Of a DNA stretch of 64,000 nt, positions 1 through 64,000 are shown one piece after another. This DNA is from Gracilaria domingensis. Lineage: Eukaryota > Rhodophyta > Florideophyceae > Gracilariales > Gracilariaceae. How positions within the stretch are numbered: the stretch's first letter is position 1; each line of letters begins with the position of its first letter. Location: assembly GCA_022539475.1 (NCBI GenBank), contig VCMS01000041.1, positions 241,097 through 305,096 of the forward strand. The letters are read 5' to 3'. A model generated the notes under the pieces. The model searched no databases, was not told the DNA's origin, and saw only the letters and a list, made by a program, of their open reading frames with translations. The translations under genes and the position numbers were made by a program.

Positions 1-615
1 GCAGATAATTGCGCAGGACAGAATAAGAACAGATACATTCTGTTTTATCTGGCATGGAGAGTTTTACTTGGTCTCGAGGACAGAATAACACTTCATTTCC
101 TTGTCGGTGGGCACACTAAAAATGTGTATGATGGAGCATTCGGCTTGGTGAATAGGAGGCTAAAAGAAAGAGATGTTATTGTACCCTGCGATATGATGAA
201 GACAATCGACGCAAGTTCAGAAAGCAATCGTACTATTGGAGGGTATCGACTAGATTGGAATGACTGGAAGATGTTTTTCAGCGGCCAATTTACTATTCCT
301 TCTGCTTCGCGAATAACACGTTATCACGTGTTTTGTTTTTTGTCTACTGAACCTGGTTGTCTTCGGGTCAAAGAGCTTTCTACAAGTTCGGAAAGCCAAC
401 GGTTTAGGTTGCTAAGGAGGGAATGCTCTGTAAGCCAGATTGGTACAACAGCACGATTGTCGCGGTTGGATGACTTTAGGTGTTCTATTCCGTGTTTGGC
501 AGAAGTTTCATCTGCTCAGGAAGGTACTCGTCGCCAGTATCTAGTGAAGAAAGTCTTAGATCGGTATTATCTAATGACAACAATCTACATGCATCTTTCT
601 TGGGTAATGGGTTAG
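1..615 (+). CDS. C-terminal part of a DUF7869-type mobile-element protein (5' end outside window)
   Basis: The plus frame is open from the first base of the window to a TAG at 613-615, so only the C-terminal part of the gene is present. Early residues show a DNCAGQNKN motif, and about 30 residues later GGHTKN followed by a D and an FG pair. This D-N-x-GQNKN ... GHTK arrangement is the signature I associate with DUF7869 proteins, a transposase/RNase-H-like family found in oomycetes, algae and cnidarians, usually as multicopy mobile-element genes. The tail (dW, YHVF.F segments) also fits. No stop or shift is seen in the 204 codons available. Catalytic function is not established for this family. 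Assignment is from motif memory, so moderately sure. Confidence 0.6.
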   Translation, partial: ADNCAGQNKNRYILFYLAWRVLLGLEDRITLHFLVGGHTKNVYDGAFGLVNRRLKERDVIVPCDMMKTIDASSESNRTIGGYRLDWNDWKMFFSGQFTIPSASRITRYHVFCFLSTEPGCLRVKELSTSSESQRFRLLRRECSVSQIGTTARLSRLDDFRCSIPCLAEVSSAQEGTRRQYLVKKVLDRYYLMTTIYMHLSWVMG

Positions 616-3051
616 ACTGGACCGATTCAAGCTATTAGTAATTTGCTTCTATCTTTGGAACTAATTGCCGAATCTGAAATATGAAAAGAGTGTTGAGTAG
701 AGACACAGGTTGCCTATAGGAAGGGTTTAGGGCCTGAAACGGTCCAGATGGAGTGTTTGACCTGTTTTTCTGTTTCCACGTTTATACTATATGAAGTTTT
801 TAAAGTGAATTGGCACACAATTATCTAAATTAGTAACCAGTTAGTAAAATGTTCACAAAACCGTCAACACCCACGTGGTAGATCTGTAGCGACCCATGCA
901 CCTCCATATGGTTTCCATTGCTGGATGGGGTGTCACAAGGACCCACTGCCAAACATGAAAACTGCCCAAAACACACCATTCTTGACACGTGTTGTTTCTA
1001 TTACAGTGCCGCGTACGGTGGCGTATGCCGGCAAAGCGTGGCTAGTGCTGCCGACCAATCTGCACACAAAAGCGCAAACGCCGGCGCTGCCGGCGAGAGT
1101 TAAGTCTGCACATCAAAGCGGCGCCGCCTGGCGTCGCCCTACCGCGACTTCCCTACCGCGACTTCCAAGTGCGCAGCAGAACGGTGCTGAAACCCCGGCC
1201 GCACAGCAGTCGTCGCGCTTCCGCCAAACGCTTTCCGCTGCGCCCGCCGCGCTCCCAGGGAGCTGCGCCGCCAGCCGCAGCGGGCGTCACCCCTTCCGCG
1301 CCTTCCAAGTGGCGCAACAGAACGGTGCCGAAACGAGGCCCACACCGCGGTCGTCACGCTTCGGCCAAACTCTTTCTGCCGCGCCCGCCGCACTCCCGCG
1401 AAGCCGCGCCGCCAGCCGCGGCGGGGCATCTGCGCTTCCGTTGAACGCCTTTCGACACGCCCGCCGTGCTCCTGCAACGCCGCGCCACGGGTCGCACGAA
1501 TCGCTCACCCCATCAGACTGCGTCTCCGCCACTGCCCTTTCCGTCATCCTACAACCCCTTTCTCTTACTGCCGCCAAACCTCTAGTGCCACCACAGTTAA
1601 TCTGACGCGAATACACGGACATCGTCGCTTCCACATCCATCTTACCAGTGGTGCTTTTTTGCCGACTCAGTCGCCCGTGCACAACCCCCTGTGGTGTCCC
1701 CAGCAAAAATTCGACCGACGCGGTTTCGTCTTCTCCCGCGACCACAGTGTCCAACCTTACGCCACTGCCTCCGACAGAGGCCACAACGCGTCGCCTCCAC
1801 TCCGCTGCATTTGGATTCCGCCAAAACTGCCGCATTCTCGACTCCGCTCCGTCCATCTCGCCGCCACTACTACCGGTTGCATCTCTCGCGCTTCTGCCGC
1901 GACCGTGTATCTCACAATCGCCGCCGCCGGGTGCACGCCGCCGCAATTGCGTTTCAACACAGAACCCGCTCCTCCACCCTTGCCGCGTGTATCATAGTCG
2001 CCACTGTCCGGTCCATAACGCCTTAACTTCGTTCAGCCGCAGTTCCGATTCTTTGCCGCCACCGCATCCACATATGTCGCGCTCACCGCGCTGCAGGAAG
2101 TGTGTGCATAAGAACGGGGCAGTGGCGCGCGTCCACGCCGGAGCCACTACACGTAGGACCCCTGCCGAGAAGCTCCCCGGAAGCCCATGCACAGTTTTCG
2201 CGCGCCGCACGATTGTGCATCAGATCATCGTCGCGACGTACGTCGATTTCATTGCAACTTTTTAAAAGCCGCTCAACCGCCGCCCCGACCTTTGCCACGG
2301 CTCTGACTCGAACGCTTTCGCACGATCGTCGTAGTTGCGCTAGCAATGCCATATTTACCGATCAAGTCTTGTCCGATGCGCCTGCCGCACTCACCACGTG
2401 CTTGACACATCCACCACACCACAGGCGCCTCCGCCACCGCCCCTATGCAGCCGCTCGCCCACCTCGCTCAGTTTATCTTACGAAACGCCACGCTCCAGGG
2501 CAACTGCACCTTTGCCGCCGCGCCAGAGCCAGCGCACCTTAGCCGTTACGCCACCTCCTTCTCCTCACTCAGCCTGGCTCGATGCTTCTCTGCCGCTGCA
2601 CCTCCTCCGTCGTCGCCTTCTTACTTCGGCGACCTCGCTTTGCGCCCGCCGCCGCAACCTCTCTACTCCGTAGGCCTCTCTGGACCTCCGCTGGCGCCAC
2701 TTTCCTATCGCGCCAGCCTTGACCCTAGCATGAAACGCTCTCTGTGTCTGCTTCGTGCAAGGCACCTTCGCCGTGACCGTCGCTACCAGCCAGTATTTCC
2801 TCCTCTTCGTTCTCGGCATCATCTGCGTTCATGGTACGCGCAACAAACGGAACAGGCTGGACTTTGTCTGCCCACAACCAGCATTTAACACTATGGTTGA
2901 ATCTTTCGTGGTAGTTGGTGGTCTTCTTGCAGTAGGAGGATAAGAACTTGTTTTTGCTTTCTACAATAACTCTGTGTTTTGGGTCATCGATTCGGTGAAT
3001 TAGGACCTTACCACGCTTCTGTTTCGGCGTCTCCTCTGTGACGGTAAGGCC
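616..3051. other. GC-rich low-complexity region without a convincing gene
   Basis: After the DUF7869 stop there are about 300 bases of AT-rich spacer. From about 950 to 2850 the sequence is very GC/C-rich on the plus strand, so all six frames stay open for 60-220 codons and give only Pro/Ala/Arg/Ser-rich translations. No domain, ATG context or codon bias favours one frame. A degenerate tandem repeat lies at 1160-1490. I see no supported gene. Confidence 0.4.
1160..1490. repeat. Degenerate GC-rich tandem repeat, period about 140 bp
   Basis: The block starting CTTCCAAGT at 1162 with CAGAACGGTG at 1177 recurs at 1302 and 1318, with matching downstream blocks (CGCTTCGGCCAAAC, CTGCGCCCGCCGC, CCGCGCCGCCAGCCGC). 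A third, weaker copy begins near 1440. Period is 140-141 bp, with visible point changes between units. Confidence 0.65.
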
Positions 3052-3912
3052 TCACGCAATCCGACAAGTCTTGGTATTCAAATGATTAATTAGCTCTTGA
3101 TGACTATTAAAGCCTTCTTCGCCACCGCCGCCGCAGTGAACACATTTCACGCTTCTTTCTGGACTCATTTTGCCATACTTTCCAACCTTTACAAGCTCAT
3201 TACACCCACAGTAGCAAAAGATGGCAACAAGAAAGAGACTAGAGACATCCACTCTCACCCAGTGAGAGCCGACGTCATTGGTCTCAACGTACGTTACCTT
3301 TACCGTCTTCTTAGATCCCTGATTTACTGTAGATGATTTACTGCGACTGTTCCGTGGCACAACACGATCAGCTCCTGATATAGCCGGTGTAGCATTTCCT
3401 CGCAAGACTTTTCGAGATCCAGGAACTCCTCGTGCTTCAGAGCTTAATGTGTTCTGAGCACGAGCAATGGATTTAGAACGGCTGACGCCACCTTTGTCTT
3501 GGGCATCCCGAGCAGGAGCATTGTTTGTTTTCGTTGGCGCCGGGAGAATTTCATCGCTGTCCTCGTTGGGCACCACAGTGCGCGGCTTTGGAAAGCTGAT
3601 GGTAGCTTGCGGTGATGGGGAACGCGATGTCGAGGGGCTTTCAAGATCCCGGAGTTCGTTCTTCCTTGAGGCCTTTTTTCCAATCGTTTTTCGCGGCTTC
3701 ACGAAAACGGACATGCGAGCAACCCGTGGCTGACGACGGGACGCACCAGCGGGAGGTGTTGCCTCCGCCTGTTCATTTTGGCGTGTAGGTGCGCGGCGCC
3801 TTCGGGTGTTCTTCTTCAATCCCATATTGACTTGTGTGCGAAATTCAGAACGCGACTCGGCAGAACAAATCTTACTAACATGATATAGCGTAGCACTGCT
3901 GATGGTAGGCAT
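3052..3912 (-). CDS. Hypothetical basic protein with C-terminal Cys/His zinc-finger-like motif
   Basis: A 286-codon frame with an ATG at 3912; an internal ATG at 3825 begins MGLKKNTRRRR and may be the true start. The first two thirds are basic and rich in Ser, Arg, Pro and Lys (disordered, RS-like stretches). The last 60 residues contain C-x-C-G-C, then C-x2-C near residue 262, then a spaced H, H and C (KCVHC, HQEL, HLNTKTC), a plausible zinc-binding module. A hydrophobic stretch just before it may be the domain core. Its opening resembles that of the basic coiled-coil gene starting at 19083 (both begin MG-hydrophobic followed by basic clusters), so it may come from a related element. No family is recognised. 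Confidence 0.45.
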   Translation of the reverse strand: MPTISSATLYHVSKICSAESRSEFRTQVNMGLKKNTRRRRAPTRQNEQAEATPPAGASRRQPRVARMSVFVKPRKTIGKKASRKNELRDLESPSTSRSPSPQATISFPKPRTVVPNEDSDEILPAPTKTNNAPARDAQDKGGVSRSKSIARAQNTLSSEARGVPGSRKVLRGNATPAISGADRVVPRNSRSKSSTVNQGSKKTVKVTYVETNDVGSHWVRVDVSSLFLVAIFCYCGCNELVKVGKYGKMSPERSVKCVHCGGGGEEGFNSHQELINHLNTKTCRIA

Positions 3913-4470
3913 GCAGCTGTACTAAGATTGAAACGGTCGAAAGTTTTTCAAAGAGTTGTAAGCTAACTAGCTTTTTTCCAATATTAAAAATGTTTGCAAA
4001 ACGTTTTGTAAACTGGCAATGAAATTAAATAATACTTCCAAAATCCTTTTGTCCGCAGCAATAAGATATGAATAGTGTGTAAAAATATCTACCACAACTA
4101 ATGTATGATAAAGTACAATCGTGAATAGTATATTGTGACAGATAAAATTCTGACATAAAATATCATAATTGTCAAACATATCACAGAAAAAGATCAATTA
4201 GAATTTCAAATGATTGAATAATATTACTCATTTTTTTAAATTTAATAAGTTTTTATATCAGTGCCTTCAAGAAATTGTTTTTCGTCATCAAACCTTGCCT
4301 TGTTTAGTTTTTTATACATTTCATATGAACTTATGGCATCTCATAACTTCAAGCTTTTAGTAATAGTCGATTCCAAGCTTTTAGACTACTATTCTTGCCC
4401 CTGTTCCAACACTTTCACCAGCATGCGCTCCAGCCTTTTTATCTTAGAGTTCAGCTCTTCAATAGTCTTC
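3913..4470. other. AT-rich spacer
   Basis: AT-rich sequence between the zinc-finger ORF and the MULE-like remnant. Only short open frames with AT-driven composition are present; I see no gene, RNA or repeat structure. Confidence 0.4.
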
Positions 4471-7245
4471 CTAGTCTTTACTGAGGCCTCCTGTTTTTTT
4501 AGCAATCTTTGGATTTTTCTTAGCTCTTCTGGGTTGCTGGGCTGGAACTATATTCTCATCTATTACGATGAGCTCAGTCGCATTCCTTTTCCTTGCTTTT
4601 AATTGAGATTGTCTCCAATCTTGGTCTCGAAGTCTTCTGATAACCATGCAAAGGAGTTTTTTTGCATAAGTTCGCATCATCTCGTTGATCCAGATACCTC
4701 AAGAGCTGCATTGCATCCATGAATTCCAACCCCCGTCCTCGTTTTAAGGCAAAGTCTGACAATGACAGCAATCGATTGTGGTAGGACTCGTTGGCATTGG
4801 AGTCAGAAAGAAGGACACGATGCATTTCTGCAGCAGGAATAAAGCAATTGAACTTCTGAAACCATAAAATGTACGCGCATTGGTTGCTGCTCAACCATTT
4901 CGCAAAAGCCTACCACTTCCTTCCTATACTTCTCATATGATCCAAAGCCTTCTGACATTCCTCCTGGCACTTGAGATCTCGAGTCCTTAAAGCCCAATGA
5001 AAAAGAGCCCGGTCTTTCTCCAAATTGCACTTTTCCATAATGCATCTTTTAGCATGCACATCGCAGCCAACTGCAGTTGTCTTCAGATAGTCAATAGTAG
5101 ACGCTGACATAAACTGTTCACTCAGAATACCGGATAAGCTAAAAGCATATGTTGTTTCAAATCCGTAGCCATTTTTGGACGATTCCTTCCTGACGCACGC
5201 AGTGGATCATAGAGGCCACGGTTTCGCAGCTGCTTTCTGAACTCATGGAAAAGCAACCTGCGAGAACTGGTAGTTCTTCTTGTACAGAGTTGATGCATTG
5301 CAAAATAAACATATCCTGTGTCTTGGTCTTTGGCAACAAGAGAAACCAGTTCGAACGACAGAAGCTCCCGATTCTCGTCATGGCCATTGACAATACTAAA
5401 AAGTTCCATCACAACCGAATCTAGGACTAAACGCAGCCCTGTTCAGTAACCTGGGGTCTCCAAGTATCACTGAAAAGCCCTTCTGATCACGTGTCAGTTT
5501 GAACTCATCACTGTCTCTGTGGTCTTCAACTGAGAGCACATACGAATGACCGCTTCCTCCTATCTGCCTCTGAGAGCGAAATGCTTCCATGAAAGCTGTT
5601 AATGAGCTCCTCGGTGCATGTTTTTTCTTTCCGAATAGCTCTACGAATACTCTTCACAGTTGCGGGGGTTGCTGCACAACCTAAACTGTTCTCAATCTTT
5701 TGGAGAATCATATGTCCAGCGAGAACTGTAGACTATTGATAAAGCTTTGATATGAAACCGTGCACTAGTTTTGGCGATGGCTTAATCATGGGACAAGTGT
5801 GCTTATGTTTTCCGAATCCGACAACAACTGCCCATGATAAATATCCTTGCGTTTCATTCGTCTTCATAAGAAAGTAATGGTATTCAACATCACACTTGAT
5901 GTGTAAAAGGGCGGGAGATTCTTGCAGATGGACTGGAATTGTATAAAACTTTGCTCGAGTACTCAGAGGATAAGGAGGGCATTTTCCGCTGTCCGAAGGG
6001 CTTTCGGGAAATATACCACGGTGTGCAATTGCAATCAACCTTCCCACAAGCTGCGGGTCTGCGCCTTGGAAATGAGGTGGTAGCTTCACAAGGGAGCATT
6101 TCTTTGGGTCCCTAGCCCCTTCCTTTCCAAATTGTGAGCAACCTATGAAGTCTGATAGCTTCGAGCCGGCAATCTTTCCGGTAACATCTTTGCTGTATTT
6201 AATCTTACCAACCTAAAGACAGAGTTCGCCTTCTTCTCTGTGGATTATTAGCATTGCATAGAGCTCTGAGTTGATCCATGTTAGAAACAAAATCAACATG
6301 CTTACAGAGCAACGGAGAAGCATTCTGAGCAAAGAAAAAGACCTGCCTTGCAAGAATTTTGTCATATTCGGATATATTATTGGCTTCTACACCATATAGA
6401 CCTAGTTCAGACCTAAAACTGAGACGGTTGTTTCCCTCAGACCCAACCTCATTGTAATCATTTTCGTCAGTTAATAATCTGAGGTATTCGTGTCTGTCAG
6501 ATGAGCAAATGCTCGAATTTTCTCCATTACGGGGTAGACTGACGTTATCATGTACCAAATGTGACAGTCTTGAATAGTCATCCTTCTCTGCAAAAGATAG
6601 TTTCCGTGATACTTGATCTTTGCTATTACTTCTCTTCGTGTCTGTTACTTTGCTTTCCGTAGATCTTAGTAGCCCTGTGCTCCACATTCCTTCATGGGGT
6701 TCTTTGCATCGTGCTACACTTGTAGCGCAACATTTCACACCAGAGCACAAAAATGATTTTCGATTCACTTGGATACAGTTGTCCAGTATGTACACTGAGG
6801 ACATTCTTGTAGCTTTCGATCTGATGGAGTACGGCGAATATTCACAGAAGTTTTCCTCCGTGACACCATATCCTTTTAGGTTGATGAAGCAAGCGTATCT
6901 GTTTTCGTTTGCTGGCAAATATGGCTGTGGTGCTTCGAAGACCATACATTTCTCTGCAGAGATGTTGCGAAATATTTTGAATCGTCCGTTGTTCTTATCA
7001 AAGAGTGAATAACGTTTGGCGGCGTTACCATGGGGAAGAGTAGCTTTGTTCGAAAAATGATTTTTGATGAGGTAAGATTCATTCATTTTGATCATAAAGA
7101 GGTTTCCTTCTTGAAGGGCAGCGAAAGGATAAAGGTACTCTTTGTGAGAGACGTGGGAACAGAATAACACTCTGGAAAGAAGAGGTAGAGTTGAATTCGA
7201 ATAAGTGTCTGGTTTGTCATCAAGGTTACTAGCGTAAAACGGCAT
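4471..7245 (-). pseudogene. Decayed MULE-like (Mutator superfamily) DDE transposase
   Basis: Minus-strand pieces in three frames line up as one former protein of roughly 900 residues. From 7245 (first ATG in frame) about 346 codons stay open to 6205. A frame change near 6208 leads to a segment with a Cys/His-containing DNA-binding-like region (to 5733), cut by an in-frame TAG near 5715. Further shifts near 5550, 5397 and 5115, a TAG near 4907 and a shift near 4655 follow. The decisive block is VILGDPR followed by CDGTF and SIVNG at 5460-5380, matching the first catalytic Asp (DGTF) of MULE/PF10551-like DDE transposases. The later ANESYHNRLLS block resembles the C-terminal helical part of such enzymes. 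At DGTF the frame is lost by one extra T in a run of five. Family assignment is by motif; loss of function is certain from the lesions unless they are sequence errors. Confidence 0.6.
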
Positions 7246-7287
7246 CTGGAAGGAGGACAAAATACGTATAACTGCGTTATGGGCCAA

Positions 7288-8160
7288 TGTTTACGTTATA
7301 GGTTTTTGGTTTAAATATCCGTTGAGCTGCGTTGATTCAAGAGGATGTCTAAAACGTTTGAATTCATCATGGTTTTCCTCGTAGATTTACTTGCAATGAA
7401 ACACGTTTATGCTTTGCACTGATACTGATTATGATTTAAAGGAAAAGTTGTAAATAACTATTTTGAGCATATTTGTTTATGTCTACAATGCGTTTGGCAT
7501 AGTGGCATAGGTCTCATTTTCAGATGTGTAAAATTATATGAACATATGATTTTGGTTATAAGGTTTTATGTTCATTATTTGCAATAAATAAAGCAATGTT
7601 TTTAAAAAAACATAGTTAAACTGCTATCACTTTCTAATATCTTACAAAAACTTGTTTAAGTTTGTAGACAGTTACATAAAAATATGTTTTAGCTCTTTAC
7701 ATTTTGTAAATGGTTATGTTAGATTTTTGTATTATAAAATATTGAGCTTTAGAGTACTGTTTTGTATGTCTTGAAAAGGTTTCTTGTTTCGGAAGTTCTT
7801 TTGTGTTGTGAGTAAAGAGCAAAACGCTAACTCTGTATGACACTCAGTGGATCTTTTTAGAGCAGATATGCACTTTCATTGTGTGTTTCGATGTCAAAAT
7901 CTTGATGCAAAACCGTTGCAGAAACTCATTAGGAAAGAAAGTTGAGAAGTACTTATTTTGATAAAAGTTTTTACTTTTTTTGGGGCTAATTACTTACAGA
8001 AAACTTTGAGTATTACTGAGTTTGAGTATAGAGTACATTTCATATCCTGTACCTCCTTTTTAGGAGAACCATTACGTCAAATTAATTGTACGACAGTAGA
8101 CTCTTCGATCTTCTATGATTGGGCTACACATTAGGTCGAAGAAAAAAAAGATTTTCGAAG
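7288..8160. other. AT-rich spacer between two transposon remnants
   Basis: Strongly AT-rich with many short homopolymers and no frame above background. No repeat or RNA gene is recognised. It probably includes terminal parts of the flanking MULE-like and pogo-like elements, but I could not define ends. Confidence 0.35.
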
Positions 8161-8176
8161 CAACGGAAGGTATGTT

Positions 8177-8940
8177 TTGCTCGTTCTTGATAGCCATAGT
8201 GGCCACTTTTGGTTCCGCGTTCTAGACTTCCTTGGTCAAAGTCGAATTATTCTTGTTGCTCTTCCGTTCTTTTCCAACTATCTGCTCCAGCCTCTGGACA
8301 TCTCCGTGTTTGGATCTTTCAAATCCTTTTCTCAAACAAAACTAAACCAGATGGTGAGAACAAAGATGTTTAGTGACATATGAGATCTCTGCGATGGACT
8401 CCCCGAGAAAATGTTTGACGCTCTGACGGTGCACAACATTAGTAGTCGTTTTCGCAAGAGAGATATCTAGTTTTACGACAAAGGCTGACGTGACCTATCC
8501 AGTATTGCAATAGCTGACTTCTGGATTTGTGAGATTGTATGTAAAGGACTTACCATGGACTAATTGATCGAAACTTACCACGTCCATTTCAGATTGCTTT
8601 TGCTAGAGTCTGAGCTTGGAGAGTTTGCCAAAGTCAAAATGAGTACGAAGCACGGCGCATTTATCGGTAAAATCGATTTTGGAGGCATGGAAAGCACGTA
8701 GTACGCGATCCTGAACGTATAAAAAACGCTCTAGACATACGTCCTCTTGCGGAGCTTGCGTCTAGTTGCAGTGCGCTAATGGAACATCTGGTTAAGTGCC
8801 TTATGAGATTTTTTCGTGCTGCTGTTGAGCGTGCCACACGCAAGCGCGCTATAGAGAATATTGTTGCCGCAGAAGGTTTTGCCGCCAGTCAGGAAGCCGG
8901 GAATATTGGCAGGGATGGTAGAGCTAACGATCAAGACACC
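8177..8940 (+). pseudogene. Decayed pogo/Tigger-like (DDE_1) transposase fragment
   Basis: The frame at 8177-8383 reads LLVLDSHSGHF, then about 25 residues later LVALPFFSNYLLQPLD and ISVFGSFK. This is the second and third catalytic Asp region of DDE_1 (pogo/Tigger/Jerky family) transposases: LxLDxHxxH and LxPhxxxLLQPLDxxxFxxxK. The same frame continues past a TGA at 8381 with a segment reading ALTVHNISSRFRK, matching the family block that follows the catalytic core, then a TAG near 8468. A further open stretch at about 8740-8950 (basic, Ala/Arg-rich) may be the old C-terminus. The N-terminal DNA-binding half and first Asp are not seen. Clearly a fragment and inactive. Confidence 0.7.
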
Positions 8941-9058
8941 GTTTCAGGTTGAAGTGGATTTGATGCGTAATTGGAAATCCATGCCATATCCCTAATTGTA
9001 GAACAAGACTTGCTCGCCCGATGCACGGGGATGGTTTTCATAAATTCCTGGTAGGGAT

Positions 9059-9341
9059 GATTCCGGGTACTCGGAAGGTATGAGTATTGGCCAACGGATG
9101 GGATGCTTTTCGGCAGTATTGAGGTATGGCACCCTGAGGGGTCGGCCATGACGTGGCATAGATGAGTACTGGTCGCGTGTACGCGTGTGTAGGAATGGGT
9201 GTGTTCACACATGTTTTGGTATGATTGTCGGATATTTTACTGGCCGCTGCCCCGGGTTGTCACGTGCACCACGTGTATGGACCTGCTTAGGTGTGCATTA
9301 GATTATTTAATTTAGTTTAACTAATTTATCGGTTACGATAT
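9059..9341. repeat. Dispersed LTR-like repeat, copy 1
   Basis: About 280 bp here are repeated at 60597-60870 in the same orientation at high identity (shared blocks include GATTCCGGGTACTCGG, GGATGGGATGC, GGCCATGACGTGGC, GTGTAGGAATGGGTGTG, CGGATATTTTACTGGCCGCTG, GTATGGACCTGCTTAGG). In this copy the following sequence has CAATAAAGG near 9372, as in the R/U5 part of an LTR, so the repeat may run to about 9470. No internal coding region is attached, so a solo LTR or a promoter-bearing fragment are both possible. Confidence 0.6.
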
Positions 9342-9479
9342 AAGGGATGACCTCCCGGTCTCCTCCTTCTTCAATAAAGGGTAACCGAGTTCGGCTCTGA
9401 ACTACGTTCGCCTGCGCGAAGTGTACAACTTCCTCAGGAGGGTCACTGCGTACGGTACAAACTAGATTCATCCCTCGGG

Positions 9480-10119
9480 ATCATTCAGGCAACTACTGAC
9501 CTACACAGCTGTTGCCCTCGGGCTTATTTCCGTCTTCGGGCTATTGTTTTTCCCATCTTTACCTGTCGTCTGTGTTCTGCAAAGTGGAATATAGTCTGTT
9601 CGCTTTGGAAACTAAGCTAGTTTTGGGGCTATTTGGGGCGCGCGAGGGGGTGGCAGAGGCTGCCACTCAAAAACTTAAGAAATTTTGGAATATTAAATTC
9701 TATTTCGCGCAGTTTAGTTCTTGGGTCCCCTAGTTTTTGTAGAGGTTCTACTTCGCCGCACCACCCCATTCACTCTTTTCGCGACCCTCTCTCAAAACTG
9801 CACTCGTGCTAGTTTGCGTTTCCATTTTCTCCCATGTTGCAATGCCAATCGCAACTGATCCCACCTCAATCATCCCATCACTTCTTCCCACTCCACACCA
9901 CCCCTGCTATTTACCCATTTCTCGCCCATTACGCGTTCGCATCCTCTCTCTCCGTCTCCGCAAACGTCATTTTGTAGAAGTCAGGTGGACAACTCTCCCC
10001 CTTCTCGTATACCCGCCTCGCCTCAAAACGGCTTCAAATCCCTCCCATCCTTCTCTCCTCCTGTCCCCTCAGAATCCTCTTCGCAGTCCGCGCTACCTCC
10101 GCCGCACTCCTAAACCCAG
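9480..10119. other. Intergenic, pyrimidine-rich on the plus strand
   Basis: No convincing gene. The plus-strand frame from 9806 to 10459 is stop-poor because the minus-strand coiled-coil gene is purine-rich, and its Ser/Pro/Leu-rich translation has no recognisable feature. Confidence 0.35.
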
Positions 10120-10962
10120 TCACCACCGGAGCTCCGACTCCCTCCCGCGCACCTCCTCCACCACCTTCTTCATCTCCTTACGCTTCTTCTTCAGACGGCT
10201 CTTCCCATCCCCAACCCCACCACTCTTTGTCTTCGGTGTCACAGGGGACCCTTTCTGCACCGCCACCCTTCCCACCCTTCCCATCTCCGTCTTTCCGTCC
10301 ACACCTCCTTTCACCGTCTCCTCTTCCACCAATCTTTGCCTCTTGCCCAGCTCCTTCACCTCCTTCTCCAGCACGTCCAACCTCTCGTTCAGAACCCTAT
10401 TCTCCTCCCGCAACTCTCCAACCTCCCTTCCCGCACACTCCACTATCCCATACACATGATTTCTCATCTCCACTCCCAATACCGACAACGAATTCCGCAG
10501 GCTCGAAATCGCCTCAACCGAAACACCACTACCACCCCCACTCAGCACCACACCGCCCATTTCCGTTACAATCTCCACAATTCCATCGTCCAGTTGCTCC
10601 TTCATCACCAACCCCAACATCCCCACCCTCGCCTTCATCTCCCCCACAAACCGCATCTCCCTGTCACCCTCTCCGCCCCCACTCTCTATCTGGTCTCCAA
10701 TCTCTAAATGACTCAGATGCACCGCCCCCCTTCTCTCCATTGCGACCCCCTCCACCTCCAATTCTACACCCTTCTCCACCTCATCACCATCCCCTCTCCT
10801 CGCCTCACACTTCTTTCCTTCATCGGCCACTTCCTTCTTCTGCGACATCCGACCAGCCGTCGTAATCACGTCTTCTTCCCGCTTTGGTGACGTCGTCGGC
10901 GGTACCTCCTTCCCCTCCAACAGCGCCAAGAGCTCCTCATCCTTCACGTATCCGTTCGACAT
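10120..10962 (-). CDS. Hypothetical Glu/Lys-rich coiled-coil protein
   Basis: Start chosen at the ATG at 10962 (MSNGYVKDEELL); the frame is open further upstream but without clear protein character. About 280 residues. An acidic disordered N-terminal half (EE, KK, GDGDEVEKG) is followed by a hydrophobic-heptad segment (SLRNSLSVLGVEMRN) and a clear coiled coil (ELREENRVLNERLDVLEKE), then a basic tail with KKKRKEMKK that could be a nuclear localisation signal. No family recognised. It may be a host gene or an accessory protein of a mobile element; GC-rich third positions resemble the epimerase neighbour more than the AT-rich remnants to the left. Confidence 0.5.
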   Translation of the reverse strand: MSNGYVKDEELLALLEGKEVPPTTSPKREEDVITTAGRMSQKKEVADEGKKCEARRGDGDEVEKGVELEVEGVAMERRGAVHLSHLEIGDQIESGGGEGDREMRFVGEMKARVGMLGLVMKEQLDDGIVEIVTEMGGVVLSGGGSGVSVEAISSLRNSLSVLGVEMRNHVYGIVECAGREVGELREENRVLNERLDVLEKEVKELGKRQRLVEEETVKGGVDGKTEMGRVGRVAVQKGSPVTPKTKSGGVGDGKSRLKKKRKEMKKVVEEVRGRESELRW

Positions 10963-11247
10963 CTTCAGAAGAAGAAGTAGTAGTTGGATCGAAGTTTCCG
11001 CTGCGATACAGTGCAATCGAGCTAAAATGTGCTGTCCACCCCCACTGTCCAACCATACGGGCTATATCCAGCACCATGATTGTCCCTGTTTCCCTCATCC
11101 CATTTCCCGCCAAAACATCTACTGCACACCTCTGCACCTTCCACTATTTAAGCACCACCCCTCTGTCCCCTCTTTCGCGCTCACATAGTCCCCACCCACC
11201 TCGCCTCGACCGGCGATGTTTTTCTCTTCCACCATAACCTCACTCGA

Positions 11248-11578
11248 TGGTTATAGCAAAACAGGAACATATTGCCAGTGGAGGCAAGCTAGGGACTAGT
11301 GATTGTACTTAGAGTAGCTCACCCTCTGTCTCGATTGGGGGCATCTTCTTCTTCCGTCACATCCTGTGTAGGTTGTGACAAAAAAAGAATATGTCACCAC
11401 TCGACACCGGATGGGTAACAATGATAGCACGTAGAGTAGTTCATCCTCCCTCTCAGCGTCCACTGGCGATATAATGACGTTCTCTCACATCCTTTCCCGG
11501 TTGTGATACAAGAGAAATACATCTCCAATGAGATGGAGAATATAGTCGTGATAACACGTAAAGGTAGCAATGTGATAA
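11248..11578. repeat. Three degenerate tandem copies of a 125-bp unit
   Basis: Units begin near 11248 (GTTATAGCAAAACAGGAACAT), 11372 (GTTGTGACAAAAAAAGAATAT) and 11500 (GTTGTGATACAAGAGAAATAC) and share later blocks such as GTAGAGTAG.TCA.CCTC and TCACATCCT. The array lies in the 3' flank of the epimerase gene, so it may fall within its 3' UTR or terminator region. Confidence 0.5.
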
Positions 11579-11595
11579 ACAATAAATCTATGCTA

Positions 11596-12309
11596 CTATC
11601 TCTGACCAACCTTTCGAAAACCAGCTATGACATGAGCTGGGTTACTCGAGCCAAAGATGGCAGATCCTGCAACTGAAATGTTTGCACCGGCCTTCACTAC
11701 TCCTTTCACAGTACTCAGTCCAATACCCCCATCCACCTGTATCCCTATTCTTGGGTACAACTCCCTTGCATGTCGCACCTTATCAAGAACACCCTCCATA
11801 AACGCCTGTTCTCCAAACCCTGGCTCCACCGTCATCAACAAAAACATGTCTACAACTCCTTCCTTCATGAGTGCTTCTACGACCTTTATAGACGTATTCG
11901 GGCGCAAAGAAACTCCAACCTGCATTCCCATCCTTTTAATTCGGTTACATAATTCCTTCAACACCACGTTCTCCTCCTCAGTTGGTACCTCGCACTTTTC
12001 TAGTCCCTTAGCCACACTCTCGATATGAAATGTGACTCCGTCTGCGCCTGCTTCTGCAAGGTCTTTTATCCAGCGCCCAGGATCTGATACCATCAGATGA
12101 CAGTCCAAAAATAACTTCGTATGCCTCCGCAACGCTTTCGCAACAGGCGGTCCAACAGTAAGGTTCGCCACAAAATGACCATCCATTACATCTATATGCA
12201 GCCACTCCGCTCCAGCCTCTTCCATTGCACTCGCTTCATCTGAAAGGAGAGCAAAGTCTGAAGCCAAAATTGATGGCGCTATAATTAAACGAGAATCCAT
12301 ACTGAACAT
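11596..12309 (-). CDS. rpe: Ribulose-phosphate 3-epimerase
   Basis: Interconverts D-ribulose 5-phosphate and D-xylulose 5-phosphate in the pentose phosphate pathway and Calvin cycle. The 237-residue protein is a complete TIM barrel: IIAPSILASDF near the start (catalytic Ser), WLHIDVMDGHF (metal-binding His and catalytic Asp), LDCHLMV (metal His), MTVEPGFGEQAF (phosphate region) and IQVDGGI (second catalytic Asp), ending with VAGSAIFGS. Start is set at the ATG at 12309 (or 12300 three codons later), because a TATA box sits about 50 bp upstream; the frame stays open across that box but has no ATG there. No transit peptide is evident, so a cytosolic form is likely. No intron and no lesion. Confidence 0.96.
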   Translation of the reverse strand: MFSMDSRLIIAPSILASDFALLSDEASAMEEAGAEWLHIDVMDGHFVANLTVGPPVAKALRRHTKLFLDCHLMVSDPGRWIKDLAEAGADGVTFHIESVAKGLEKCEVPTEEENVVLKELCNRIKRMGMQVGVSLRPNTSIKVVEALMKEGVVDMFLLMTVEPGFGEQAFMEGVLDKVRHARELYPRIGIQVDGGIGLSTVKGVVKAGANISVAGSAIFGSSNPAHVIAGFRKVGQR

Positions 12310-12355
12310 CGATAACTTCAGTAACGCCAAACCCGTCCTTCCCAGACACACCCCC

Positions 12356-12363
12356 CTTTTATA
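12356..12363 (-). promoter_or_regulatory. TATA box of the epimerase gene
   Basis: TATAAAAG on the minus strand, about 47 bp before the chosen ATG at 12309. A start site about 30 bp downstream would leave a 15-25 nt leader. Spacing fits a RNA polymerase II core promoter and supports the chosen start. Confidence 0.6.
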
Positions 12364-12436
12364 CCTCAATAAAAAAGAAGATTATGGCAATCCGAGTGAA
12401 GCTATAGAACCCGTTTACGTCATTTATGAAGCCAAA

Positions 12437-12775
12437 ATGGCTCCTTTCATCCTGTATTCAAGCTCCCCGTATCTCGTACTTTACAACTACTTTACAACTC
12501 AGGTCTGGCGCTTGCACTTTCTCGTCGTCCCCAGAAATCGACCACCAGTTTTCGGAGTGTACATCTTCACAGCTTCCCTTTCATTGTCTCATAGTCCCAA
12601 AGCCGCAGCAATTGTACCCATTCGAACATCAAGTAAAGCACGCGACCTTACAACCCACCTGAGCTCCTCATTATCCTCCGGCTTCTCCACCCTACACCAA
12701 CATGTCGACATCACTCTCCCCTCAAATGGTCCATCGCTACCATCCTTCTATCCTTCATCATCGTTGATTATTTGA
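12437..12775 (+). CDS. Small hypothetical protein divergent from the epimerase
   Basis: A 112-codon frame with its own ATG, about 75 bp from the epimerase TATA box and divergent from it. It contains a hydrophobic core (GVYIFTASLSLSHS) and a Ser-rich tail. It overlaps the last 28 bases of the opposing ParB-like gene. No family recognised. It may be a small host gene that shares the promoter region, or chance. Confidence 0.3.
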   Translation: MAPFILYSSSPYLVLYNYFTTQVWRLHFLVVPRNRPPVFGVYIFTASLSLSHSPKAAAIVPIRTSSKARDLTTHLSSSLSSGFSTLHQHVDITLPSNGPSLPSFYPSSSLII

Positions 12776-15700
12776 ACAAACGATTTCTGTTCCTCCCCTT
12801 TCCGTATATCCGGCATCGCTCCATACTCATTCTCGAAGAAGTCCACCAACTTCCCCGACACATCTCCGCACTCCCGAACTGCTTCCAACACCTCCCATTT
12901 AGGGACACCATTATCCGTCGCAAAGCCATCAAACACGTAATATTTATTCTGCCTTAGCTCAGCTTGCATTCGGGCGAAGAATATTTGCCCAAATTCGTCA
13001 TGCTCCTTCGCAGCAACCCACAGCACCTCTTCATCATCCATACCTGTCGGCCGAGTACGAGGATACTGCATACCAAATGTCTCCGCCCGTAGGCGATGTT
13101 CAGCCCTTGCAGCGTGCCAAAAGACAAGATGGTGTACATCTCTGAGATTCGAGACACTTAGCAGCTCCGACCTATGTCCCTTCGGCAAGTGAATGAATCT
13201 GAACCAGGGGTCCTTGTGCTCAATTACGTTCTTCCCTTGCCATTCCTGCGGTCTCAGCCTGACATACCCGCACCATGATGGGTTCGGTGGGCCATCATAT
13301 GGGTCTCCTCGAACAAGTCCGTGCTCCTCAGGTTCCGGAAGAGCTTTAGGTAACTCGTCATCAAATGACCCCCCACCTGTCTCTTGCTGATCGTCTGGCG
13401 CAGCATCTTTCTCGACGGTGACAACCCGTGGAAATGTCACAGCAAGAAGCTCTTCGTCATCCACAAATGCAGAACTGCCTGCGTTATCTGCATTCGCTCC
13501 CTCTTCCAATGCCACGAACTGAACCGTCATCGACCTTCCTCTCAGCACATGTTCATTTAGTTGAGACATCAGGTCATCCGGTGTCATGCTGTTCAGAGTA
13601 GATCTCATATGTTGTGTGAAAGTCTTTCTCCGTTTCTTCCTCGGCGGAGCCCGCTGTTCTTCTTCAGAGCTATGCAGAACTTCTATGGCACCTCGATTTC
13701 GGCCGTGCTCAATTTCCCTATAATTCACCTGCGCCCGTTCTCGTGCACTTCTTCGCGGCTCCCCTTCTTCACTGGCAGATGTTGCAGCAGCAGCAGCGGG
13801 AGTACTCCTCTTCGTCACGGACTGCTTCACTGGTGCGGGGGGCGGAATTACCTTGAGCATCGTCCGCAATCGATTCTGAACGGAAGTCGTGGCAGTTCTA
13901 ATTGAGTTCGTCCTGCTCCGAACACGCGGCAATGTGTTGAAGTTCACAACTTGTCCCAAAAGGAACTGATACACAGCTGCGTTGTTGTCTGGGTCTTGAA
14001 CGTCATCTCCATTCGATGGAGTAGAAAGACTGACTTCGCGTTGCAGGAACACTTCCATGGACTCTTTCTCGTTTGGTTCATTCCTCACTGCTCGAGCCGC
14101 GCGGAACAGAGACACTGCTCTATCATAAAAGAAAACTCGAACCTCCTCAAAGCTTTTCCATTGCTTTGTCTTCGTCGACTTGCCCTTCAATAGAAACATC
14201 TGAAGACAATCAAGAATGAAGGAAAACTCCTCGGCATCCAAAACATATAGCGGATTATGGGACAGATGTGTGAGACCTATGTAGCTCACACTCTCACATA
14301 TATCCTCGAAATGGGCCAGCATTCCCTCACGAGACATGAGTTGCAGGGCGACATTGGCATATCTCAGATACTGACGCTCTTGCACAGTCCCAATCAGTTG
14401 GCTCTCCTTCAACACTTCTGTCACTTCTGCAGGATCCACGTCTGCCGGCGTCACCCCCTCAACATCTTCAATTAGAATGGCGACCACACTAACTATAGAG
14501 TGTATCTTGTCTGCAAACATCATCCTTCGCGTGGTACTCGTGGACTCATTGAGGTACGAAGCAACACATAAGAATTTCTTCATCCTAATGGGCCTCCCAT
14601 CTCTTCGTATCAGCAGATTGCAACGCCAAGAATTGGCTAATCGCTTCCACTTCGGTGCACCAGTTGCTGCCAAATATTGTATAGCTTTCAGACGATGCAA
14701 ACCATCTACATTGAAGCACTTCTTCGTTAGGCGTCCCTTGTCAGTATCCCTCTCTCCCGTAGTTCTCGTAGTAGCATCTTGTAAAGCCACTACTGGAGAA
14801 CCCATCGACTGCAATATCCCCCGTTCCTCCATACTCTTCACAAGGGCTTCAACGTGGCGTTTACTTACTCCACGGAGTAAATTGGGCGAAGTGTCCACCA
14901 GAGTGATGTCAACAGTAACAACAACTATCCGGTAGTGATTGAGGTTCACCTTTGGTACCTTCTGACGAATTCGTCTGTACGTCTTGCTCCGAATAGGTGT
15001 CCCTTGTGTTCCAGACCGCTCGCCAGAAACACTTGAACGTGCCATTCTTGCGGACAGAAGCACAACGTCATCGTCTTGCTGCTTCGCAGTTTCTGGTGCA
15101 GTTTGGGGTACAGATGGACCAGCTCCTTGTGCGGATGGCGCATCCGCGTCTGGAAGGGGACCTTTTATGATCTCATCTTCCTCTTCTTGCACAGCCGTCC
15201 CGTGCTGAACCGTCTGTTTCGACGCAGAAGTTCCCCTTGTGTCGACGGTCTGATTCATCGCAGGAGATGCCCTTTTCGACGCAGTGGGCTTCGTAGCGGA
15301 GGTAGACTTTGTTTGACCTGCCGCTTCGTAGCTGGGGATGATCTCGTCTGCATAGACCGCTTCGTAACAGACGACGGACCTGCCCGCGGAGGTGCTACTG
15401 ATGCGCTACCTCTCGGTGTTGATGAACTTCGAATTGGCTCCGTGCGGCTTGTCGGCGTCATCACCTCACTCATAGCGCTCACCGTTCGTCGCTTGGACGC
15501 TGGAATGCTGGCTGCCACCGGTTCCATCATTTTCTCATCCCAAGGAGCGGTCGTCCGGAGATCCTGGATGTATTGTGGAAGATCCAGGCCCTCCGCCCGG
15601 TAAGGGTAGAACGTCTGACCGCTTCGACTGATAAGAATATTATGAACGACCACAAGACCTTGGTCCAATTGCTTCCCGCTCAACTCGCGGCGTAGAACAC

Positions 15701-15860
15701 TTCCAATTCCATGCAACAACGCTTCCCCGACTATCACCTTTCCTTCATTCTCAATACCCATCTGCAGAGAAACCCGCATTCCACCTTGCAATGATCGAGT
15801 GCTCCGCAGAGTGCGAGGACACACGCTTTGCGTACGCTTTCGAACACGAGTTGGCTTCAT
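12748..15860 (-). CDS. ParB/sulfiredoxin-fold domain protein, interrupted by one frame change
   Basis: Two minus-strand frames form one protein of about 1,035 residues. The first begins at an ATG at 15860 and runs about 200 codons to a TGA at 15255; the second is open from about 15360 and has an ATG at 15258 overlapping that TGA. A repeated Thr-Lys motif coded by GCTACGAAG switches frame between copies 35 nt apart, so a 1-nt loss in this Ser/Thr/Lys linker is likely. The second part (836 residues) holds a ParB-like region at about 105-230: VVVTVD, V..LVKSMEERGILQ, then CFNVDGLHRLKAIQYL, matching the (D/V)GxHRxxA signature of ParB/Srx nucleotidyltransferase-fold proteins. A basic Ser-rich linker and a conserved-looking C-terminal region (WCGYVRL, KYYVFDGF) follow. 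It diverges from the DNA methyltransferase gene. ParB fold is reasonably sure; role (DNA binding, nuclease or CTPase) is not. Confidence 0.6.
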
Positions 15861-16287
15861 GTTGAACAGCTATTGCAGTGACAGGTTTATATCAACAATA
15901 CGCTCGCTCTGGACGATACAAGAACGGAGGCGAGCCTTTAAATGGCGACTTACGCTGGGCACCCCCGCTTTCGGCAGCTCCTCCCAGCGCACTGCCAGTC
16001 TCGTCCGTGTCCTGCCCGTGGCCGCACGCACGCTGATTGTACGCTTTAGAGTCGTGGAGTTCGCGCAATGATGACTCACGCGAGCAATGGTCGCGCTCTC
16101 TAATCGTGCTCTTCAAATGCTTTGCATAGTAGTCAAGAGTACACTCATTCACTTTCATGTACAGCCTACTCCCGCCAATACACGTAGACAGCGGCGCCAA
16201 CGTACCGGCGGCCGGGTGTAGCGAACTCACTGCGGGGCGGCGTGTTTTGGGAGGTCCCGGGAAGGCGCCGGAATGTGGCCAGAACAT

Positions 16288-16372
16288 GCCCGCGGGCGGG
16301 GGGGGGGGGGGGGGGGGGTCGGTCGTGTTAGGGTAGGTACCCTAACACGACCGGACCCCCCCGCCCGCGGGC
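16288..16372. repeat. GC-rich palindrome 1 with 21-G run
   Basis: Arms start GCCCGCGGGC and end at the centre GTTAGGGTA-GG-TACCCTAAC. The left arm has an expanded G tract (16298-16318) and TCGGTCGTG, the right arm CACGACCGGA then C7. It forms a hairpin of nearly 40 bp, and the G run could form a quadruplex. Confidence 0.85.
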
Positions 16373-16410
16373 ATAAAATCACACATTTTTAAAAAATTCG
16401 GGCAAAACGT

Positions 16411-16492
16411 GCCCGCGGGCGGGGGGGTCCGGTCGTGTTAGGGTAGGTACCCTAACACGACCGGAACCCCCCGCCCGCGAGCATAACATCGC
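16411..16492. repeat. GC-rich palindrome 2
   Basis: Second copy of the palindrome, offset about 120 bp from the first. 82 bp with arms of about 40 bp pairing from GCCCGCGGGC to the same centre with a 2-nt loop; two mismatches near the outer end. The flanking AT-rich spacer is also duplicated, so the whole 120-bp unit is a tandem repeat, and a third partial GCGGGC block lies at 16525. Confidence 0.85.
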
Positions 16493-16689
16493 ACATTTTT
16501 CAAAAAATCGCCCAAAACGTGCCACCGCGGGCGAACATACAGGATGTGCCACAGAGCAGTACTAGTGGATCGGTGGAGACCTTGAGTGATGAATGCGATA
16601 CAAACCTCCGAATACTGGCTAAGGAATTTTTGACAGACCTCGAAACCATATGCACCCACAATAGCCTCTATAGCTTACGGGCTGATCAG

Positions 16690-18144
16690 ATGAAGAACTG
16701 GATAGAGTTTTTGGAGATACGGATGGATACCGTATCTGGTTCTGACTCCGGTGAGTTGCCTGCTCGATTTCAGAAGTTTTCGGAGTTGCTATGGAAACCG
16801 ATACAGGATATGCGTCATGCGGCAGGGTTCCATGTCGGCATTCACGCGAAACCTGATATTGAACTGACGAAAACCCCTAAAATTTCCGGTAATGCCGAAC
16901 CTTCTTCGACCAAGTATGCCCCACCCCCACCTTGTCGAGAGTATATGGACCTCGTGAGCTCCGATAGCGACGAATTCGAGAAGCCGGTGAATCTTGCGGA
17001 GCATGAATCTCGGGTTGCCGGTTACAACATTCAAAAGACTGGTATTGAGGCGCCCATGAAGGGGATATCCAGTCTCCTTCGAATGAATATGGACAAGGTG
17101 TGGAAGGGGATGAGAAAGTCACACTTTGTAGCGTACAACTGTGACATGAAGGACCTGAGGCACAAACACAAAACATTTGTGAATCAAAGTGAGATTTTAT
17201 GGGGTGAGGTACAGCTTGTCCTAACAGACCCTCCCTTTAACACTCGAAGGAAGAGGAACAAACGGAATAGTGCTCACGATGTCTTCAGTGAGGATGAAAT
17301 GATCAGTACGGCTGACTTAATAAGTTTCGCGCTTCGGTCAGGTGGGCACTTCATTATATTCTGTGCCATGGCACAGTTTCATGTTTGGCACAGGATACTT
17401 TCGGAAACGGCGAGTACGAAAGATGAAGCTGGAAGCGAAGGTAAGCCAGAACTCATGCCTTCGTTTAAAGTGGATGCGAATCCACTGGTGTTCATCCGGG
17501 ATCGCAGTAATGTTGGAGGGAATCCACGGAAGTTTGGGATACAGCCCGTAACGGAGTACGCCGTTCATGGGGTGAAGCGTGGATTGCGACCATCCGAGGA
17601 AGCCAGTCTTACTCTATTTGAGGAGAAAAATTTCATTCCTTCTACTTTCCCGGCTAACAGGAATGTAATTGACCGGGTGCCAAAACCGAGAGCGGGGAAG
17701 TGGTTGACATGGAAGGTAAATGAGCCACGTAGTTCAGTACCAAGTGGGCAGTACATAAGACCGGAGCAGAAGTCCAGGGAGTTGATGAAACAGTTGATAT
17801 GTCGCTTCACAAGACCGGGTGATCATGTCATGGACATGTTCGCGAGAACTTTTTCTACGGGTATGGCGTGCCTATCGCTGACAAAGCATAGGAAGTTCTT
17901 GGGGTGCGAGAAGAATAGGCCATGTTTCAGCCATGCGAAGCACCATATAACGACTCTTATGGCCGAAGTTCTTCGCGGGGGGAAGAATGACATCCTGGTT
18001 GAACAGGAGGTGGTGAATGCTGCTTCAACGACTTATGAACGGGTTCCACATCGGGACCGAGGTCGGCTTGAATGGGAGGCTCCATTTGGATACCCCCAGT
18101 ACCAAGTGATGCCTGCACATATTACTAAGTTCCTAGGAAGATAA
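16690..18144 (+). CDS. N6-adenine/N4-cytosine-type DNA methyltransferase (DPPF motif)
   Basis: Would transfer a methyl group from S-adenosylmethionine to an exocyclic amine of A or C in DNA. The first in-frame ATG is at 16690; the frame is open back to 16519. Motif order is that of beta-class enzymes (PF01555-like): the catalytic block LVLTDPPFNT lies at about residues 176-185, and the SAM-binding motif I near the C-terminus (HVMDMFARTFSTGMACL at about 379, then FLGCEKN). A SISFALRSGGHFIIF-like strand follows the DPPF block as expected. Motif I reads FART where related enzymes as I recall have FAGT, possibly a damaging Gly to Arg change. The gene ends in TAA, after which the same frame continues into the SET gene without another stop. 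It faces the ParB-like gene; ParB-methylase pairs are common in phages and plasmids. Specificity is unknown. Confidence 0.75.
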   Translation: MKNWIEFLEIRMDTVSGSDSGELPARFQKFSELLWKPIQDMRHAAGFHVGIHAKPDIELTKTPKISGNAEPSSTKYAPPPPCREYMDLVSSDSDEFEKPVNLAEHESRVAGYNIQKTGIEAPMKGISSLLRMNMDKVWKGMRKSHFVAYNCDMKDLRHKHKTFVNQSEILWGEVQLVLTDPPFNTRRKRNKRNSAHDVFSEDEMISTADLISFALRSGGHFIIFCAMAQFHVWHRILSETASTKDEAGSEGKPELMPSFKVDANPLVFIRDRSNVGGNPRKFGIQPVTEYAVHGVKRGLRPSEEASLTLFEEKNFIPSTFPANRNVIDRVPKPRAGKWLTWKVNEPRSSVPSGQYIRPEQKSRELMKQLICRFTRPGDHVMDMFARTFSTGMACLSLTKHRKFLGCEKNRPCFSHAKHHITTLMAEVLRGGKNDILVEQEVVNAASTTYERVPHRDRGRLEWEAPFGYPQYQVMPAHITKFLGR

Positions 18145-18228
18145 TGGAAGGACTGGGACTTTGTCGACAAGTGTGGACAGCATACTGTAGATCTTTGGGA
18201 GGAGAAGTACCGAGGAGCTCCGAATCTA

Positions 18229-18834
18229 ATGGATATGCATATGCTGTTGACTGTTGAAGCCAATCGCTATCGCTTACATGTAGCATCTTCTAAGATTCGA
18301 CATCCCCGTGCTGGTATGGGGGTGTTCACGGAACATAAGATATTGGCTGGGGAAACTATCTGTCATTTTTATGGAACTTTGGTATACACGGATCTGACGA
18401 ATCGGAAGGAAAGACACTTAACGTATGGAAGTGGCTGTCTCGGAGCAACTCCAGTGCGGCACAAGTTGTTTCCTATGATGGTCACTGTGACTGGTACGGA
18501 CGTTCTGCACCTGAGGAACAGACCAGGACAGGCTCAGGATAGAAAGGAGAGCGAAGTGTACATTGTCCCGGCGCCTTTTTGTATCGGGGGCTACATTAAC
18601 GACGCCGGATATCATGCCGGGGATCCCGATTTATCGCAGCCCCGGTCAAACAGGACTCGAAGTGCCAATGTGCAGATGGTGGAAGCGAAGTCCGTGATAC
18701 AGTTTAAGTCCGACCTTTCTAACTATGCTCTACTTCGTTGTAGAGCAGTAAGAGATATTGAGAGGGGCGAAGAGTTGTATGTCAACTACGGACAGCAGTA
18801 CGCCTGGGACTGGGCTCTGACATTGGAGCAATAG
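18229..18834 (+). CDS. SET-domain protein methyltransferase
   Basis: A compact 201-residue SET domain, expected to methylate lysine on histones or other proteins. Visible blocks: GMGVFTEHKILAGETICHFYG (residues about 29-50; the usual GxGvfA...I..G..i..Y), GGYINDAGYHAGD near 121-133 followed by SANVQM (the RFINxxxxxN-v SAM and pseudoknot part, with an insertion), and AVRDIERGEELYVNYG at about 171-186 (the I..GEEL..YG motif with catalytic Tyr). Pre-SET and post-SET cysteines are absent, as in short viral and algal SET proteins. It is in the same frame as the upstream methyltransferase; the 84 bases between them are open, so the two may have been one protein. Confidence 0.8.
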   Translation: MDMHMLLTVEANRYRLHVASSKIRHPRAGMGVFTEHKILAGETICHFYGTLVYTDLTNRKERHLTYGSGCLGATPVRHKLFPMMVTVTGTDVLHLRNRPGQAQDRKESEVYIVPAPFCIGGYINDAGYHAGDPDLSQPRSNRTRSANVQMVEAKSVIQFKSDLSNYALLRCRAVRDIERGEELYVNYGQQYAWDWALTLEQ

Positions 18835-19082
18835 ATGAGTTCAGTACCGAATAGAAAGTAAATATGCTTGTGAATGTTGCAGCTGCCTGCAATACGCGTT
18901 GTACATGTACACTGGAGCTCTTCATCTATTTGTAACGGCGATATTTGCGACCCATTGGGCACCTCAAATTCCTAAAAAGCAGGAACTGCGGAGTCTCCCG
19001 TAATATCTGAACCATGCACCCCCCCCCCACCCCCTCCCCCCCCCTAACAATTTCGTTTCATTACCCCGTTTATCTCCACAAC

Positions 19083-20309
19083 ATGGGTATAACGCCGAGA
19101 AAGCGAAATCGTACGCAGCGGAACAAGAGTGGACAGAAGAAGAGAAGAGCATCGGATGATACGAATCAGGCTACAAGCACCGCACTTCCTCAACGGAAGT
19201 CGTCCTCGACGAAGGAGAGAGTCAGTGGGCGTTCTTCTACAGGACCCTCTCGCATATCTCGTAGCGGACTGTCTCCCGGGATTGCGTCAAGAATTCGTGG
19301 ATCAGCGAACGATGTCGTGCCGTCAACTGCCGATAATGCAAATCGTGCATCTGTCTCTGCTCCTCAAGAAGATGAGGTAACTCGGCCCAGCGGGTCAGGA
19401 CAGGAGGGCATGACAACTGGAACTGAAGAGGTTCGTATGACACCAAAACCTTCATGTCCCCGGCTGATATCGAAGACCGGAGCTACTGGGGCGCTGGTTA
19501 CGCCGCCCAGTGGATCTGGACAACAAGGGACAATGACGAGAAGTCGTGAGAGCCCTAGTATACTAAGATCGTCACGTCCCTCCCTGTCTTCTAGAACTGG
19601 GGCCGCTATGAATCGTATTATGCCTCGCAATGGGTCCGGACAAGGGAGAAAGACTATAAGAAATCGAGAGACAACTGATAGACGAGTTACTCCTCGACCT
19701 TCCTCTCTTTCCAGAACGGGGGCCGTTGCAGCTCGTACGAGGCCCAATTCATCTGATATACCATGCCATGGAGGAGGACAGACACGGGAGTTGGAGCTCG
19801 GAGCCGTGCCAAGGGTGGAGACAGAACGCCTGCAGCCTCTCATGTCTAAGGGTATGGCACATGATGATAGTTCCGATAACGAAATAACACCGAATCCTGC
19901 GGCATTACCGGGGTCTGTCACGGAAGAGGCTAGGGAAATACCGGAAGATATCCAAACTGGTGTGAATTCAACCTCTATGAACAGACGTGATCTTTTAAAT
20001 GAACTGAATTGCTTGAAAGAAAAGGTTAAGACGCTACAAGAGGACTTGATGGTTTGGGGTATTCTAGTGAAGGTCGCCCAAGAGCAGAGTACGGCTTTGA
20101 AAAAGAGGCTTCAAGAGAAGGATCTAGTCATTGAAAAGCTAAGGGGGGCACTGAAACAGGAGGGAGATAGGAGTACACGTGCTGGTGAACCTGGGCAGAC
20201 AGGTCGAAAGAAGCATAAAATTGAGGTGTGCGACGAGTTTCGAGGGGTTGCTCGAGCAGTGTATCACAACATGCTGACGTGGGCAAGGAGAGAAACAAGT
20301 GAGCTATAG
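19083..20309 (+). CDS. Basic, disordered protein with coiled coil (element-associated)
   Basis: Starts at ATG 19083 (MGITPRKRNRTQRNKSGQKK); an ATG at 19014 in the same frame lies in a poly-C tract and is less likely. The N-terminal 270 residues are Ser/Thr/Arg/Gly-rich and carry a degenerate repeat of about 40-45 residues (RTGA..., GSGQ... recurring near 100, 145, 190, 225). A strong coiled coil follows at about 300-365 (LNELNCLKEKVKTLQEDL, ALKKRLQEKDLVIEKL). It ends at a TAG at 20307, beyond which the same frame is open to 20846. No family recognised. The repeat plus coiled-coil design suggests a DNA or chromatin scaffold. Confidence 0.5.
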   Translation: MGITPRKRNRTQRNKSGQKKRRASDDTNQATSTALPQRKSSSTKERVSGRSSTGPSRISRSGLSPGIASRIRGSANDVVPSTADNANRASVSAPQEDEVTRPSGSGQEGMTTGTEEVRMTPKPSCPRLISKTGATGALVTPPSGSGQQGTMTRSRESPSILRSSRPSLSSRTGAAMNRIMPRNGSGQGRKTIRNRETTDRRVTPRPSSLSRTGAVAARTRPNSSDIPCHGGGQTRELELGAVPRVETERLQPLMSKGMAHDDSSDNEITPNPAALPGSVTEEAREIPEDIQTGVNSTSMNRRDLLNELNCLKEKVKTLQEDLMVWGILVKVAQEQSTALKKRLQEKDLVIEKLRGALKQEGDRSTRAGEPGQTGRKKHKIEVCDEFRGVARAVYHNMLTWARRETSEL

Positions 20310-20357
20310 CTCGAAGGTGAGTCGCTCAACCGAAATTGGGGTAACCGTGCCGAGAAG

Positions 20358-20846
20358 GTGGAAGACGCAACTGAGAGTGGGGAAGGGCTTATTGAGCCGG
20401 AGGAAGGTGGTTCATACATGGTTCCTAAAAACCCTGTGGAGCTCTTGGGCAGTTTTGGCATGTTCACACCGTCGGTAGAGGGGGGGCCAGATGCTTTGCT
20501 CAAGAAAATGGTTGAAAGCGAGTTGAAGGAGTTGAGCTGGGAAGGTATTAGAAAAGCATCTCTTACCGACAGGTGTATACTGGAACTTTGTGCAGATATG
20601 TGCCTTAGGCAGAGAGTGCGGCAGACCATGAGTGACGTCGTGGGCGTTCGGAAGAGAAATACGAGGGATAAACTATTTGTGCTCCTTGGGTACGATCTGA
20701 TTTGGAGAAGAACAAAGCTGGTAGAAGAGAATGCTGACGAACTCACAATGCAGTTGAAGGAAGCGCAGGAGAACATACTGCGTCTTGACGAAAAAATGGT
20801 GTACCGAACACTTCATGGTGGAGAAAAGCCCCATTTGTTCGTCTAA
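20358..20846 (+). CDS. In-frame continuation of the coiled-coil gene
   Basis: About 160 codons in the same frame as the preceding gene, separated only by one TAG, with no other stop in the 48 intervening bases. Contains a helical segment (LLKKMVESELKELSWEGI, LELCADMCLRQRV) and a short coiled coil (ENADELTMQLKEAQENIL). Probably a downstream part of one longer protein broken by a nonsense change, or read through. The frame ends at a TAA near 20844 while coding character moves to another frame. Confidence 0.4.
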   Translation: MEDATESGEGLIEPEEGGSYMVPKNPVELLGSFGMFTPSVEGGPDALLKKMVESELKELSWEGIRKASLTDRCILELCADMCLRQRVRQTMSDVVGVRKRNTRDKLFVLLGYDLIWRRTKLVEENADELTMQLKEAQENILRLDEKMVYRTLHGGEKPHLFV

Positions 20847-20875
20847 AGTACTCCAATGCAGACAATGTCGAGGAT

Positions 20876-21481
20876 ATGCCGACGGAAGATCAAGACTTGT
20901 TCTTCCGAAACCGTGTCGGGGTACAAGTACTGAAGGAGTTTATTGGGTATGATGTGGAAGACAAGGATACGGACACCTTTTTAGATGGCACAATACTGTT
21001 GCTTGCACGTTTGGACGCTTGGGTGTTGACGGTTGTGAGCCTTCTAAGTACGGATGTGTCAAAAGGTGGCCAGAGACAGAAACTGTTTACAAAGAAGTTT
21101 GCCCAACTGCGACCTCTGTGTTTAAAGAATGTTCCGGGGGATGTTAGGCAACGTGTCTTGAGGACCAATTCCAGCGAGTTTCATCATTTTGGAACGACAA
21201 CGGAAGATTGGACTAAGGTTCTTGGTAATGACATGAGAGAGGCTACATTTGGATATTGAATGCCGTCGAACGGAAGACTTTACCTCACTGTGAAAGAACA
21301 ATTTTTTATTGACAGTGTGAGCCGAAGATTGGGTTCTATTAGCGATTGTTTCGTTGGTGAATGCGAGGAAGGGAATATGAAGTTCAGGGAAATGGACATG
21401 AACGATTTCGGAAGTAGCACAGGATCACAAGAAAAGGCACCACAAGGTGAACATGTAGAGGATGGAGCCCTTAATGTTTAA
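20876..21481 (+). CDS. Distal part of the coiled-coil gene, split by an in-frame TGA
   Basis: After a frame change near 20830 the coding character continues in this frame, which is open upstream of 20876 to about 20825. An in-frame TGA at 21257 is followed at once by an ATG and 73 more codons to a TAA at 21479. The segment includes helical hydrophobic stretches (DGTILLLARLDAWVLTVVS) and an acidic tail. Together 19083-21481 look like one former protein of about 800 residues with TAG, a shift and TGA. No domain recognised. Confidence 0.35.
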
Positions 21482-21666
21482 GGCTATACAAGATCAACGT
21501 GCTCAGTTGGTCCTTCATCTGAATCATGATAGAATCGATTGATGTAGAATCGGTGTTGAGACCATTGAAGTGGAGGACAAAAAGGTGGAGCAGGGTAGTT
21601 TGATCGAAAAACATGGACAGTTCCCTGTAGTGCAGAAGCCGGAACCATCCCGTACCAAGGAGTTAA

Positions 21667-24600
21667 CTATACGATAGTCTCCGCTTTGGAATTACGAGGG
21701 AACGGAAGAGTGTGGTTTTTTTCATCGTTTGTAGCCCACCGTAAAGATATGCATTTCAATATGTGGTCGATGTTTGTTGCGGGGGGTAAAACCTCGAAAT
21801 ACCGGACGAATGCCACCTCTGGTGCGGTAAGTGCAGAATCAAGGAGAGATATTCGAATCAGAGCGACTACCTGGGCAACCCAAGTCTCTGAATCTTCTCC
21901 ACTTACCCATACAGTGGAAAACATTGGCTTTCTACTGGGACCAAATGCTGGAGAAGCGAAGACTCGTTGGATGATGGGGTATTTGGGTCGTCCCAGCTTA
22001 AGTGCCTTAGAAGACGAATCGAAGTGTTCAAGAGTCGGAACGAAACCGCCTTTCACGAGGGCCGAATTCACCAGAGTTATCCTTGTCTTTTCTGGGAAGT
22101 ATGTAATAGAGTGCTCATCCAGTGTTTCTTTCACGAGACTGAGGAAAGGAGGAAGAGCCTGTTCACCAATTTGGTCAAGAATCGACCTTGTGTCCGTACT
22201 TGAGAACATCTCTCTAACAGCAGTCCATGTTTTTGAACTCGACATACTTGAAACACGATGTTGAAGAGCTCGTAAAGTGAAAGAACGCCATCTCATTGCA
22301 AATCGAGGAAGCTGTGTGGAAGTTCCTGGTAAACCTGGGTTACGCTGGTAAGGAGTATTGCCATTCCATTGCTTTCTAACATGTCCGTGCTCAATGGAGC
22401 GAATAGTCTCCTCCACAGCCGTTGCTGTTCTTCTGGACGTCTTTTTGTAGAGTCTCTTAAATAGCAGGTGTGCATGTTCGTATATGCCTGCGTCGTAGTA
22501 CTTGATACTTCCCAGACGGTGAATATCGTCCACGAGATGATCGAGAAGATGAAACTTCAGAGTTCCCAGTCTGGAGGGATGAAAATCCGCCAGAGTCTTT
22601 GTTGCGGAACGCTTGAAGGCTTCAATCTCCGAACTAAGACACAGGAGACAGCTTTCAGTCCAATACGGGTCACGATTGTATCTGAATAAGGTCGAAAGCA
22701 AGTCCGAGTACTGAGAGAAAACGGTTGTGATTGGGGCAACGTCCTGTTCTCCACAGCATATGTCAAAGAATGCTCCTATGAAGGGGAAGACCATGTCAAG
22801 TGCTTTGTAGTTTTTGGCCTCCAGCATTCCACGGAGACCGTCTTTCGTGAAGATACCATTCAAAGATTTGCCTTTGTCCTTCGTGGAGAAATCGATATGT
22901 AAACCTTTGGCAGGAGAATCGCGTTCTATGGCAGCTAGAATTGCGTTTGCATGGTTGAAGAGTTGGGTGCGTATCGTTCGAAATGAACGGGATGCAGATG
23001 TTCCTATTGTGGTGCACAAGGTGTCTGACTGCAGTCTCTCGATTGTGGCCGTTTTTATCATCTTCGAGATGCCGAGATGCAAGTTGTGTAATGGTTCGAA
23101 TGAGAACGGACTGTATGGAGACAATCCCCGGATCATTCCAAGGCTTACGGAAGTTTCGAGGAACGAAGGAATGAGAGATATGGAATTTGAACGCATCAGA
23201 GTATCCGCTTGAGATCTCCTCTCCCTCGCACGACGTGGACGTCTTTCCGCCTCTTCTTTTTGTGCATGTTGCAAGATAGCTGTGTATGTCTTTCGGATGC
23301 TTTTCGTGTGCTTTTGAGAACGTCCGTTGAATGAGGTGGGAATAGGACTGCATAAAGATGAGCGAGGGGCTTTGCATCTATGACACGGGCTTTCCGTTTT
23401 GGTCCCATGAAGAATGGACAGAATGTCCTTAGCCTTAGGAATATCCGCACAATAACTTGCAAGCAGAGAATGGCACACTCGACTTAGTTTGTCTTCGCCG
23501 ATGAACTGAAAACCTTTCTGCGTGAGATTTAGAATGGGCTCCAGGACTTGACGAAGAGGTTCTTCAAGGATTTGCATCCTGGACTCGCGTAGAGACTTGC
23601 TAGAAACGAATGGCATTGCGTCTGCTTCAGATGCGGAAACCTCGATCAGTGTAGTAGGGAAGTATGCCACTACTGTGAGGTCATCACGGATGCACTTACG
23701 GCGTAGCTCGTCGGAGAAGTTGAGAAATATGAGGTGAAGAGGATAGGCGGTAACCGATGTTTGCTTTAGAGTTGTTGAAGACTTATCGGTGTATACCTGC
23801 AGAAGACCTACGAAAGATTCACTGTAACTTATTTCTTGGGAGTACCACACTATTCTACTATCCAAAGAGCCCATGACCATTTCCTTAAGTTTTGAGGTGG
23901 CGTCTCTTGCGAGAGAGCCGGACATGGGGTGAGATATTTTCGTGGAGTGGGTCTGAGGTATAGGGTGAAAGAATGTGTTTTCGTTCTTATCCAACTGGAG
24001 CTGTTTCAGAAATGTCTGAACGGGGTCTCTCGTGTAGAGGGTGGCGCTGAACTTACATCCTTCTGGCGAGACAGTTCTTCGATTGAAACCGTCCTTTGAG
24101 TCGTATCGTTCGAAAATGGCGTTCTCCAGTTCTGTACAGCGCTTGGAACTTGTTATGGTCTCGTTGAATCGCTTTTGCGGGAATCGCGAGTCCCGAAGTA
24201 GCCCAATTAGCTCGTCTGCCTCACGATGACCAAGGTTGGAAGCTACTGAAGCAAGACAAACCGTGAGATAATCCATATGCAAATCACCGAGGGCCTCCTC
24301 AGAAGGCACTGGGCGGGAACTGCTTCCGTGATCTCGCTCTAATGACGCGGGACCCGGGGAAGGAGAAACACAATGCGAAGTGTCCGGAATGGGAGGGGCG
24401 CACGGAGTGGGGTCAACGATGTCCTCGGACACCGGAGGCTCGGGAAGGCGACAAGGGGCAGTGACCGTTTCGGAAGATGCGGCCGCGGGCGCGGAAAGCT
24501 TGAGACGCTTGCTTCTCCGAATGGGCCGCCTATTGTCGTCTTCCAGCGCTGCTTTCGGACGAAACGGGCAATGGTTGACATGCTGTTGAAGAGATAAGAC

Positions 24601-24753
24601 TCCTCGGCGAGTAGCGAAGGGGCACCCACGCTTCTTATGTGTACAGTAGTAGACCATGGGAAGAAGAAATGAACGAGAAACGACGACAAAGACTGCAAGG
24701 GAAGGTCGTCCAAAGGGAGCAGGAGGTCGAGCGACAGTCAAGATCGATGTCAT
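21667..24753 (-). CDS. CACTA-like transposase of the Plavaka type
   Basis: A single intact 1,028-codon frame from ATG 24753 (a second ATG at 24657 starts just before the zinc finger). An N-terminal C2H2-like finger (C37, C44, H58, H61/C62) is followed by a disordered Pro/Ser-rich linker. The core shows LLQVYTDKSSTTLK with Asp near 320 followed by YPLHLIFLNFSDELRRKC, then SPCHRCKAP near 456, then PFSFEPLHNLHLGISKM near 545-560 and a late EHAHLLFKRLYKKTSRR block. This order (Asp-rich first block, CxxC, DxLHxxxLGI-like, late H.x.K) is that of Plavaka/CACTA-type DDE transposases. The second acidic residue appears as Glu (FEPLH) where Asp is usual. It is convergent with the cassette ending at 21481, 185 bp away, so it may mobilise that cassette. 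Confidence 0.7.
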   Translation of the reverse strand: MTSILTVARPPAPFGRPSLAVFVVVSRSFLLPMVYYCTHKKRGCPFATRRGVLSLQQHVNHCPFRPKAALEDDNRRPIRRSKRLKLSAPAAASSETVTAPCRLPEPPVSEDIVDPTPCAPPIPDTSHCVSPSPGPASLERDHGSSSRPVPSEEALGDLHMDYLTVCLASVASNLGHREADELIGLLRDSRFPQKRFNETITSSKRCTELENAIFERYDSKDGFNRRTVSPEGCKFSATLYTRDPVQTFLKQLQLDKNENTFFHPIPQTHSTKISHPMSGSLARDATSKLKEMVMGSLDSRIVWYSQEISYSESFVGLLQVYTDKSSTTLKQTSVTAYPLHLIFLNFSDELRRKCIRDDLTVVAYFPTTLIEVSASEADAMPFVSSKSLRESRMQILEEPLRQVLEPILNLTQKGFQFIGEDKLSRVCHSLLASYCADIPKAKDILSILHGTKTESPCHRCKAPRSSLCSPIPTSFNGRSQKHTKSIRKTYTAILQHAQKEEAERRPRRARERRSQADTLMRSNSISLIPSFLETSVSLGMIRGLSPYSPFSFEPLHNLHLGISKMIKTATIERLQSDTLCTTIGTSASRSFRTIRTQLFNHANAILAAIERDSPAKGLHIDFSTKDKGKSLNGIFTKDGLRGMLEAKNYKALDMVFPFIGAFFDICCGEQDVAPITTVFSQYSDLLSTLFRYNRDPYWTESCLLCLSSEIEAFKRSATKTLADFHPSRLGTLKFHLLDHLVDDIHRLGSIKYYDAGIYEHAHLLFKRLYKKTSRRTATAVEETIRSIEHGHVRKQWNGNTPYQRNPGLPGTSTQLPRFAMRWRSFTLRALQHRVSSMSSSKTWTAVREMFSSTDTRSILDQIGEQALPPFLSLVKETLDEHSITYFPEKTRITLVNSALVKGGFVPTLEHFDSSSKALKLGRPKYPIIQRVFASPAFGPSRKPMFSTVWVSGEDSETWVAQVVALIRISLLDSALTAPEVAFVRYFEVLPPATNIDHILKCISLRWATNDEKNHTLPFPRNSKAETIV

Positions 24754-25018
24754 GCTGAGAACGGAGAATACATTTTGAGTTTAAATCACGTGCTTTCGTT
24801 CAAAAAGGAACGTAGGTACACGTCGACCTTAACACAAGGGTGTACTTCTCGTATTATCTACGACTGGTTATAAACCTGTGGTTTTCCAACGTGGTACGCT
24901 GTACACCTGTCCAATCTCGCACAGAAAAATAAATCTCTTCCCTCCGCCGCCGCCGCGCCTCCGACGTCCGACCTTCCGTTACCGTCGTGATGCGTGCCAT
25001 CCACATCCTCGCGTTCTA
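24754..25018. promoter_or_regulatory. 5' flank of the CACTA-like transposase
   Basis: About 265 bp upstream of the transposase ATG. A weak AT-rich element (GGTTATAAACC at 24867-24877, itself a short palindrome containing TATAAA on both strands) may act as a TATA region. No other structure seen before the hairpin array. Confidence 0.3.
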
Positions 25019-25118
25019 CTCCGCTCCCTCCTTCTTTTTTCCTCCCTCTACTTTATGGAGGCTCCTTAAAGTAGAGGGCGGAAAAAAGTAGGACGGAGTC
25101 ATCCGTATCTCACGGATG
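25019..25118. repeat. Hairpin 1 (and small hairpin) upstream of the transposase
   Basis: CTCCG at 25019 pairs with CGGAG at 25098; the arms share CCCTCTACTTTA with TAAAGTAGAGGG and TTTTTTCC with GGAAAAAA, giving an imperfect stem of about 35 bp. A small stem CATCCGT-ATCT-CACGGATG follows at 25100-25118. Confidence 0.75.
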
Positions 25119-25348
25119 TATTCCGTGCAGTCTATTCGTACGTTCTTCCATATCCTTCCACGTATCTTTGCTCTAAACTAACCAATCCTCACCGCGTTTC
25201 TTCGCGCCCAGCGACATGTAAACGGCAGGAAATAAGCTAATCACCTTCAACGTCTTCTATTTGTTCAAGATATAGAACGAGGTGAAGGGTGAAAACGGGA
25301 ACCCGGTATCCCAAAGCGATGACTGTAAGTACGCGAACAATGGTTCAT

Positions 25349-25435
25349 TTCGTTGCGCCATAGGCTCTAGCTTTTCCTCTTGCGCTACTTTTCAAAAGTA
25401 GCGCAAGACGCGAGAAGCTAGAGCCTATTGCGAAA
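25349..25435. repeat. Hairpin 2, about 38-bp arms
   Basis: Arms GGCTCTAGCTTTTC...CTTGCGCTACTTTT and AAAAGTAGCGCAAG...GAAGCTAGAGCC, with TTGCGCCATA pairing with TATTGCGAA outside. Only a few mismatches. It resembles a foldback element or a subterminal hairpin. Confidence 0.8.
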
Positions 25436-25848
25436 CAAACCAAGTTGGTTTCTTGGCGATCTTGGATCTCTGAGTGTTCAGGATAGACAATTCTGGTTTG
25501 GTTGGGACATAGGCTGCTCTCTCGTTTATCGCATCTTGGAATATTTTTGCTGCATGGGCATTCTCAGTGTTATTGCTTGTGGGTTTTCGCTTCGAGACCT
25601 TTCGCGGTTTATGATGAATGGATTGCTGGTAATCTAACCGATCCCTTTCCTTCTTCTTCTTCCTTTTGCGAGTTACTAGGTCCCTCGAATTTTCTAGCGC
25701 AACGTTTCTGTTTTGCTTTGTCAATTGTACGTTCCATCGCATTTCAAATGTATCCAACGGAGCATTGATTAACTTATGGATACTTTCTGCTTGCGTATAC
25801 AGGTAAATGACTTTTGATGCGTACGTAGCTCACGAGTTGCAGGTGCAG

Positions 25849-26014
25849 GTTCCTCAAGTACGGAACCATGCATCTGGGCATGGTTCCCTACATGAGGAAC
25901 GGAGAGGATGAGGCGCTTCGCGCCTCATCCTCTCGGAGTGCGTATTTGTTCTACCGATATCGCACTTTGGTGCAGGTGCCCTCTGCGGCATCTGCCGCAG
26001 ATTGCGCCTACACC
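25849..26014. repeat. Three consecutive hairpins
   Basis: Stem a: GTTCCTCAAGTACGGAACCATGC with GCATGGTTCCCTACATGAGGAAC (25849-25900). Stem b: GAGAGGATGAGGCGC-TTC-GCGCCTCATCCTCTC, perfect, 25902-25934. Stem c: GGTGCAGGTGCC...TCTGCGGCA-TC-TGCCGCAGA...GCGCCTACACC (25969-26014). They are adjacent, with different sequences. Confidence 0.85.
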
Positions 26015-26378
26015 CGCTTCATCATGGGGAAATGGTACATGTAATATAGCGAAGTAGTGGTTAGAAAAAGCGGTCGATAGAAGAATAGATACGAATAAAA
26101 CGCTATGGTTTCATAATGAACATCATCTGTACTAGCAACAGTATTCCATGCGTTGCAGGGTATCATTCCGCAGAAGGTATCGTGTAATGTGCACCTTAAT
26201 GGAAACTGAACCTAGACTTCGCGAAATACCGTTCAGGTAGCCCTCGACTAAAGAACTAGCACGAGTGGAAAACCCACCAGTATTTACTGCACAGCGATTC
26301 TGGACGACCCAAGCAATTATCTTCAAATTTTGAAATAATTGATCTTGATATTTTTTCAAAAAATTTACTGAACGACCC

Positions 26379-26985
26379 TTGCCACTTTCTGGACGACCCT
26401 CGGCAAAAACTAGCATCTGCAAGAGACAGACGAAGGCGAAGAAAGTGTATGAAGATCTTCAAACTGTTTGTGAAGCAAGGGACGCAACCGAGGATGTCAA
26501 TATTCCGGAGATAAACGCCGAGGAGGGAACTACTTCCCATGCATTGCCGGGCGATCTTCCAACACCAATTGAAAAAGTACCGGAGCCTGTGACGGGTAAC
26601 GCCCTGGGCATACAGCCCAATATTGATCATGACCATGCACTGGAGGCTGGGTATGGTAACAACGTTGTGATAGGGGCCCCTTATCATTCACATCCGCTCG
26701 TTGCCCTGCAAGGGAGACGAGCAGCACAGCGAAACAGCAACGACGTGTTCCAAATGTATAACTTGTCTGTACTGGAAGAGAGACGTCGGCGCCAGTAAAT
26801 ATCGGACGAACAGCAAATGCAACAGGCGAGACGTGAAGCGCGCGAGCTAAGAAGGGAGGAGAGAAAGGATCGCCGTTTCAATCGATTGATGGAGCTAGTG
26901 GTCCTCCACGTGACAGGACAGCGTCCTAGTAGAACAAACGAGCCGAAACTACCTTTGGCTTCTGCGAGTGAGCTAGAGTAGAACT
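26379..26985 (+). pseudogene. Decayed accessory (Myb-like partner) ORF of Harbinger-like copy 1
   Basis: An open frame without an ATG at 26379, cut by an in-frame TAA at 26796-26798, after which the same frame continues about 60 codons (QQARREARELRREERKDRR, then FNRLMELV) to a stop near 26980. The acidic middle and basic helical end resemble the C-terminal part of the DNA-binding partner proteins of PIF/Harbinger elements, and its position and orientation relative to the transposase remnant (plus, convergent) mirror the second copy at 28771-30751. The N-terminal Myb domain is not seen. Confidence 0.45.
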
Positions 26986-26990
26986 CATCC

Positions 26991-28108
26991 TCACATTGAA
27001 TTTAATTGAGGGAACAGGTTAGAAGGGTTCTTCTTCAATGCTTCGAAGAACACAGTTCTATTTTGGTTAGGACCAACAAGTCTAGTACGAACGTTAAATA
27101 GCAGCACAAGACTCTGCAAAAGTAAACCTCGCTCGCTTCTTTCTTCGAACCTCACTCTGTCATTAATACGAAGAAAGGAGGACTGAAACACACGCATACT
27201 CCACTCAGCGCTCTGCCGCAATGATGTCGCTTGTTCAGCTAATAATTCCCCTGCGCGTTCCATCGCACGTATGGCCGCTCTTCACTAAGAAGGCATGCCT
27301 CGACTGGGCAAAGGCAGCGTCAATGACGCACAGACCTCCGTGTGCTTGAAACGCCGATTGTGGAGCATCATAAACAGCTGTAGTCTCTGCGATAAATGAG
27401 TCATGCATGGATCCTGGAGCATTTAATCTGCATGAGATTACGATACCACAAAGTGAAAAAACAATGACGTTTCATGACGTTTCCACCGTAATGGTCGTGT
27501 GTCCAAGCGTTGTAGTATCGATTTTGAATAGAATCGTCGCCACTGACTTGAAGCTTTACTTTCAAGCCATCGGCGAAACAGAACACACCACGGAGCGCCG
27601 GGTAGAATGATTCAATTTGGGGCTTGTATCCATCAATCTCTTGCAACGAGGGCATAGAGACACCAACAAGAGTGTCCCTTCATAAGATTGGAATGACAAT
27701 TCTTCGTGCAAAACGGATGAACAAAGACAATACACTAGCGGTACATCCGAAAATTAACGAGAGGTTCATGCTTGATCCTGTTCTTCTTGAATGCGCCAAA
27801 AATAAACTCAGAGCATTCTCGGACTTCAATGATCTTAGGTACCCAGTGTTAGAGACTTGCTCTATCTGAATGTATCCGTTGTCGGTAAATGGTGTTATTA
27901 GATCGTAATATGATTGAAAGAGTTGATGTAGATAATTAAATGCTGAATGATCCATTCTCGTAAGCGTTATCAAAGATTTGTTGCATCCAAAGCAAATCAA
28001 GAATGCAAATAGAGAATAAGCTGGAACAATTATTGCGCGACAAGATATGCAATTTTGACGGATTTGTTGTTCGTGAGCGCTTAAGAGTGCTTTTAACATC
28101 ATCATCAT
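26991..28108 (-). pseudogene. Decayed PIF/Harbinger-like transposase, copy 1
   Basis: Minus-strand pieces together cover most of a PIF/Harbinger (DDE_Tnp_4-like) transposase. From ATG 28108: TLTRMDHSAFNYLHQLF, then RSLKSENALSLFLAHSRR and FGCTASVLSLF, the N-terminal helical part; an in-frame TGA at about 27677; then GVFCFADGLKVKLQVSG (first catalytic Asp) and YYNAWTHDHY; then a frame change, with NAPGSMHDS (second Asp block), CVIDAAFA (third catalytic region) and finally AEWSMRVFQSSF and RTRLVGPNQNRTVFF. The last block also occurs in the second copy (EWGVRALRPPF, RTRPIGHNQIRTVY). Function is lost by one stop and at least one shift. Family confident from the order of blocks. Confidence 0.75.
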
Positions 28109-28770
28109 TGGTGCTCATGATGAAAAGGGAGACTTGTGTAGGCAAAATCATGGTAGGGATGCTGGGAGAGCAATGAGGTAGAGGTTTCGCGTAGATAGGT
28201 TTCTTAGTGAAAGGTTTGAAAAGCGATGTGATGAAAGATACCACTGGTATGAGGTAACTGCGATCGAAATGTGTTTTGAATAACGGACTGAAAAGAACCC
28301 TTCAAATGACTGTTTATTTGCGTGGGTGGTTTACGTTTTTGTGGTTTTAGGAAAGCTTATGAATGGCAAATACACAAACGCACACTATGCAATTTTGTGC
28401 GTTTGGTGTTTCCGGATGCTCCCAGTTCGACACCTGTTAACTTAGGTTTACTATAGTGAACCTGAAACCAGTGGGGTCTGCCAAGAAAAACTACGGCGAC
28501 AGAGCGAGAAAGACAAAGCCCAGTAGAAGTCCGTTCCGTTAAAAACACCGTACACGGCAGTTTACAAACTGTGGCTACAAACAATGACCACTATGCACTA
28601 AAAGGGCATGGACGTTCTGGTCAACAAACCACATGAGGTTTGCATGTCGACTTTGTTCCGAAAGGAAACATCATGCTCTGCCGCTTTGCTATACTATTTT
28701 AATTGATCAACCTACATTTCATAGACTAGCATATCTCCGAAAAAAGCTAAAAACCGTACGGGAGCTGCAA

Positions 28771-29619
28771 ATGACAACTTCTACCGCGACAGCGAAAGAG
28801 AGTCCTCATTCTCGGAGAGGGGCGCGAAACTATTGGCAAGAAGACGTCGACTTTCTTTTAGATGTCGTCGCACGTATCCAACCTCACTCTACGGAAGATT
28901 GGGATTTGGTTCAAAGCGACTTCAACGTTTGGGCTGAATGCAACGAGCGACCAGTACGCAGCGTCGACAGCCTCAAAGATAAATTTGACAAGCTTGCATA
29001 CGTTCGCAAAAAGACGGGTGACCCCACAATCCATCCGAACGTGCGCAAAGCCAAGATTATCTACCGTGTAATACAAGCAAAAGCACTCTCCAAGGCACTT
29101 GGTAAACCTGATGATAATATTACCCCAAACGAAGAAGACCACAACAACGCGAGGCAGGAAGGTCGTGTAATTGGAGTTAGACGTGACAGAACTGAACGGC
29201 GAGATGAGAGCAGCCCCCCAGAAGTAAATGAAGACGCCGAAGCACAGCCCTCACAAAAGAAAAGACGATTGCCCCTCGACCTACCAGTGGAGCGTCATTT
29301 GGAGCTCGACGTCGTCCGTCATATGGCAACCATGACAACAAGTCTTGTTTCTGTCGCAGAGTGTATTAAGAAGACTCAGGAAAGAAGCATTAGTAGCGAA
29401 CTTAGAAATGTAATACGTGAGGAGTTGCAGGCGATTCTCAGACCTACTTCAAGGCCTGAAGACAAGTCAAAGGAACCCACTCAATCGCCATCGCTATTGC
29501 ACAGCGCACACAATTCGCAACAACCCGCACCTCAAATGCAGAATCCACTTTCGGCATTCGGTCAACCTTCCAAACCTAGTACCTCGCATAGACAGTTCGG
29601 ATCTGGTTATGGCCAATAG
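28771..29619 (+). CDS. Myb/SANT-like DNA-binding partner of the Harbinger-like transposase
   Basis: About 282 residues from the ATG at 28771; an earlier ATG at 28633 is in frame but precedes no conserved sequence. An N-terminal trihelix Myb/SANT-like domain (about residues 15-100) shows NYWQEDVDFLLDVVARIQP, then WDLVQSDFNVWA and the long SLKDKFDKLAYVRKKTGDP helix. Such two-gene elements need this protein to bind terminal repeats and bring the transposase to the nucleus. A basic KKRR patch lies near 205, a helical segment near 225-265, and a Pro/Gln/Ser-rich tail ends the protein. It converges on the transposase gene, overlapping it by 44 bp. No lesion seen. Confidence 0.7.
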   Translation: MTTSTATAKESPHSRRGARNYWQEDVDFLLDVVARIQPHSTEDWDLVQSDFNVWAECNERPVRSVDSLKDKFDKLAYVRKKTGDPTIHPNVRKAKIIYRVIQAKALSKALGKPDDNITPNEEDHNNARQEGRVIGVRRDRTERRDESSPPEVNEDAEAQPSQKKRRLPLDLPVERHLELDVVRHMATMTTSLVSVAECIKKTQERSISSELRNVIREELQAILRPTSRPEDKSKEPTQSPSLLHSAHNSQQPAPQMQNPLSAFGQPSKPSTSHRQFGSGYGQ

Positions 29620-30751
29620 GTCTGGTTCGGAAATTCATCATATGGCAGCAGATAGAAAGAATTGGTAGTCTCTTATATGAATCAGTAGGGAGCTTCCTTG
29701 AAAGGCGACAAAACGGTGGTCGCAAGGCGCGCACTCCCCATTCCGTTGTCTGTCTGCGTGAAGGATAAATGCGATGTAGAACCACATCAATGGCGTCTTC
29801 TTCTGCGCTCTGGGGTATACGTTTCTCATTAGCCTTTCGTGATCTCACCAATTTGCCGTTTGTGGCAGTCACGTTGTTGGCAAACGTCGAATCTCCAATT
29901 ATTGGAAAGGGTGTTGGTGTCATCTCTTCGGATAAACGTGACCAATGAAAACCAGATATACCAGCAAGTTTGGCATCATGGCATGCACCGGGATAATTGC
30001 TTGCTGCATTTCCCATCTCTCCACCGAAGTTCCACACAAAGAGGTTCACAACTTCTACTTTGCCCGTAAAACTATTGTAAAACGCCCGTTGCAGGCAGAT
30101 CTCTTCGGGACGGGAACACTTAATTCTCGCTCCATCTGTAACTGAGAAGACACCTTGCAGATACCGCCTTGTCATCTACCGTGCTTGTGCCAACAGATCG
30201 GCTGAATGCGACATTTCACGGAGTAAAGGGCATTCAATTCGGGCGTTTGTAGTGCGGTTTGAAGTGAGAAAGTAGTGACGAATATGCAAGGCGAGGTTCA
30301 ACCAGTCCTTCAATGACGGCGAAAAGATACTGAAGACTGAGCAGAGTGAGTACATAGCGTCGCATCTGCGAATGAATCCCAATATTATTCCAAGTATATC
30401 GATCGGTTCAAGCAAGGACTTGCGGCGTCGACGCGAAGTGGTTGTGCGATATGGTGAACCGTATATTTGCTGCAGAGCTTGGTGGAATAAGTGGAAAAAC
30501 GTTTCAGTTACAACGTGCTTGGTGATGTTCAAGGCGGTGACAAAGTCGTCTTCAGTGTCACACGACATTTATTGAAACCATGGTGTTGAACATTTGCCTC
30601 TTACCGGTGGAAGCAATCCAAATCTCGTAAATATACGAGTCTTAGATATTCGACGCCGACAAGGTGGAGGAAAAAACATGATCAGAGTTGATGCTAGAGT
30701 GGCTGTTGCAACGCCATGATATATGGCAAGAAACGTTAACAGTGGTTGCAT
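29576..30751 (-). pseudogene. PIF/Harbinger-like transposase, copy 2, with two in-frame stops
   Basis: One frame runs about 391 codons from ATG 30751 and is broken only by TAA at 30569-30571 and TAG at 30176-30178. Before the first stop: LLPPVRGKCSTPW; after it DTEDDFVTALNITKHVVTETF, the usual start of the helical domain. After the second stop: GVFSVTDGARIKC (first catalytic Asp), AFYNSFTGKV, SNYPGACHDAKL (second block) and FPIIGDSTFA (third region), then RALRPPFCRLSRKL and NFRTRPIGHNQIRTVY. No frame change is needed, so only two substitutions separate it from a full protein. Inactive unless the stops are bypassed. Confidence 0.75.
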
Positions 30752-31480
30752 AAATCTCGGATGAATATGAGTTACGTATGGATTCAGCTTGCGCAGGGCG
30801 GAAGCGAGCGATAGTGTGAACGTCTTGAAGAATTGCTTTGCCGTAAACGAGGGATACCTGTTATATCTTACATTTGTCGTTCTGGAGCGAGTCTTTAACC
30901 CCCGCTTTATACTGACAATCTCGCTTTTTGTACGATGCCTTTTCAGGCGTCCTCATTGGCGATATTTGCCCGCTTTGTCGGGAGGTCATTTTATGACAGA
31001 CCCCACTGTATCAGTGTATGAGTGGCTCATAGTACTGTTTTGCCTATCTTGGCGCGTGTCAGACACGAGTAAAACATTAAAATTGTATGCTTGAAGGGGG
31101 TTTCTCTGTTTTTCTTGTTAAACTGTTGTTGGTTCTTCTTTACTGCCGGGTTTCAGTTGGGGCATAGAAAAAAGAACGGGCTTTTCAACGAGCTATCGAA
31201 GAAAGCATTTGGAGGAAGGTGACGTTAATGGCGGCCTTCTACTTTTCAGGTTTTGTCGTTTTTGTTTTTAGTGGATCGACAAATTTGATGCAGAACTGTT
31301 AACGCCTGATTACGTGCGCCCGATTTCGGAACGAGCCGCAGAACGCAAACGCTCCAAGGCTTAAAAATGTGCGTTTGCGCTTGTGTTTTCAGGAGACGCC
31401 CAATAAGAAATGACAGAAAGCGGTAGGACATCGGGGGAACAGTCCCTAGGACTATTGCCTGGGTCTTGCACCGTGCAATG

Positions 31481-31485
31481 CTTCC
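31481..31485. repeat. Target-site duplication, left (CTTCC)
   Basis: CTTCC directly before the 5' LTR is repeated directly after the 3' LTR at 38671-38675. A 5-bp duplication is normal for Ty3/Gypsy integrases. Confidence 0.9.
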
Positions 31486-31640
31486 TGTCAGCCACGTGTA
31501 GTGCGCGCGGCACCACACGTGGCTGGGGAGCTCACTTAAGCCGCCGCCGTCGCTTCGGAGCGACGGCGACTGGAGGAAGACAACAGAAAAGCAAGAAGTA
31601 AAAAAAGGGTAGCTGGCCCTAGTTTGTTGTGCAGCTTTCA
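31486..31640 (+). repeat. 5' LTR
   Basis: 155 bp starting TGTCAGCC and ending CTTTCA. The first 85 bases fold into two strong stems: CAGCCACGTGT with ACACGTGGCTG, and GCCGTCGCTTCGGAGCGACGGC. Very short for a Gypsy LTR; no clear TATA box. Confidence 0.95.
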
Positions 31641-31658
31641 TGGTACTCTCGAGGAGGG
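31641..31658 (+). other. Primer-binding site
   Basis: TGGTACTCTCGAGGAGGG begins at the first base after the LTR. TGG is the complement of a tRNA CCA end, so a tRNA ending GAGAGTACCA is expected as primer. Which tRNA this is I cannot tell without a tRNA set. Confidence 0.6.
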
Positions 31659-31708
31659 CCGTTTCATCGTCATCTTCGTGCAGTTCAATTGATTCTTTTC
31701 ATTCTAGC

Positions 31709-34700
31709 ATGTCGTCAGATGCTATAGCCGCGTCGTCTAGCACTACTCGCGTGGTGTTTGACGGCAAGTCGTCTTCGGATGTTGGCCGTTTCTTCTTCGC
31801 GTATGAGAATGTAGTCATGCGAGGAAAATCGGACTCTGAAAAGGCTCTGCAGCTCCTCTGTCATCTTGAGGGGGCAGCATTCGACTTCTACTATGAGACC
31901 TTTGCTACCGAGGGCAGCCTCACCGAAGAGGCTGGTCGCTACTCAGATGTAAAGGCTCGCTTTATGGCACAGTTTTCGCATAAAACGCCGCCTGAAGAGG
32001 ATGTAAGGATCGCCGTCGCGGCTGGATTGGACCCGAAGGACGTGACGGGATCTCTTGGAAAACTGGACTCGTTGTACACCCGCGCTGGGTTCAACGACAA
32101 GGCTTCGTTCGGTCTTCTTCGCACTCGTGTGGCGAAAATTCCGGACATGGCTCGCTTTGTGATGTATCGTTCGCCGAGTGACTACACGTCGCTCAAGAAG
32201 GCGATAATGGAGTACGAGATTGGACGCAAGGCTTTCTTCACCGCCACGGAGACGATGCAGGGAGGCGAACCTTCTCATGTTAGGATCCTTTCGAGGCCCG
32301 ACGCTCGTTCTGGGACCGCTCAGCAGTTGGAGAGCAAGGTCGACCAGTTGGCGGGGCAGTTTGCGGAGTTGACTCTGCTGGTGAAGAAGAAGTTCCAGTC
32401 GTTCGACGTGGGCGACAAGCCGAAGGAACGTACATGCAGTTATTGCAGTAAGCCTGGACACGGCGCCAGTCGTTGTCCAGCTAACCCGCATCGTGACACG
32501 AAGTGTCCGCGTTGTGGTAAGTTTGGTCATTCGGAGGCTACTTGTTGGTCGAAACCAAACCCGGAAGGAGTTCGCTCTGGACTGGAGGACGCCAAGTCCG
32601 AGTCTGGCGAAGAACTGAAGTTGAAGAATGAGAACCGGGGCGACCATGTTGCTCTGGTTCAGGAACAGGGTGAGGTAGATGTCGTCGCTGCCGCGAAGAG
32701 GAATGCGGATGGTGAGGCACTACCTAAGCAGGCCTGTCAGGGCGTGATGGACATCGATGTCCTTACTGGGAAGTCCCCTCGCCCTCTCGTCCGTGCGAAG
32801 CCGAAGAAGAAGAGCCGCAGGAGCAGGAAGAGCCGAAAGCCGTCGGCGACTATCCAGGACCAGGTTGGGAAGTACAACCTCCTGGCCGAGCTGGCGACAG
32901 CTCCTTGTGGGCTAACCTTTGGACAACTTCTCCGGGGCGATGCCGAGGAGGCAAGGAAGCTGCTGAGGCGTCTACTCGCCGGTAGCCTTCCTGCGAGTCA
33001 TGCCTCTGTCATCCAGGGTAGGAACCTCCCCCGTCGGTTGAAGGTTGTCCCCGTTAAGCTGTACGGAACGCAGACGAATGCGTTGTTGGATTCAGGAGCA
33101 GTACCTAACATCATGTCTACAAGGATGTGTGACATGTTGACCTTAGCTCCGTCTCCGACGAGCAGGAGAGTCACAGTCGCTGATGGAAGTTCGGCGACGG
33201 TTCTTGGTTGTGTCAAGGATGTTCCAGTCGCATTCGGTGAGAAGGGCACACCGGTGGACTTCCTTGTGGTGGAGAACACGCCGTTCGACGTAATCATAGG
33301 GTGCCCGACGTTGGAATCCCTTCGAGCTCGCCTCGATCTTGGACGCCAACAGGTACACATGACCGTTGGTGAAGAGGAGGTTGTGCTCGAGTTGTCTAAC
33401 GAGCCACCGAGAGTGGATGGTGCGCTCACCGACAGTGAGGATTTCACGTCGCCAGATGAGTCTGCGGAAGAAGCTTTCCCGCAAGACAGCTCTTCATCGT
33501 CTTCCGATGATGAATCGAGTGAGGACTCGGGGTTGGTTCTGGCCATCATGGACGATGACCCGTACGAACCGGACCTCGAGGGTATGAGAGAAGTTGAGAA
33601 CCCTCCCACCGAAGAGGTTGAAGACCGAGAAGCAGCGCAGTCGGCCCTTCTGGCGGCAAAGATGAGGCATCTTCCCGCTGGGATACAGGAAGGCCTGACG
33701 GAATCGTTGAAGGAGACGAATATCATCGCCTGGGACATCAATGAGTTGCGCCCAGCCGATGTACCGGTTGCTCACTCGTTCGAGCTGACCGACGACGCCC
33801 CTATTCACTCCCGTGCTTGTCGTATGCCTCCTAGGCACAACGAGGTCGTAAGAAAAGAAGTGGATGAGCTCTTGGAGACTGGTATAATTACCCCTTCGGC
33901 GTCAGCCTGGTCCTTTCCAGTGGTCATTGCGACCAAGAAGGACGGCAGGCCAAGGTTCTGCGTTGACTATCGTCAGCTGAACCGCGTGATGAAGCCCGAT
34001 CGCTGGCCTCTCCCCCGAATTGAGGAGATATTCGACGACTTGGGTGGTGCGAAGGTCTTCACTACACTTGATCTGTTCTGTGGATACTGGCAGGTCCGTA
34101 TGGCGGAAGAGTGCAAAGAGATGACAACATTCACTTGCCGATACGGGACCTATAAGTTTGAGGTAATGCCATTTGGCCTCATGAACGCCCCGTCGACATT
34201 CCAGAGGATGATGGATGAAGTTCTCCGTGGCCTACCGTTCGTCAGAGTCTACATTGACGACGTGGTAATCTTCTCAAAGACCATGGAGGGACACCTGGAA
34301 CATTGTCGGGCGGTGTTCGAGCGCATTCGCGAAGCTGGTCTCAAGGTTAAGGTGACCAAGTGCAGCTTTGCACAGTCGAAGATTAAGTTGCTAGGACACG
34401 TTTTGGACGGAGAGGGTATCTACGCCGATGAAGAGAAGGTTTCGGCGATCTTGAAGGCCCCTGTACCAAGAAACGCGTCCGAGTTGAGGAGCTTTTTGGG
34501 CTTAGCTGGATACTACCGCAGATTCATCAAGAACTTCGCCGAGAGCTCAGCTGCATTGCACGCGGCGACCTCGACGAAGCGCGGGAAGTTCGTGTGGACA
34601 GAAGAGATGCAGGATGCTTTCGAGGATCTGAAGATGAAGCTAACGACTCCACCAGTGTTGGCTTATCCGGACTTCGCGGAGCCTTTCATCGTCGAGACGG

Positions 34701-36343
34701 ATGCGTCTTCCGTGTCCCTTGGGGCGGTTCTCTGTCAGAAGAAAGAGGATGGGAAGGTACATCCCATCCACTACGCCTCACGCACGATGACTGAGGCAGA
34801 GAGGAAGTACAGCACCTGCGAAAGGGAAGCCCTTGCAGTGGTGTTTGCGTTCAAGAAGTTCCGCGTGTACCTCCTCTCCGAGAACATATTCGAAGTAATC
34901 ACGGACCACCAGGCTTTGCAGTATGCGTTCAGGAAAAGGGACATCCATGGGCGCTTGGCCCGCTGGATGGACTTCATGGCGGAGTACAACTACCGCGTCC
35001 GGTACCGCCCTGGTCCAGAGAACAAAGGACCCGATTATCTGTCGAGGATTGAGATTGAGGGAGGTGGCGAGCCGCTGGACAGTGCGGAGGAGTTTGTCAC
35101 CGCCGTGTTGTGGGAAGACCCGAACCTGTCGGAGTTGGAGCCGTATTTGTTGAACATCGCAAGGTTCTTGGCCGGTGTGCCTATCCAGGAGCACAACATC
35201 ATGCTCCGTCAGGCGATCCGGCGCAATGCCAAGAAGTTCATGTTGTGGAACAACACGTTGTTTCGTCGAGAGCCGGCCGGGTTGACCGCGGTTCCTTCGA
35301 AAGACGGACGTTTGGAGGCACTGAAGATGCTTCACGATGACATAGGGCACTGGGACGAAGGAGCAACGAGGAAGTTGGTCCGCGAAAGGTTCTGGTGGCC
35401 GTCGGTATATGATGACGTCAAGGATTACGTTCGAGGGTGTGACGAGTGTCAACGCGCCGCCAATCCTGCGGTGTATCGCACCATCCTCAGAACCCCAGTG
35501 ACCGGACTGTTCGAAACCTTTTCGATGGACTTCGCTGGGCCCTTGCCGCGTTCACGTACGGGGAAGAGGTTCGTACTGATTGCGGTGGAACATCTCACAG
35601 GATGGCCTATCGCTGTTGCCACGGAGAACTCGGTCTCCGACACCGTCATCAAGTTCATCGAGGAAGAGATTATTCGTCCGTTCGGTCTTCCGAGGACGAT
35701 CGTGTCTGATAACGCGAACGCGTTCGTTTCGCGGGCTGTCGACGACTACTTGAAGAAGAAGGAGATCCATAGGAGGCCAGTCTTGCCGTACGCGCCGATG
35801 TCGAACGGTAGGGTTGAGCGTATGGTCGGAACGGTGAAGAAGGCCATCAAGAAGACGGTGATGCGCCCTGGGATAGACTGGGAAGAGGCGTTGCCGAAGG
35901 TCGTGTATGGCTATCGAAGGCGTCCCCGTGGAGTTGTAGCCTCACCGTTCGAGTTGATGTATGGAGTGAAGCCACGCATGATGGCGAACGATGCCATGGC
36001 CCTTCTCACAGACGCCACGCCTGAACAGCGAACGCTGGAATTGCTGGGGGTTGCAGGGAAGAGAGCCATGCAAGTCGCGCGGGGCTTCGTCCCCAGGGAG
36101 GAGAAAAAGCAAGTAAGGACGTTCAACGTCGCGGACGAGGTGCTTGTGGCGCATGGACAAGCGCTGAACCCGAAGAAGAAGTGGCCGGCATTCGAGTCCT
36201 TCTTCTATGGTCCGTGTAAGGTGACGAAGGCCCAGCATCCTCGTTACAAACTGGTGTCTTCGCACGGAAGGGTGACGAGAAATGCAGTACACGCCCGTAG
36301 GTTGGTGTTGTACAAGCGTCGCCCCATCCACCTTCGAGCCTAA
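31709..36343 (+). CDS. Gag-Pol polyprotein of Ty3/Gypsy element
   Basis: About 1,544 residues from the ATG at 31709; an in-frame ATG at 31640 straddles the LTR end and primer site and is less likely. Counting from 31640: capsid-like region 50-230, two CCHC zinc knuckles at about 265 (CSYCSKPGHGASRC) and 290 (CPRCGKFGHSEATC), aspartic protease with LLDSGAVPNIM near 481-491, reverse transcriptase with FCVDYRQLN and VYIDDVVIFS near 868-877, RNase H (VETDASSVSLGAVL near 1017), integrase HHCC finger near 1232-1272, DDE triad at MDFAGP (1296), SDNANAF (1357) and NGRVERM Glu (about 1392), and a C-terminal FYGPCKV block like the GPY/F module. gag and pol are fused in one frame. No lesion, so possibly still active. 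Confidence 0.95.
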   Translation: MSSDAIAASSSTTRVVFDGKSSSDVGRFFFAYENVVMRGKSDSEKALQLLCHLEGAAFDFYYETFATEGSLTEEAGRYSDVKARFMAQFSHKTPPEEDVRIAVAAGLDPKDVTGSLGKLDSLYTRAGFNDKASFGLLRTRVAKIPDMARFVMYRSPSDYTSLKKAIMEYEIGRKAFFTATETMQGGEPSHVRILSRPDARSGTAQQLESKVDQLAGQFAELTLLVKKKFQSFDVGDKPKERTCSYCSKPGHGASRCPANPHRDTKCPRCGKFGHSEATCWSKPNPEGVRSGLEDAKSESGEELKLKNENRGDHVALVQEQGEVDVVAAAKRNADGEALPKQACQGVMDIDVLTGKSPRPLVRAKPKKKSRRSRKSRKPSATIQDQVGKYNLLAELATAPCGLTFGQLLRGDAEEARKLLRRLLAGSLPASHASVIQGRNLPRRLKVVPVKLYGTQTNALLDSGAVPNIMSTRMCDMLTLAPSPTSRRVTVADGSSATVLGCVKDVPVAFGEKGTPVDFLVVENTPFDVIIGCPTLESLRARLDLGRQQVHMTVGEEEVVLELSNEPPRVDGALTDSEDFTSPDESAEEAFPQDSSSSSSDDESSEDSGLVLAIMDDDPYEPDLEGMREVENPPTEEVEDREAAQSALLAAKMRHLPAGIQEGLTESLKETNIIAWDINELRPADVPVAHSFELTDDAPIHSRACRMPPRHNEVVRKEVDELLETGIITPSASAWSFPVVIATKKDGRPRFCVDYRQLNRVMKPDRWPLPRIEEIFDDLGGAKVFTTLDLFCGYWQVRMAEECKEMTTFTCRYGTYKFEVMPFGLMNAPSTFQRMMDEVLRGLPFVRVYIDDVVIFSKTMEGHLEHCRAVFERIREAGLKVKVTKCSFAQSKIKLLGHVLDGEGIYADEEKVSAILKAPVPRNASELRSFLGLAGYYRRFIKNFAESSAALHAATSTKRGKFVWTEEMQDAFEDLKMKLTTPPVLAYPDFAEPFIVETDASSVSLGAVLCQKKEDGKVHPIHYASRTMTEAERKYSTCEREALAVVFAFKKFRVYLLSENIFEVITDHQALQYAFRKRDIHGRLARWMDFMAEYNYRVRYRPGPENKGPDYLSRIEIEGGGEPLDSAEEFVTAVLWEDPNLSELEPYLLNIARFLAGVPIQEHNIMLRQAIRRNAKKFMLWNNTLFRREPAGLTAVPSKDGRLEALKMLHDDIGHWDEGATRKLVRERFWWPSVYDDVKDYVRGCDECQRAANPAVYRTILRTPVTGLFETFSMDFAGPLPRSRTGKRFVLIAVEHLTGWPIAVATENSVSDTVIKFIEEEIIRPFGLPRTIVSDNANAFVSRAVDDYLKKKEIHRRPVLPYAPMSNGRVERMVGTVKKAIKKTVMRPGIDWEEALPKVVYGYRRRPRGVVASPFELMYGVKPRMMANDAMALLTDATPEQRTLELLGVAGKRAMQVARGFVPREEKKQVRTFNVADEVLVAHGQALNPKKKWPAFESFFYGPCKVTKAQHPRYKLVSSHGRVTRNAVHARRLVLYKRRPIHLRA

Positions 36344-36587
36344 GTCCTGTGGTTGAACTGGTTTCAGAACAGACGGTAGGTCTTTTAGTCGCTGAGCGGG
36401 GGCGCACCAGAGGTTGTGTGCCCCGTCGCGCAGTTGAGGAAACATCGCCGTCGAAAGTCAAAGGAAATAAGCGAAGTAAATGGAAGGCGAAGAGCGTGGA
36501 GATAAACGTTAAAAACAAGGGGAATGTTCTCAAGTTTACGCATTTGGGATGTCTACTTACGTACGCTGCTAAGTCGAGACCTAATCA

Positions 36588-37118
36588 TTAGCCATGATGG
36601 CTCTGGGTGAAGAACACCTCCCGAACCTCAGTCACCTTGGGGTTCCCACCTCCACCGCAAAGGGCCAAGCTCTCCGGGCAAAGGTGCAGAGGCTGTTCTT
36701 CGACCCCATCCAGAATCATGAGACTTGCAGAATCCACCCCGACGACATGGTCGACTTCATCCCCCTTCATGAGGCGAACCAGCAAGAACGGGCCGCGGCT
36801 GTAGGCATGGGCGATAGCGTCGAAAGTTCGCAGTCGAGCACGAGTGCGGCGCAGCCCGAGGCAGATCCCCAAACTCTCGACGAAACGCGTCGCGGAGGAG
36901 ATATTGCGGAATGTAACCGGGGACTCGGACAGGCGAGAAAGAGTGTAATTCGCAGCCGAGGTTCCCGCCATACGGTGAATTACGTTCACGAGGGATGTGA
37001 CGACACAATTTCGCCCCCCGTCAGAAGTCATAAAAAGGCGGCGGGAATTGGTCGCGAGAAAAGGGCGGGTTGCCGCGTTGAATGCCCTTGTACCAGGGCC
37101 ACCGATCTCAAGTTGCAC
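36588..37118 (-). CDS. Antisense ORF in Gypsy element with papain-fold-like Cys/His/Asp pattern
   Basis: About 176 codons on the strand opposite to pol, between pol and the 3' LTR. No ATG until 37031 (MTSDGGRNCVVTSL); the coding pattern runs upstream to about 37118 and appears to join the preceding antisense frame. It has a Cys in GGRNCVVTSLVN, a His in GDEVDHVVGVD about 90 residues later and an Asp in LMILDGVEE: the Cys...His...Asp order and spacing of C39/papain-fold thiol peptidases. Hydrophobic blocks (PFLLVRLM, HVVGVDSASLMI) fit strand-rich elements around the His. Function is inferred from pattern only; a non-catalytic accessory role is possible. Confidence 0.5.
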   Translation of the reverse strand: MQLEIGGPGTRAFNAATRPFLATNSRRLFMTSDGGRNCVVTSLVNVIHRMAGTSAANYTLSRLSESPVTFRNISSATRFVESLGICLGLRRTRARLRTFDAIAHAYSRGPFLLVRLMKGDEVDHVVGVDSASLMILDGVEEQPLHLCPESLALCGGGGNPKVTEVREVFFTQSHHG

Positions 37119-37927
37119 CCAGGAAATAGGCAGGCGATCCGAACGGCACGAGAAGCAATGCCGGAATTGCGCGTGGCGCTACGAAGGCGCCTGTCGGGTA
37201 GAGTGAAGAGATCTGTGTCGGTGTTGATGTTACCCACATCAAACTGTTGGCTTCTTTCGGTGCAGTGACGGATGCCAATGACAGGAAGATTGTTTGTCAA
37301 CGGCTCCATGTTAAAAGTGCCTCTGTGGATGGGATAGAAATGTTCAAGACCTCCGTTACGACGTGCAGAGCCATACAACCTCCCCTTTTCGAATTCTACG
37401 TGCCCAAACTTTGTACCGTCGCCGAACATGATGCACTCCAACCTCCATTTGGGGACGGCCTGCTGGTTGGGCGCAACATTTCTGCCGTCCATGGCGTCTT
37501 CGAAGGACAGATCCGATTCATTCGCGCTGCTCGAAGAAGAAGAAGAGGTAGATGCCAGGTCAATGACGGCTCCGGTCATTGTAACAGAGGGGTCGTGGGA
37601 CTTCCTGCGCCTGCCACGGGAGGTAGATGGACGATGCACACGGGTCATGACGACTTCGTCGTCAGTACCAGAACGAACCGAGGGGTCCATCATGGCGGAG
37701 CTTGAGAGATCTAGCGCGTCTTCATTAGTACCCGCGACTTCAAGATTCGAAACGTTGGCCGAAGACTGTGCAACCTGTACCGAGGAAGAAACAGCCGAGC
37801 CAGAGCGGTGGGAAGATCTTCGGTTTTGATGAGACGAGGTAGGGCGACCAACAGAGCGTGCGTTGTTCGGCGCAGACGATCTCTGGCCTTTGTTTCGACG
37901 GCGACGACGACGAAGACGACGGCGCAA
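37028..37927 (-). CDS. Antisense ORF in Gypsy element, basic Ser-rich protein
   Basis: About 300 codons on the minus strand, open upstream to about 37970 but without ATG until residue 78 (37696). The N-terminus is very basic (runs of Arg, nuclear-signal-like) and Ser-rich; the C-terminal 120 residues look folded (WRLECIMFGDGTKFGHVEFEK, LPVIGIRHC). It overlaps the peptidase-like frame by about 90 bp; the two probably make one protein by a frame change near 37118 or a small intron. Additional antisense genes between pol and the 3' LTR are known in some Gypsy lineages; I do not recognise this one. Confidence 0.5.
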   Translation of the reverse strand: MRRRLRRRRRRNKGQRSSAPNNARSVGRPTSSHQNRRSSHRSGSAVSSSVQVAQSSANVSNLEVAGTNEDALDLSSSAMMDPSVRSGTDDEVVMTRVHRPSTSRGRRRKSHDPSVTMTGAVIDLASTSSSSSSSANESDLSFEDAMDGRNVAPNQQAVPKWRLECIMFGDGTKFGHVEFEKGRLYGSARRNGGLEHFYPIHRGTFNMEPLTNNLPVIGIRHCTERSQQFDVGNINTDTDLFTLPDRRLRSATRNSGIASRAVRIACLFPGCNLRSVALVQGHSTRQPALFSRPIPAAFL

Positions 37928-37969
37928 ATCCTGTAGACTGTCGTTTGCATCGACTCTTGTAGCAAAGTC

Positions 37970-38503
37970 CTAAGTCCCGTCCATTGTCGGGTCCGTACAA
38001 CTTTAACCATCAAGGCCTAACAACGAAAAGATAGGGCTCAACGCTTCGTTGCTCAACCTGTGGCCGCGGTGACGAAGGCTAGGCAATGACGCGAATCTCC
38101 AGAGATATCCCTTGATCTGGCCAGAGGGAACAGGGAAGCGGAACCCACAACAGAGCGATGCAGACTTTGTGGTTGGAAAAATACGAGCCACTAGAGGAGA
38201 AGAGAACGCAGCACAACCGCGCAGAAGGCGAGCAAGGCCACGGGAGGGACGCGGCGACACGAAGAACGCGGCGAAGCAAGAGGCGCGGCACAGCGGCGAG
38301 AGCGGGTGCGTGCTAGGACGGGGTGATGGTGATGGAACGGGGAAGAAAGGTTGGAAGAAGGCTGAAGGCAGAGCAAATAATCAAAGAAGTTGAACAGCGC
38401 ACTGTTGCGTGCGCTGCTGCGTTGGCTTCTGTCGGGTTGCCAGCGCAGCAGCGTGACTGTTACAAATTTAAATTTTATTGGCCCGTGCCACGGTGGCACG
38501 GGC
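37970..38503. other. Non-coding tail of the Gypsy element with hairpins
   Basis: No supported gene. Two stems: CGCTGCTGCGTTGG with CCAGCGCAGCAGCG (38413-38452), and a perfect GCCCGTGCCAC-G-GTGGCACGGGC (38481-38503) just before the polypurine tract. These may shape RNA ends or packaging. Confidence 0.5.
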
Positions 38504-38515
38504 TGAGTGGGGGCG
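38504..38515 (+). other. Polypurine tract
   Basis: The bases just before the 3' LTR read TGAGTGGGGGCG, a short G-rich tract in the position of the plus-strand primer. Two pyrimidines interrupt it, so the exact primer is uncertain. Confidence 0.5.
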
Positions 38516-38670
38516 TGTCAGCCACGTGTAGTGCGCGCGGCACCACACGTGGCTGGGGAGCTCACTTAAGCCGCCGCCGTCGCTTCGGAGCGACGGCGAC
38601 TGGAGGAAGACAACAGAAAAGCAAGAAGTAAAAAAAGGGTAGCTGGCCCTAGTTTGTTGTGCAGCTTTCA
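38516..38670 (+). repeat. 3' LTR
   Basis: 155 bp, read as identical to the 5' LTR at every position. Confidence 0.95.
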
Positions 38671-38675
38671 CTTCC
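38671..38675. repeat. Target-site duplication, right (CTTCC)
   Basis: Matches 31481-31485. Confidence 0.9.
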
Positions 38676-38882
38676 TCTCACTTCTGATTGGCGAAGAAAC
38701 GGCTGCGTTTCGCACAGGTTGACAAAAACAGGCTGTCACAGGCATGCGGCCGGTATTTCTGCTAAAATTAACTGTGTTTGACAATGGCGTGAGCTGAGGG
38801 TAAGGCGTCCGCTCAACCTGACGACCATATCGATAATTACAAAAGTATCCATCCTTACCCCTAAGATACCTATGAATGCCGC

Positions 38883-40240
38883 ATGTGCCAGAATCGTTTC
38901 GACTCCGTTCATGACAGCGCTTCCATCCTCGTTCGATGGTTCCATCCTCACCCGTCACCAACCCCTGGTGCCTTCCCGGTTACAAACGCGTCCTTCTTCA
39001 ACCGATGCTTCGACTTATCGTCGCCTCTGCCGTGCATCACCTTAAATATGCCGTGCGACATCCTTCAAGTCGGACTTGTGCTCACTTTCCTAGCTGTTGC
39101 AGCCTCGCCCACTCCCAATGAACAAATGTCGCGCCAAGCTACACCTCTAGAAGCCGCAAGCGCCTACGACGTAATCAAGTATCTCTTTTGTCTCTGCATT
39201 CCAGGTTTAGTGCGAATAATCCACGATGTGCTCAACAGCTTTTCCAATTCCCGTCCGGACAGTTTTCGGCTAGCGACAGCCATAATCGTTAACCACATCT
39301 TGGGGTTTTGTAGTTCCCTCGCGATTTGTCTGGCGTTTTTCCTCTACGCTGTATGTGAATACTCGGATGCTTCTCTGGAACTGGGCCTTGCGTGCGTCGG
39401 CACTCTCATTAGCTCATATTCAAGTGGAATTTCGTTGGACTCTTCGTCAAACCTTATCAAGGTTTTGTTTTGCAAAGAGTTACGCCGTCTATCACCGGCA
39501 TGCCGTCCTCTACTACCGAAAGCGCTCAGAAAACTCACGCAACTTGCCATGAGGACTGACCTGTGGGCTACCATGCCGTTTGCACAACACCTGGAACTGA
39601 TGGTGTTGGCCTTGCAACTTGGCGATGAACAGAGTCTGGAAACCTTGTCCGACACAAACAGCTTGAGTGTATCAACCAGCAAACTTCGGAAGCTACACGA
39701 ACGACTCCCTCATTTTCAGCGTCTTCGCAGCGCCGGACACCGGCTGTTGCCGGATACCTTTACATCACTTTTGGATTTTGCGATGGGACAACATCCCCCG
39801 AACACACTTTCTGTCGCTGTGCGCGCGTGGATTTTGCATTTTTGTCTATAGAGCTTGCGGATGTGGAGCTCTGGCAAACCTGTTTGAGACCTGACACTGG
39901 CAGCTCAATTGCCAGTGCTCGAAAGCTTCATCACCTCCATGATCGTCTCCCACCTCTGACCATGCTTTCTAAACTAGGCCGACGCTGCTTACCCGCCGCA
40001 ATGAAGCATCTTTTGCAACTTGCCTCTGACGCCAACTGTCTGACAGAGTCGGAGTATGTAGCGCTAATGGAAAGAGACTTGCGGAACGTGAAGGAGCTAG
40101 GAACACGAGCGGCTGAAGGGCATGCCAGTATCTGTTTGGGTAGTGCGAATGCATGGAATTCGCGTGGACTGAATCGATCACCGAGACGGCGCAACACTGT
40201 AATATGTGGTCGAGATGTCCAACTATCCAGGACTGCCTAA
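38883..40240 (+). CDS. Hypothetical membrane protein with internal duplication, probable frame change near 39830
   Basis: The first frame runs 322 codons from ATG 38883 to 39851 (an ATG at 39048 starts a signal-peptide-like stretch, DILQVGLVLTFLAVAASP, and may be the true start). Two to three membrane-like segments follow (YLFCLCIPGLV, LAICLAFFLYAV, LACVGTLISS). A second frame at 39827-40240 continues the pattern: KLRKLHERLPHFQRLRSAG in the first and RKLHHLHDRLPPLTMLSKLG in the second are parallel, as are RLLPDTFTSLLDFAM and RCLPAAMKHLLQLAS. So the C-terminal half is a duplicated helical unit of about 80 residues, and the gene has a 1-nt shift or small intron near 39830. No family recognised; probably host. 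Confidence 0.5.
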
Positions 40241-41007
40241 CAAAACACGAAGATCTTCTGCCTCTGAGGAAGACCAGGAGGGTCAACAGGTTGTTACAAA
40301 TCGGCAGAGGCTGCCTACTCAGTATATATCAGATTTCTGTGCAGTTCCTGGTTTGACTATGTTGAAGAAAGAAGTGTAACAAAGAAAAGTGTACATAAAA
40401 AAACAGTTAGCATGATGCGTACAATGGTATATATACATCTCCCTTTTAGTTGTGGGGACGCAACGTCATACAGATATGCAGTGAAGAACGTTGTTTGTGA
40501 AAGGAACGCCTTCCCTCGTAAGCAAAATTAGAACGTGATCTACTATAGTTGTAATCTTCTATAGTCATTGTTGGTCTCGAGAATGCTCGTTTCGGACATT
40601 TGCAAGATCCGCGCGAGAAATTTTCATTGTCCGACTGCATGGAAGACGGTTTCTGTTCATAAGATTAGGCGGGCAACCTTTTTCGTGAGCGAACTTTAAC
40701 ATAGCGCCTTTCATTCCAGCTGTCGCGTCGCAGTGTAGTCTTCACAAATAGCATTTAGCATGTGAAAAGCTGCGCGCAGGGTGCGAACTGGAGCATAAGA
40801 ACTTGTCATAAGAAAGTTCAAAGCTAACTCTTGATCACAGTGCAATTGAAGACTCACACAGACTCACTCAGGGAGTGAAGCTTTGCGCGTGACACGAAGG
40901 GTAAAGGCATATCTTTATTCGTAACCGCATAGACTTTCTCCGTTGTGGGGCAGGTCGGAAGGGTTTCCGAGGCAGTTCTCCTATGTGTGTGAGTGTGTGC
41001 TCCAGCC
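40241..41007. other. Intergenic
   Basis: No gene supported. Moderately AT-rich, with only short frames. Confidence 0.4.
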
Positions 41008-41088
41008 GCTGCTGATAAACGTTCTGCTTTTGGTCAAGGACCGCTGGAGTCCGGCGGTCCTCGACCAATAGCAGAACGTTTATCAGCG
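41008..41088. repeat. Long inverted repeat (hairpin)
   Basis: GCTGATAAACGTTCTGCT...TTGGTC.AGGACCGC pairs with GCGGTCCTCGACCAA..AGCAGAACGTTTATCAGC around a short loop (TGGAGTCCG). Stem about 36 bp with few mismatches. Could be a foldback element or a strong RNA hairpin/terminator; not within a gene I can support. Confidence 0.8.
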
Positions 41089-42689
41089 CATGAACCCACA
41101 TTTGAAACAGGGAAAATCGAGTGAAAGTGCAACGGCTGTCACAAGGGCGACTGTTGGAAACGTCTGTGAGCAAATCGAGAATAATAAGGAAAATCATGAG
41201 GATGTACAGGCCAAAAAGAATGGCTATTGTCACAGACGAGGAAAATACGGGTGCACTTGATTTGACTTCCGACAGAGTTGGTGCTCCGAAGCGATGCAAG
41301 CCTGCAGAGCAGCGAAAGGAAGAACACAACTCTGTAATATGATAATAGCTCAAACAGAGTAAACTTTTGAACCAGTAGAGTACAAAGAAAAGTCGAGAGT
41401 GTTGCTCATGTGCGTGGGTGAACCACATTGAGGACTATCTAGATCGGCAAGATCTCTCGGGCTTGCTCTCAAAAAGATTCGCGGGCGGAGCGAGCGAAGA
41501 GCGCGCTTGCGTCACTTTAAAAGCACACCAGGGCGCAATGTTTCTCACAACGCATACGCGACGGGGTCACCCAAACGCCTCGCCACACGCTCGCCACCCG
41601 CGCACTGGAGGCGCGACCGTCGCGCCCCCAGTGGCCTCGCGCTGAATTTGACGCGATCACCCGATGGATGATCACCCTTCCTTGCGAGCGAGTTGTCAAC
41701 AAACGAACGAGACCTTTATTTGATGGCATTTGAAAGATGTCAACGAACGAACGAACGAAACCTTTATTTATGAGATTTAAGAACACGTTGCACTAAGTGG
41801 ACACGCCGTAAAACGCAGTGTCAGTCGTTAGGCGTCGTCGGTTGACGGCCGCTGCAGTGAACTGGAGCACCGTTCTCTCCAAGCTGAGTATGAACGTGTG
41901 ATATTCGGTGATAGGATTTGTGCCGCGAACGCCGCTGACATATTCGGCGATACGGTGGGCGAATTGTTTCGCTGACTCTCCCAGACCGCCGTGGACATCA
42001 AACGCGAACGGCGCGAACTCGACGTTGTTCGTCGTACACAGCGCTGAATACTTTGCGCATTTGGCAGCTTCCGCCTTCGAAGCCGCCGCTCCTGCTGTAC
42101 GTGCTCGTGGGCGCGTTTTACTACTTTAGGTAAATAACCTTAGTGTACGTAGCAGAGAGAGACCCAGCAGTGCCCGTTGAGTTATCATAGCACTAAAATT
42201 TTGTTTTTCTAAATAGAAACTGGTAGTCTACATGACGGAAAATGATCTTCGGAGTTAACATGACTGATGTCGTGATTTACGACAACACGGTCTGATGTTC
42301 TGTTTTGCGTACTTTGTAAGTCACAAAATCCGATGGGGTATTCTTTATCATAATCATTATAAATCAAGATGAACGGTTGATCATGAATCTAACGATGATT
42401 GCATGATGTATTGAAGAAATTGTTCCGCGCTGCACGAGTGTAAAATCTTCGCCGAATGCGACCTATTCGTGACGTGAATCACATTGTGAATGCGCGCGCA
42501 TTCCCAGAGTTTCGGCCGAAAGTAGGTAGTTCCTGTGGAGCGTGGAGCAAATGTGCGAGAGTAGAAGCAGGCTACCATGTTTATTTGCAGTATTACATAT
42601 ACGCTGGTCTTAGATATAGTACTGCTGCTCTAAGGCCACAGCGAGGGACCTTTGCATGCTGAACCTCTTCCTTGTCATTTCTTCTCGAT
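41089..42689. other. Intergenic with short repeats
   Basis: No supported gene. Around 41700-41775 AACGAACGA(G/A)ACCTTTATTT occurs twice, about 45 bp apart, each containing AATAAA on the minus strand, a possible pair of polyadenylation signals. 41460-41640 is GC-rich. Confidence 0.35.
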
Positions 42690-43592
42690 TCAATGCTTGT
42701 CATCTTCACGGTGGAGGGAGTGGAGTGACGGCTTCACCACACTCTCTTCTCTCTGTCTACTTATCAAACTCAAAACAAGCAGCTCTGTCAAAATCAGCAT
42801 CGGATATGTGTAAGTCGCGAACAACGCCAGTCCATCCAGCATATACTTCAAATCACTGAATCTTCCCCCTGTTATCATGAGCAGGTATACCATCATTCCC
42901 GGCAGAATACCAGCATTGGTCAACAGACCAACGCGCAATAACGTCTTGTTCATAAAGGACATGGTAATAAAGATGAACATGGAAAGTACAGCCGAAAGCA
43001 TCATCATCACAGTGCCAGCTAGACGCTCACCGTAGCTTGAATAATCACCAGTTAATAAGAACACACCTTGCCCCATGATTAGTGATGCGAATGACAGTGT
43101 TAAAATCAAAGTAACCATACAAACTCGGATGAAATTTGGGCGCGAGAATGAATATCGCTTGTAGTAGTCCTCAGCTACGCTGACCACAATTCCAAGTATT
43201 GCCGCGGCACTAAAAAACAACACTGCGATAACGGGATGTTTCTCGAATACAAAGTAGACATGGTGCTTGAGGAGGCCACGGATTGCTGATACTGCGTTAA
43301 AAGCTGCCGAAATGCTATTTAGTATCACCTTCGCGACCCTCTTCTTGGGCTTGAGTTTGACATAGTCGGCATTCCAGTTGCTCACAAGTTCTCTGAAACA
43401 ACAGAATGAAAGGACAACGATTCCTAGGTAGTCCAAAGCTCGAGATACCTGACCGAATATACGTGGAAAAGCTTCGATTGTAACAAGTAATTGAATTAGC
43501 GGAACCGCAATAAAAAGAGAGAGATAGAGAGAGGCAGCAAATTCATCTTCTTCTTTCCGAAGAACAATCGACCATCTTTGAAGGCGACGCAT
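42690..43592 (-). CDS. Multi-spanning membrane protein, unknown family
   Basis: A 300-residue frame from ATG 43592 with no lesion. Seven or eight hydrophobic segments (for example YLSLFIAVPLIQLLV, YLGIVVLSFCCF, VIAVLFFSAAAILGIVV, VCMVTLILTLSFASLI, GTVMMMLSAVLSMFIFI, LLTNAGILPGMMVYLL, YTYPMLILTELLVLSLI) separated by short basic loops. The positive N-terminus suggests it starts in the cytosol. A charged His/Lys tail ends the protein. No transporter signature recognised. Probably a host gene. Confidence 0.65.
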   Translation of the reverse strand: MRRLQRWSIVLRKEEDEFAASLYLSLFIAVPLIQLLVTIEAFPRIFGQVSRALDYLGIVVLSFCCFRELVSNWNADYVKLKPKKRVAKVILNSISAAFNAVSAIRGLLKHHVYFVFEKHPVIAVLFFSAAAILGIVVSVAEDYYKRYSFSRPNFIRVCMVTLILTLSFASLIMGQGVFLLTGDYSSYGERLAGTVMMMLSAVLSMFIFITMSFMNKTLLRVGLLTNAGILPGMMVYLLMITGGRFSDLKYMLDGLALFATYTYPMLILTELLVLSLISRQREESVVKPSLHSLHREDDKH

Positions 43593-44931
43593 ATTGAATC
43601 GAGGGGGACTCAGCCAGAATTCAAGGATCTTTGTGTTCCAATCACCAGACGTAGAACTAATTCAAGCGGTCGAGAGAGAGAGAAAGATTGAAGCCTGTGA
43701 AGGGTGTGAGAAAGCAAAGGTTCAAGTTGCAGGCTGGGTGCACACCGTCGCTATCATGTTCTCCCATGCTCCGCTTTTAAGCTCGAACGGGACAACAAAG
43801 TCTAGGCCCGAAGGTCTGAAAACCAACGATTTGATTACTTGTTGGTGCGACAACAAGACGAACGAAGTGGAACGAAACGAATCTGGGCTCTAAACATTTT
43901 TATTGAGCGAGGGGTCAAGGGTGATGCCCTATCCAATACTTTTAAGCTTTATGAGAAATCTCACATTAAGGAAAGGGCGCTACTGAGCCCACAAAACATC
44001 TACCCAAAGAGTACAGCAGGAAATGTTATAGCATAGGGTGTATCGAATGATGCTATATGGCCAAAGCGTCTTTTGGGGCGATTCCCTATGATCCCACTGC
44101 TACTTCTCTGCAACAACTTACAACTGTTTGGGATAGGTTTCTCAGACAAGCTAAAGATGTCGACCTTTGATGGAAACCCAACCATTAATTAATTATCTGT
44201 ACTCCGTGGTGCGCCTAAGTGTGCTATTGACCCCAACAATCACTACAGTAACACTTGATCATCTCTGTACTATAAAATGCAGCCATTGACTAACCTTTCT
44301 GTTCCAACCAATGGCCACGCCACCCCCCTCCCTTTCTCAAGGATACACTTGAGGGGATACTAACCCAAAACGGCATTCGTGAGGACGCATATGTCCAGAG
44401 AAGCTTTCTCTTGCGAAGGGCGCCAGCACTCTCCCAGGCCGCTTTCGACTACGTTCAACAAAAGTGGGACGTCGACACCGCGTGCACTCCGACAAGGCAC
44501 GCAGAAGTCTGGGTCATATATGCTGATGATTCAGCTGCCAGTTGCGCGGGAAGTTAAGCGCTGATCCAAGCAAATCGGCCGCGAAGGTAACAAAGAAGAA
44601 GAAGGCACCGTCGTACCGACAGCGTCTCTGTCCAGTAGATTCTCTACTGCTATCGGCATCAAACTTACAGTTTATGCGCAACTTACAGTTCGAAGCAAGC
44701 GCCGCATTTGTCTGTGGGGCTCACCGATCGTGTCGGCATCGAAGGTAGAAGGATAGGATAGCCTTACCCGAATGGGTGCTGTGAGGAAGCTCGGCCTGGG
44801 CCTGCAAGTAGCCCTACAGCGCTCATCCATATGGATACGCACAGGAGCTTGTCAAACCTGCGAGCACCCATACACCAGGTTCGGTATTGGTGGCCGCACG
44901 CGCTCTGGAGTGACTGTTGGAACGCCGTTCG
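43593..44931. other. Intergenic
   Basis: No supported gene. A plus-strand frame at about 44345-44560 without ATG (containing FDYVQQKWDVDT and VWVIYADDSA) is open for about 70 codons and may be an old gene fragment, but no family is recognised. Confidence 0.3.
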
Positions 44932-45867
44932 TTAGACCCCAAAGCCCATGGCGCTCAGAACAGCATCGGTATCCGAAAGGTCATCCACCAAAATCGTCGG
45001 CGCTTCTCGTCGCAACACCTCCTTATCGTAAGCGCCAGTGGCCACCGCCAGCGACGCGGCGCCATTCTCCTTGGCCGCGCGAACATCCGACGTAGCATCT
45101 CCCACATGCACCACCCGGCCCATATTCACATTCGGCGCGCATCGCTTCACGGCCAGTCGAAGAATATCCGCTCGTTCCTCCTGCTCATCTCCAAAAGCGC
45201 CGCCCACAAAGAATGACTTGAGGCCCGCACACTGCAGCTTCAGCTGCGCGATGAACGCCATGTTACCCGTGGTCAACGCGCACGGTACCCGCCGTTCGTC
45301 CAGCGCCTTCAGCAGCCGCACCACCCCCGGCAGCACCAAATGTGACGTATCGCCCGTCACGTCCACAACACGCTCGGCGTGTCGAATCACGTCGCCCATC
45401 TTCGCATCCACATCCTCTCTGCTCACGTTTGCCACCGAGCACATGTTCCGAATGATGCAAAGATCGGTACTTCCGACGTGCGGCACCTCGTCCACGGTGA
45501 CGCGCGCGCCATGCACGGCGAGCACCGCCTCGTTGATGGCCGCTTTGTGCGCCTGGTTGCTGAAAGGCGGCGCCGTGCGCAGCAGCGTGCCGTCAATGTC
45601 CCAAGTCACCAGCAGCGGCGGCTCGCGCGCGGTCATGGGGGTGGCGCCGCGGGCGCACGTGCGAAGCGTGCGGGAGAGTCGCGCGCGCATGCAGTGCTCT
45701 GATACGACGGCGGACAGCGTCGGCGCGATGAACGCGCCACGCGCGGCGGCGGGACGCATAGATGGCGGTGCGGAGGGTGCGGAGCGCGGCCGGGCGCCCG
45801 CGTGCACGGAGGTCGGAGGTTGCTTGTGTATGGCTGTACGTCGTGCACGTGTCGTGTACGGAGCCAT
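44932..45867 (-). CDS. HAD-superfamily hydrolase (phosphoglycolate-phosphatase-like)
   Basis: Hydrolyses a small phosphate ester through an aspartyl-phosphate intermediate. Motif I is VTWDIDGTLL (nucleophile Asp and general acid Asp), motif II CALTTGNM (Thr), and motif IV VHVGDATSDVRAAKENGA with the Mg-binding Asp pair; a helical cap lies between I and II (KAAINEAVLAVHG, DLCIIRNM). Two starts are possible: ATG 45867, giving an Ala/Arg/Ser-rich 75-residue leader that looks like an organelle transit peptide, or ATG 45639, directly before the domain. I list the longer form. The closest functional guess is phosphoglycolate phosphatase or a related pyridoxal/nucleotide phosphatase; substrate is not readable from sequence. 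No intron. Confidence 0.85.
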   Translation of the reverse strand: MAPYTTRARRTAIHKQPPTSVHAGARPRSAPSAPPSMRPAAARGAFIAPTLSAVVSEHCMRARLSRTLRTCARGATPMTAREPPLLVTWDIDGTLLRTAPPFSNQAHKAAINEAVLAVHGARVTVDEVPHVGSTDLCIIRNMCSVANVSREDVDAKMGDVIRHAERVVDVTGDTSHLVLPGVVRLLKALDERRVPCALTTGNMAFIAQLKLQCAGLKSFFVGGAFGDEQEERADILRLAVKRCAPNVNMGRVVHVGDATSDVRAAKENGAASLAVATGAYDKEVLRREAPTILVDDLSDTDAVLSAMGFGV

Positions 45868-47470
45868 GCCACCCGTGCCAGGCTCACGTTCTGGTTTACG
45901 TTCACACTCGCAACCTCCTTCGCGATGAACGCGGAAAAACTTCATCAAAGATATCAAAGGTACCGGAGATACCTTGTTTCCTCAAACACAAGTAGCGGTG
46001 GCTTCCGAAATCAGCATCGAATCGAATAGCACACCAATCGAACTTACAAAGACGGTCTGTTGCTGCCTCTCGAAACTGTTGATCACATCCAACATTTCTC
46101 CCATTCCTCACAATCCCAGCATCTCAGTTCTTCGCAATGACAACACTTCTGCCCTGCTGCTGCTACATGATCTGCTTCAGAATCAAAAACAGTAATCTTG
46201 AGCCCGTGCGAGTCTTTGACAATATACTCGACAACTGTTCTGATGGGAAGCAAATCTGAAATGCATGAGAGTGTTCTCACATCTTCGAAATTTGAGTGTC
46301 TCTTCATTTCCAATGCAGAGCAACACAGATCCATTCTGTTCCAAACCATGTGCCGCTTCGATGAATTCTCGACACTCAGACTGCCTGGGACGCGTTTAAC
46401 GCAATAACGCTATCTGTGTCAAGTATATTGAACGAACGACGTCCAGGTACCTCATCTAAGACGTTGGAGCTAAAGAATATCGATGCCAACTGCAGCGCGA
46501 GAACGATGAATGTGTGAGTGATGAAGGGCACAAATGCACGGCACAGCTTCACTGGCGGATGCGGTACACTGCTGCGTACAGGAATTCCAGTTCCGCTTCG
46601 TTTTCCAGAGTCTATGTCACCTGAAACTGTTCAGAGTCAGATACTAACGGAGATTGTTTTATGCCATCGGGGACCATCACAGTAGTTGTACCGTTATTCC
46701 ACTTGTCCCCTCAATCATTTATATCAGATCATCCATTATTCTCGATACAATTGCTTCCATTCTCCCGCGATGGAAGCATCCAAAACCATGATTTGCGCCG
46801 GCGTTCCGCACATGCTGTGCGATGGAAACAACCAACACCGCTTGCTCGACGTAACCGTTGCTCTGAACTTTGGAACCCTGACGAATTCGGCTTGCTTGCG
46901 CTCGATCTGTCGAGTTCATCTTGCAGTGCGAAATGCTCTGGAACCCGCACGCGAGCGGATACGCGATTAAGTTGATTCTGGCTTGCACCCAGGAGTACCA
47001 ATAGTCCGAAATCGCGGTCATGACGAGAGCTTCAGCATTGCAGTGAACGTTATCTTCCTTGGACCTATTGACCACAACATCTTTATGGGATACGCATGGC
47101 AGGGAGTTTCATCTTCGAAAGCAGGGTGATAGATGGAAGTCATGGCGTTGCGGTGAGATGGAAGAACAATGAGCGTGGTTTCCTGAACTTGAAAAACACT
47201 TGCATATCAAACAAGAATGCGCAAGCGGCATCTAACCACCACGCTTCCGATATTTTCTCCACCTCAACATTGCCCTTTGTCTTGGTGAAGCAATGAGTAA
47301 GATGCTGCTGGGCTGCTAATAAGCTGTCGCATTGTGAGGACAGTAGAGAGAAACGAGTGTTAGGGGCAACAAAGCAGGGTTGTTTATTGTGTTGCGTTTG
47401 TTGCGGGAAGGTTGTTTAGGGGTAAGTGATCTGATCTGTCTAAAAGTGAGATTGCAAATGTGTTAACTGG
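45868..47470. other. Intergenic, possible small gene remnants
   Basis: A minus frame at 46083-46349 (ATG, 88 codons) ends in a Cys-rich tail (CCHCEELRCWDCEEWEKC), and a plus frame at 46686-46970 has about 95 codons. Neither has a recognised domain, and both break off; I do not call them genes. Confidence 0.3.
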
Positions 47471-47479
47471 CTATGGTAC

Positions 47480-48860
47480 TCGGTGAACTAGAATGCTCCG
47501 AAAAGTGCGCACTCAAGCTCGTCAGTTTCTTATGTACCAGGTTCATTGAAGTTCCCGCATCCTCCGAAAAAGATGAGTGTGCAAGTCGGCAAGTAAATTG
47601 GGTAAACGTTTGCTTGTTTGACATAACGCGCATAATGTCCATGAATGTCTCCTACAGTGATTTCAAGTTCGTCAGTTAGGTGTGGTTGAGTCCGTTCGAC
47701 TGCGATTCTGTACATGATCATCTTGACTGCTCCGAAAAAAATGAGATCGCAAGATTGCCAGTAAGTAATGATAAACGTTAGTATGGGTGAAGCTCTGTGA
47801 ATGATGTGCATCCTCCGAAAAAAAGATACAACACGTTTGCCAGTAAGTTAAAGTAGACGTTAGTTCAATTGAGGTAATGTACATGGTGTCCTTGCCCCCT
47901 CCGAAAAAGTTGAGACCGCAAGGTGGCCAATAAGTGACAGTAAACGATAACATGATGGAAGATATAGTCAACGAATGATCCGAATGGTGAGATCGCACGT
48001 TCGGCAGTAAGTTAGTAAGACAACGGTTCTGCGGTTTTGTGCATGATGTGGTTTGCTGCTCCGAAAAAAATGAGATCGCAAGATTGCCAGCAAGTAATAA
48101 TAAACGTTAGTATGGGTGAAGCTTTGTGAATGATGTGCATCCTCCGAAAAATGATACAAGTTTGCCAGCAAGTTAAAGTAGACGTTAGTTCAATTGAGGT
48201 AATGTACATGGTGTCCTTGCCCCCTCCGAAAAAGTTGAGACAGCAAGGTGGTCAATAAGTGACAGTAAACGATAGCGTGATGGAAGATATAGTCAACGAA
48301 TGATCCGAATGGTGAGATCGCACGTTCGGCAGGAAGTCACGGCTCAAGCTGGTAAGACTGCGGTTCTGCGGTTCTGTGCATGATGTGGTTTTGCTGCTCC
48401 GAAAAAAATGAGTTGGCAAGTTCGCAGGTTAGTTTAAGCAAGTGTTAGTATAGGTGACGTTACGTGCACCAAGTTCTTGCATGCTCCGAAAAAACAGTTT
48501 GCAAGTTTGCCAGTAAGTTATGATAGACGGTGGTTTGAATGAGGATATGTCCATAAATACTTGCATGCTCCGGAAAAAGTGCAAGTTTGGCTGTAAGTGA
48601 GAGTAAACGTTCGATTCATGAAGGGGTTCCTTTGCGTGATACTCTCGCGTTCCCCGGAAAAAAATGAGATTGCATGATGGCCAGCAAGTGAGGTTAAACG
48701 TTCTATTGATTGAGATGTGATGTCCATGAGTATTGCGAAGTGAGATTGCAAATTGATTAGCTAGTGATCGTGCGAGTTAGATTGAAAGCGTACGAGATGC
48801 TCTTGAATCCTCCGAAAAAGCAGGATTGCAAGTTCATCAGACGTATAAGTTAGAGTGAGC
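47480..48860. repeat. Satellite-like tandem array with higher-order period near 330 bp
   Basis: Monomers of about 100-115 bp share CTCCGAAAAA, TGAGAT.GCAAG, GCCAGTAAGT and TAAACGTTAGT. Two long units of three monomers are nearly identical, starting TCCGAAAAAAATGAGATCGC at 47731 and 48060 (period 329), and a third begins at 48398. Outer monomers are more diverged, as in a satellite homogenised at its centre. No gene overlaps. Confidence 0.85.
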
Positions 48861-50947
48861 GTGTATCCAGTGAGAGAGTTCCATATAATACAAACACATC
48901 CACTTTGGCATACCGTGTATTCGTCCCGTTTTCGGCAAGCCAAGTGGTTTGTTTGAAGAGGTGTCCCAGATGTTTCGCTTTTGTTCTACTTTGTCCATTC
49001 AAGAGAGTGCGATTGGTGTTTGTCCAAGTCTTTTGTCAGCGTCCAGAGATGTTCAGTTCGGCTGTAAGATGGGCAGCAAATGCCACACCCGTCGTCTATT
49101 GTCGTACCCAGCAGTCCACATAGAGTTCCACGGGTCTGTTTGTGAGAGGTACGGGCGCCAGCCGTGCGCTCCTTGATTCTTCATTCGTAGTACGTACCAC
49201 CACAATCGACAGAGTTGATCCAGAGAGAGCGAGCGAGGTGCGCAAGATTGATGAAGCATGTAGCCAAAAAGAACAGATAAAAGACATGATCGCAGTTGGT
49301 TGATATACTTTGAAATCCAGCCCGACGATGGCCCTTTGAGTCGACGGCTCCAAATTGGAGCCGATGGGGCGCCTCTCCGACCACCGCCGAGACCCCTGCC
49401 ACATCCCTCCCAGAGTGCGTGCAGTGACAGGCCCACAGTTGAGTACATAAGTGGAGAGGAAACCCCCTGGACATTGGAAAAGTCCAGCGACGAGAGAAAA
49501 AAAACTGCGTAGAAGCGCGCAAGAAAAACAAGAAAAAGCGGTGAGAATTGTGGTCTGGAACAGATGCAGAATAACGACGACGGCAGAACGCTGACAACGT
49601 ACAATATAGAGGATTCAGACGCGAAGACGACAGTTGAGTTGTTGATGAAGGTTGAAAGACTGGAGGCGAGGGACGAGGGCAGCAGTGAGGGTGGGCGCCT
49701 TTTGTACTGCGGCGGGCGGGCGGCCTCATCGTGGCGGGGGCTGGAATTGCGCGCTCTCGCAGCTCGAATTGAGGCGCGTGGGCGCGCGAGAGGCGGGCGA
49801 GGAGAGGTCGAAGCGCGCGAGAGGCTCGCCACGTGAGCATTTCGGCTGATAGGAGAGGTGGTTGTGACGAATCTGTACGTAGCGTCACGACACGCCGTGC
49901 ACAGAGTGAGCGAAGCGAGCACGCGGGGGGGGAGGTGAACGCGCGCAGCAACGCGGCCGCGCGGCGCCGATGACGCGGCGCTTCGAATTCAGCTCGCAGC
50001 GCGTGCGAGCTGCAGTGCAGAGGTGCGGGAATGCGCACGCGCCGTGGCGAGGGGGAGCGCGCCGACACCAGGAGCCGTGGCCACGTGCACATCGCGTGAG
50101 CCTGCGCGAGGGCCGGTGTAAGCGGATTTACAGCGAGAAGGGGTGCGTCTGGCAGCGCAGGTCGATTTACAGTAAGTTTCCATTTGAGCGCGCTGCACTG
50201 CAATGATCTGCTGGTTAAATTTCTCCAGGAGATCTGTAAGCATAATATGCTTATAATATAAGATTATTTGACCATTTAACCCCTATACAAGGGGTCTCTC
50301 TCTTGTCAGCTGACATGTATCGCAGTCGTCGCGAGTGACAACCCGTGACGATTTCAAAGCCACGGAGGCTACAAATGGGGCTATTTCATGGTGACTTATA
50401 GGTTACCACCTGAGAAAATGCAGTACAAATTACGAAACATTTTCAAATCTTTATTTTCTAGACACATCACGCACTGATGTCATCGCTGTGTTGTGATGAA
50501 CATTATCATGAGAAACATCAATCACTCATGACCAAACGCACACAGTATATCTATAAAACAGGGGTCAGAGCTTATGTTACACAAACGGTGTCTGATTCGA
50601 GGGTCATTGCCAGACTCTTTCCTTCCCGAATAGCTAATCTACGTAGACGATCGACATGTAACCAGTAGGGATCATTTTATGCAATAATGAAAACTAAACT
50701 CATTATAAACAAGAATGATCCTTACATGGCAAAACTATTGCCATCTAATATTGTAGATGATATTAACTCAGTTCTCGTTATCCTTATAACGAAAGAGAAC
50801 CAGTAACAATTAGAACGACAGTTTACCTTTGCAAAAAATGAAACATATCTCTAGGAACCACATCTTTAATGTAACTTATAAAAAAGTGATGTAGAAGAAC
50901 GGTTTAAGTTTAAACTTGGTTTAATTTGTTAACAAACGCAGACACAA
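48861..50947. other. Intergenic; GC-rich block then AT-rich block
   Basis: 49600-50180 is GC-rich with Arg/Ala-rich open frames in several registers, which is composition and not coding evidence. 50230-50940 is AT-rich with no gene. No RNA gene recognised. Confidence 0.35.
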
Positions 50948-51676
50948 ATGCTTGAAATCAGCCAGCTCACTACTTTCTACGATGTGAACACTATTTGCAT
51001 TACCTCTACGGACATGGATTCTACTCGGGCTAGCAATGCAAGAGTAACCAAAGCGTTCATTCTTGTCGTTTTCCTTGGCACGGTCGTTGTGGTACTGTTA
51101 ATTTCTTTCATCGACAGGATTCGAGATAGCCCTTTTCCTGTGGGTTTATCTGGGATAACTGATTACATCGTCGGGGCCCCTTTTGCTGCTCTGTATGTTT
51201 ATCTTCCTGATGAACGTCCCGTTATGTGCCTATCGAGCAAGGTGTCTGCCGTCTTGTTTCCGTTTGTAGGTCCTTTTGCTCTGTTGTGGTACGTTGCGCA
51301 CCTGATTTACAGGTCGAGGGACGTCACCTTGGGTTTGCTACCTTAAAACACAGATGGCGTGACCAGCCCTCTAAACATGCGTTCAGAAGGCACATCCAGA
51401 CAAAACAAGATTGTTTAGGTCGTGATATTCGCTTTGCTGATGGGATTTGCCTCTGTTTGCCTTTGGGCTTCGAGGTTTGAAAGCCTGCAAGAGGGATATT
51501 CAGTTCTCAAGTCGGTGCAATGGGCGGCGTTCCTTTTCTTCGGCAATTTGACCGGCATTCTGTTCAAAATGGTGTTCGTCACTGTTCGCGAATGTGAACT
51601 AAAACTGCGTGACGACGTTATAAATCATTTTGTTTGTCTTGTTTGGGAATGCTCTCACACGTCTATACGTAACTAA
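50948..51676 (+). CDS. Small multi-spanning membrane protein, probably with one 96-nt intron
   Basis: The frame from ATG 50948 (or 51014) reaches a TAA at 51344, and the same frame resumes at 51419 with protein-like sequence (VVIFALLMGFASVCLWASRF) to 51676. A GT (51323) ... TTTAG (51418) pair would remove exactly 96 nt containing both stops and keep the frame in phase 0. The joined protein has about 210 residues and four to five hydrophobic segments (AFILVVFLGTVVVVLLISF, GAPFAALYVYL, FPFVGPFALLWYVAHLI, VIFALLMGFA, AAFLFFGNLTGILF). The repeated design is reminiscent of plant DUF1475 membrane proteins, but the match is weak. A host gene is likely. Confidence 0.5.
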
Positions 51677-51969
51677 CATGGCACAACGAGCCATAGCACG
51701 AGACGCACCGTTCTCAAGGGTTTTATTGGCGAGGAAAAAGTCAGTGTTTGTACACAGGCAAGAGAACTTGATCTGGAGAGAGCCTACATCCAACACAGGA
51801 CACAGAGGCCTAAAAAGAGAACGCAAAATGCGAAGCAAGAACAACTATGGAGAAGAACTGCGCAACAAGATGTTTCTTTACTTGAATATACACATGATGA
51901 AACGGTCCGAAATCTGCTGCAGGCAAGCAGTTCTATCATTCGTCTGTACATATGACTAGAACGGAATCT
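51677..51969. other. Intergenic
   Basis: About 290 bp between convergent genes; a Lys/Arg-rich plus frame has no support. Confidence 0.3.
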
Positions 51970-54342
51970 TCAGTTCACGGAGATCTTCTGTGTTTCCATT
52001 CGCATCGCATCGGAACTGCTGATGAGCTCCTTGGTTTGCATGCACATGCACCATGAGCTCGTCTTGTGATATTCCGATTTTAGATCTGGAGAATCTCCCG
52101 TCTCGCCCTTCAGCCGAAGCGTTGTGATCCGTCTTGGACGGAGCTTGTAGATTTTGGAACGGTTGGCCAAAACAACATCATCAGTACGGGCACTCAGCTC
52201 GAACACAGCGCTAGCTTGCACCCCAATCGAATCTGTTGGGAACTGCATCTCCATACTAAAATCGCGATAGGCATTCCGCAAGGAGCTTGCAAAAAAGTCG
52301 ACGCTCATCTCACGCACGAGCTCGTCATCAATACGCTCCTGTGAGCCAATTCGCCTCGCAGACAGTAAATCCATGGAAATATCTCTCCGAATCATATCCA
52401 TCGACACATCCCTTTTACCACCAAACTCGCCTCTTCTGAAATCCATAGAGTTCTCCCTCGAAGCAAACGGCGCATTCTTGAATAGAAAACTAAACGAACG
52501 ACTTACCGACGTCGCATTCTTGCCATTGTTAAAGCGAGAAGCATCGAATATCTGGTTCGTAGTGGTAGCGGATATGTTACAATGATTGGCTAGTCCAACC
52601 GAAGTGCCAGCACTATTGAGCACCTTGTCAATATCATCCGCACGCTGTTTCCTAGCGTCCTTTGCAGCGGCGTCTGACGAAAGGTGCGTCGCATGTAAAT
52701 CAAGCCTCTGTGAAACAGACTCAGACAGTTTCATATTCGACGGCATCATCTCCTGTGACGGCGACGCAACCAACGCAACATCAAGCGGTGCCGCACCCGG
52801 ATAATTACCCGCACTATGCGTCGATTCCGATTCATCAATTCTAGTACCGGCAAGTTGGAAAGTAGCAGCATCCACGTCGAACGCAGTAAGCGACGAATGC
52901 TGAGAAGCGCAGTACGGTTGCGACGTAGCCAATGGCGCTTGCGCGGACGACTGCGCCACAGAGTGCGTCATGCGTTGTCCAGGACGCGCCATGTGATGGT
53001 GCATGGAGGCGTGGTGGGAAACTTGCTGCATCGGGTTGGACACGACTGGCAGCTCATGCGCAGACGGCATGGACGGTGAGCTCTTCTTCGCATGACTCGG
53101 CAGCACATTTTGAGAACGCGACGATTGCTCCGCCTTCTTCTGCATCATCACCTTCATGTCCTTGAAAAACTGCGTGGGTGAAAGTTGCACCGCGTGCTTA
53201 TCCTTGCCGTTTCTCGGGCCAGCGGCAGCGGCGGCAGCAGCGGCGGCGGCAGCGGCGGCGGCGGCGGCAGCAGCAGTAGCGGAGTTCGGGACAACTGCGG
53301 AAGCGGCACGATGCGCATGTGCCGCATTTTGATCCGGAGGGAAGGAGGCGTTGGGTTCACCCTTGACATGGCCCCTCATCTGCGCGTTAGCCTTCGCAAG
53401 CGCATTGGCGACAGTAGACTCGGCTGTCTGGCGCGCGAGCTTGGAATCAAGCGGAGCATGCTCATTCACGAGGGGGAAGGTATGATGCGGGAACAACGGC
53501 GGCTGTTGCAAGGACTTGTGCTTGTGCAGGGCGTCACCAACGGCAAGCGGGTGCGCGGCGTCGACGGGCGGATGCTTGCTGGCGGCGGGCGTTTGGTGTT
53601 GCGACGGGGCGACGTTTGACGCAGACGGTTGGTGTGGGTGTGGGGCGCGCGACGGTTGCAGTTGTTGAGCTTGTTGCGGCTGTTGAGTTTGCTGCTGCTG
53701 CTGCTGAAGATCTGGTGGGATGGGATACTGCGGCACGAAGTACGACGGGCGTTGTTGGGCGTTGTAGAGATGCAAATTGGCGGCGTCCAACGGTACGGGA
53801 TACGACACGAGCTGCACAGGGAGATGCAAGGCACTAGAAGTAGGGAAGGACTGCACAGGCAAGGGCAGCACGGTCTGCACGGGCAACATAACCTGCGGCG
53901 GCGCCCTCACCTGCGCGACGTTGGCGCCGACAGGCAAGATACGTCTATGTTGCGTGTATCTAGTAGCACGATCCTGTCCGTTGTACCGCTCGCAATGCGG
54001 GTGTTTACGCAGATACTCGTCGAGGTTCTTCTGCAAGGGGGCGGCATTGCCGGCGATTTTACGGCCCTGAACGCGGTTCCAAATGGTGACGCGCTTGTGA
54101 TCGGGGGAGGTATTCTTGGCGCGCTTGGCGACGCCGGACGGGGCGGCGCCTTCGCCGGACGAAGCTGGCGAGGGGGAGGCGGGGGCGCCGCGGAAGGGGG
54201 GGCGGCGGGCGGCGGCGGCGCGGAAATGACGGACGTGGAAGCTGCGGAGGGGGCGGAGGCGGTGGGGGGGGGGGAGGACGAACGCGGAAAGCGCACGGCG
54301 GACGCAATGGCAGCTGTAGTCGATGGCGGATGGCGCACACAA
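51970..54342 (-). CDS. Gln/Ala-rich nuclear-type protein with a conserved GNAAP motif region
   Basis: A 790-codon frame without lesion, but with no ATG before the conserved part, so the start probably lies in an upstream exon or uses a non-ATG codon. Residues about 80-130 ([21 protein letters not shown], then [19 protein letters not shown]) are highly structured compared with the rest and look like a small conserved chromatin or transcription-factor module whose name I cannot place. The remainder is low complexity: Gln and Pro runs near 200-235, a run of about 20 Ala coded by GCC/GCT near 53220-53280, and His/Ser/Met-rich stretches. The C-terminal third has a repeated (R/D)ISMD(L/F) motif (four copies near 52250-52450). 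Probably a transcription or chromatin regulator. It lies on the same strand downstream of the TRM61 gene. Confidence 0.6.
53215..53280. repeat. Coding trinucleotide repeat (poly-Ala)
   Basis: A (GCN)n tract, mostly GCC on the coding minus strand, encoding about 20 alanines inside the Q/A-rich gene. Such runs vary in length between alleles. Confidence 0.8.
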
Positions 54343-54457
54343 GCCGCGGCGCAGCGCGCAAAAAAGCGCGCCGTTGCGCCAGCGAAAAAAAGCAAAACTG
54401 CACGCCGGGACGGCGCGCTGGCGCGTGCGCGCATCATGCGGCGCGCACGCCCGCCAC

Positions 54458-55600
54458 TCACATCACCAAACATCGCGCGCGCTGCGCGTCGTCGCGCCCG
54501 CGCGCGGGCGCTGCCGACCGCGCCGCCGCTTTCTCGCGCGGCGGTGGCGGCGGCGATGCGCGCGCGCTGGTGGCGAAGGTGAGGAAGCTGGTGTGCCCCT
54601 TCATGACGGAGAACGGGCGGCTGTGCAGCGGCACGGCCGCGCGCACCACGCGCCCGACGTGGCGCTGCTCGCCGAGCGCAGCCACGGCCACGCGCTCCGC
54701 GCCCGCGCTGCGGCGCCCGGCGCCGTCGGCGTCGGCGTCCGAGGCCGCGCGCTGCTCGGCGGCGCTGGGCGAGCCGTCGTCGCCGCGCCTTCTCTTGGCG
54801 ACGCGCGACGCAATCGACGACGGGCGCGCGTGCGCGCGCGTCCTCCTCGCGCCGACGGGCGGCGACGCGGCGGCGAAGCCCGGCGCGCCGTCGGCGCGGC
54901 GCCTGGTCTCGAAGGTCTTCACCGGCGCGGTGAGCGTTCTGACGGCGTAGAAGCGCGCGCGGCGTAGCTGCTCGCACGTTCTTGCCACCTGCTCCACGCA
55001 CGGCGAGAAGGCGCAGAGCACGCCGTTGTTCTTGAGCACGCGCTTGGCCTCCGCCACCAACGCATACGGGGCGGGCACATCCAGGAACACGGCGTCTGCG
55101 CTGGCGTCGCGCACGCCCACAAAGCCCTCCTTGACGGCGTCCACGCCGGCGGTGACGCTGACGATGTGCGCAATGCGCAGGCGCTCAAAGTGGCTGGCGG
55201 CGGCCTCGGCGCGGCCGCGATGAAACTCAAAGCTGAGCACGCGGCCGTGCGGCGCCACGGCGGTGGCAAACGCGGCGGCGGCCGAGCCGGAGCCCGTGCC
55301 GCACTCGACGACGACGCAGCCCGGGCGCAGGCGCAGGAACGCGGCGACGACGAACGCGTCGTGCGGGTACACGATCTGCGTGCGGTGCAGCATGGCGTAC
55401 GCCATCAGCGCCGCGTTGGGCTGCAGCGCGTGCACAAAGCCGGCGCAGCGGCGCGCGTCGCGCGAGACGGCGCGCCAGCGCGTGCCGAAGCCGGCGCGCA
55501 GCGCGTCGTCGTGGCGGAAGCGCCCGTAGCGGTTGTCTAGGTGCGCGCGCGCGCGCAGCGTGACGGCGCTGAGCGAGGTGTACTTCTCGTGCACCACCAC
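54458..55600 (-). CDS. TRM61: tRNA (adenine58-N1)-methyltransferase catalytic subunit (TRM61/GCD14 family)
   Basis: Methylates A58 in the T-loop of tRNAs with a TRM6-type partner. Family blocks appear in order: RYGRFRHDD near the start, [48 protein letters not shown] (SAM-binding motif I), [32 protein letters not shown] (motif IV), [15 protein letters not shown], and at the C-terminus [11 protein letters not shown] 100-residue Arg/Ala-rich insertion separates the last two, as in other eukaryotes but longer. There is no ATG in frame before ALMAYAML; a TGA at 55601-55603 lies just upstream, so about 20 N-terminal residues must come from another frame or exon. It abuts a zinc-ribbon gene whose frame runs into this one. 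Very GC-rich third positions. Identity is certain; the start is not. Confidence 0.92.
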
Positions 55601-55603
55601 TCA

Positions 55604-55945
55604 GGCGCGTGTCGCTGATATCGACGCGCTCATCCGCCGCCACTGTGAGCGCGCCGGCACACACGGCGCAGACGCTGCGCTCGCTCGCGCACGCGCTGCA
55701 CAAGGTGTGGTACGCGCTAAGAACGCACTTGTGGTGGCAGCGATTACATCGCCTTGGTGCCGAAAGCGGCTTGTACTTGCGATACTTTTCCTCCACTCGA
55801 TCTTGCTCGCGCACGCGTCGCAAAGACCATTAGTATCGACCGCGCGCTCAATCCTGGCCGACAGCGCGGACCGCCGGTTGTGCCGGAACGCAACCGCGTT
55901 CTGGTGCGCCAGCGCGCGGCTCTTCGCTCGGCCGGACGTGCTCAT
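55604..55945 (-). CDS. C9orf85-type (DUF2039) zinc-ribbon protein, with a 1-nt frame change
   Basis: ATG at 55945 (MSTSGRAKSRALAHQNAVAF). The N-terminal frame reads GLCDACASKIEWRK, and one base later the coding continues as KYRKYKPLSAPRRCNRC, AYHTLCSACASERSVCAVC. This exact order (CxxC...EWR.KY.KYKPL...C..C...AYH..C..CA....VCA.C) is the C9orf85/DUF2039 family, a small conserved eukaryotic zinc protein of unknown role. The break is in a run of four A (T on the plus strand at 55786-55789); one more A would restore the frame. The zinc frame has no stop before TRM61 and runs on through 55600 in another register, so either the end is altered by a second shift or the two are fused. Family confident, structure of the locus open. 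Confidence 0.75.
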
Positions 55946-57443
55946 GGCGTCCGCTGCGAAGCCGCGCCCGTGCGCCCGCGCATGCACACGCGTGTTGCCC
56001 CCAAAGCGGCTGCTCGCGCGCCACGTGTGCACACGTCGCCAGCAATGCGGGCCGCCATGGCGCGTCAAACCTTCAAACCAAAACGCACCCAATAGCCCGC
56101 GCTCCGCCGCGTGCCGGGCCCCCCCGCGCCACCGTCAGCGACTCGCCACAATGACCGCCGCCTCGCCCTCACCGCCGCGCCGCCATCGCCCGCCGCGTCG
56201 TCGTCGTCCACCAGCACCAGCCCGCTGTACACCACTCCGCCGCACATCCCTCTGCGCCGCCGCGCACCCGACACCGTTCTGGATATGTCGTGGATGCGCG
56301 TCCAGCAGCTCGACATCTAACCCGATACCGCCTACACGCCGTCGCGCCTGACCGCCTCTACCTTCTGTTCGCAATCGTCCATCTTTGACTCTGCGCAGCT
56401 CTCCATGCATTCGAATGCATCACCGCCGCCATCGCCGCCGCCGCCCACCCCGTCACAGCCGCATTCTCAGTCGCAGCACTCTCACAACCACGCGACTCCG
56501 GGCCCGCAGCCACGCGCTTCCATTCTGTCGCGCGCGTAGTACACTTTCTACGCCGCCTTTCGTAGACCGCCTGCGCGCGCGTCGCAGCCGCTCCCCGCAG
56601 CCAAGATGGCTTCGTGACCATCTGCTTCCACCTCCACGCGTCCGGTGTCACAATGCTGGACGCGCAGCTCTCCGCGCTGCGAGGCGCCAAGGCCGGCTGT
56701 GTCGATCTGTCCGTGTTGGTTGCGCTCACGCAACGCACGCTACATTCTAACAATCAACACGCGCTTCCCGCGCTCAGGGCGCACAAGACGTTGCATTGCG
56801 CTGCGCCATGCGGGGTCCAAGGCGTCGAGTAATGCGCGCAACTCTGATATAGCTGATAAGGAGCGACTGCTGGTGCAAGCCAAGCTGTCGGGGGCCGAAG
56901 CGTCGGACTTTGTGGAGCGTCTCAAGCCGAAAGTGTGGACGAACGGTGCTACAAGCACAAAGAATTACAAATCTAAGCCCACACTCGTGCCTTTGCAAAC
57001 TGTACCGACCGCTGCGATGGAAGTTCGCAACCATGAGCTACTTCTGATGTGCACTTTTGTGATCTCCATCAGTACCCAACTGATTCAGATACTGTCTCTA
57101 ACTCATACTCCTACAGCACACTCGCACATACCGTCATCGGCGGCTGCGTACGTGCATCGAATTGGAAGGACGATATGAAACAGGGAATGAGAAGAAGCAG
57201 GTGCCTGGCGGATAAGGCTGGCATCGCGCTCGGTGCCGCCCCAGGAAGTGTTGAGATAGCACTTGCAGATGGTATCCTCTAAGAACGGGAGGACGTTGGG
57301 CGAACAGGTCCCTCACTTTTCGTCTTTGGCGTTTGGCATGAAGGCAAATAGAAGAGCGAAATGGGGGGGGAGAGGCTACACGCGCTCGACTTACATTAGT
57401 TGAGAGTGAACGTCTCCTTCATCGCGCAACGAAAACGGTTTTT
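55946..57443. other. GC-rich region with an unresolved, possibly broken plus-strand gene
   Basis: Plus-strand segments look protein-like in changing frames: VLDMSWMRVQQLDI then TAA then PDTAYTPSRLTASTF and SIFDSAQLSMHSN (56230-56420), DGFVTICFHLHASGVTMLDAQ (56605-56665) and ADKERLLVQAKLSGAEASDF (56845-56910). They may be one nuclear protein with introns or lesions, but I cannot define exons or name a family. No gene is called. Confidence 0.3.
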
Positions 57444-58700
57444 TTATCTTTCTGTTCTACGTTTCTTATGAACTACGAGAGCAACAACGTCATCGAAAAC
57501 TTTTAAGTTGTCGTCGAGGATGACATCCAAAAGGAGAAAAAAGTAGTACAGCTCACGTAGCTCATCCTTGATAACATTAAAAGAATTCTTCAATGTCAAA
57601 GCGTTCCTTCCTTTCTCAGTAACCGGCTCCAGGCCATGTTTGTGAATTATACGCCGGAACATAGGGCTCGCCATGTAGCTTAATATCTCCCAAAAACGAC
57701 AAACTTCGTCGAAAGTTCTCGGCTCCGGACGCCCAGACAAGCCAGATGCCACAGCGTGCTCCAAGATAGCAGCACTCATAACTTTTGAAACCGTTCCTGA
57801 GGTCAATTGTCGAAGTTTGTCAAGAAACGGGTAACAGCATCCACATTTGTCATATGCGTTATCAACAACTGATTCCTTCGATTTTCGTTTCACAATGTTT
57901 TTTGTTGAGACAACAACATTGTCCATTCTCAACCAGCAGTTTGCAACATTATTTCTCCTGAATCCTGACATAGCCATTCCAAAAGGAATATAGGCACACA
58001 TATCCTGGAGAAGTATTGTACATCTCCAAGATTTTTACGACCCTCGCCCGAGAAAGCAGAACATGTGGACGATGGGTGGGATATATCTGCCACGACCACG
58101 CTATCAAATCCGTTTTGATGAATTCTTGGAATGTATTGTTGAAAGGTGGTTAGAAACGTCTTCATGTAATCTTTCTCTTCTTTTGCGTTCAATCTGGCAA
58201 GCCAGAGAAGCTTCTTGTTTCCCTCTTCTGGCGGAGACACAGCTATTTCACGATGCATATGGGAAAAAATGTACCACTGAAATCCTATTGACGTGAGTAA
58301 GAACAATACTGGAAGCTCGGTAATCCAAGGTGGCATCATGCGGTGGATTTCGTGGATCAAGGGTATAATTTCGGCTGCCTTGCGGGCCAAAGCGCGAACA
58401 CCGGCATCTTCGTCGCCTCTCAATGAGGTAGTTAATCCCCTCAGACCCGCCAAAACGTACCCAGATTCTCATGCAGAGCCTTCTTAACCCGATTAGATCG
58501 GGCTGATCTAGAATGCAGATTACGAAGCTCTGTTGTATACTCTCGGGTAGATCGTTCACAACACCAGATGCACGGAGACGAAGACGTTCAAAAAGGTTAT
58601 CGCCGCTTTCGGAAACATTGAGACTCACTAGACGATCATTCAGAGTCGCTATACTCGTTCGCAGATGCGTTGACTTTAGTGCGTCTTGATACCTTTCCAT
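57444..58700 (-). pseudogene. Broken gene of unknown family
   Basis: Starts at ATG 58700 (MERYQDALKSTHLRTS) and continues in three frames: to about 58430 in the first, about 58430-57960 in the second (with LPVLFLLTSIGFQWYIF, a membrane-like segment, and KDYMKTFLTTFQQYI), and about 57960-57444 in the third (LELYYFFLLLDVIL-like helical end). Each frame overlaps the next, and protein character switches at the joins, so at least two shifts are present. AT-rich codon use resembles the mobile-element remnants. No domain recognised; possibly an accessory gene of an element. Confidence 0.4.
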
Positions 58701-58801
58701 TTAGTAAGAATGCTTACTAAGCGCTGAAGAAGTTGAGATCCGAAGTATCCTAGCTCTTTGTCGTACCTCACTATGAGACTTGAACACATCGTGCGCCAGG
58801 T

Positions 58802-59005
58802 TCATATGCCATGATTCAAAAATTCAAATTCGCACTTTATTGTTGCGCTTAATCGCTGCAGCCCTTGATACATGTCGAGGATGAAGTCGATTGCGTTCTT
58901 GCTCGCCTCGTCAAGCACATCCTGCTCGTCATGCATTTGCGACAGCAGCGGCGTGATGACGAGCACAATGCCCGGAGCAGCGCCACCGGCATCACAACTC
59001 GTTAG
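58802..59005 (-). other. Short GC-rich gene-like fragment
   Basis: A minus-strand frame of about 60 codons (PGIVLVITPLLSQMHDEQD, then LDEASKNAIDFILDMYQGLQ) has GC-rich third positions unlike its AT-rich surroundings and ends in a TGA at 58802. No start. It may be the captured 3' end of a host gene. Confidence 0.3.
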
Positions 59006-59782
59006 AGTTGTAAAGTTTGATCACGGCTGTCAAACATCTTGGACTACCATTCACATCATAAACTCTATGATATGCCTCTAGTGCTGCGCTCCAGGACGAC
59101 ATATTGATGTCCTCGTATATGTTCAGAGTGAGGGGCGCAAATTCAGACACACACAGAACAAGCTTCTTGTATCTTTTGAATGCGCTTTTCTGTCCACCAT
59201 TAGACCATACATTGTTTGAATACCCCCGTAAGAGTTTAGATCTACTTTTCGCATCACGTAGCAGACGCAAAGGAAGAACTCCTTGAGAAATAATCCCGTG
59301 GTTCCATATTTCAATTACTTTCTCGATACTATTCGGTAGTCCAGGAATGAAAGGCTTGATCAGAGATGCATCGGTACGATTCTTACCTACCTTCTTCCCT
59401 TCAGCAGCTACGGTGGTATTTCTCCGAACCCTATCCTTATCGACTTCATTACTACTCTTGTCGTGAAAATCTGCATCCCCACCTCCACCCTGAACAGTCA
59501 GGCAGCTCTCAACGATTGGTTTCTTCTTTCCATTAGATGCCTAAGCCTCCTCTCCAGCAATCGCAAGTGGACTTCATCATGCCTTACCTGGTTTTCCAAA
59601 TTGACTTCTTCTTCGAATTCCAATGAAAGCTGACGATCTGCCACCCATCCGTTCGCAGATTTCAAAATGTGCCTAACGATTCCAGGACCTGTTTCCTTCT
59701 CAGCTTTAATCTGGACTGGAACCACAAACCCATTCCCTTTTCCTCCTCCTTGGGTAGCAGATGAAGTACCTCTTCTTTCCAT
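58992..59782 (-). pseudogene. Broken gene of unknown family
   Basis: ATG 59782 (MERRGTSSATQGG) opens about 95 codons with an acidic helical middle (LEFEEEVNLENQVRHDEV) to 59498. Protein character moves to another frame near 59530 and stays open about 180 codons to 58992 (RRNTTVAAEGKKVGK, LIKPFIPGLPNSIEKVIEI, MSSWSAALEAYHRVYDV). One frame change is needed. The start resembles that of the next gene (ATGGAAAG). No family recognised. Confidence 0.4.
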
Positions 59783-59882
59783 TAGCAAAGCACCGGGACG
59801 TCAAAAGACACCAAACTCACCAAATGAGGTCAAATGCCAAAACAAACGTGAACATGGGCAGATCATGGTAGTCTTCTCTTGA

Positions 59883-60596
59883 GTATCTATGAAAACGTCG
59901 AAGTAAAATTTTTTCCCAAATTTCCAAAATGTTTTACATGCTTTTTGAGTACATAAGATAATTTTAAAACATTAAGATCTTTTCCTAACATTGAATAGTC
60001 ATGATTGTTCTAGCTGTAAGTTAGCCTTGAACGCTCGCCGTGAACGTTCACAGTGAACGTTCACAGTGACGTTCACCGTGAACGTCAAAGTTCACCGTAA
60101 ACGTTTACCGTAAACGATTATGGTGCCACCATCAGTGATGCCATCTGACAGTTAAGGGCAACACGCCATTTTTGTGTCTAACGAAAACCTTTACCAATAT
60201 TACAGTACATATATACCATAAACAACTCATCCAAAAGAAAAAAGTTTAATTTTGATGCCAAGGTCTAGAGGTGGATGACTGAGTTTGAGAACTCAAAAAG
60301 TTTTAGAACTGAAACACAACCTAGCTGCGCTTCCATGGTGTGTGTAGTGCAAACCCCTGTAAAGGAAGGCACAAAAGGCGTACGGGACCTTCCCTCCAAG
60401 AGTAATCACAGCAGATAGAGCGCTGCTAGAAATAGTGCAACGAGTTGGGTGTAAGCCGAGACCAAACCGTCACTTCGGGCGTATAGAGCTCAAGAGAGTC
60501 TGCCTAGAAGTCTGGGATGTTGTGTAGACAACGGCGATGCTGGGAGTGAGATGTCACGAGACACACACACAGACACTGATGTAGCACGGCCGTGAC
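59883..60596. other. AT-rich intergenic with palindrome array
   Basis: Apart from the array at 60029-60117, no feature is seen before the LTR-like repeat. Confidence 0.35.
60029..60117. repeat. Array 1 of GTGAACGTTCAC palindromes
   Basis: Six to seven diverged copies of a 13-14-bp unit whose core GTGAACGTTCAC is its own reverse complement; later units drift to GTAAACGTTTAC. Confidence 0.8.
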
Positions 60597-60870
60597 GATT
60601 CCGGGTACTCGGACGGTATGGGTATTGGCCCACGGATGGGATGCTTTCGGCGGTATTGAGGTACGGTACCCTGAGGTCCGGCCATGACGTGGCGCAGATG
60701 ATGTTGGTCGCGTGTACGCGTGTGTAGGAATGGGTGTGTTCACACATGTTTTTTTATGCTTGTCGGATATTTTACTGGCCGCTGCCGCGGCTTGTCACGC
60801 GTACCACGTGTATGGACCTGCTTAGGTGTGCACTAGATTACTTAATTTACTTAATTTATCGATTACGATA
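60597..60870. repeat. Dispersed LTR-like repeat, copy 2
   Basis: About 275 bp closely matching 9059-9341 in the same orientation, with a few short deletions. Similarity stops at GATTACGATA (60870), before the AATAAA-containing part seen in copy 1, so this copy is truncated. Confidence 0.65.
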
Positions 60871-61305
60871 TTCTAAATATCTACAAGGTTACAAATAATA
60901 CTAGTTCTCCCTATGAATGGACGTGGCAAGCACTACATGTGAGTGAAGAATTCAGCAAGGCTGTGTATACGACCGTGACCAATTCCCATTGTGACCATTC
61001 CCAAGTAATTGGCAAACCATCGTACACTCATAAAGAGCTTTACCTCACCTCCGTACGGGAGCGATCAGTATGAATCACAAAAGCTACAAAGTTGCACGAA
61101 ACGCGTTTTTCCGCAGTGTGCGATATGTTAATATCCAAATCATGCTACATTGTTGCAATGTAAGCTGTGATGGAACTTCTGCTGTCGAAATGGACACGAT
61201 CTTTTACAAAAAAGAAAATAAAAGGAGAGGACGAAAATGGCATGAATAGATATTTTTCTACATGAAATACAGAAAGGTTTCATTTCATCGCCCCAGTTAA
61301 GTCTG

Positions 61306-61394
61306 GTGAACGTTCACGGTGAATGTTCACGGTATAGTGAACGTTCACGGTGAATGTTCACGGCTACGGTGAAGGTTCATGGTGAATGTTCACG
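61306..61394. repeat. Array 2 of GTGAACGTTCAC palindromes
   Basis: Two perfect GTGAACGTTCAC units alternate with GTGAATGTTCAC units, each followed by GGT/GGC spacers, six copies in 89 bp. Confidence 0.85.
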
Positions 61395-62530
61395 TCTAGA
61401 TGTGGGACAGGAACGTGAGGGTTAAAGTCACTCTGAGATTTTTGTACAAATAATGACAACAGAAGTCAACGATCGTCAAATGTATCTACCTCATGAAACA
61501 GTGAACACCTGCTTGTCTAACAAAAGGCATTCAGTTCTATATCGTGCTTGTAAAATTATATATTCTTTCTGGCTGTAAGGTTTTTTTCGTATTCTTCTAC
61601 CTTTGTAATATTTGTTATAGAGCTTTGTAAGTTAGAGCACATCCCTCTTGCCTTTGACTACCAGATATGTATCCTTTTATTCGACGATGAAGACAAATAC
61701 CATCATGATTTTCTGTCAAATAATTCCAGAAACTCGATCTCCTGTGCAGGATTCCATTTCATCATCAGTTCCCGCAAAAATGTCTGCTGGAAGAGGAAGT
61801 ACGAACGGTTGAGTCAGTTAAAGAAGTAAAAAAAACGTTCTTACCAGTCAGAACGCTGAAAAGTTTTTTTTTCAAAGCCCTTTACCACCTGTATTCTCAT
61901 GGAGAACATCCGACTAAATTTGCCTTGGTCAAGGTGACACTATGGTTGATCTTATAAGAAGATGAACCAACCTCGGCGTAAGTTGCACGAGCGCGTTTGC
62001 GGCACTATATGGATGGTCTAGCGGACATATGTCTGTTTTCGATCTAAGAAAGATCAACGCGAGAATTTTCTATGTTCTTGTTGTCTTGATCCATGAAATT
62101 CTGTTCGGAAACATTGTGCAGATCTTTTAAACACGTTTTGCATGGCAACCGCTGCATCATAATCCATGTTTCAGTCAAAAACGTTTAAGTTTTTAGAAGT
62201 AGTATCTTTATATTGTTTATCGAGGTTTTGCTTTCATATGTATCTGCCATTATGTCTGACGTTTTACAAACATTTATGAATTTAAGGCTGGAGCTTTTCG
62301 TGAAAAGCAAGTGGCATTGCTTCACAGAGAATCAATATAATAGGAAGAGAATGGGCATTCAGACATCATTAATCAATATCTCTAACATCCATATCTTGCA
62401 ATAAATTTATGTCACCGACGTAGACGGACTAGGTGTAGAATTGAAAAGCTAAAACTTTTTTATTGCCATGTGTTGGTCTGTGCTAATGGACAAAGTTTTG
62501 CTATGTATAATCATCGTGAGCAGGTGACAC

Positions 62531-62640
62531 TATGAACGTTAACTGTGAACGTTCACGATGTACGTTCACGGTGTACGTTCACGGTGTACGTTCACGGTGT
62601 ACGTTCACGGTGTATGTTCACAGCGAGCGTTCATGGTTTA
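62531..62640. repeat. Array 3 of GTACGTTCACGGT units
   Basis: Seven or eight units, opening with GAACGTTAAC and GTGAACGTTCAC and followed by four near-identical GTACGTTCACGGT copies. Ends 140 bp before the recombinase frame. Confidence 0.85.
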
Positions 62641-62783
62641 CAATCCATTCAAATTTTAATTCATTTTCGGCACAGAAAATGTTTTGATGATGTTTTCACG
62701 AAATTGGAGTAAGTATCTTATTGGAACCAAAATGGGCCTGATAACCAACGGATAAATAACCTGTTACTAGACGTCTGAGGTTA

Positions 62784-63890
62784 GTGTTCCGATCTTGGGC
62801 TCAAAACCTCTTCTTCATGGAGACTAGGTCTGGTACTCGAAATAGGATCACTAAACGCAATACACGTAAGCGTGCAACCTTAAACTTTGAAAGTCCGATT
62901 CCAGTCGAGAAACTGATTCACACCGCTACAAGCGAAGCATCGAAGGCGAACGCAAGGAAGGCCGAACGTGTACTGCAGACTTATGCTCAACAAATCAAGG
63001 CTAATGATCCTCGTGAGGTAAGTGGCTCAAGCTCAGAGCTGATTATCAATTTAATTGCGCAGCATTGTAACTATGGACGAAATGACATGCTTGGATATGA
63101 CTCTGTGCTGGCGCTTTGTCAAGGGTTGCGCATCGTGTACTCGAATTATGGTCATCGCTCTTCATGGAACCCATCTCCTGGTTCCGGGAGTTTTGGGAAC
63201 CCTCTCATACAAAATGAGGACTTGAACCATTTTAGAAGAGCTTATAGGGTTACGTTGAGTCGCAGAGGAGATATAAAGATGCGCACAAGGCCTCTATCTG
63301 TTCATCTAGCCTGTGACTTGCAGAGCAATTTTGGTTTGGCAATGGTAAGGTTGTTAAGCCTACGGACGTTTGGTGCATACAATTATTGTGGTTGGCTTGA
63401 ACTTGGGACTGCGTATGATGAAGTTACCAAACTTTCTTACAAACATGTTTCAACTACCAGCAATACTATCACGCTCACTATACCGGTAGCGACTAAAAAC
63501 TGTACCAGGGAAAGAACCTATAACATTCAGGAGTGGTGTGGTAGTCTGTGGTTACGATATTCTATCATCATGGATCCTTTTGTTGCCATTTTGGTTTGGC
63601 TCTGTTTGCGTGGCCGTTTGAGGGATATCTCTTCTGCAACTTGAAAAACACGAATGCCGGGTGTATTTTGCAGTTATAACACACCATTTTCCGTCAAGAG
63701 CTTTACAGATCTATTACGAAGTAGGATTACAATCATATCGGTGTTGGTGAAGGAGATGCTTCGGCGTACTCCCGGCCCTTCTGTGAAGAGAGTGCCTGTA
63801 CAGTGTGGATACGTTCTATTGGGGATTATAAGGATGAGTTATCATTGGAATTGGTGAAATCGTCGCGACTTTGCGTCATGACCTTCAAAC
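62784..63890 (+). pseudogene. Decayed Crypton-like tyrosine recombinase
   Basis: The first frame (286 codons from 62784; ATG available at 62817) has the N-terminal core-binding layout of Crypton/phage-integrase recombinases: KAERVLQTYAQQI helix, DSVLALCQGLRIVYSNYG, then GNPLIQNEDLNHFRRAYRV and RGDIKMRTRPLSV, then LLSLRTFGAYNYCGWLELG and the strands LSYKHVSTTSNTITLTIPV. A TGA at 63642 interrupts; the same frame then gives FTDLLRSRITII, and a further shift gives SAYSRPF and RSIGDYKDELSLELV, which sit where HSxRxG and the terminal Tyr region (GDW.Sd..yL) are expected but are altered. Catalytic residues cannot all be found, so it is inactive. Family by layout, moderate. Confidence 0.55.
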
Positions 63891-64000
63891 TATGTGAGGG
63901 CTACAAGACGACTGTCAAACCAGGTCTACCTCGCTTAATGAGTCGAAGGTCGTTGAACCATGCCATTACGCCCCGCCGTACCGAAGAACAGATAGATGAA
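63891..64000. other. 3' flank of the Crypton-like remnant, truncated by window
   Basis: No frame or repeat recognised in the last 110 bases. Confidence 0.3.

Follow-up and report, generated by a model that had tools for sequence, protein, structure and literature searches.

The 64,000-nucleotide stretch of Gracilaria domingensis DNA that was analysed (the window) carries, at 9567..26432, a damaged 16,866-bp copy of a Plavaka-related DNA transposon, which occurs in this genome in hundreds of copies up to ~23 kb long and encodes about nine genes. Its enzyme kit consists of a protein in which a bacterial-type DNA amino-methylase is joined to a SET domain and a ParB-fold protein with a dioxygenase-like C-terminal domain. 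Between these two divergent genes lies an array of 32-bp palindromes, which are candidate ParB sites. We put at about 45% the probability that the element marks itself with these proteins and thereby keeps its chromatin permissive. The first-pass annotation had described the genes at 12748..21481 as a cassette uniting a ParB-like protein and a bacterial-type methylase with a SET domain and a coiled-coil protein. The genes observed there are real, this combination does reside in one element, and they move as a group with this mobile element, but the cassette alone is not the whole unit: it is the middle part of the larger transposon.

The element ends in CGTCTGT..ACAGACG, and 572 left ends (up to two mismatches allowed; control 0) and 557 right ends (control 0) were found in 78 Mb. 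In the window, the left terminal inverted repeat CGTCTGTGTTCTGCAAA lies at 9567..9583 (plus strand) and matches the right end at 13 of 17 bases, while the right one, CGTCTGTCTCTTGCAGA in minus-strand reading, lies at 26416..26432 (minus strand; 557 genome matches). The left end was seen with three unrelated flanks, and the right end is common to all 39 other scored copies. Target duplications of 2 bp, within the 2 or 3 bp characteristic of Plavaka elements, were found in 9 of 13 copies examined, namely 9/10 in one set and 0/3 among the window copy, C34 and C114; thus no target duplication was found at the ends of the window copy. Since the termini fit neither PlavakaA nor PlavakaB (TGT..ACA or CATCA..TGATG), the element was named Plavaka-related and placed in neither group.

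The transposase gene (21667..24753, minus strand, 1028 aa) matches the Plavaka profile PF18759 with E=2.7e-15, over the curated cut-off, and its product contains, in order, the motifs VYTDKSS, YCADIP, CHRC, HLLDH and IYEHAH (D and E picked by eye). The large size of the element and its methylase and SET genes might also point to a degraded virus or provirus, as might the viral insertions adjoining the Plavaka giant repeats of Amoebidium (PMC11244446). Such an origin is very improbable, because the mobility is explained by the short inverted ends, the 2-bp duplications and the transposase, none of the scanned proteins was recognisable as a virion component, and two profile scans of IMG/VR gave no relative.

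The longest of the well-delimited copies measure 22.6-22.9 kb. When left and right ends were paired (98 left and 93 right ends from the first 100 of each, three right ends being used twice among 48 pairs), 11 of the 48 paired copies were 10.0-10.8 kb long; these may lack the kit, which counts against self-marking. Genome matches were scored for the best 150 of 522 (SET), 80 of 734 (methylase) and 54 of 967 (ParB), and since only the best candidates were scored, copy numbers are lower bounds, biased to window-like copies. A SET or methylase match was located no more than 8 kb upstream of at least 8 of the 45 scored transposase matches (77 of 150 SET places were compared), and this was likewise counted against self-marking. 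The locus L028, considered as a clean nested insertion, was rejected as such because its junction has no readable target site.

Compared with sister copies, the window copy has lost ~4.4 kb at 12502..12503 (size summed from C257 and C164), comprising a Rossmann-like ORF, two HAD hydrolases and most of the dioxygenase domain. The dioxygenase arm escaped the first-pass annotation because the window copy lost that domain. Position 12503 was tried as the left end of the element and rejected, being an internal deletion junction. At a second junction, 16533..16534, ~1.1 kb is absent, including the sequence for the methylase-SET N-terminus. Most of the kit appears inactive in the window copy.

Methylase and SET domain form one protein in intact copies, with a 1,055-aa open frame in C164, C257 and C465 each. 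In the window, the methylase part occupies 16519..18144 (plus strand), where the listed GTG, upstream of the deletion junction, is not the genuine start, and the SET domain occupies 18229..18834 (plus strand); an in-frame stop at 18142..18144 (plus strand) lies at the boundary between them. The first-pass annotation had described both domains, but as parts of separate genes. Originally separate genes were rejected as a reading because intact copies and the distant relatives P0001 and P0003 (32-45% identity; P0002 is a fragment) have the two domains in one protein. A profile search for further methylase-SET proteins gave one G. domingensis fragment only.

According to the profile search, the methylase part in the window matches PF01555, as does the methylase of an intact copy with E=3.9e-15. 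The catalytic motif TDPPFN (17224..17241, plus strand) stands before the motif I region MDMFARTF (17830..17853, plus strand; FARTF in the window vs FAGTF in C164, C257 and C465), and DPPF precedes FAG in these three copies, which is the order of beta-class DNA amino-methyltransferases. In sequence and fold the methylase resembles adenine methylases, including bacterial and phage ones (M1.HpyAVI, fold E=1.3e-11); 75 phage records match it, none at more than 60% identity, and no prokaryote donor was found despite this likeness. The N4-cytosine methyltransferase of Adineta vaga is a bdelloid rotifer gene that is not known to be transposon cargo or to have a SET fusion. This eukaryotic bacterial-type amino-methylase (PDB 8s9m-8s9o) has the same fold as the element methylase (Foldseek E=6.4e-8).

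The SET domain matches PF00856 with E=2.7e-8 in the window and 1.8e-7 in an intact copy. Outside the methylase core the predicted model of the fusion has a mean pLDDT of 41.6 and is poor over SET. A weak PDB match (E=0.004) was noted with SETD8, an H4K20 enzyme. The marks left by the SET domain could be repressive rather than permissive, which counts against self-marking. The methylase-SET protein might then mark the copies of its element repressively, limiting copy number and damage, and the ParB-dioxygenase protein might remove them at transposition. Repressive marks are within reach of SET enzymes, SETD8 is the weak PDB match, the family has a very high copy number, and the Plavaka giant repeats of Amoebidium are hypermethylated, there by 5mC (PMC11244446). 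Such self-restraint is nevertheless unlikely, given that published transposon-borne modifiers are mostly interpreted as counter-silencing (PMC12730594).

Among the best 150 of 522 SET matches, a stop-free frame of the full 1,055 aa was found in 9 and one of at least 700 aa in 20. The fusion is thus broken in most scored SET copies, which counts against self-marking. Pooled pN/pS values were 0.23 (SET) and 0.26 (methylase core), at loci picked by protein similarity, which lowers pN, and with a ParB set picked alike as the sole yardstick. In-frame stops in these sets were present in 4/16 distinct copies for SET, 1/21 for the methylase core and 3/18 for the ParB domain.

The element also carries metabolic and further genes as cargo. 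A ribulose-phosphate 3-epimerase is encoded at 11596..12369 on the minus strand (PF00834 E=4e-63; TIGR01163 over cut-off); of its 148 scored matches, 39 span 230 residues or more with 82-100% identity, and 9 of these 39 are stop-free. The G. domingensis genome has a second gene with 56% identity to it. The assignment of the carried epimerase to a neighbouring host gene was rejected; it is element cargo, as are the two HAD hydrolases. A 310-aa ORF at 10120..11052 (minus strand), within the repeated unit, shows a coiled coil by eye and no family match (Pfam matches only above E=0.1). The Ser-rich/coiled-coil gene at 19014..21259 (plus strand) consists of three ORFs (19014-20309, 20358-20846 and 20876-21259) with homologous ORFs in C257 and C465, and also has no family match. 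The epimerase and hydrolases aboard, together with the broken methylase-SET frame in many copies, would fit an element that acquires genes readily and whose enzymes are now of as little use to it as the metabolic cargo. We consider this improbable, since sequences from other sources contain relatives of both fusions with 29-45% identity and the pN/pS of methylase and SET is low (copies picked by protein similarity). Nor did other copies in the genome refute the linkage of the cassette genes, which the first-pass annotation had allowed might be unlinked host genes.

The ParB-fold protein is ~1,300 aa long, and its C-terminal domain carries HxD..H..R, the iron and co-substrate signature of 2-oxoglutarate dioxygenases. 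In the window it is truncated by a TAG at 12748-12750 (12748..15258, minus strand), with a remnant of the dioxygenase-like domain beyond the stop codon (12503..12747, minus strand). Its N-terminal part (MKPTRVRKR...) lies in another frame at 15255..15860 (minus strand); sister copies, e.g. L010, L024 and L027, have it in frame with the ParB part. The VDGLHRL motif of the ParB/sulfiredoxin-like fold is at 14689..14709 (minus strand), and DG.HRL is invariant in 4/4 sequences. Of the Pfam profiles suggested by the first-pass annotation as checks, PF01555 and PF00856 were matched. The ParB protein has no Pfam match, but its predicted fold matches the ParB-CTPase fold; similarity to PHROG ParB-like families is weak (E=0.0085 and 0.018), and a phage tblastn search with an E limit of 1 was negative. 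Relatives of the ParB-dioxygenase protein (P0006-P0008) show 29-38% identity. Selection on it is weak, with dN/dS of 0.79-0.80 in four open copies, which counts against self-marking.

HxD, H and R are invariant in the 3/3 sequences holding the whole dioxygenase-like domain. Even at an E limit of 10 this domain matched no Pfam profile, Tet_JBP included; a PDB profile search gave no meaningful match, and the predicted model is unusable there, which counts against self-marking. A ParB-steered dioxygenase might turn thymine or methylcytosine into a new base without any erasing, the methylase adding a parallel DNA mark. The fusion with the ParB fold, a module that handles DNA and nucleotides, and the oxidation of thymine by JBP (PMC12730594) speak for such hypermodification, but the domain matches neither Tet_JBP nor other Pfam profiles, and we regard this as quite unlikely.

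The first palindrome, GGTCGTGTTAGGGTA-NN-TACCCTAACACGACC, lies at 16320..16353 and the second, 110 bp further, at 16430..16463; 4 half-sites were observed in the window vs 0.08 expected. Palindromes are present in 31/38 ParB and methylase sister loci (L020 and L039 among them belong to the same copy) vs 0/11 loci from other element parts.

Under the self-marking proposal, the ParB-fold protein would nucleate on the element palindromes, by analogy with bacterial ParB on parS, and would then spread along the element as a nucleotide-dependent clamp. Its dioxygenase end would there oxidise a methyl mark, carried by DNA or by protein, and the methylase-SET protein would methylate DNA adenine (or N4 of cytosine) plus a nucleosome lysine. 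The net outcome may be element chromatin open to transcription and transposition despite host silencing. We count in favour of self-marking the inverted ends, target duplications, end counts and Plavaka profile of the element, the two fusions with their relatives, the invariant HxD, H and R, the likeness of the methylase to adenine methylases, the distribution of the palindromes, and the low pN/pS of SET and the methylase core. Analogues are the TET/JBP enzymes carried by transposons and the Vandal regulator (PMC12730594), and 6mA is linked with permissive chromatin in several eukaryotes (PMC12695648). That the whole chain operates as a complete self-addressed system, in which a ParB-type clamp at the element's own palindromes recruits the dioxygenase and a bifunctional enzyme methylates DNA and nucleosomes, so that copies are distinguished from host DNA and kept active, is rather doubtful.

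The closest known systems share parts of this set. Fungal Plavaka elements with TET/JBP (PMC12730594) have in common with it the Plavaka-type transposase, 2-bp duplications, oxidising-enzyme cargo and proposed silencing escape. Their ends are TGT..ACA or CATCA..TGATG, whereas those of the red algal element are CGTCTG..CAGACG; the red algal dioxygenase-like domain is fused to a ParB fold and lacks a TET/JBP profile match, and the red algal element adds the methylase-SET protein and metabolic cargo. Phytophthora HarbingerS and MuDR elements also bear a SET domain on a DNA transposon, but belong to other transposase lineages, and the passages of PMC12730594 citing them mention no SET-DNA methylase fusion. 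The Amoebidium giant repeats (PMC11244446) likewise represent very large gene clusters adjoining a Plavaka transposase, and their genes have distant matches in dinoflagellates or red algae; unlike those of our element, however, they are largely tyrosine recombinases. The terms ParB, SET domain and 6mA do not occur in the text of PMC11244446. Phage fusions of a ParB fold with an N6_N4 methyltransferase (PMC12704722), often on mobile elements, contain the same two domain types in one protein, whereas in the element these belong to two divergent proteins, each otherwise fused; the word dioxygenase is absent from the text of PMC12704722.

Transposons with SET or TET/JBP are already known, each with one epigenetic enzyme. 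Here one protein unites a DNA methylase with a SET domain and is paired with a ParB-fold/dioxygenase-like protein and palindromes. Full-text literature searches found neither fusion in published reports and, in agreement with the first-pass annotation, no element with this gene set. By a rough estimate (~560 ends x 13.5-kb median pair length), the family accounts for about one tenth of the assembled G. domingensis genome, and its metabolic gene load is a separate point of interest. The gene set suggests that the element may govern the packaging and reading of its own copies. If active, it would couple DNA methylation naturally with histone methylation within a single polypeptide, show ParB-like targeting at work in the nucleus of a eukaryote, and offer an example, open to direct testing, of a transposon that manages its own chromatin.

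All four genes that the first-pass annotation had joined into a cassette at 12748–21481 (a ParB-like gene, a DNA methyltransferase, a SET gene and a coiled-coil gene) are present in the window sequence, and they belong to a transposon. The sequence common to the copies extends beyond both borders of that cassette. The window copy of this Plavaka-related element occupies positions 9567–26432. At the right end (26432), similarity ceases at query positions 981–995 (26430–26444) in all 39 of the other scored copies, and at the left end (9567) the flanks of the window copy and of two copies on contig C257 are unrelated. The terminal inverted repeat is imperfect, with the left and right ends agreeing at 13 of 17 bases. 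In the 77.9-Mb, 680-contig assembly, the left end was found 572 times and the right end 557 times (at most two mismatches), and the reversed control patterns of both ends gave no genome matches. A 2-bp target duplication was detected in nine of the ten copies for which both ends were listed (AA, AA, TA, GG, GT, TT, AC, TA, and AT), the exception being C65; the window copy and those in C34 and C114 also have none, giving 9 of 13 in total. There is good support for movement by a transposase that acts at short inverted ends.

The lengths of 48 paired ends, in which certain right ends served in more than one pair, had a median of 13.5 kb; 12 pairs measured at least 20 kb, and the copies in C34, C29, C23, and C5 measured 22.6–22.9 kb. 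Eleven of the 48 fall within a narrow band of 10.0–10.8 kb, as if a single deletion derivative was amplified. On C257, two copies (loci L055 and L051) face each other head to head, separated by 1.3 kb, and share their left ends. Outside the element, a plus-strand ORF of 1567 aa at 31640–36343 reads to us like a Ty3/Gypsy retrotransposon polyprotein, and a sharp G+C peak of 72% was noted at 54001–56000, against approximately 42–57% in the rest of the window.

The genome contains at least 150 matches to SET, 80 to the methylase, 54 to ParB, 45 to the transposase, 148 to the epimerase, and 114 to the HAD hydrolase, each count being a lower bound of its family. The gene order of fuller copies, a composite of several copies with none read end to end, is as follows from left to right: a coiled-coil ORF (−), ribulose-phosphate 3-epimerase (−), an ORF (+) without a family match that we read as Rossmann-like, HAD-IIB hydrolase (+), a second HAD hydrolase (−), ParB-dioxygenase (−), a palindrome array, methylase-SET (+), a Ser-rich/coiled-coil gene (+), and transposase (−). 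Among the matches listed, SET lies immediately 3′ of the methylase in 57 of 80 cases, and ParB matches have a properly placed methylase in 16 and a SET match in 20 of 54. A transposase match was found downstream of 6/80 methylase and 7/77 SET matches listed, and a SET or methylase match upstream of 8/45 listed transposase matches, indicating that the best transposase and best methylase matches are mostly on separate copies or contig pieces. No stop interrupts the HAD ORF in 103 of 114 scored matches. The element epimerase shares 56% identity with a stop-free ORF at C17, taken to be the host's own gene, which points to an old capture. Many scored epimerase matches form a recurrent truncated class spanning only residues 149–256 (~94% identity).

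Pfam recognized the methylase and SET domains in the window proteins (N6_N4_Mtase, E = 3e-13; SET, E = 2.7e-8). In C164, C257, and C465, a single 1,055-aa open frame joins the two, and approximately 300 of its residues precede the portion kept in the window copy. The same order was found in the database relatives P0001 (742 aa) and P0003 (587 aa) at 32–33% identity, and the fragment P0002 holds parts of both domains, indicating that the fusion predates the Gracilaria family. By sequence and fold, the methylase grouped with bacterial adenine methylases (DpnA/M1.HpyAVI, CcrM); a rotifer N4-cytosine enzyme was also among the matches, and adenine and cytosine are both candidate target bases. Broken frames are common: among the matches scored, a stop-free 1,055-aa frame surrounds 9 of 150 SET matches and one of at least 700 aa surrounds 20. 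The window copy has lost the N-terminus, has an altered motif I and carries a stop ahead of SET; a second C465 copy lacks the stretch containing motif I, and its G-run ahead of SET is shorter.

For the ParB-like gene, Pfam gave no match among the window proteins. In sister copies, the protein extends to ~1,300 aa, and its structure model (pLDDT mostly 50–87 at residues 1–370, below 50 over most of the remainder) shows fold matches of the N-terminal part to Noc, ParB, and sulfiredoxin. Within the last 300 residues, HxD, H, and R are invariant in three of three complete sequences (36–39% identity), and this domain is read as a putative 2-oxoglutarate/Fe(II) dioxygenase; profile searches with it returned no confirming match. 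The entire arrangement is common to relatives P0007 and P0008, and P0006 ends ahead of the distal H. Two G. domingensis proteins that match the ParB-dioxygenase protein, P0004 and P0005, carry the database names "SasA cell-wall-anchored" and "mediator subunit 15-like", apparently wrong labels for transposon proteins.

The divergent ParB/methylase intergenic region of the window contains two copies of GGTCGTGTTAGGGTA-NN-TACCCTAACACGACC spaced by 110 bp, and all four half-sites observed in the window (0.08 expected) lie there. Among the 38 sister loci retrieved with ParB or the methylase (L010–L028, L030–L048), 31 contain one to three palindromes; a larger C164 stretch contains five, and 11 loci from elsewhere in the element (L002–L008, L050, L052, L054, L055) contain none. 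Among the seven negative loci, the ParB gene is rearranged in L021 and L028, L036 stops at a contig end, and L016 has unread bases. By analogy with parS, the palindromes are proposed as candidate binding sites of the ParB-fold protein. Alternatively, they could serve as a promoter or as structural DNA; folding of the stretch gave z = −12.9, as palindromes necessarily would. At 16320–16463, the palindromes include TTAGGGT/ACCCTAA, similar to a telomere repeat, probably by coincidence.

Copies for the selection estimates were picked by protein similarity, which lowers every value: pooled pN/pS was 0.23 in SET (24 copies, 16 of them distinct), 0.26 in the methylase core (25 copies, 21 distinct), 0.46 in the methylase N-part (19 copies, 12 distinct), 0.45 in the ParB domain (19 copies, 18 distinct), and 0.61 in the remainder of the window's ParB ORF (19 copies, all distinct), and dN/dS of open copies was 0.27–0.33 for methylase-SET (n = 5), 0.66–0.67 for ParB parts (n = 7), and 0.79–0.80 for ParB-dioxygenase (n = 4). 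The methylase and SET look constrained, and constraint on the dioxygenase end appears weak within the G. domingensis genome.

SET genes are known from HarbingerS and MuDR elements, and some fungal transposons, Plavaka among them, carry TET/JBP (PMC12730594); Plavaka giant repeats are described in Amoebidium (PMC11244446), and ParB-methylase fusions in phages (PMC12704722). The termini of the G. domingensis element match neither described Plavaka lineage. Neither fusion nor such an element was listed by searches of full-text literature, a scope outside which lie Repbase reports and subscription papers, including the G. domingensis genome paper; the two fusions may be new in themselves.

Beyond transposition, we infer a mechanism from domain chemistry. 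Its analogues are the TET/JBP enzymes carried by transposons, together with the Vandal regulator (PMC12730594), and the link of 6mA with permissive chromatin in several eukaryotes (PMC12695648). The direction of the effect is its weakest step. The ParB-fold protein would demarcate the element starting at the palindromes and place the dioxygenase, the methylase-SET protein would mark both DNA and nucleosomes, and jointly they would keep the element expressed.
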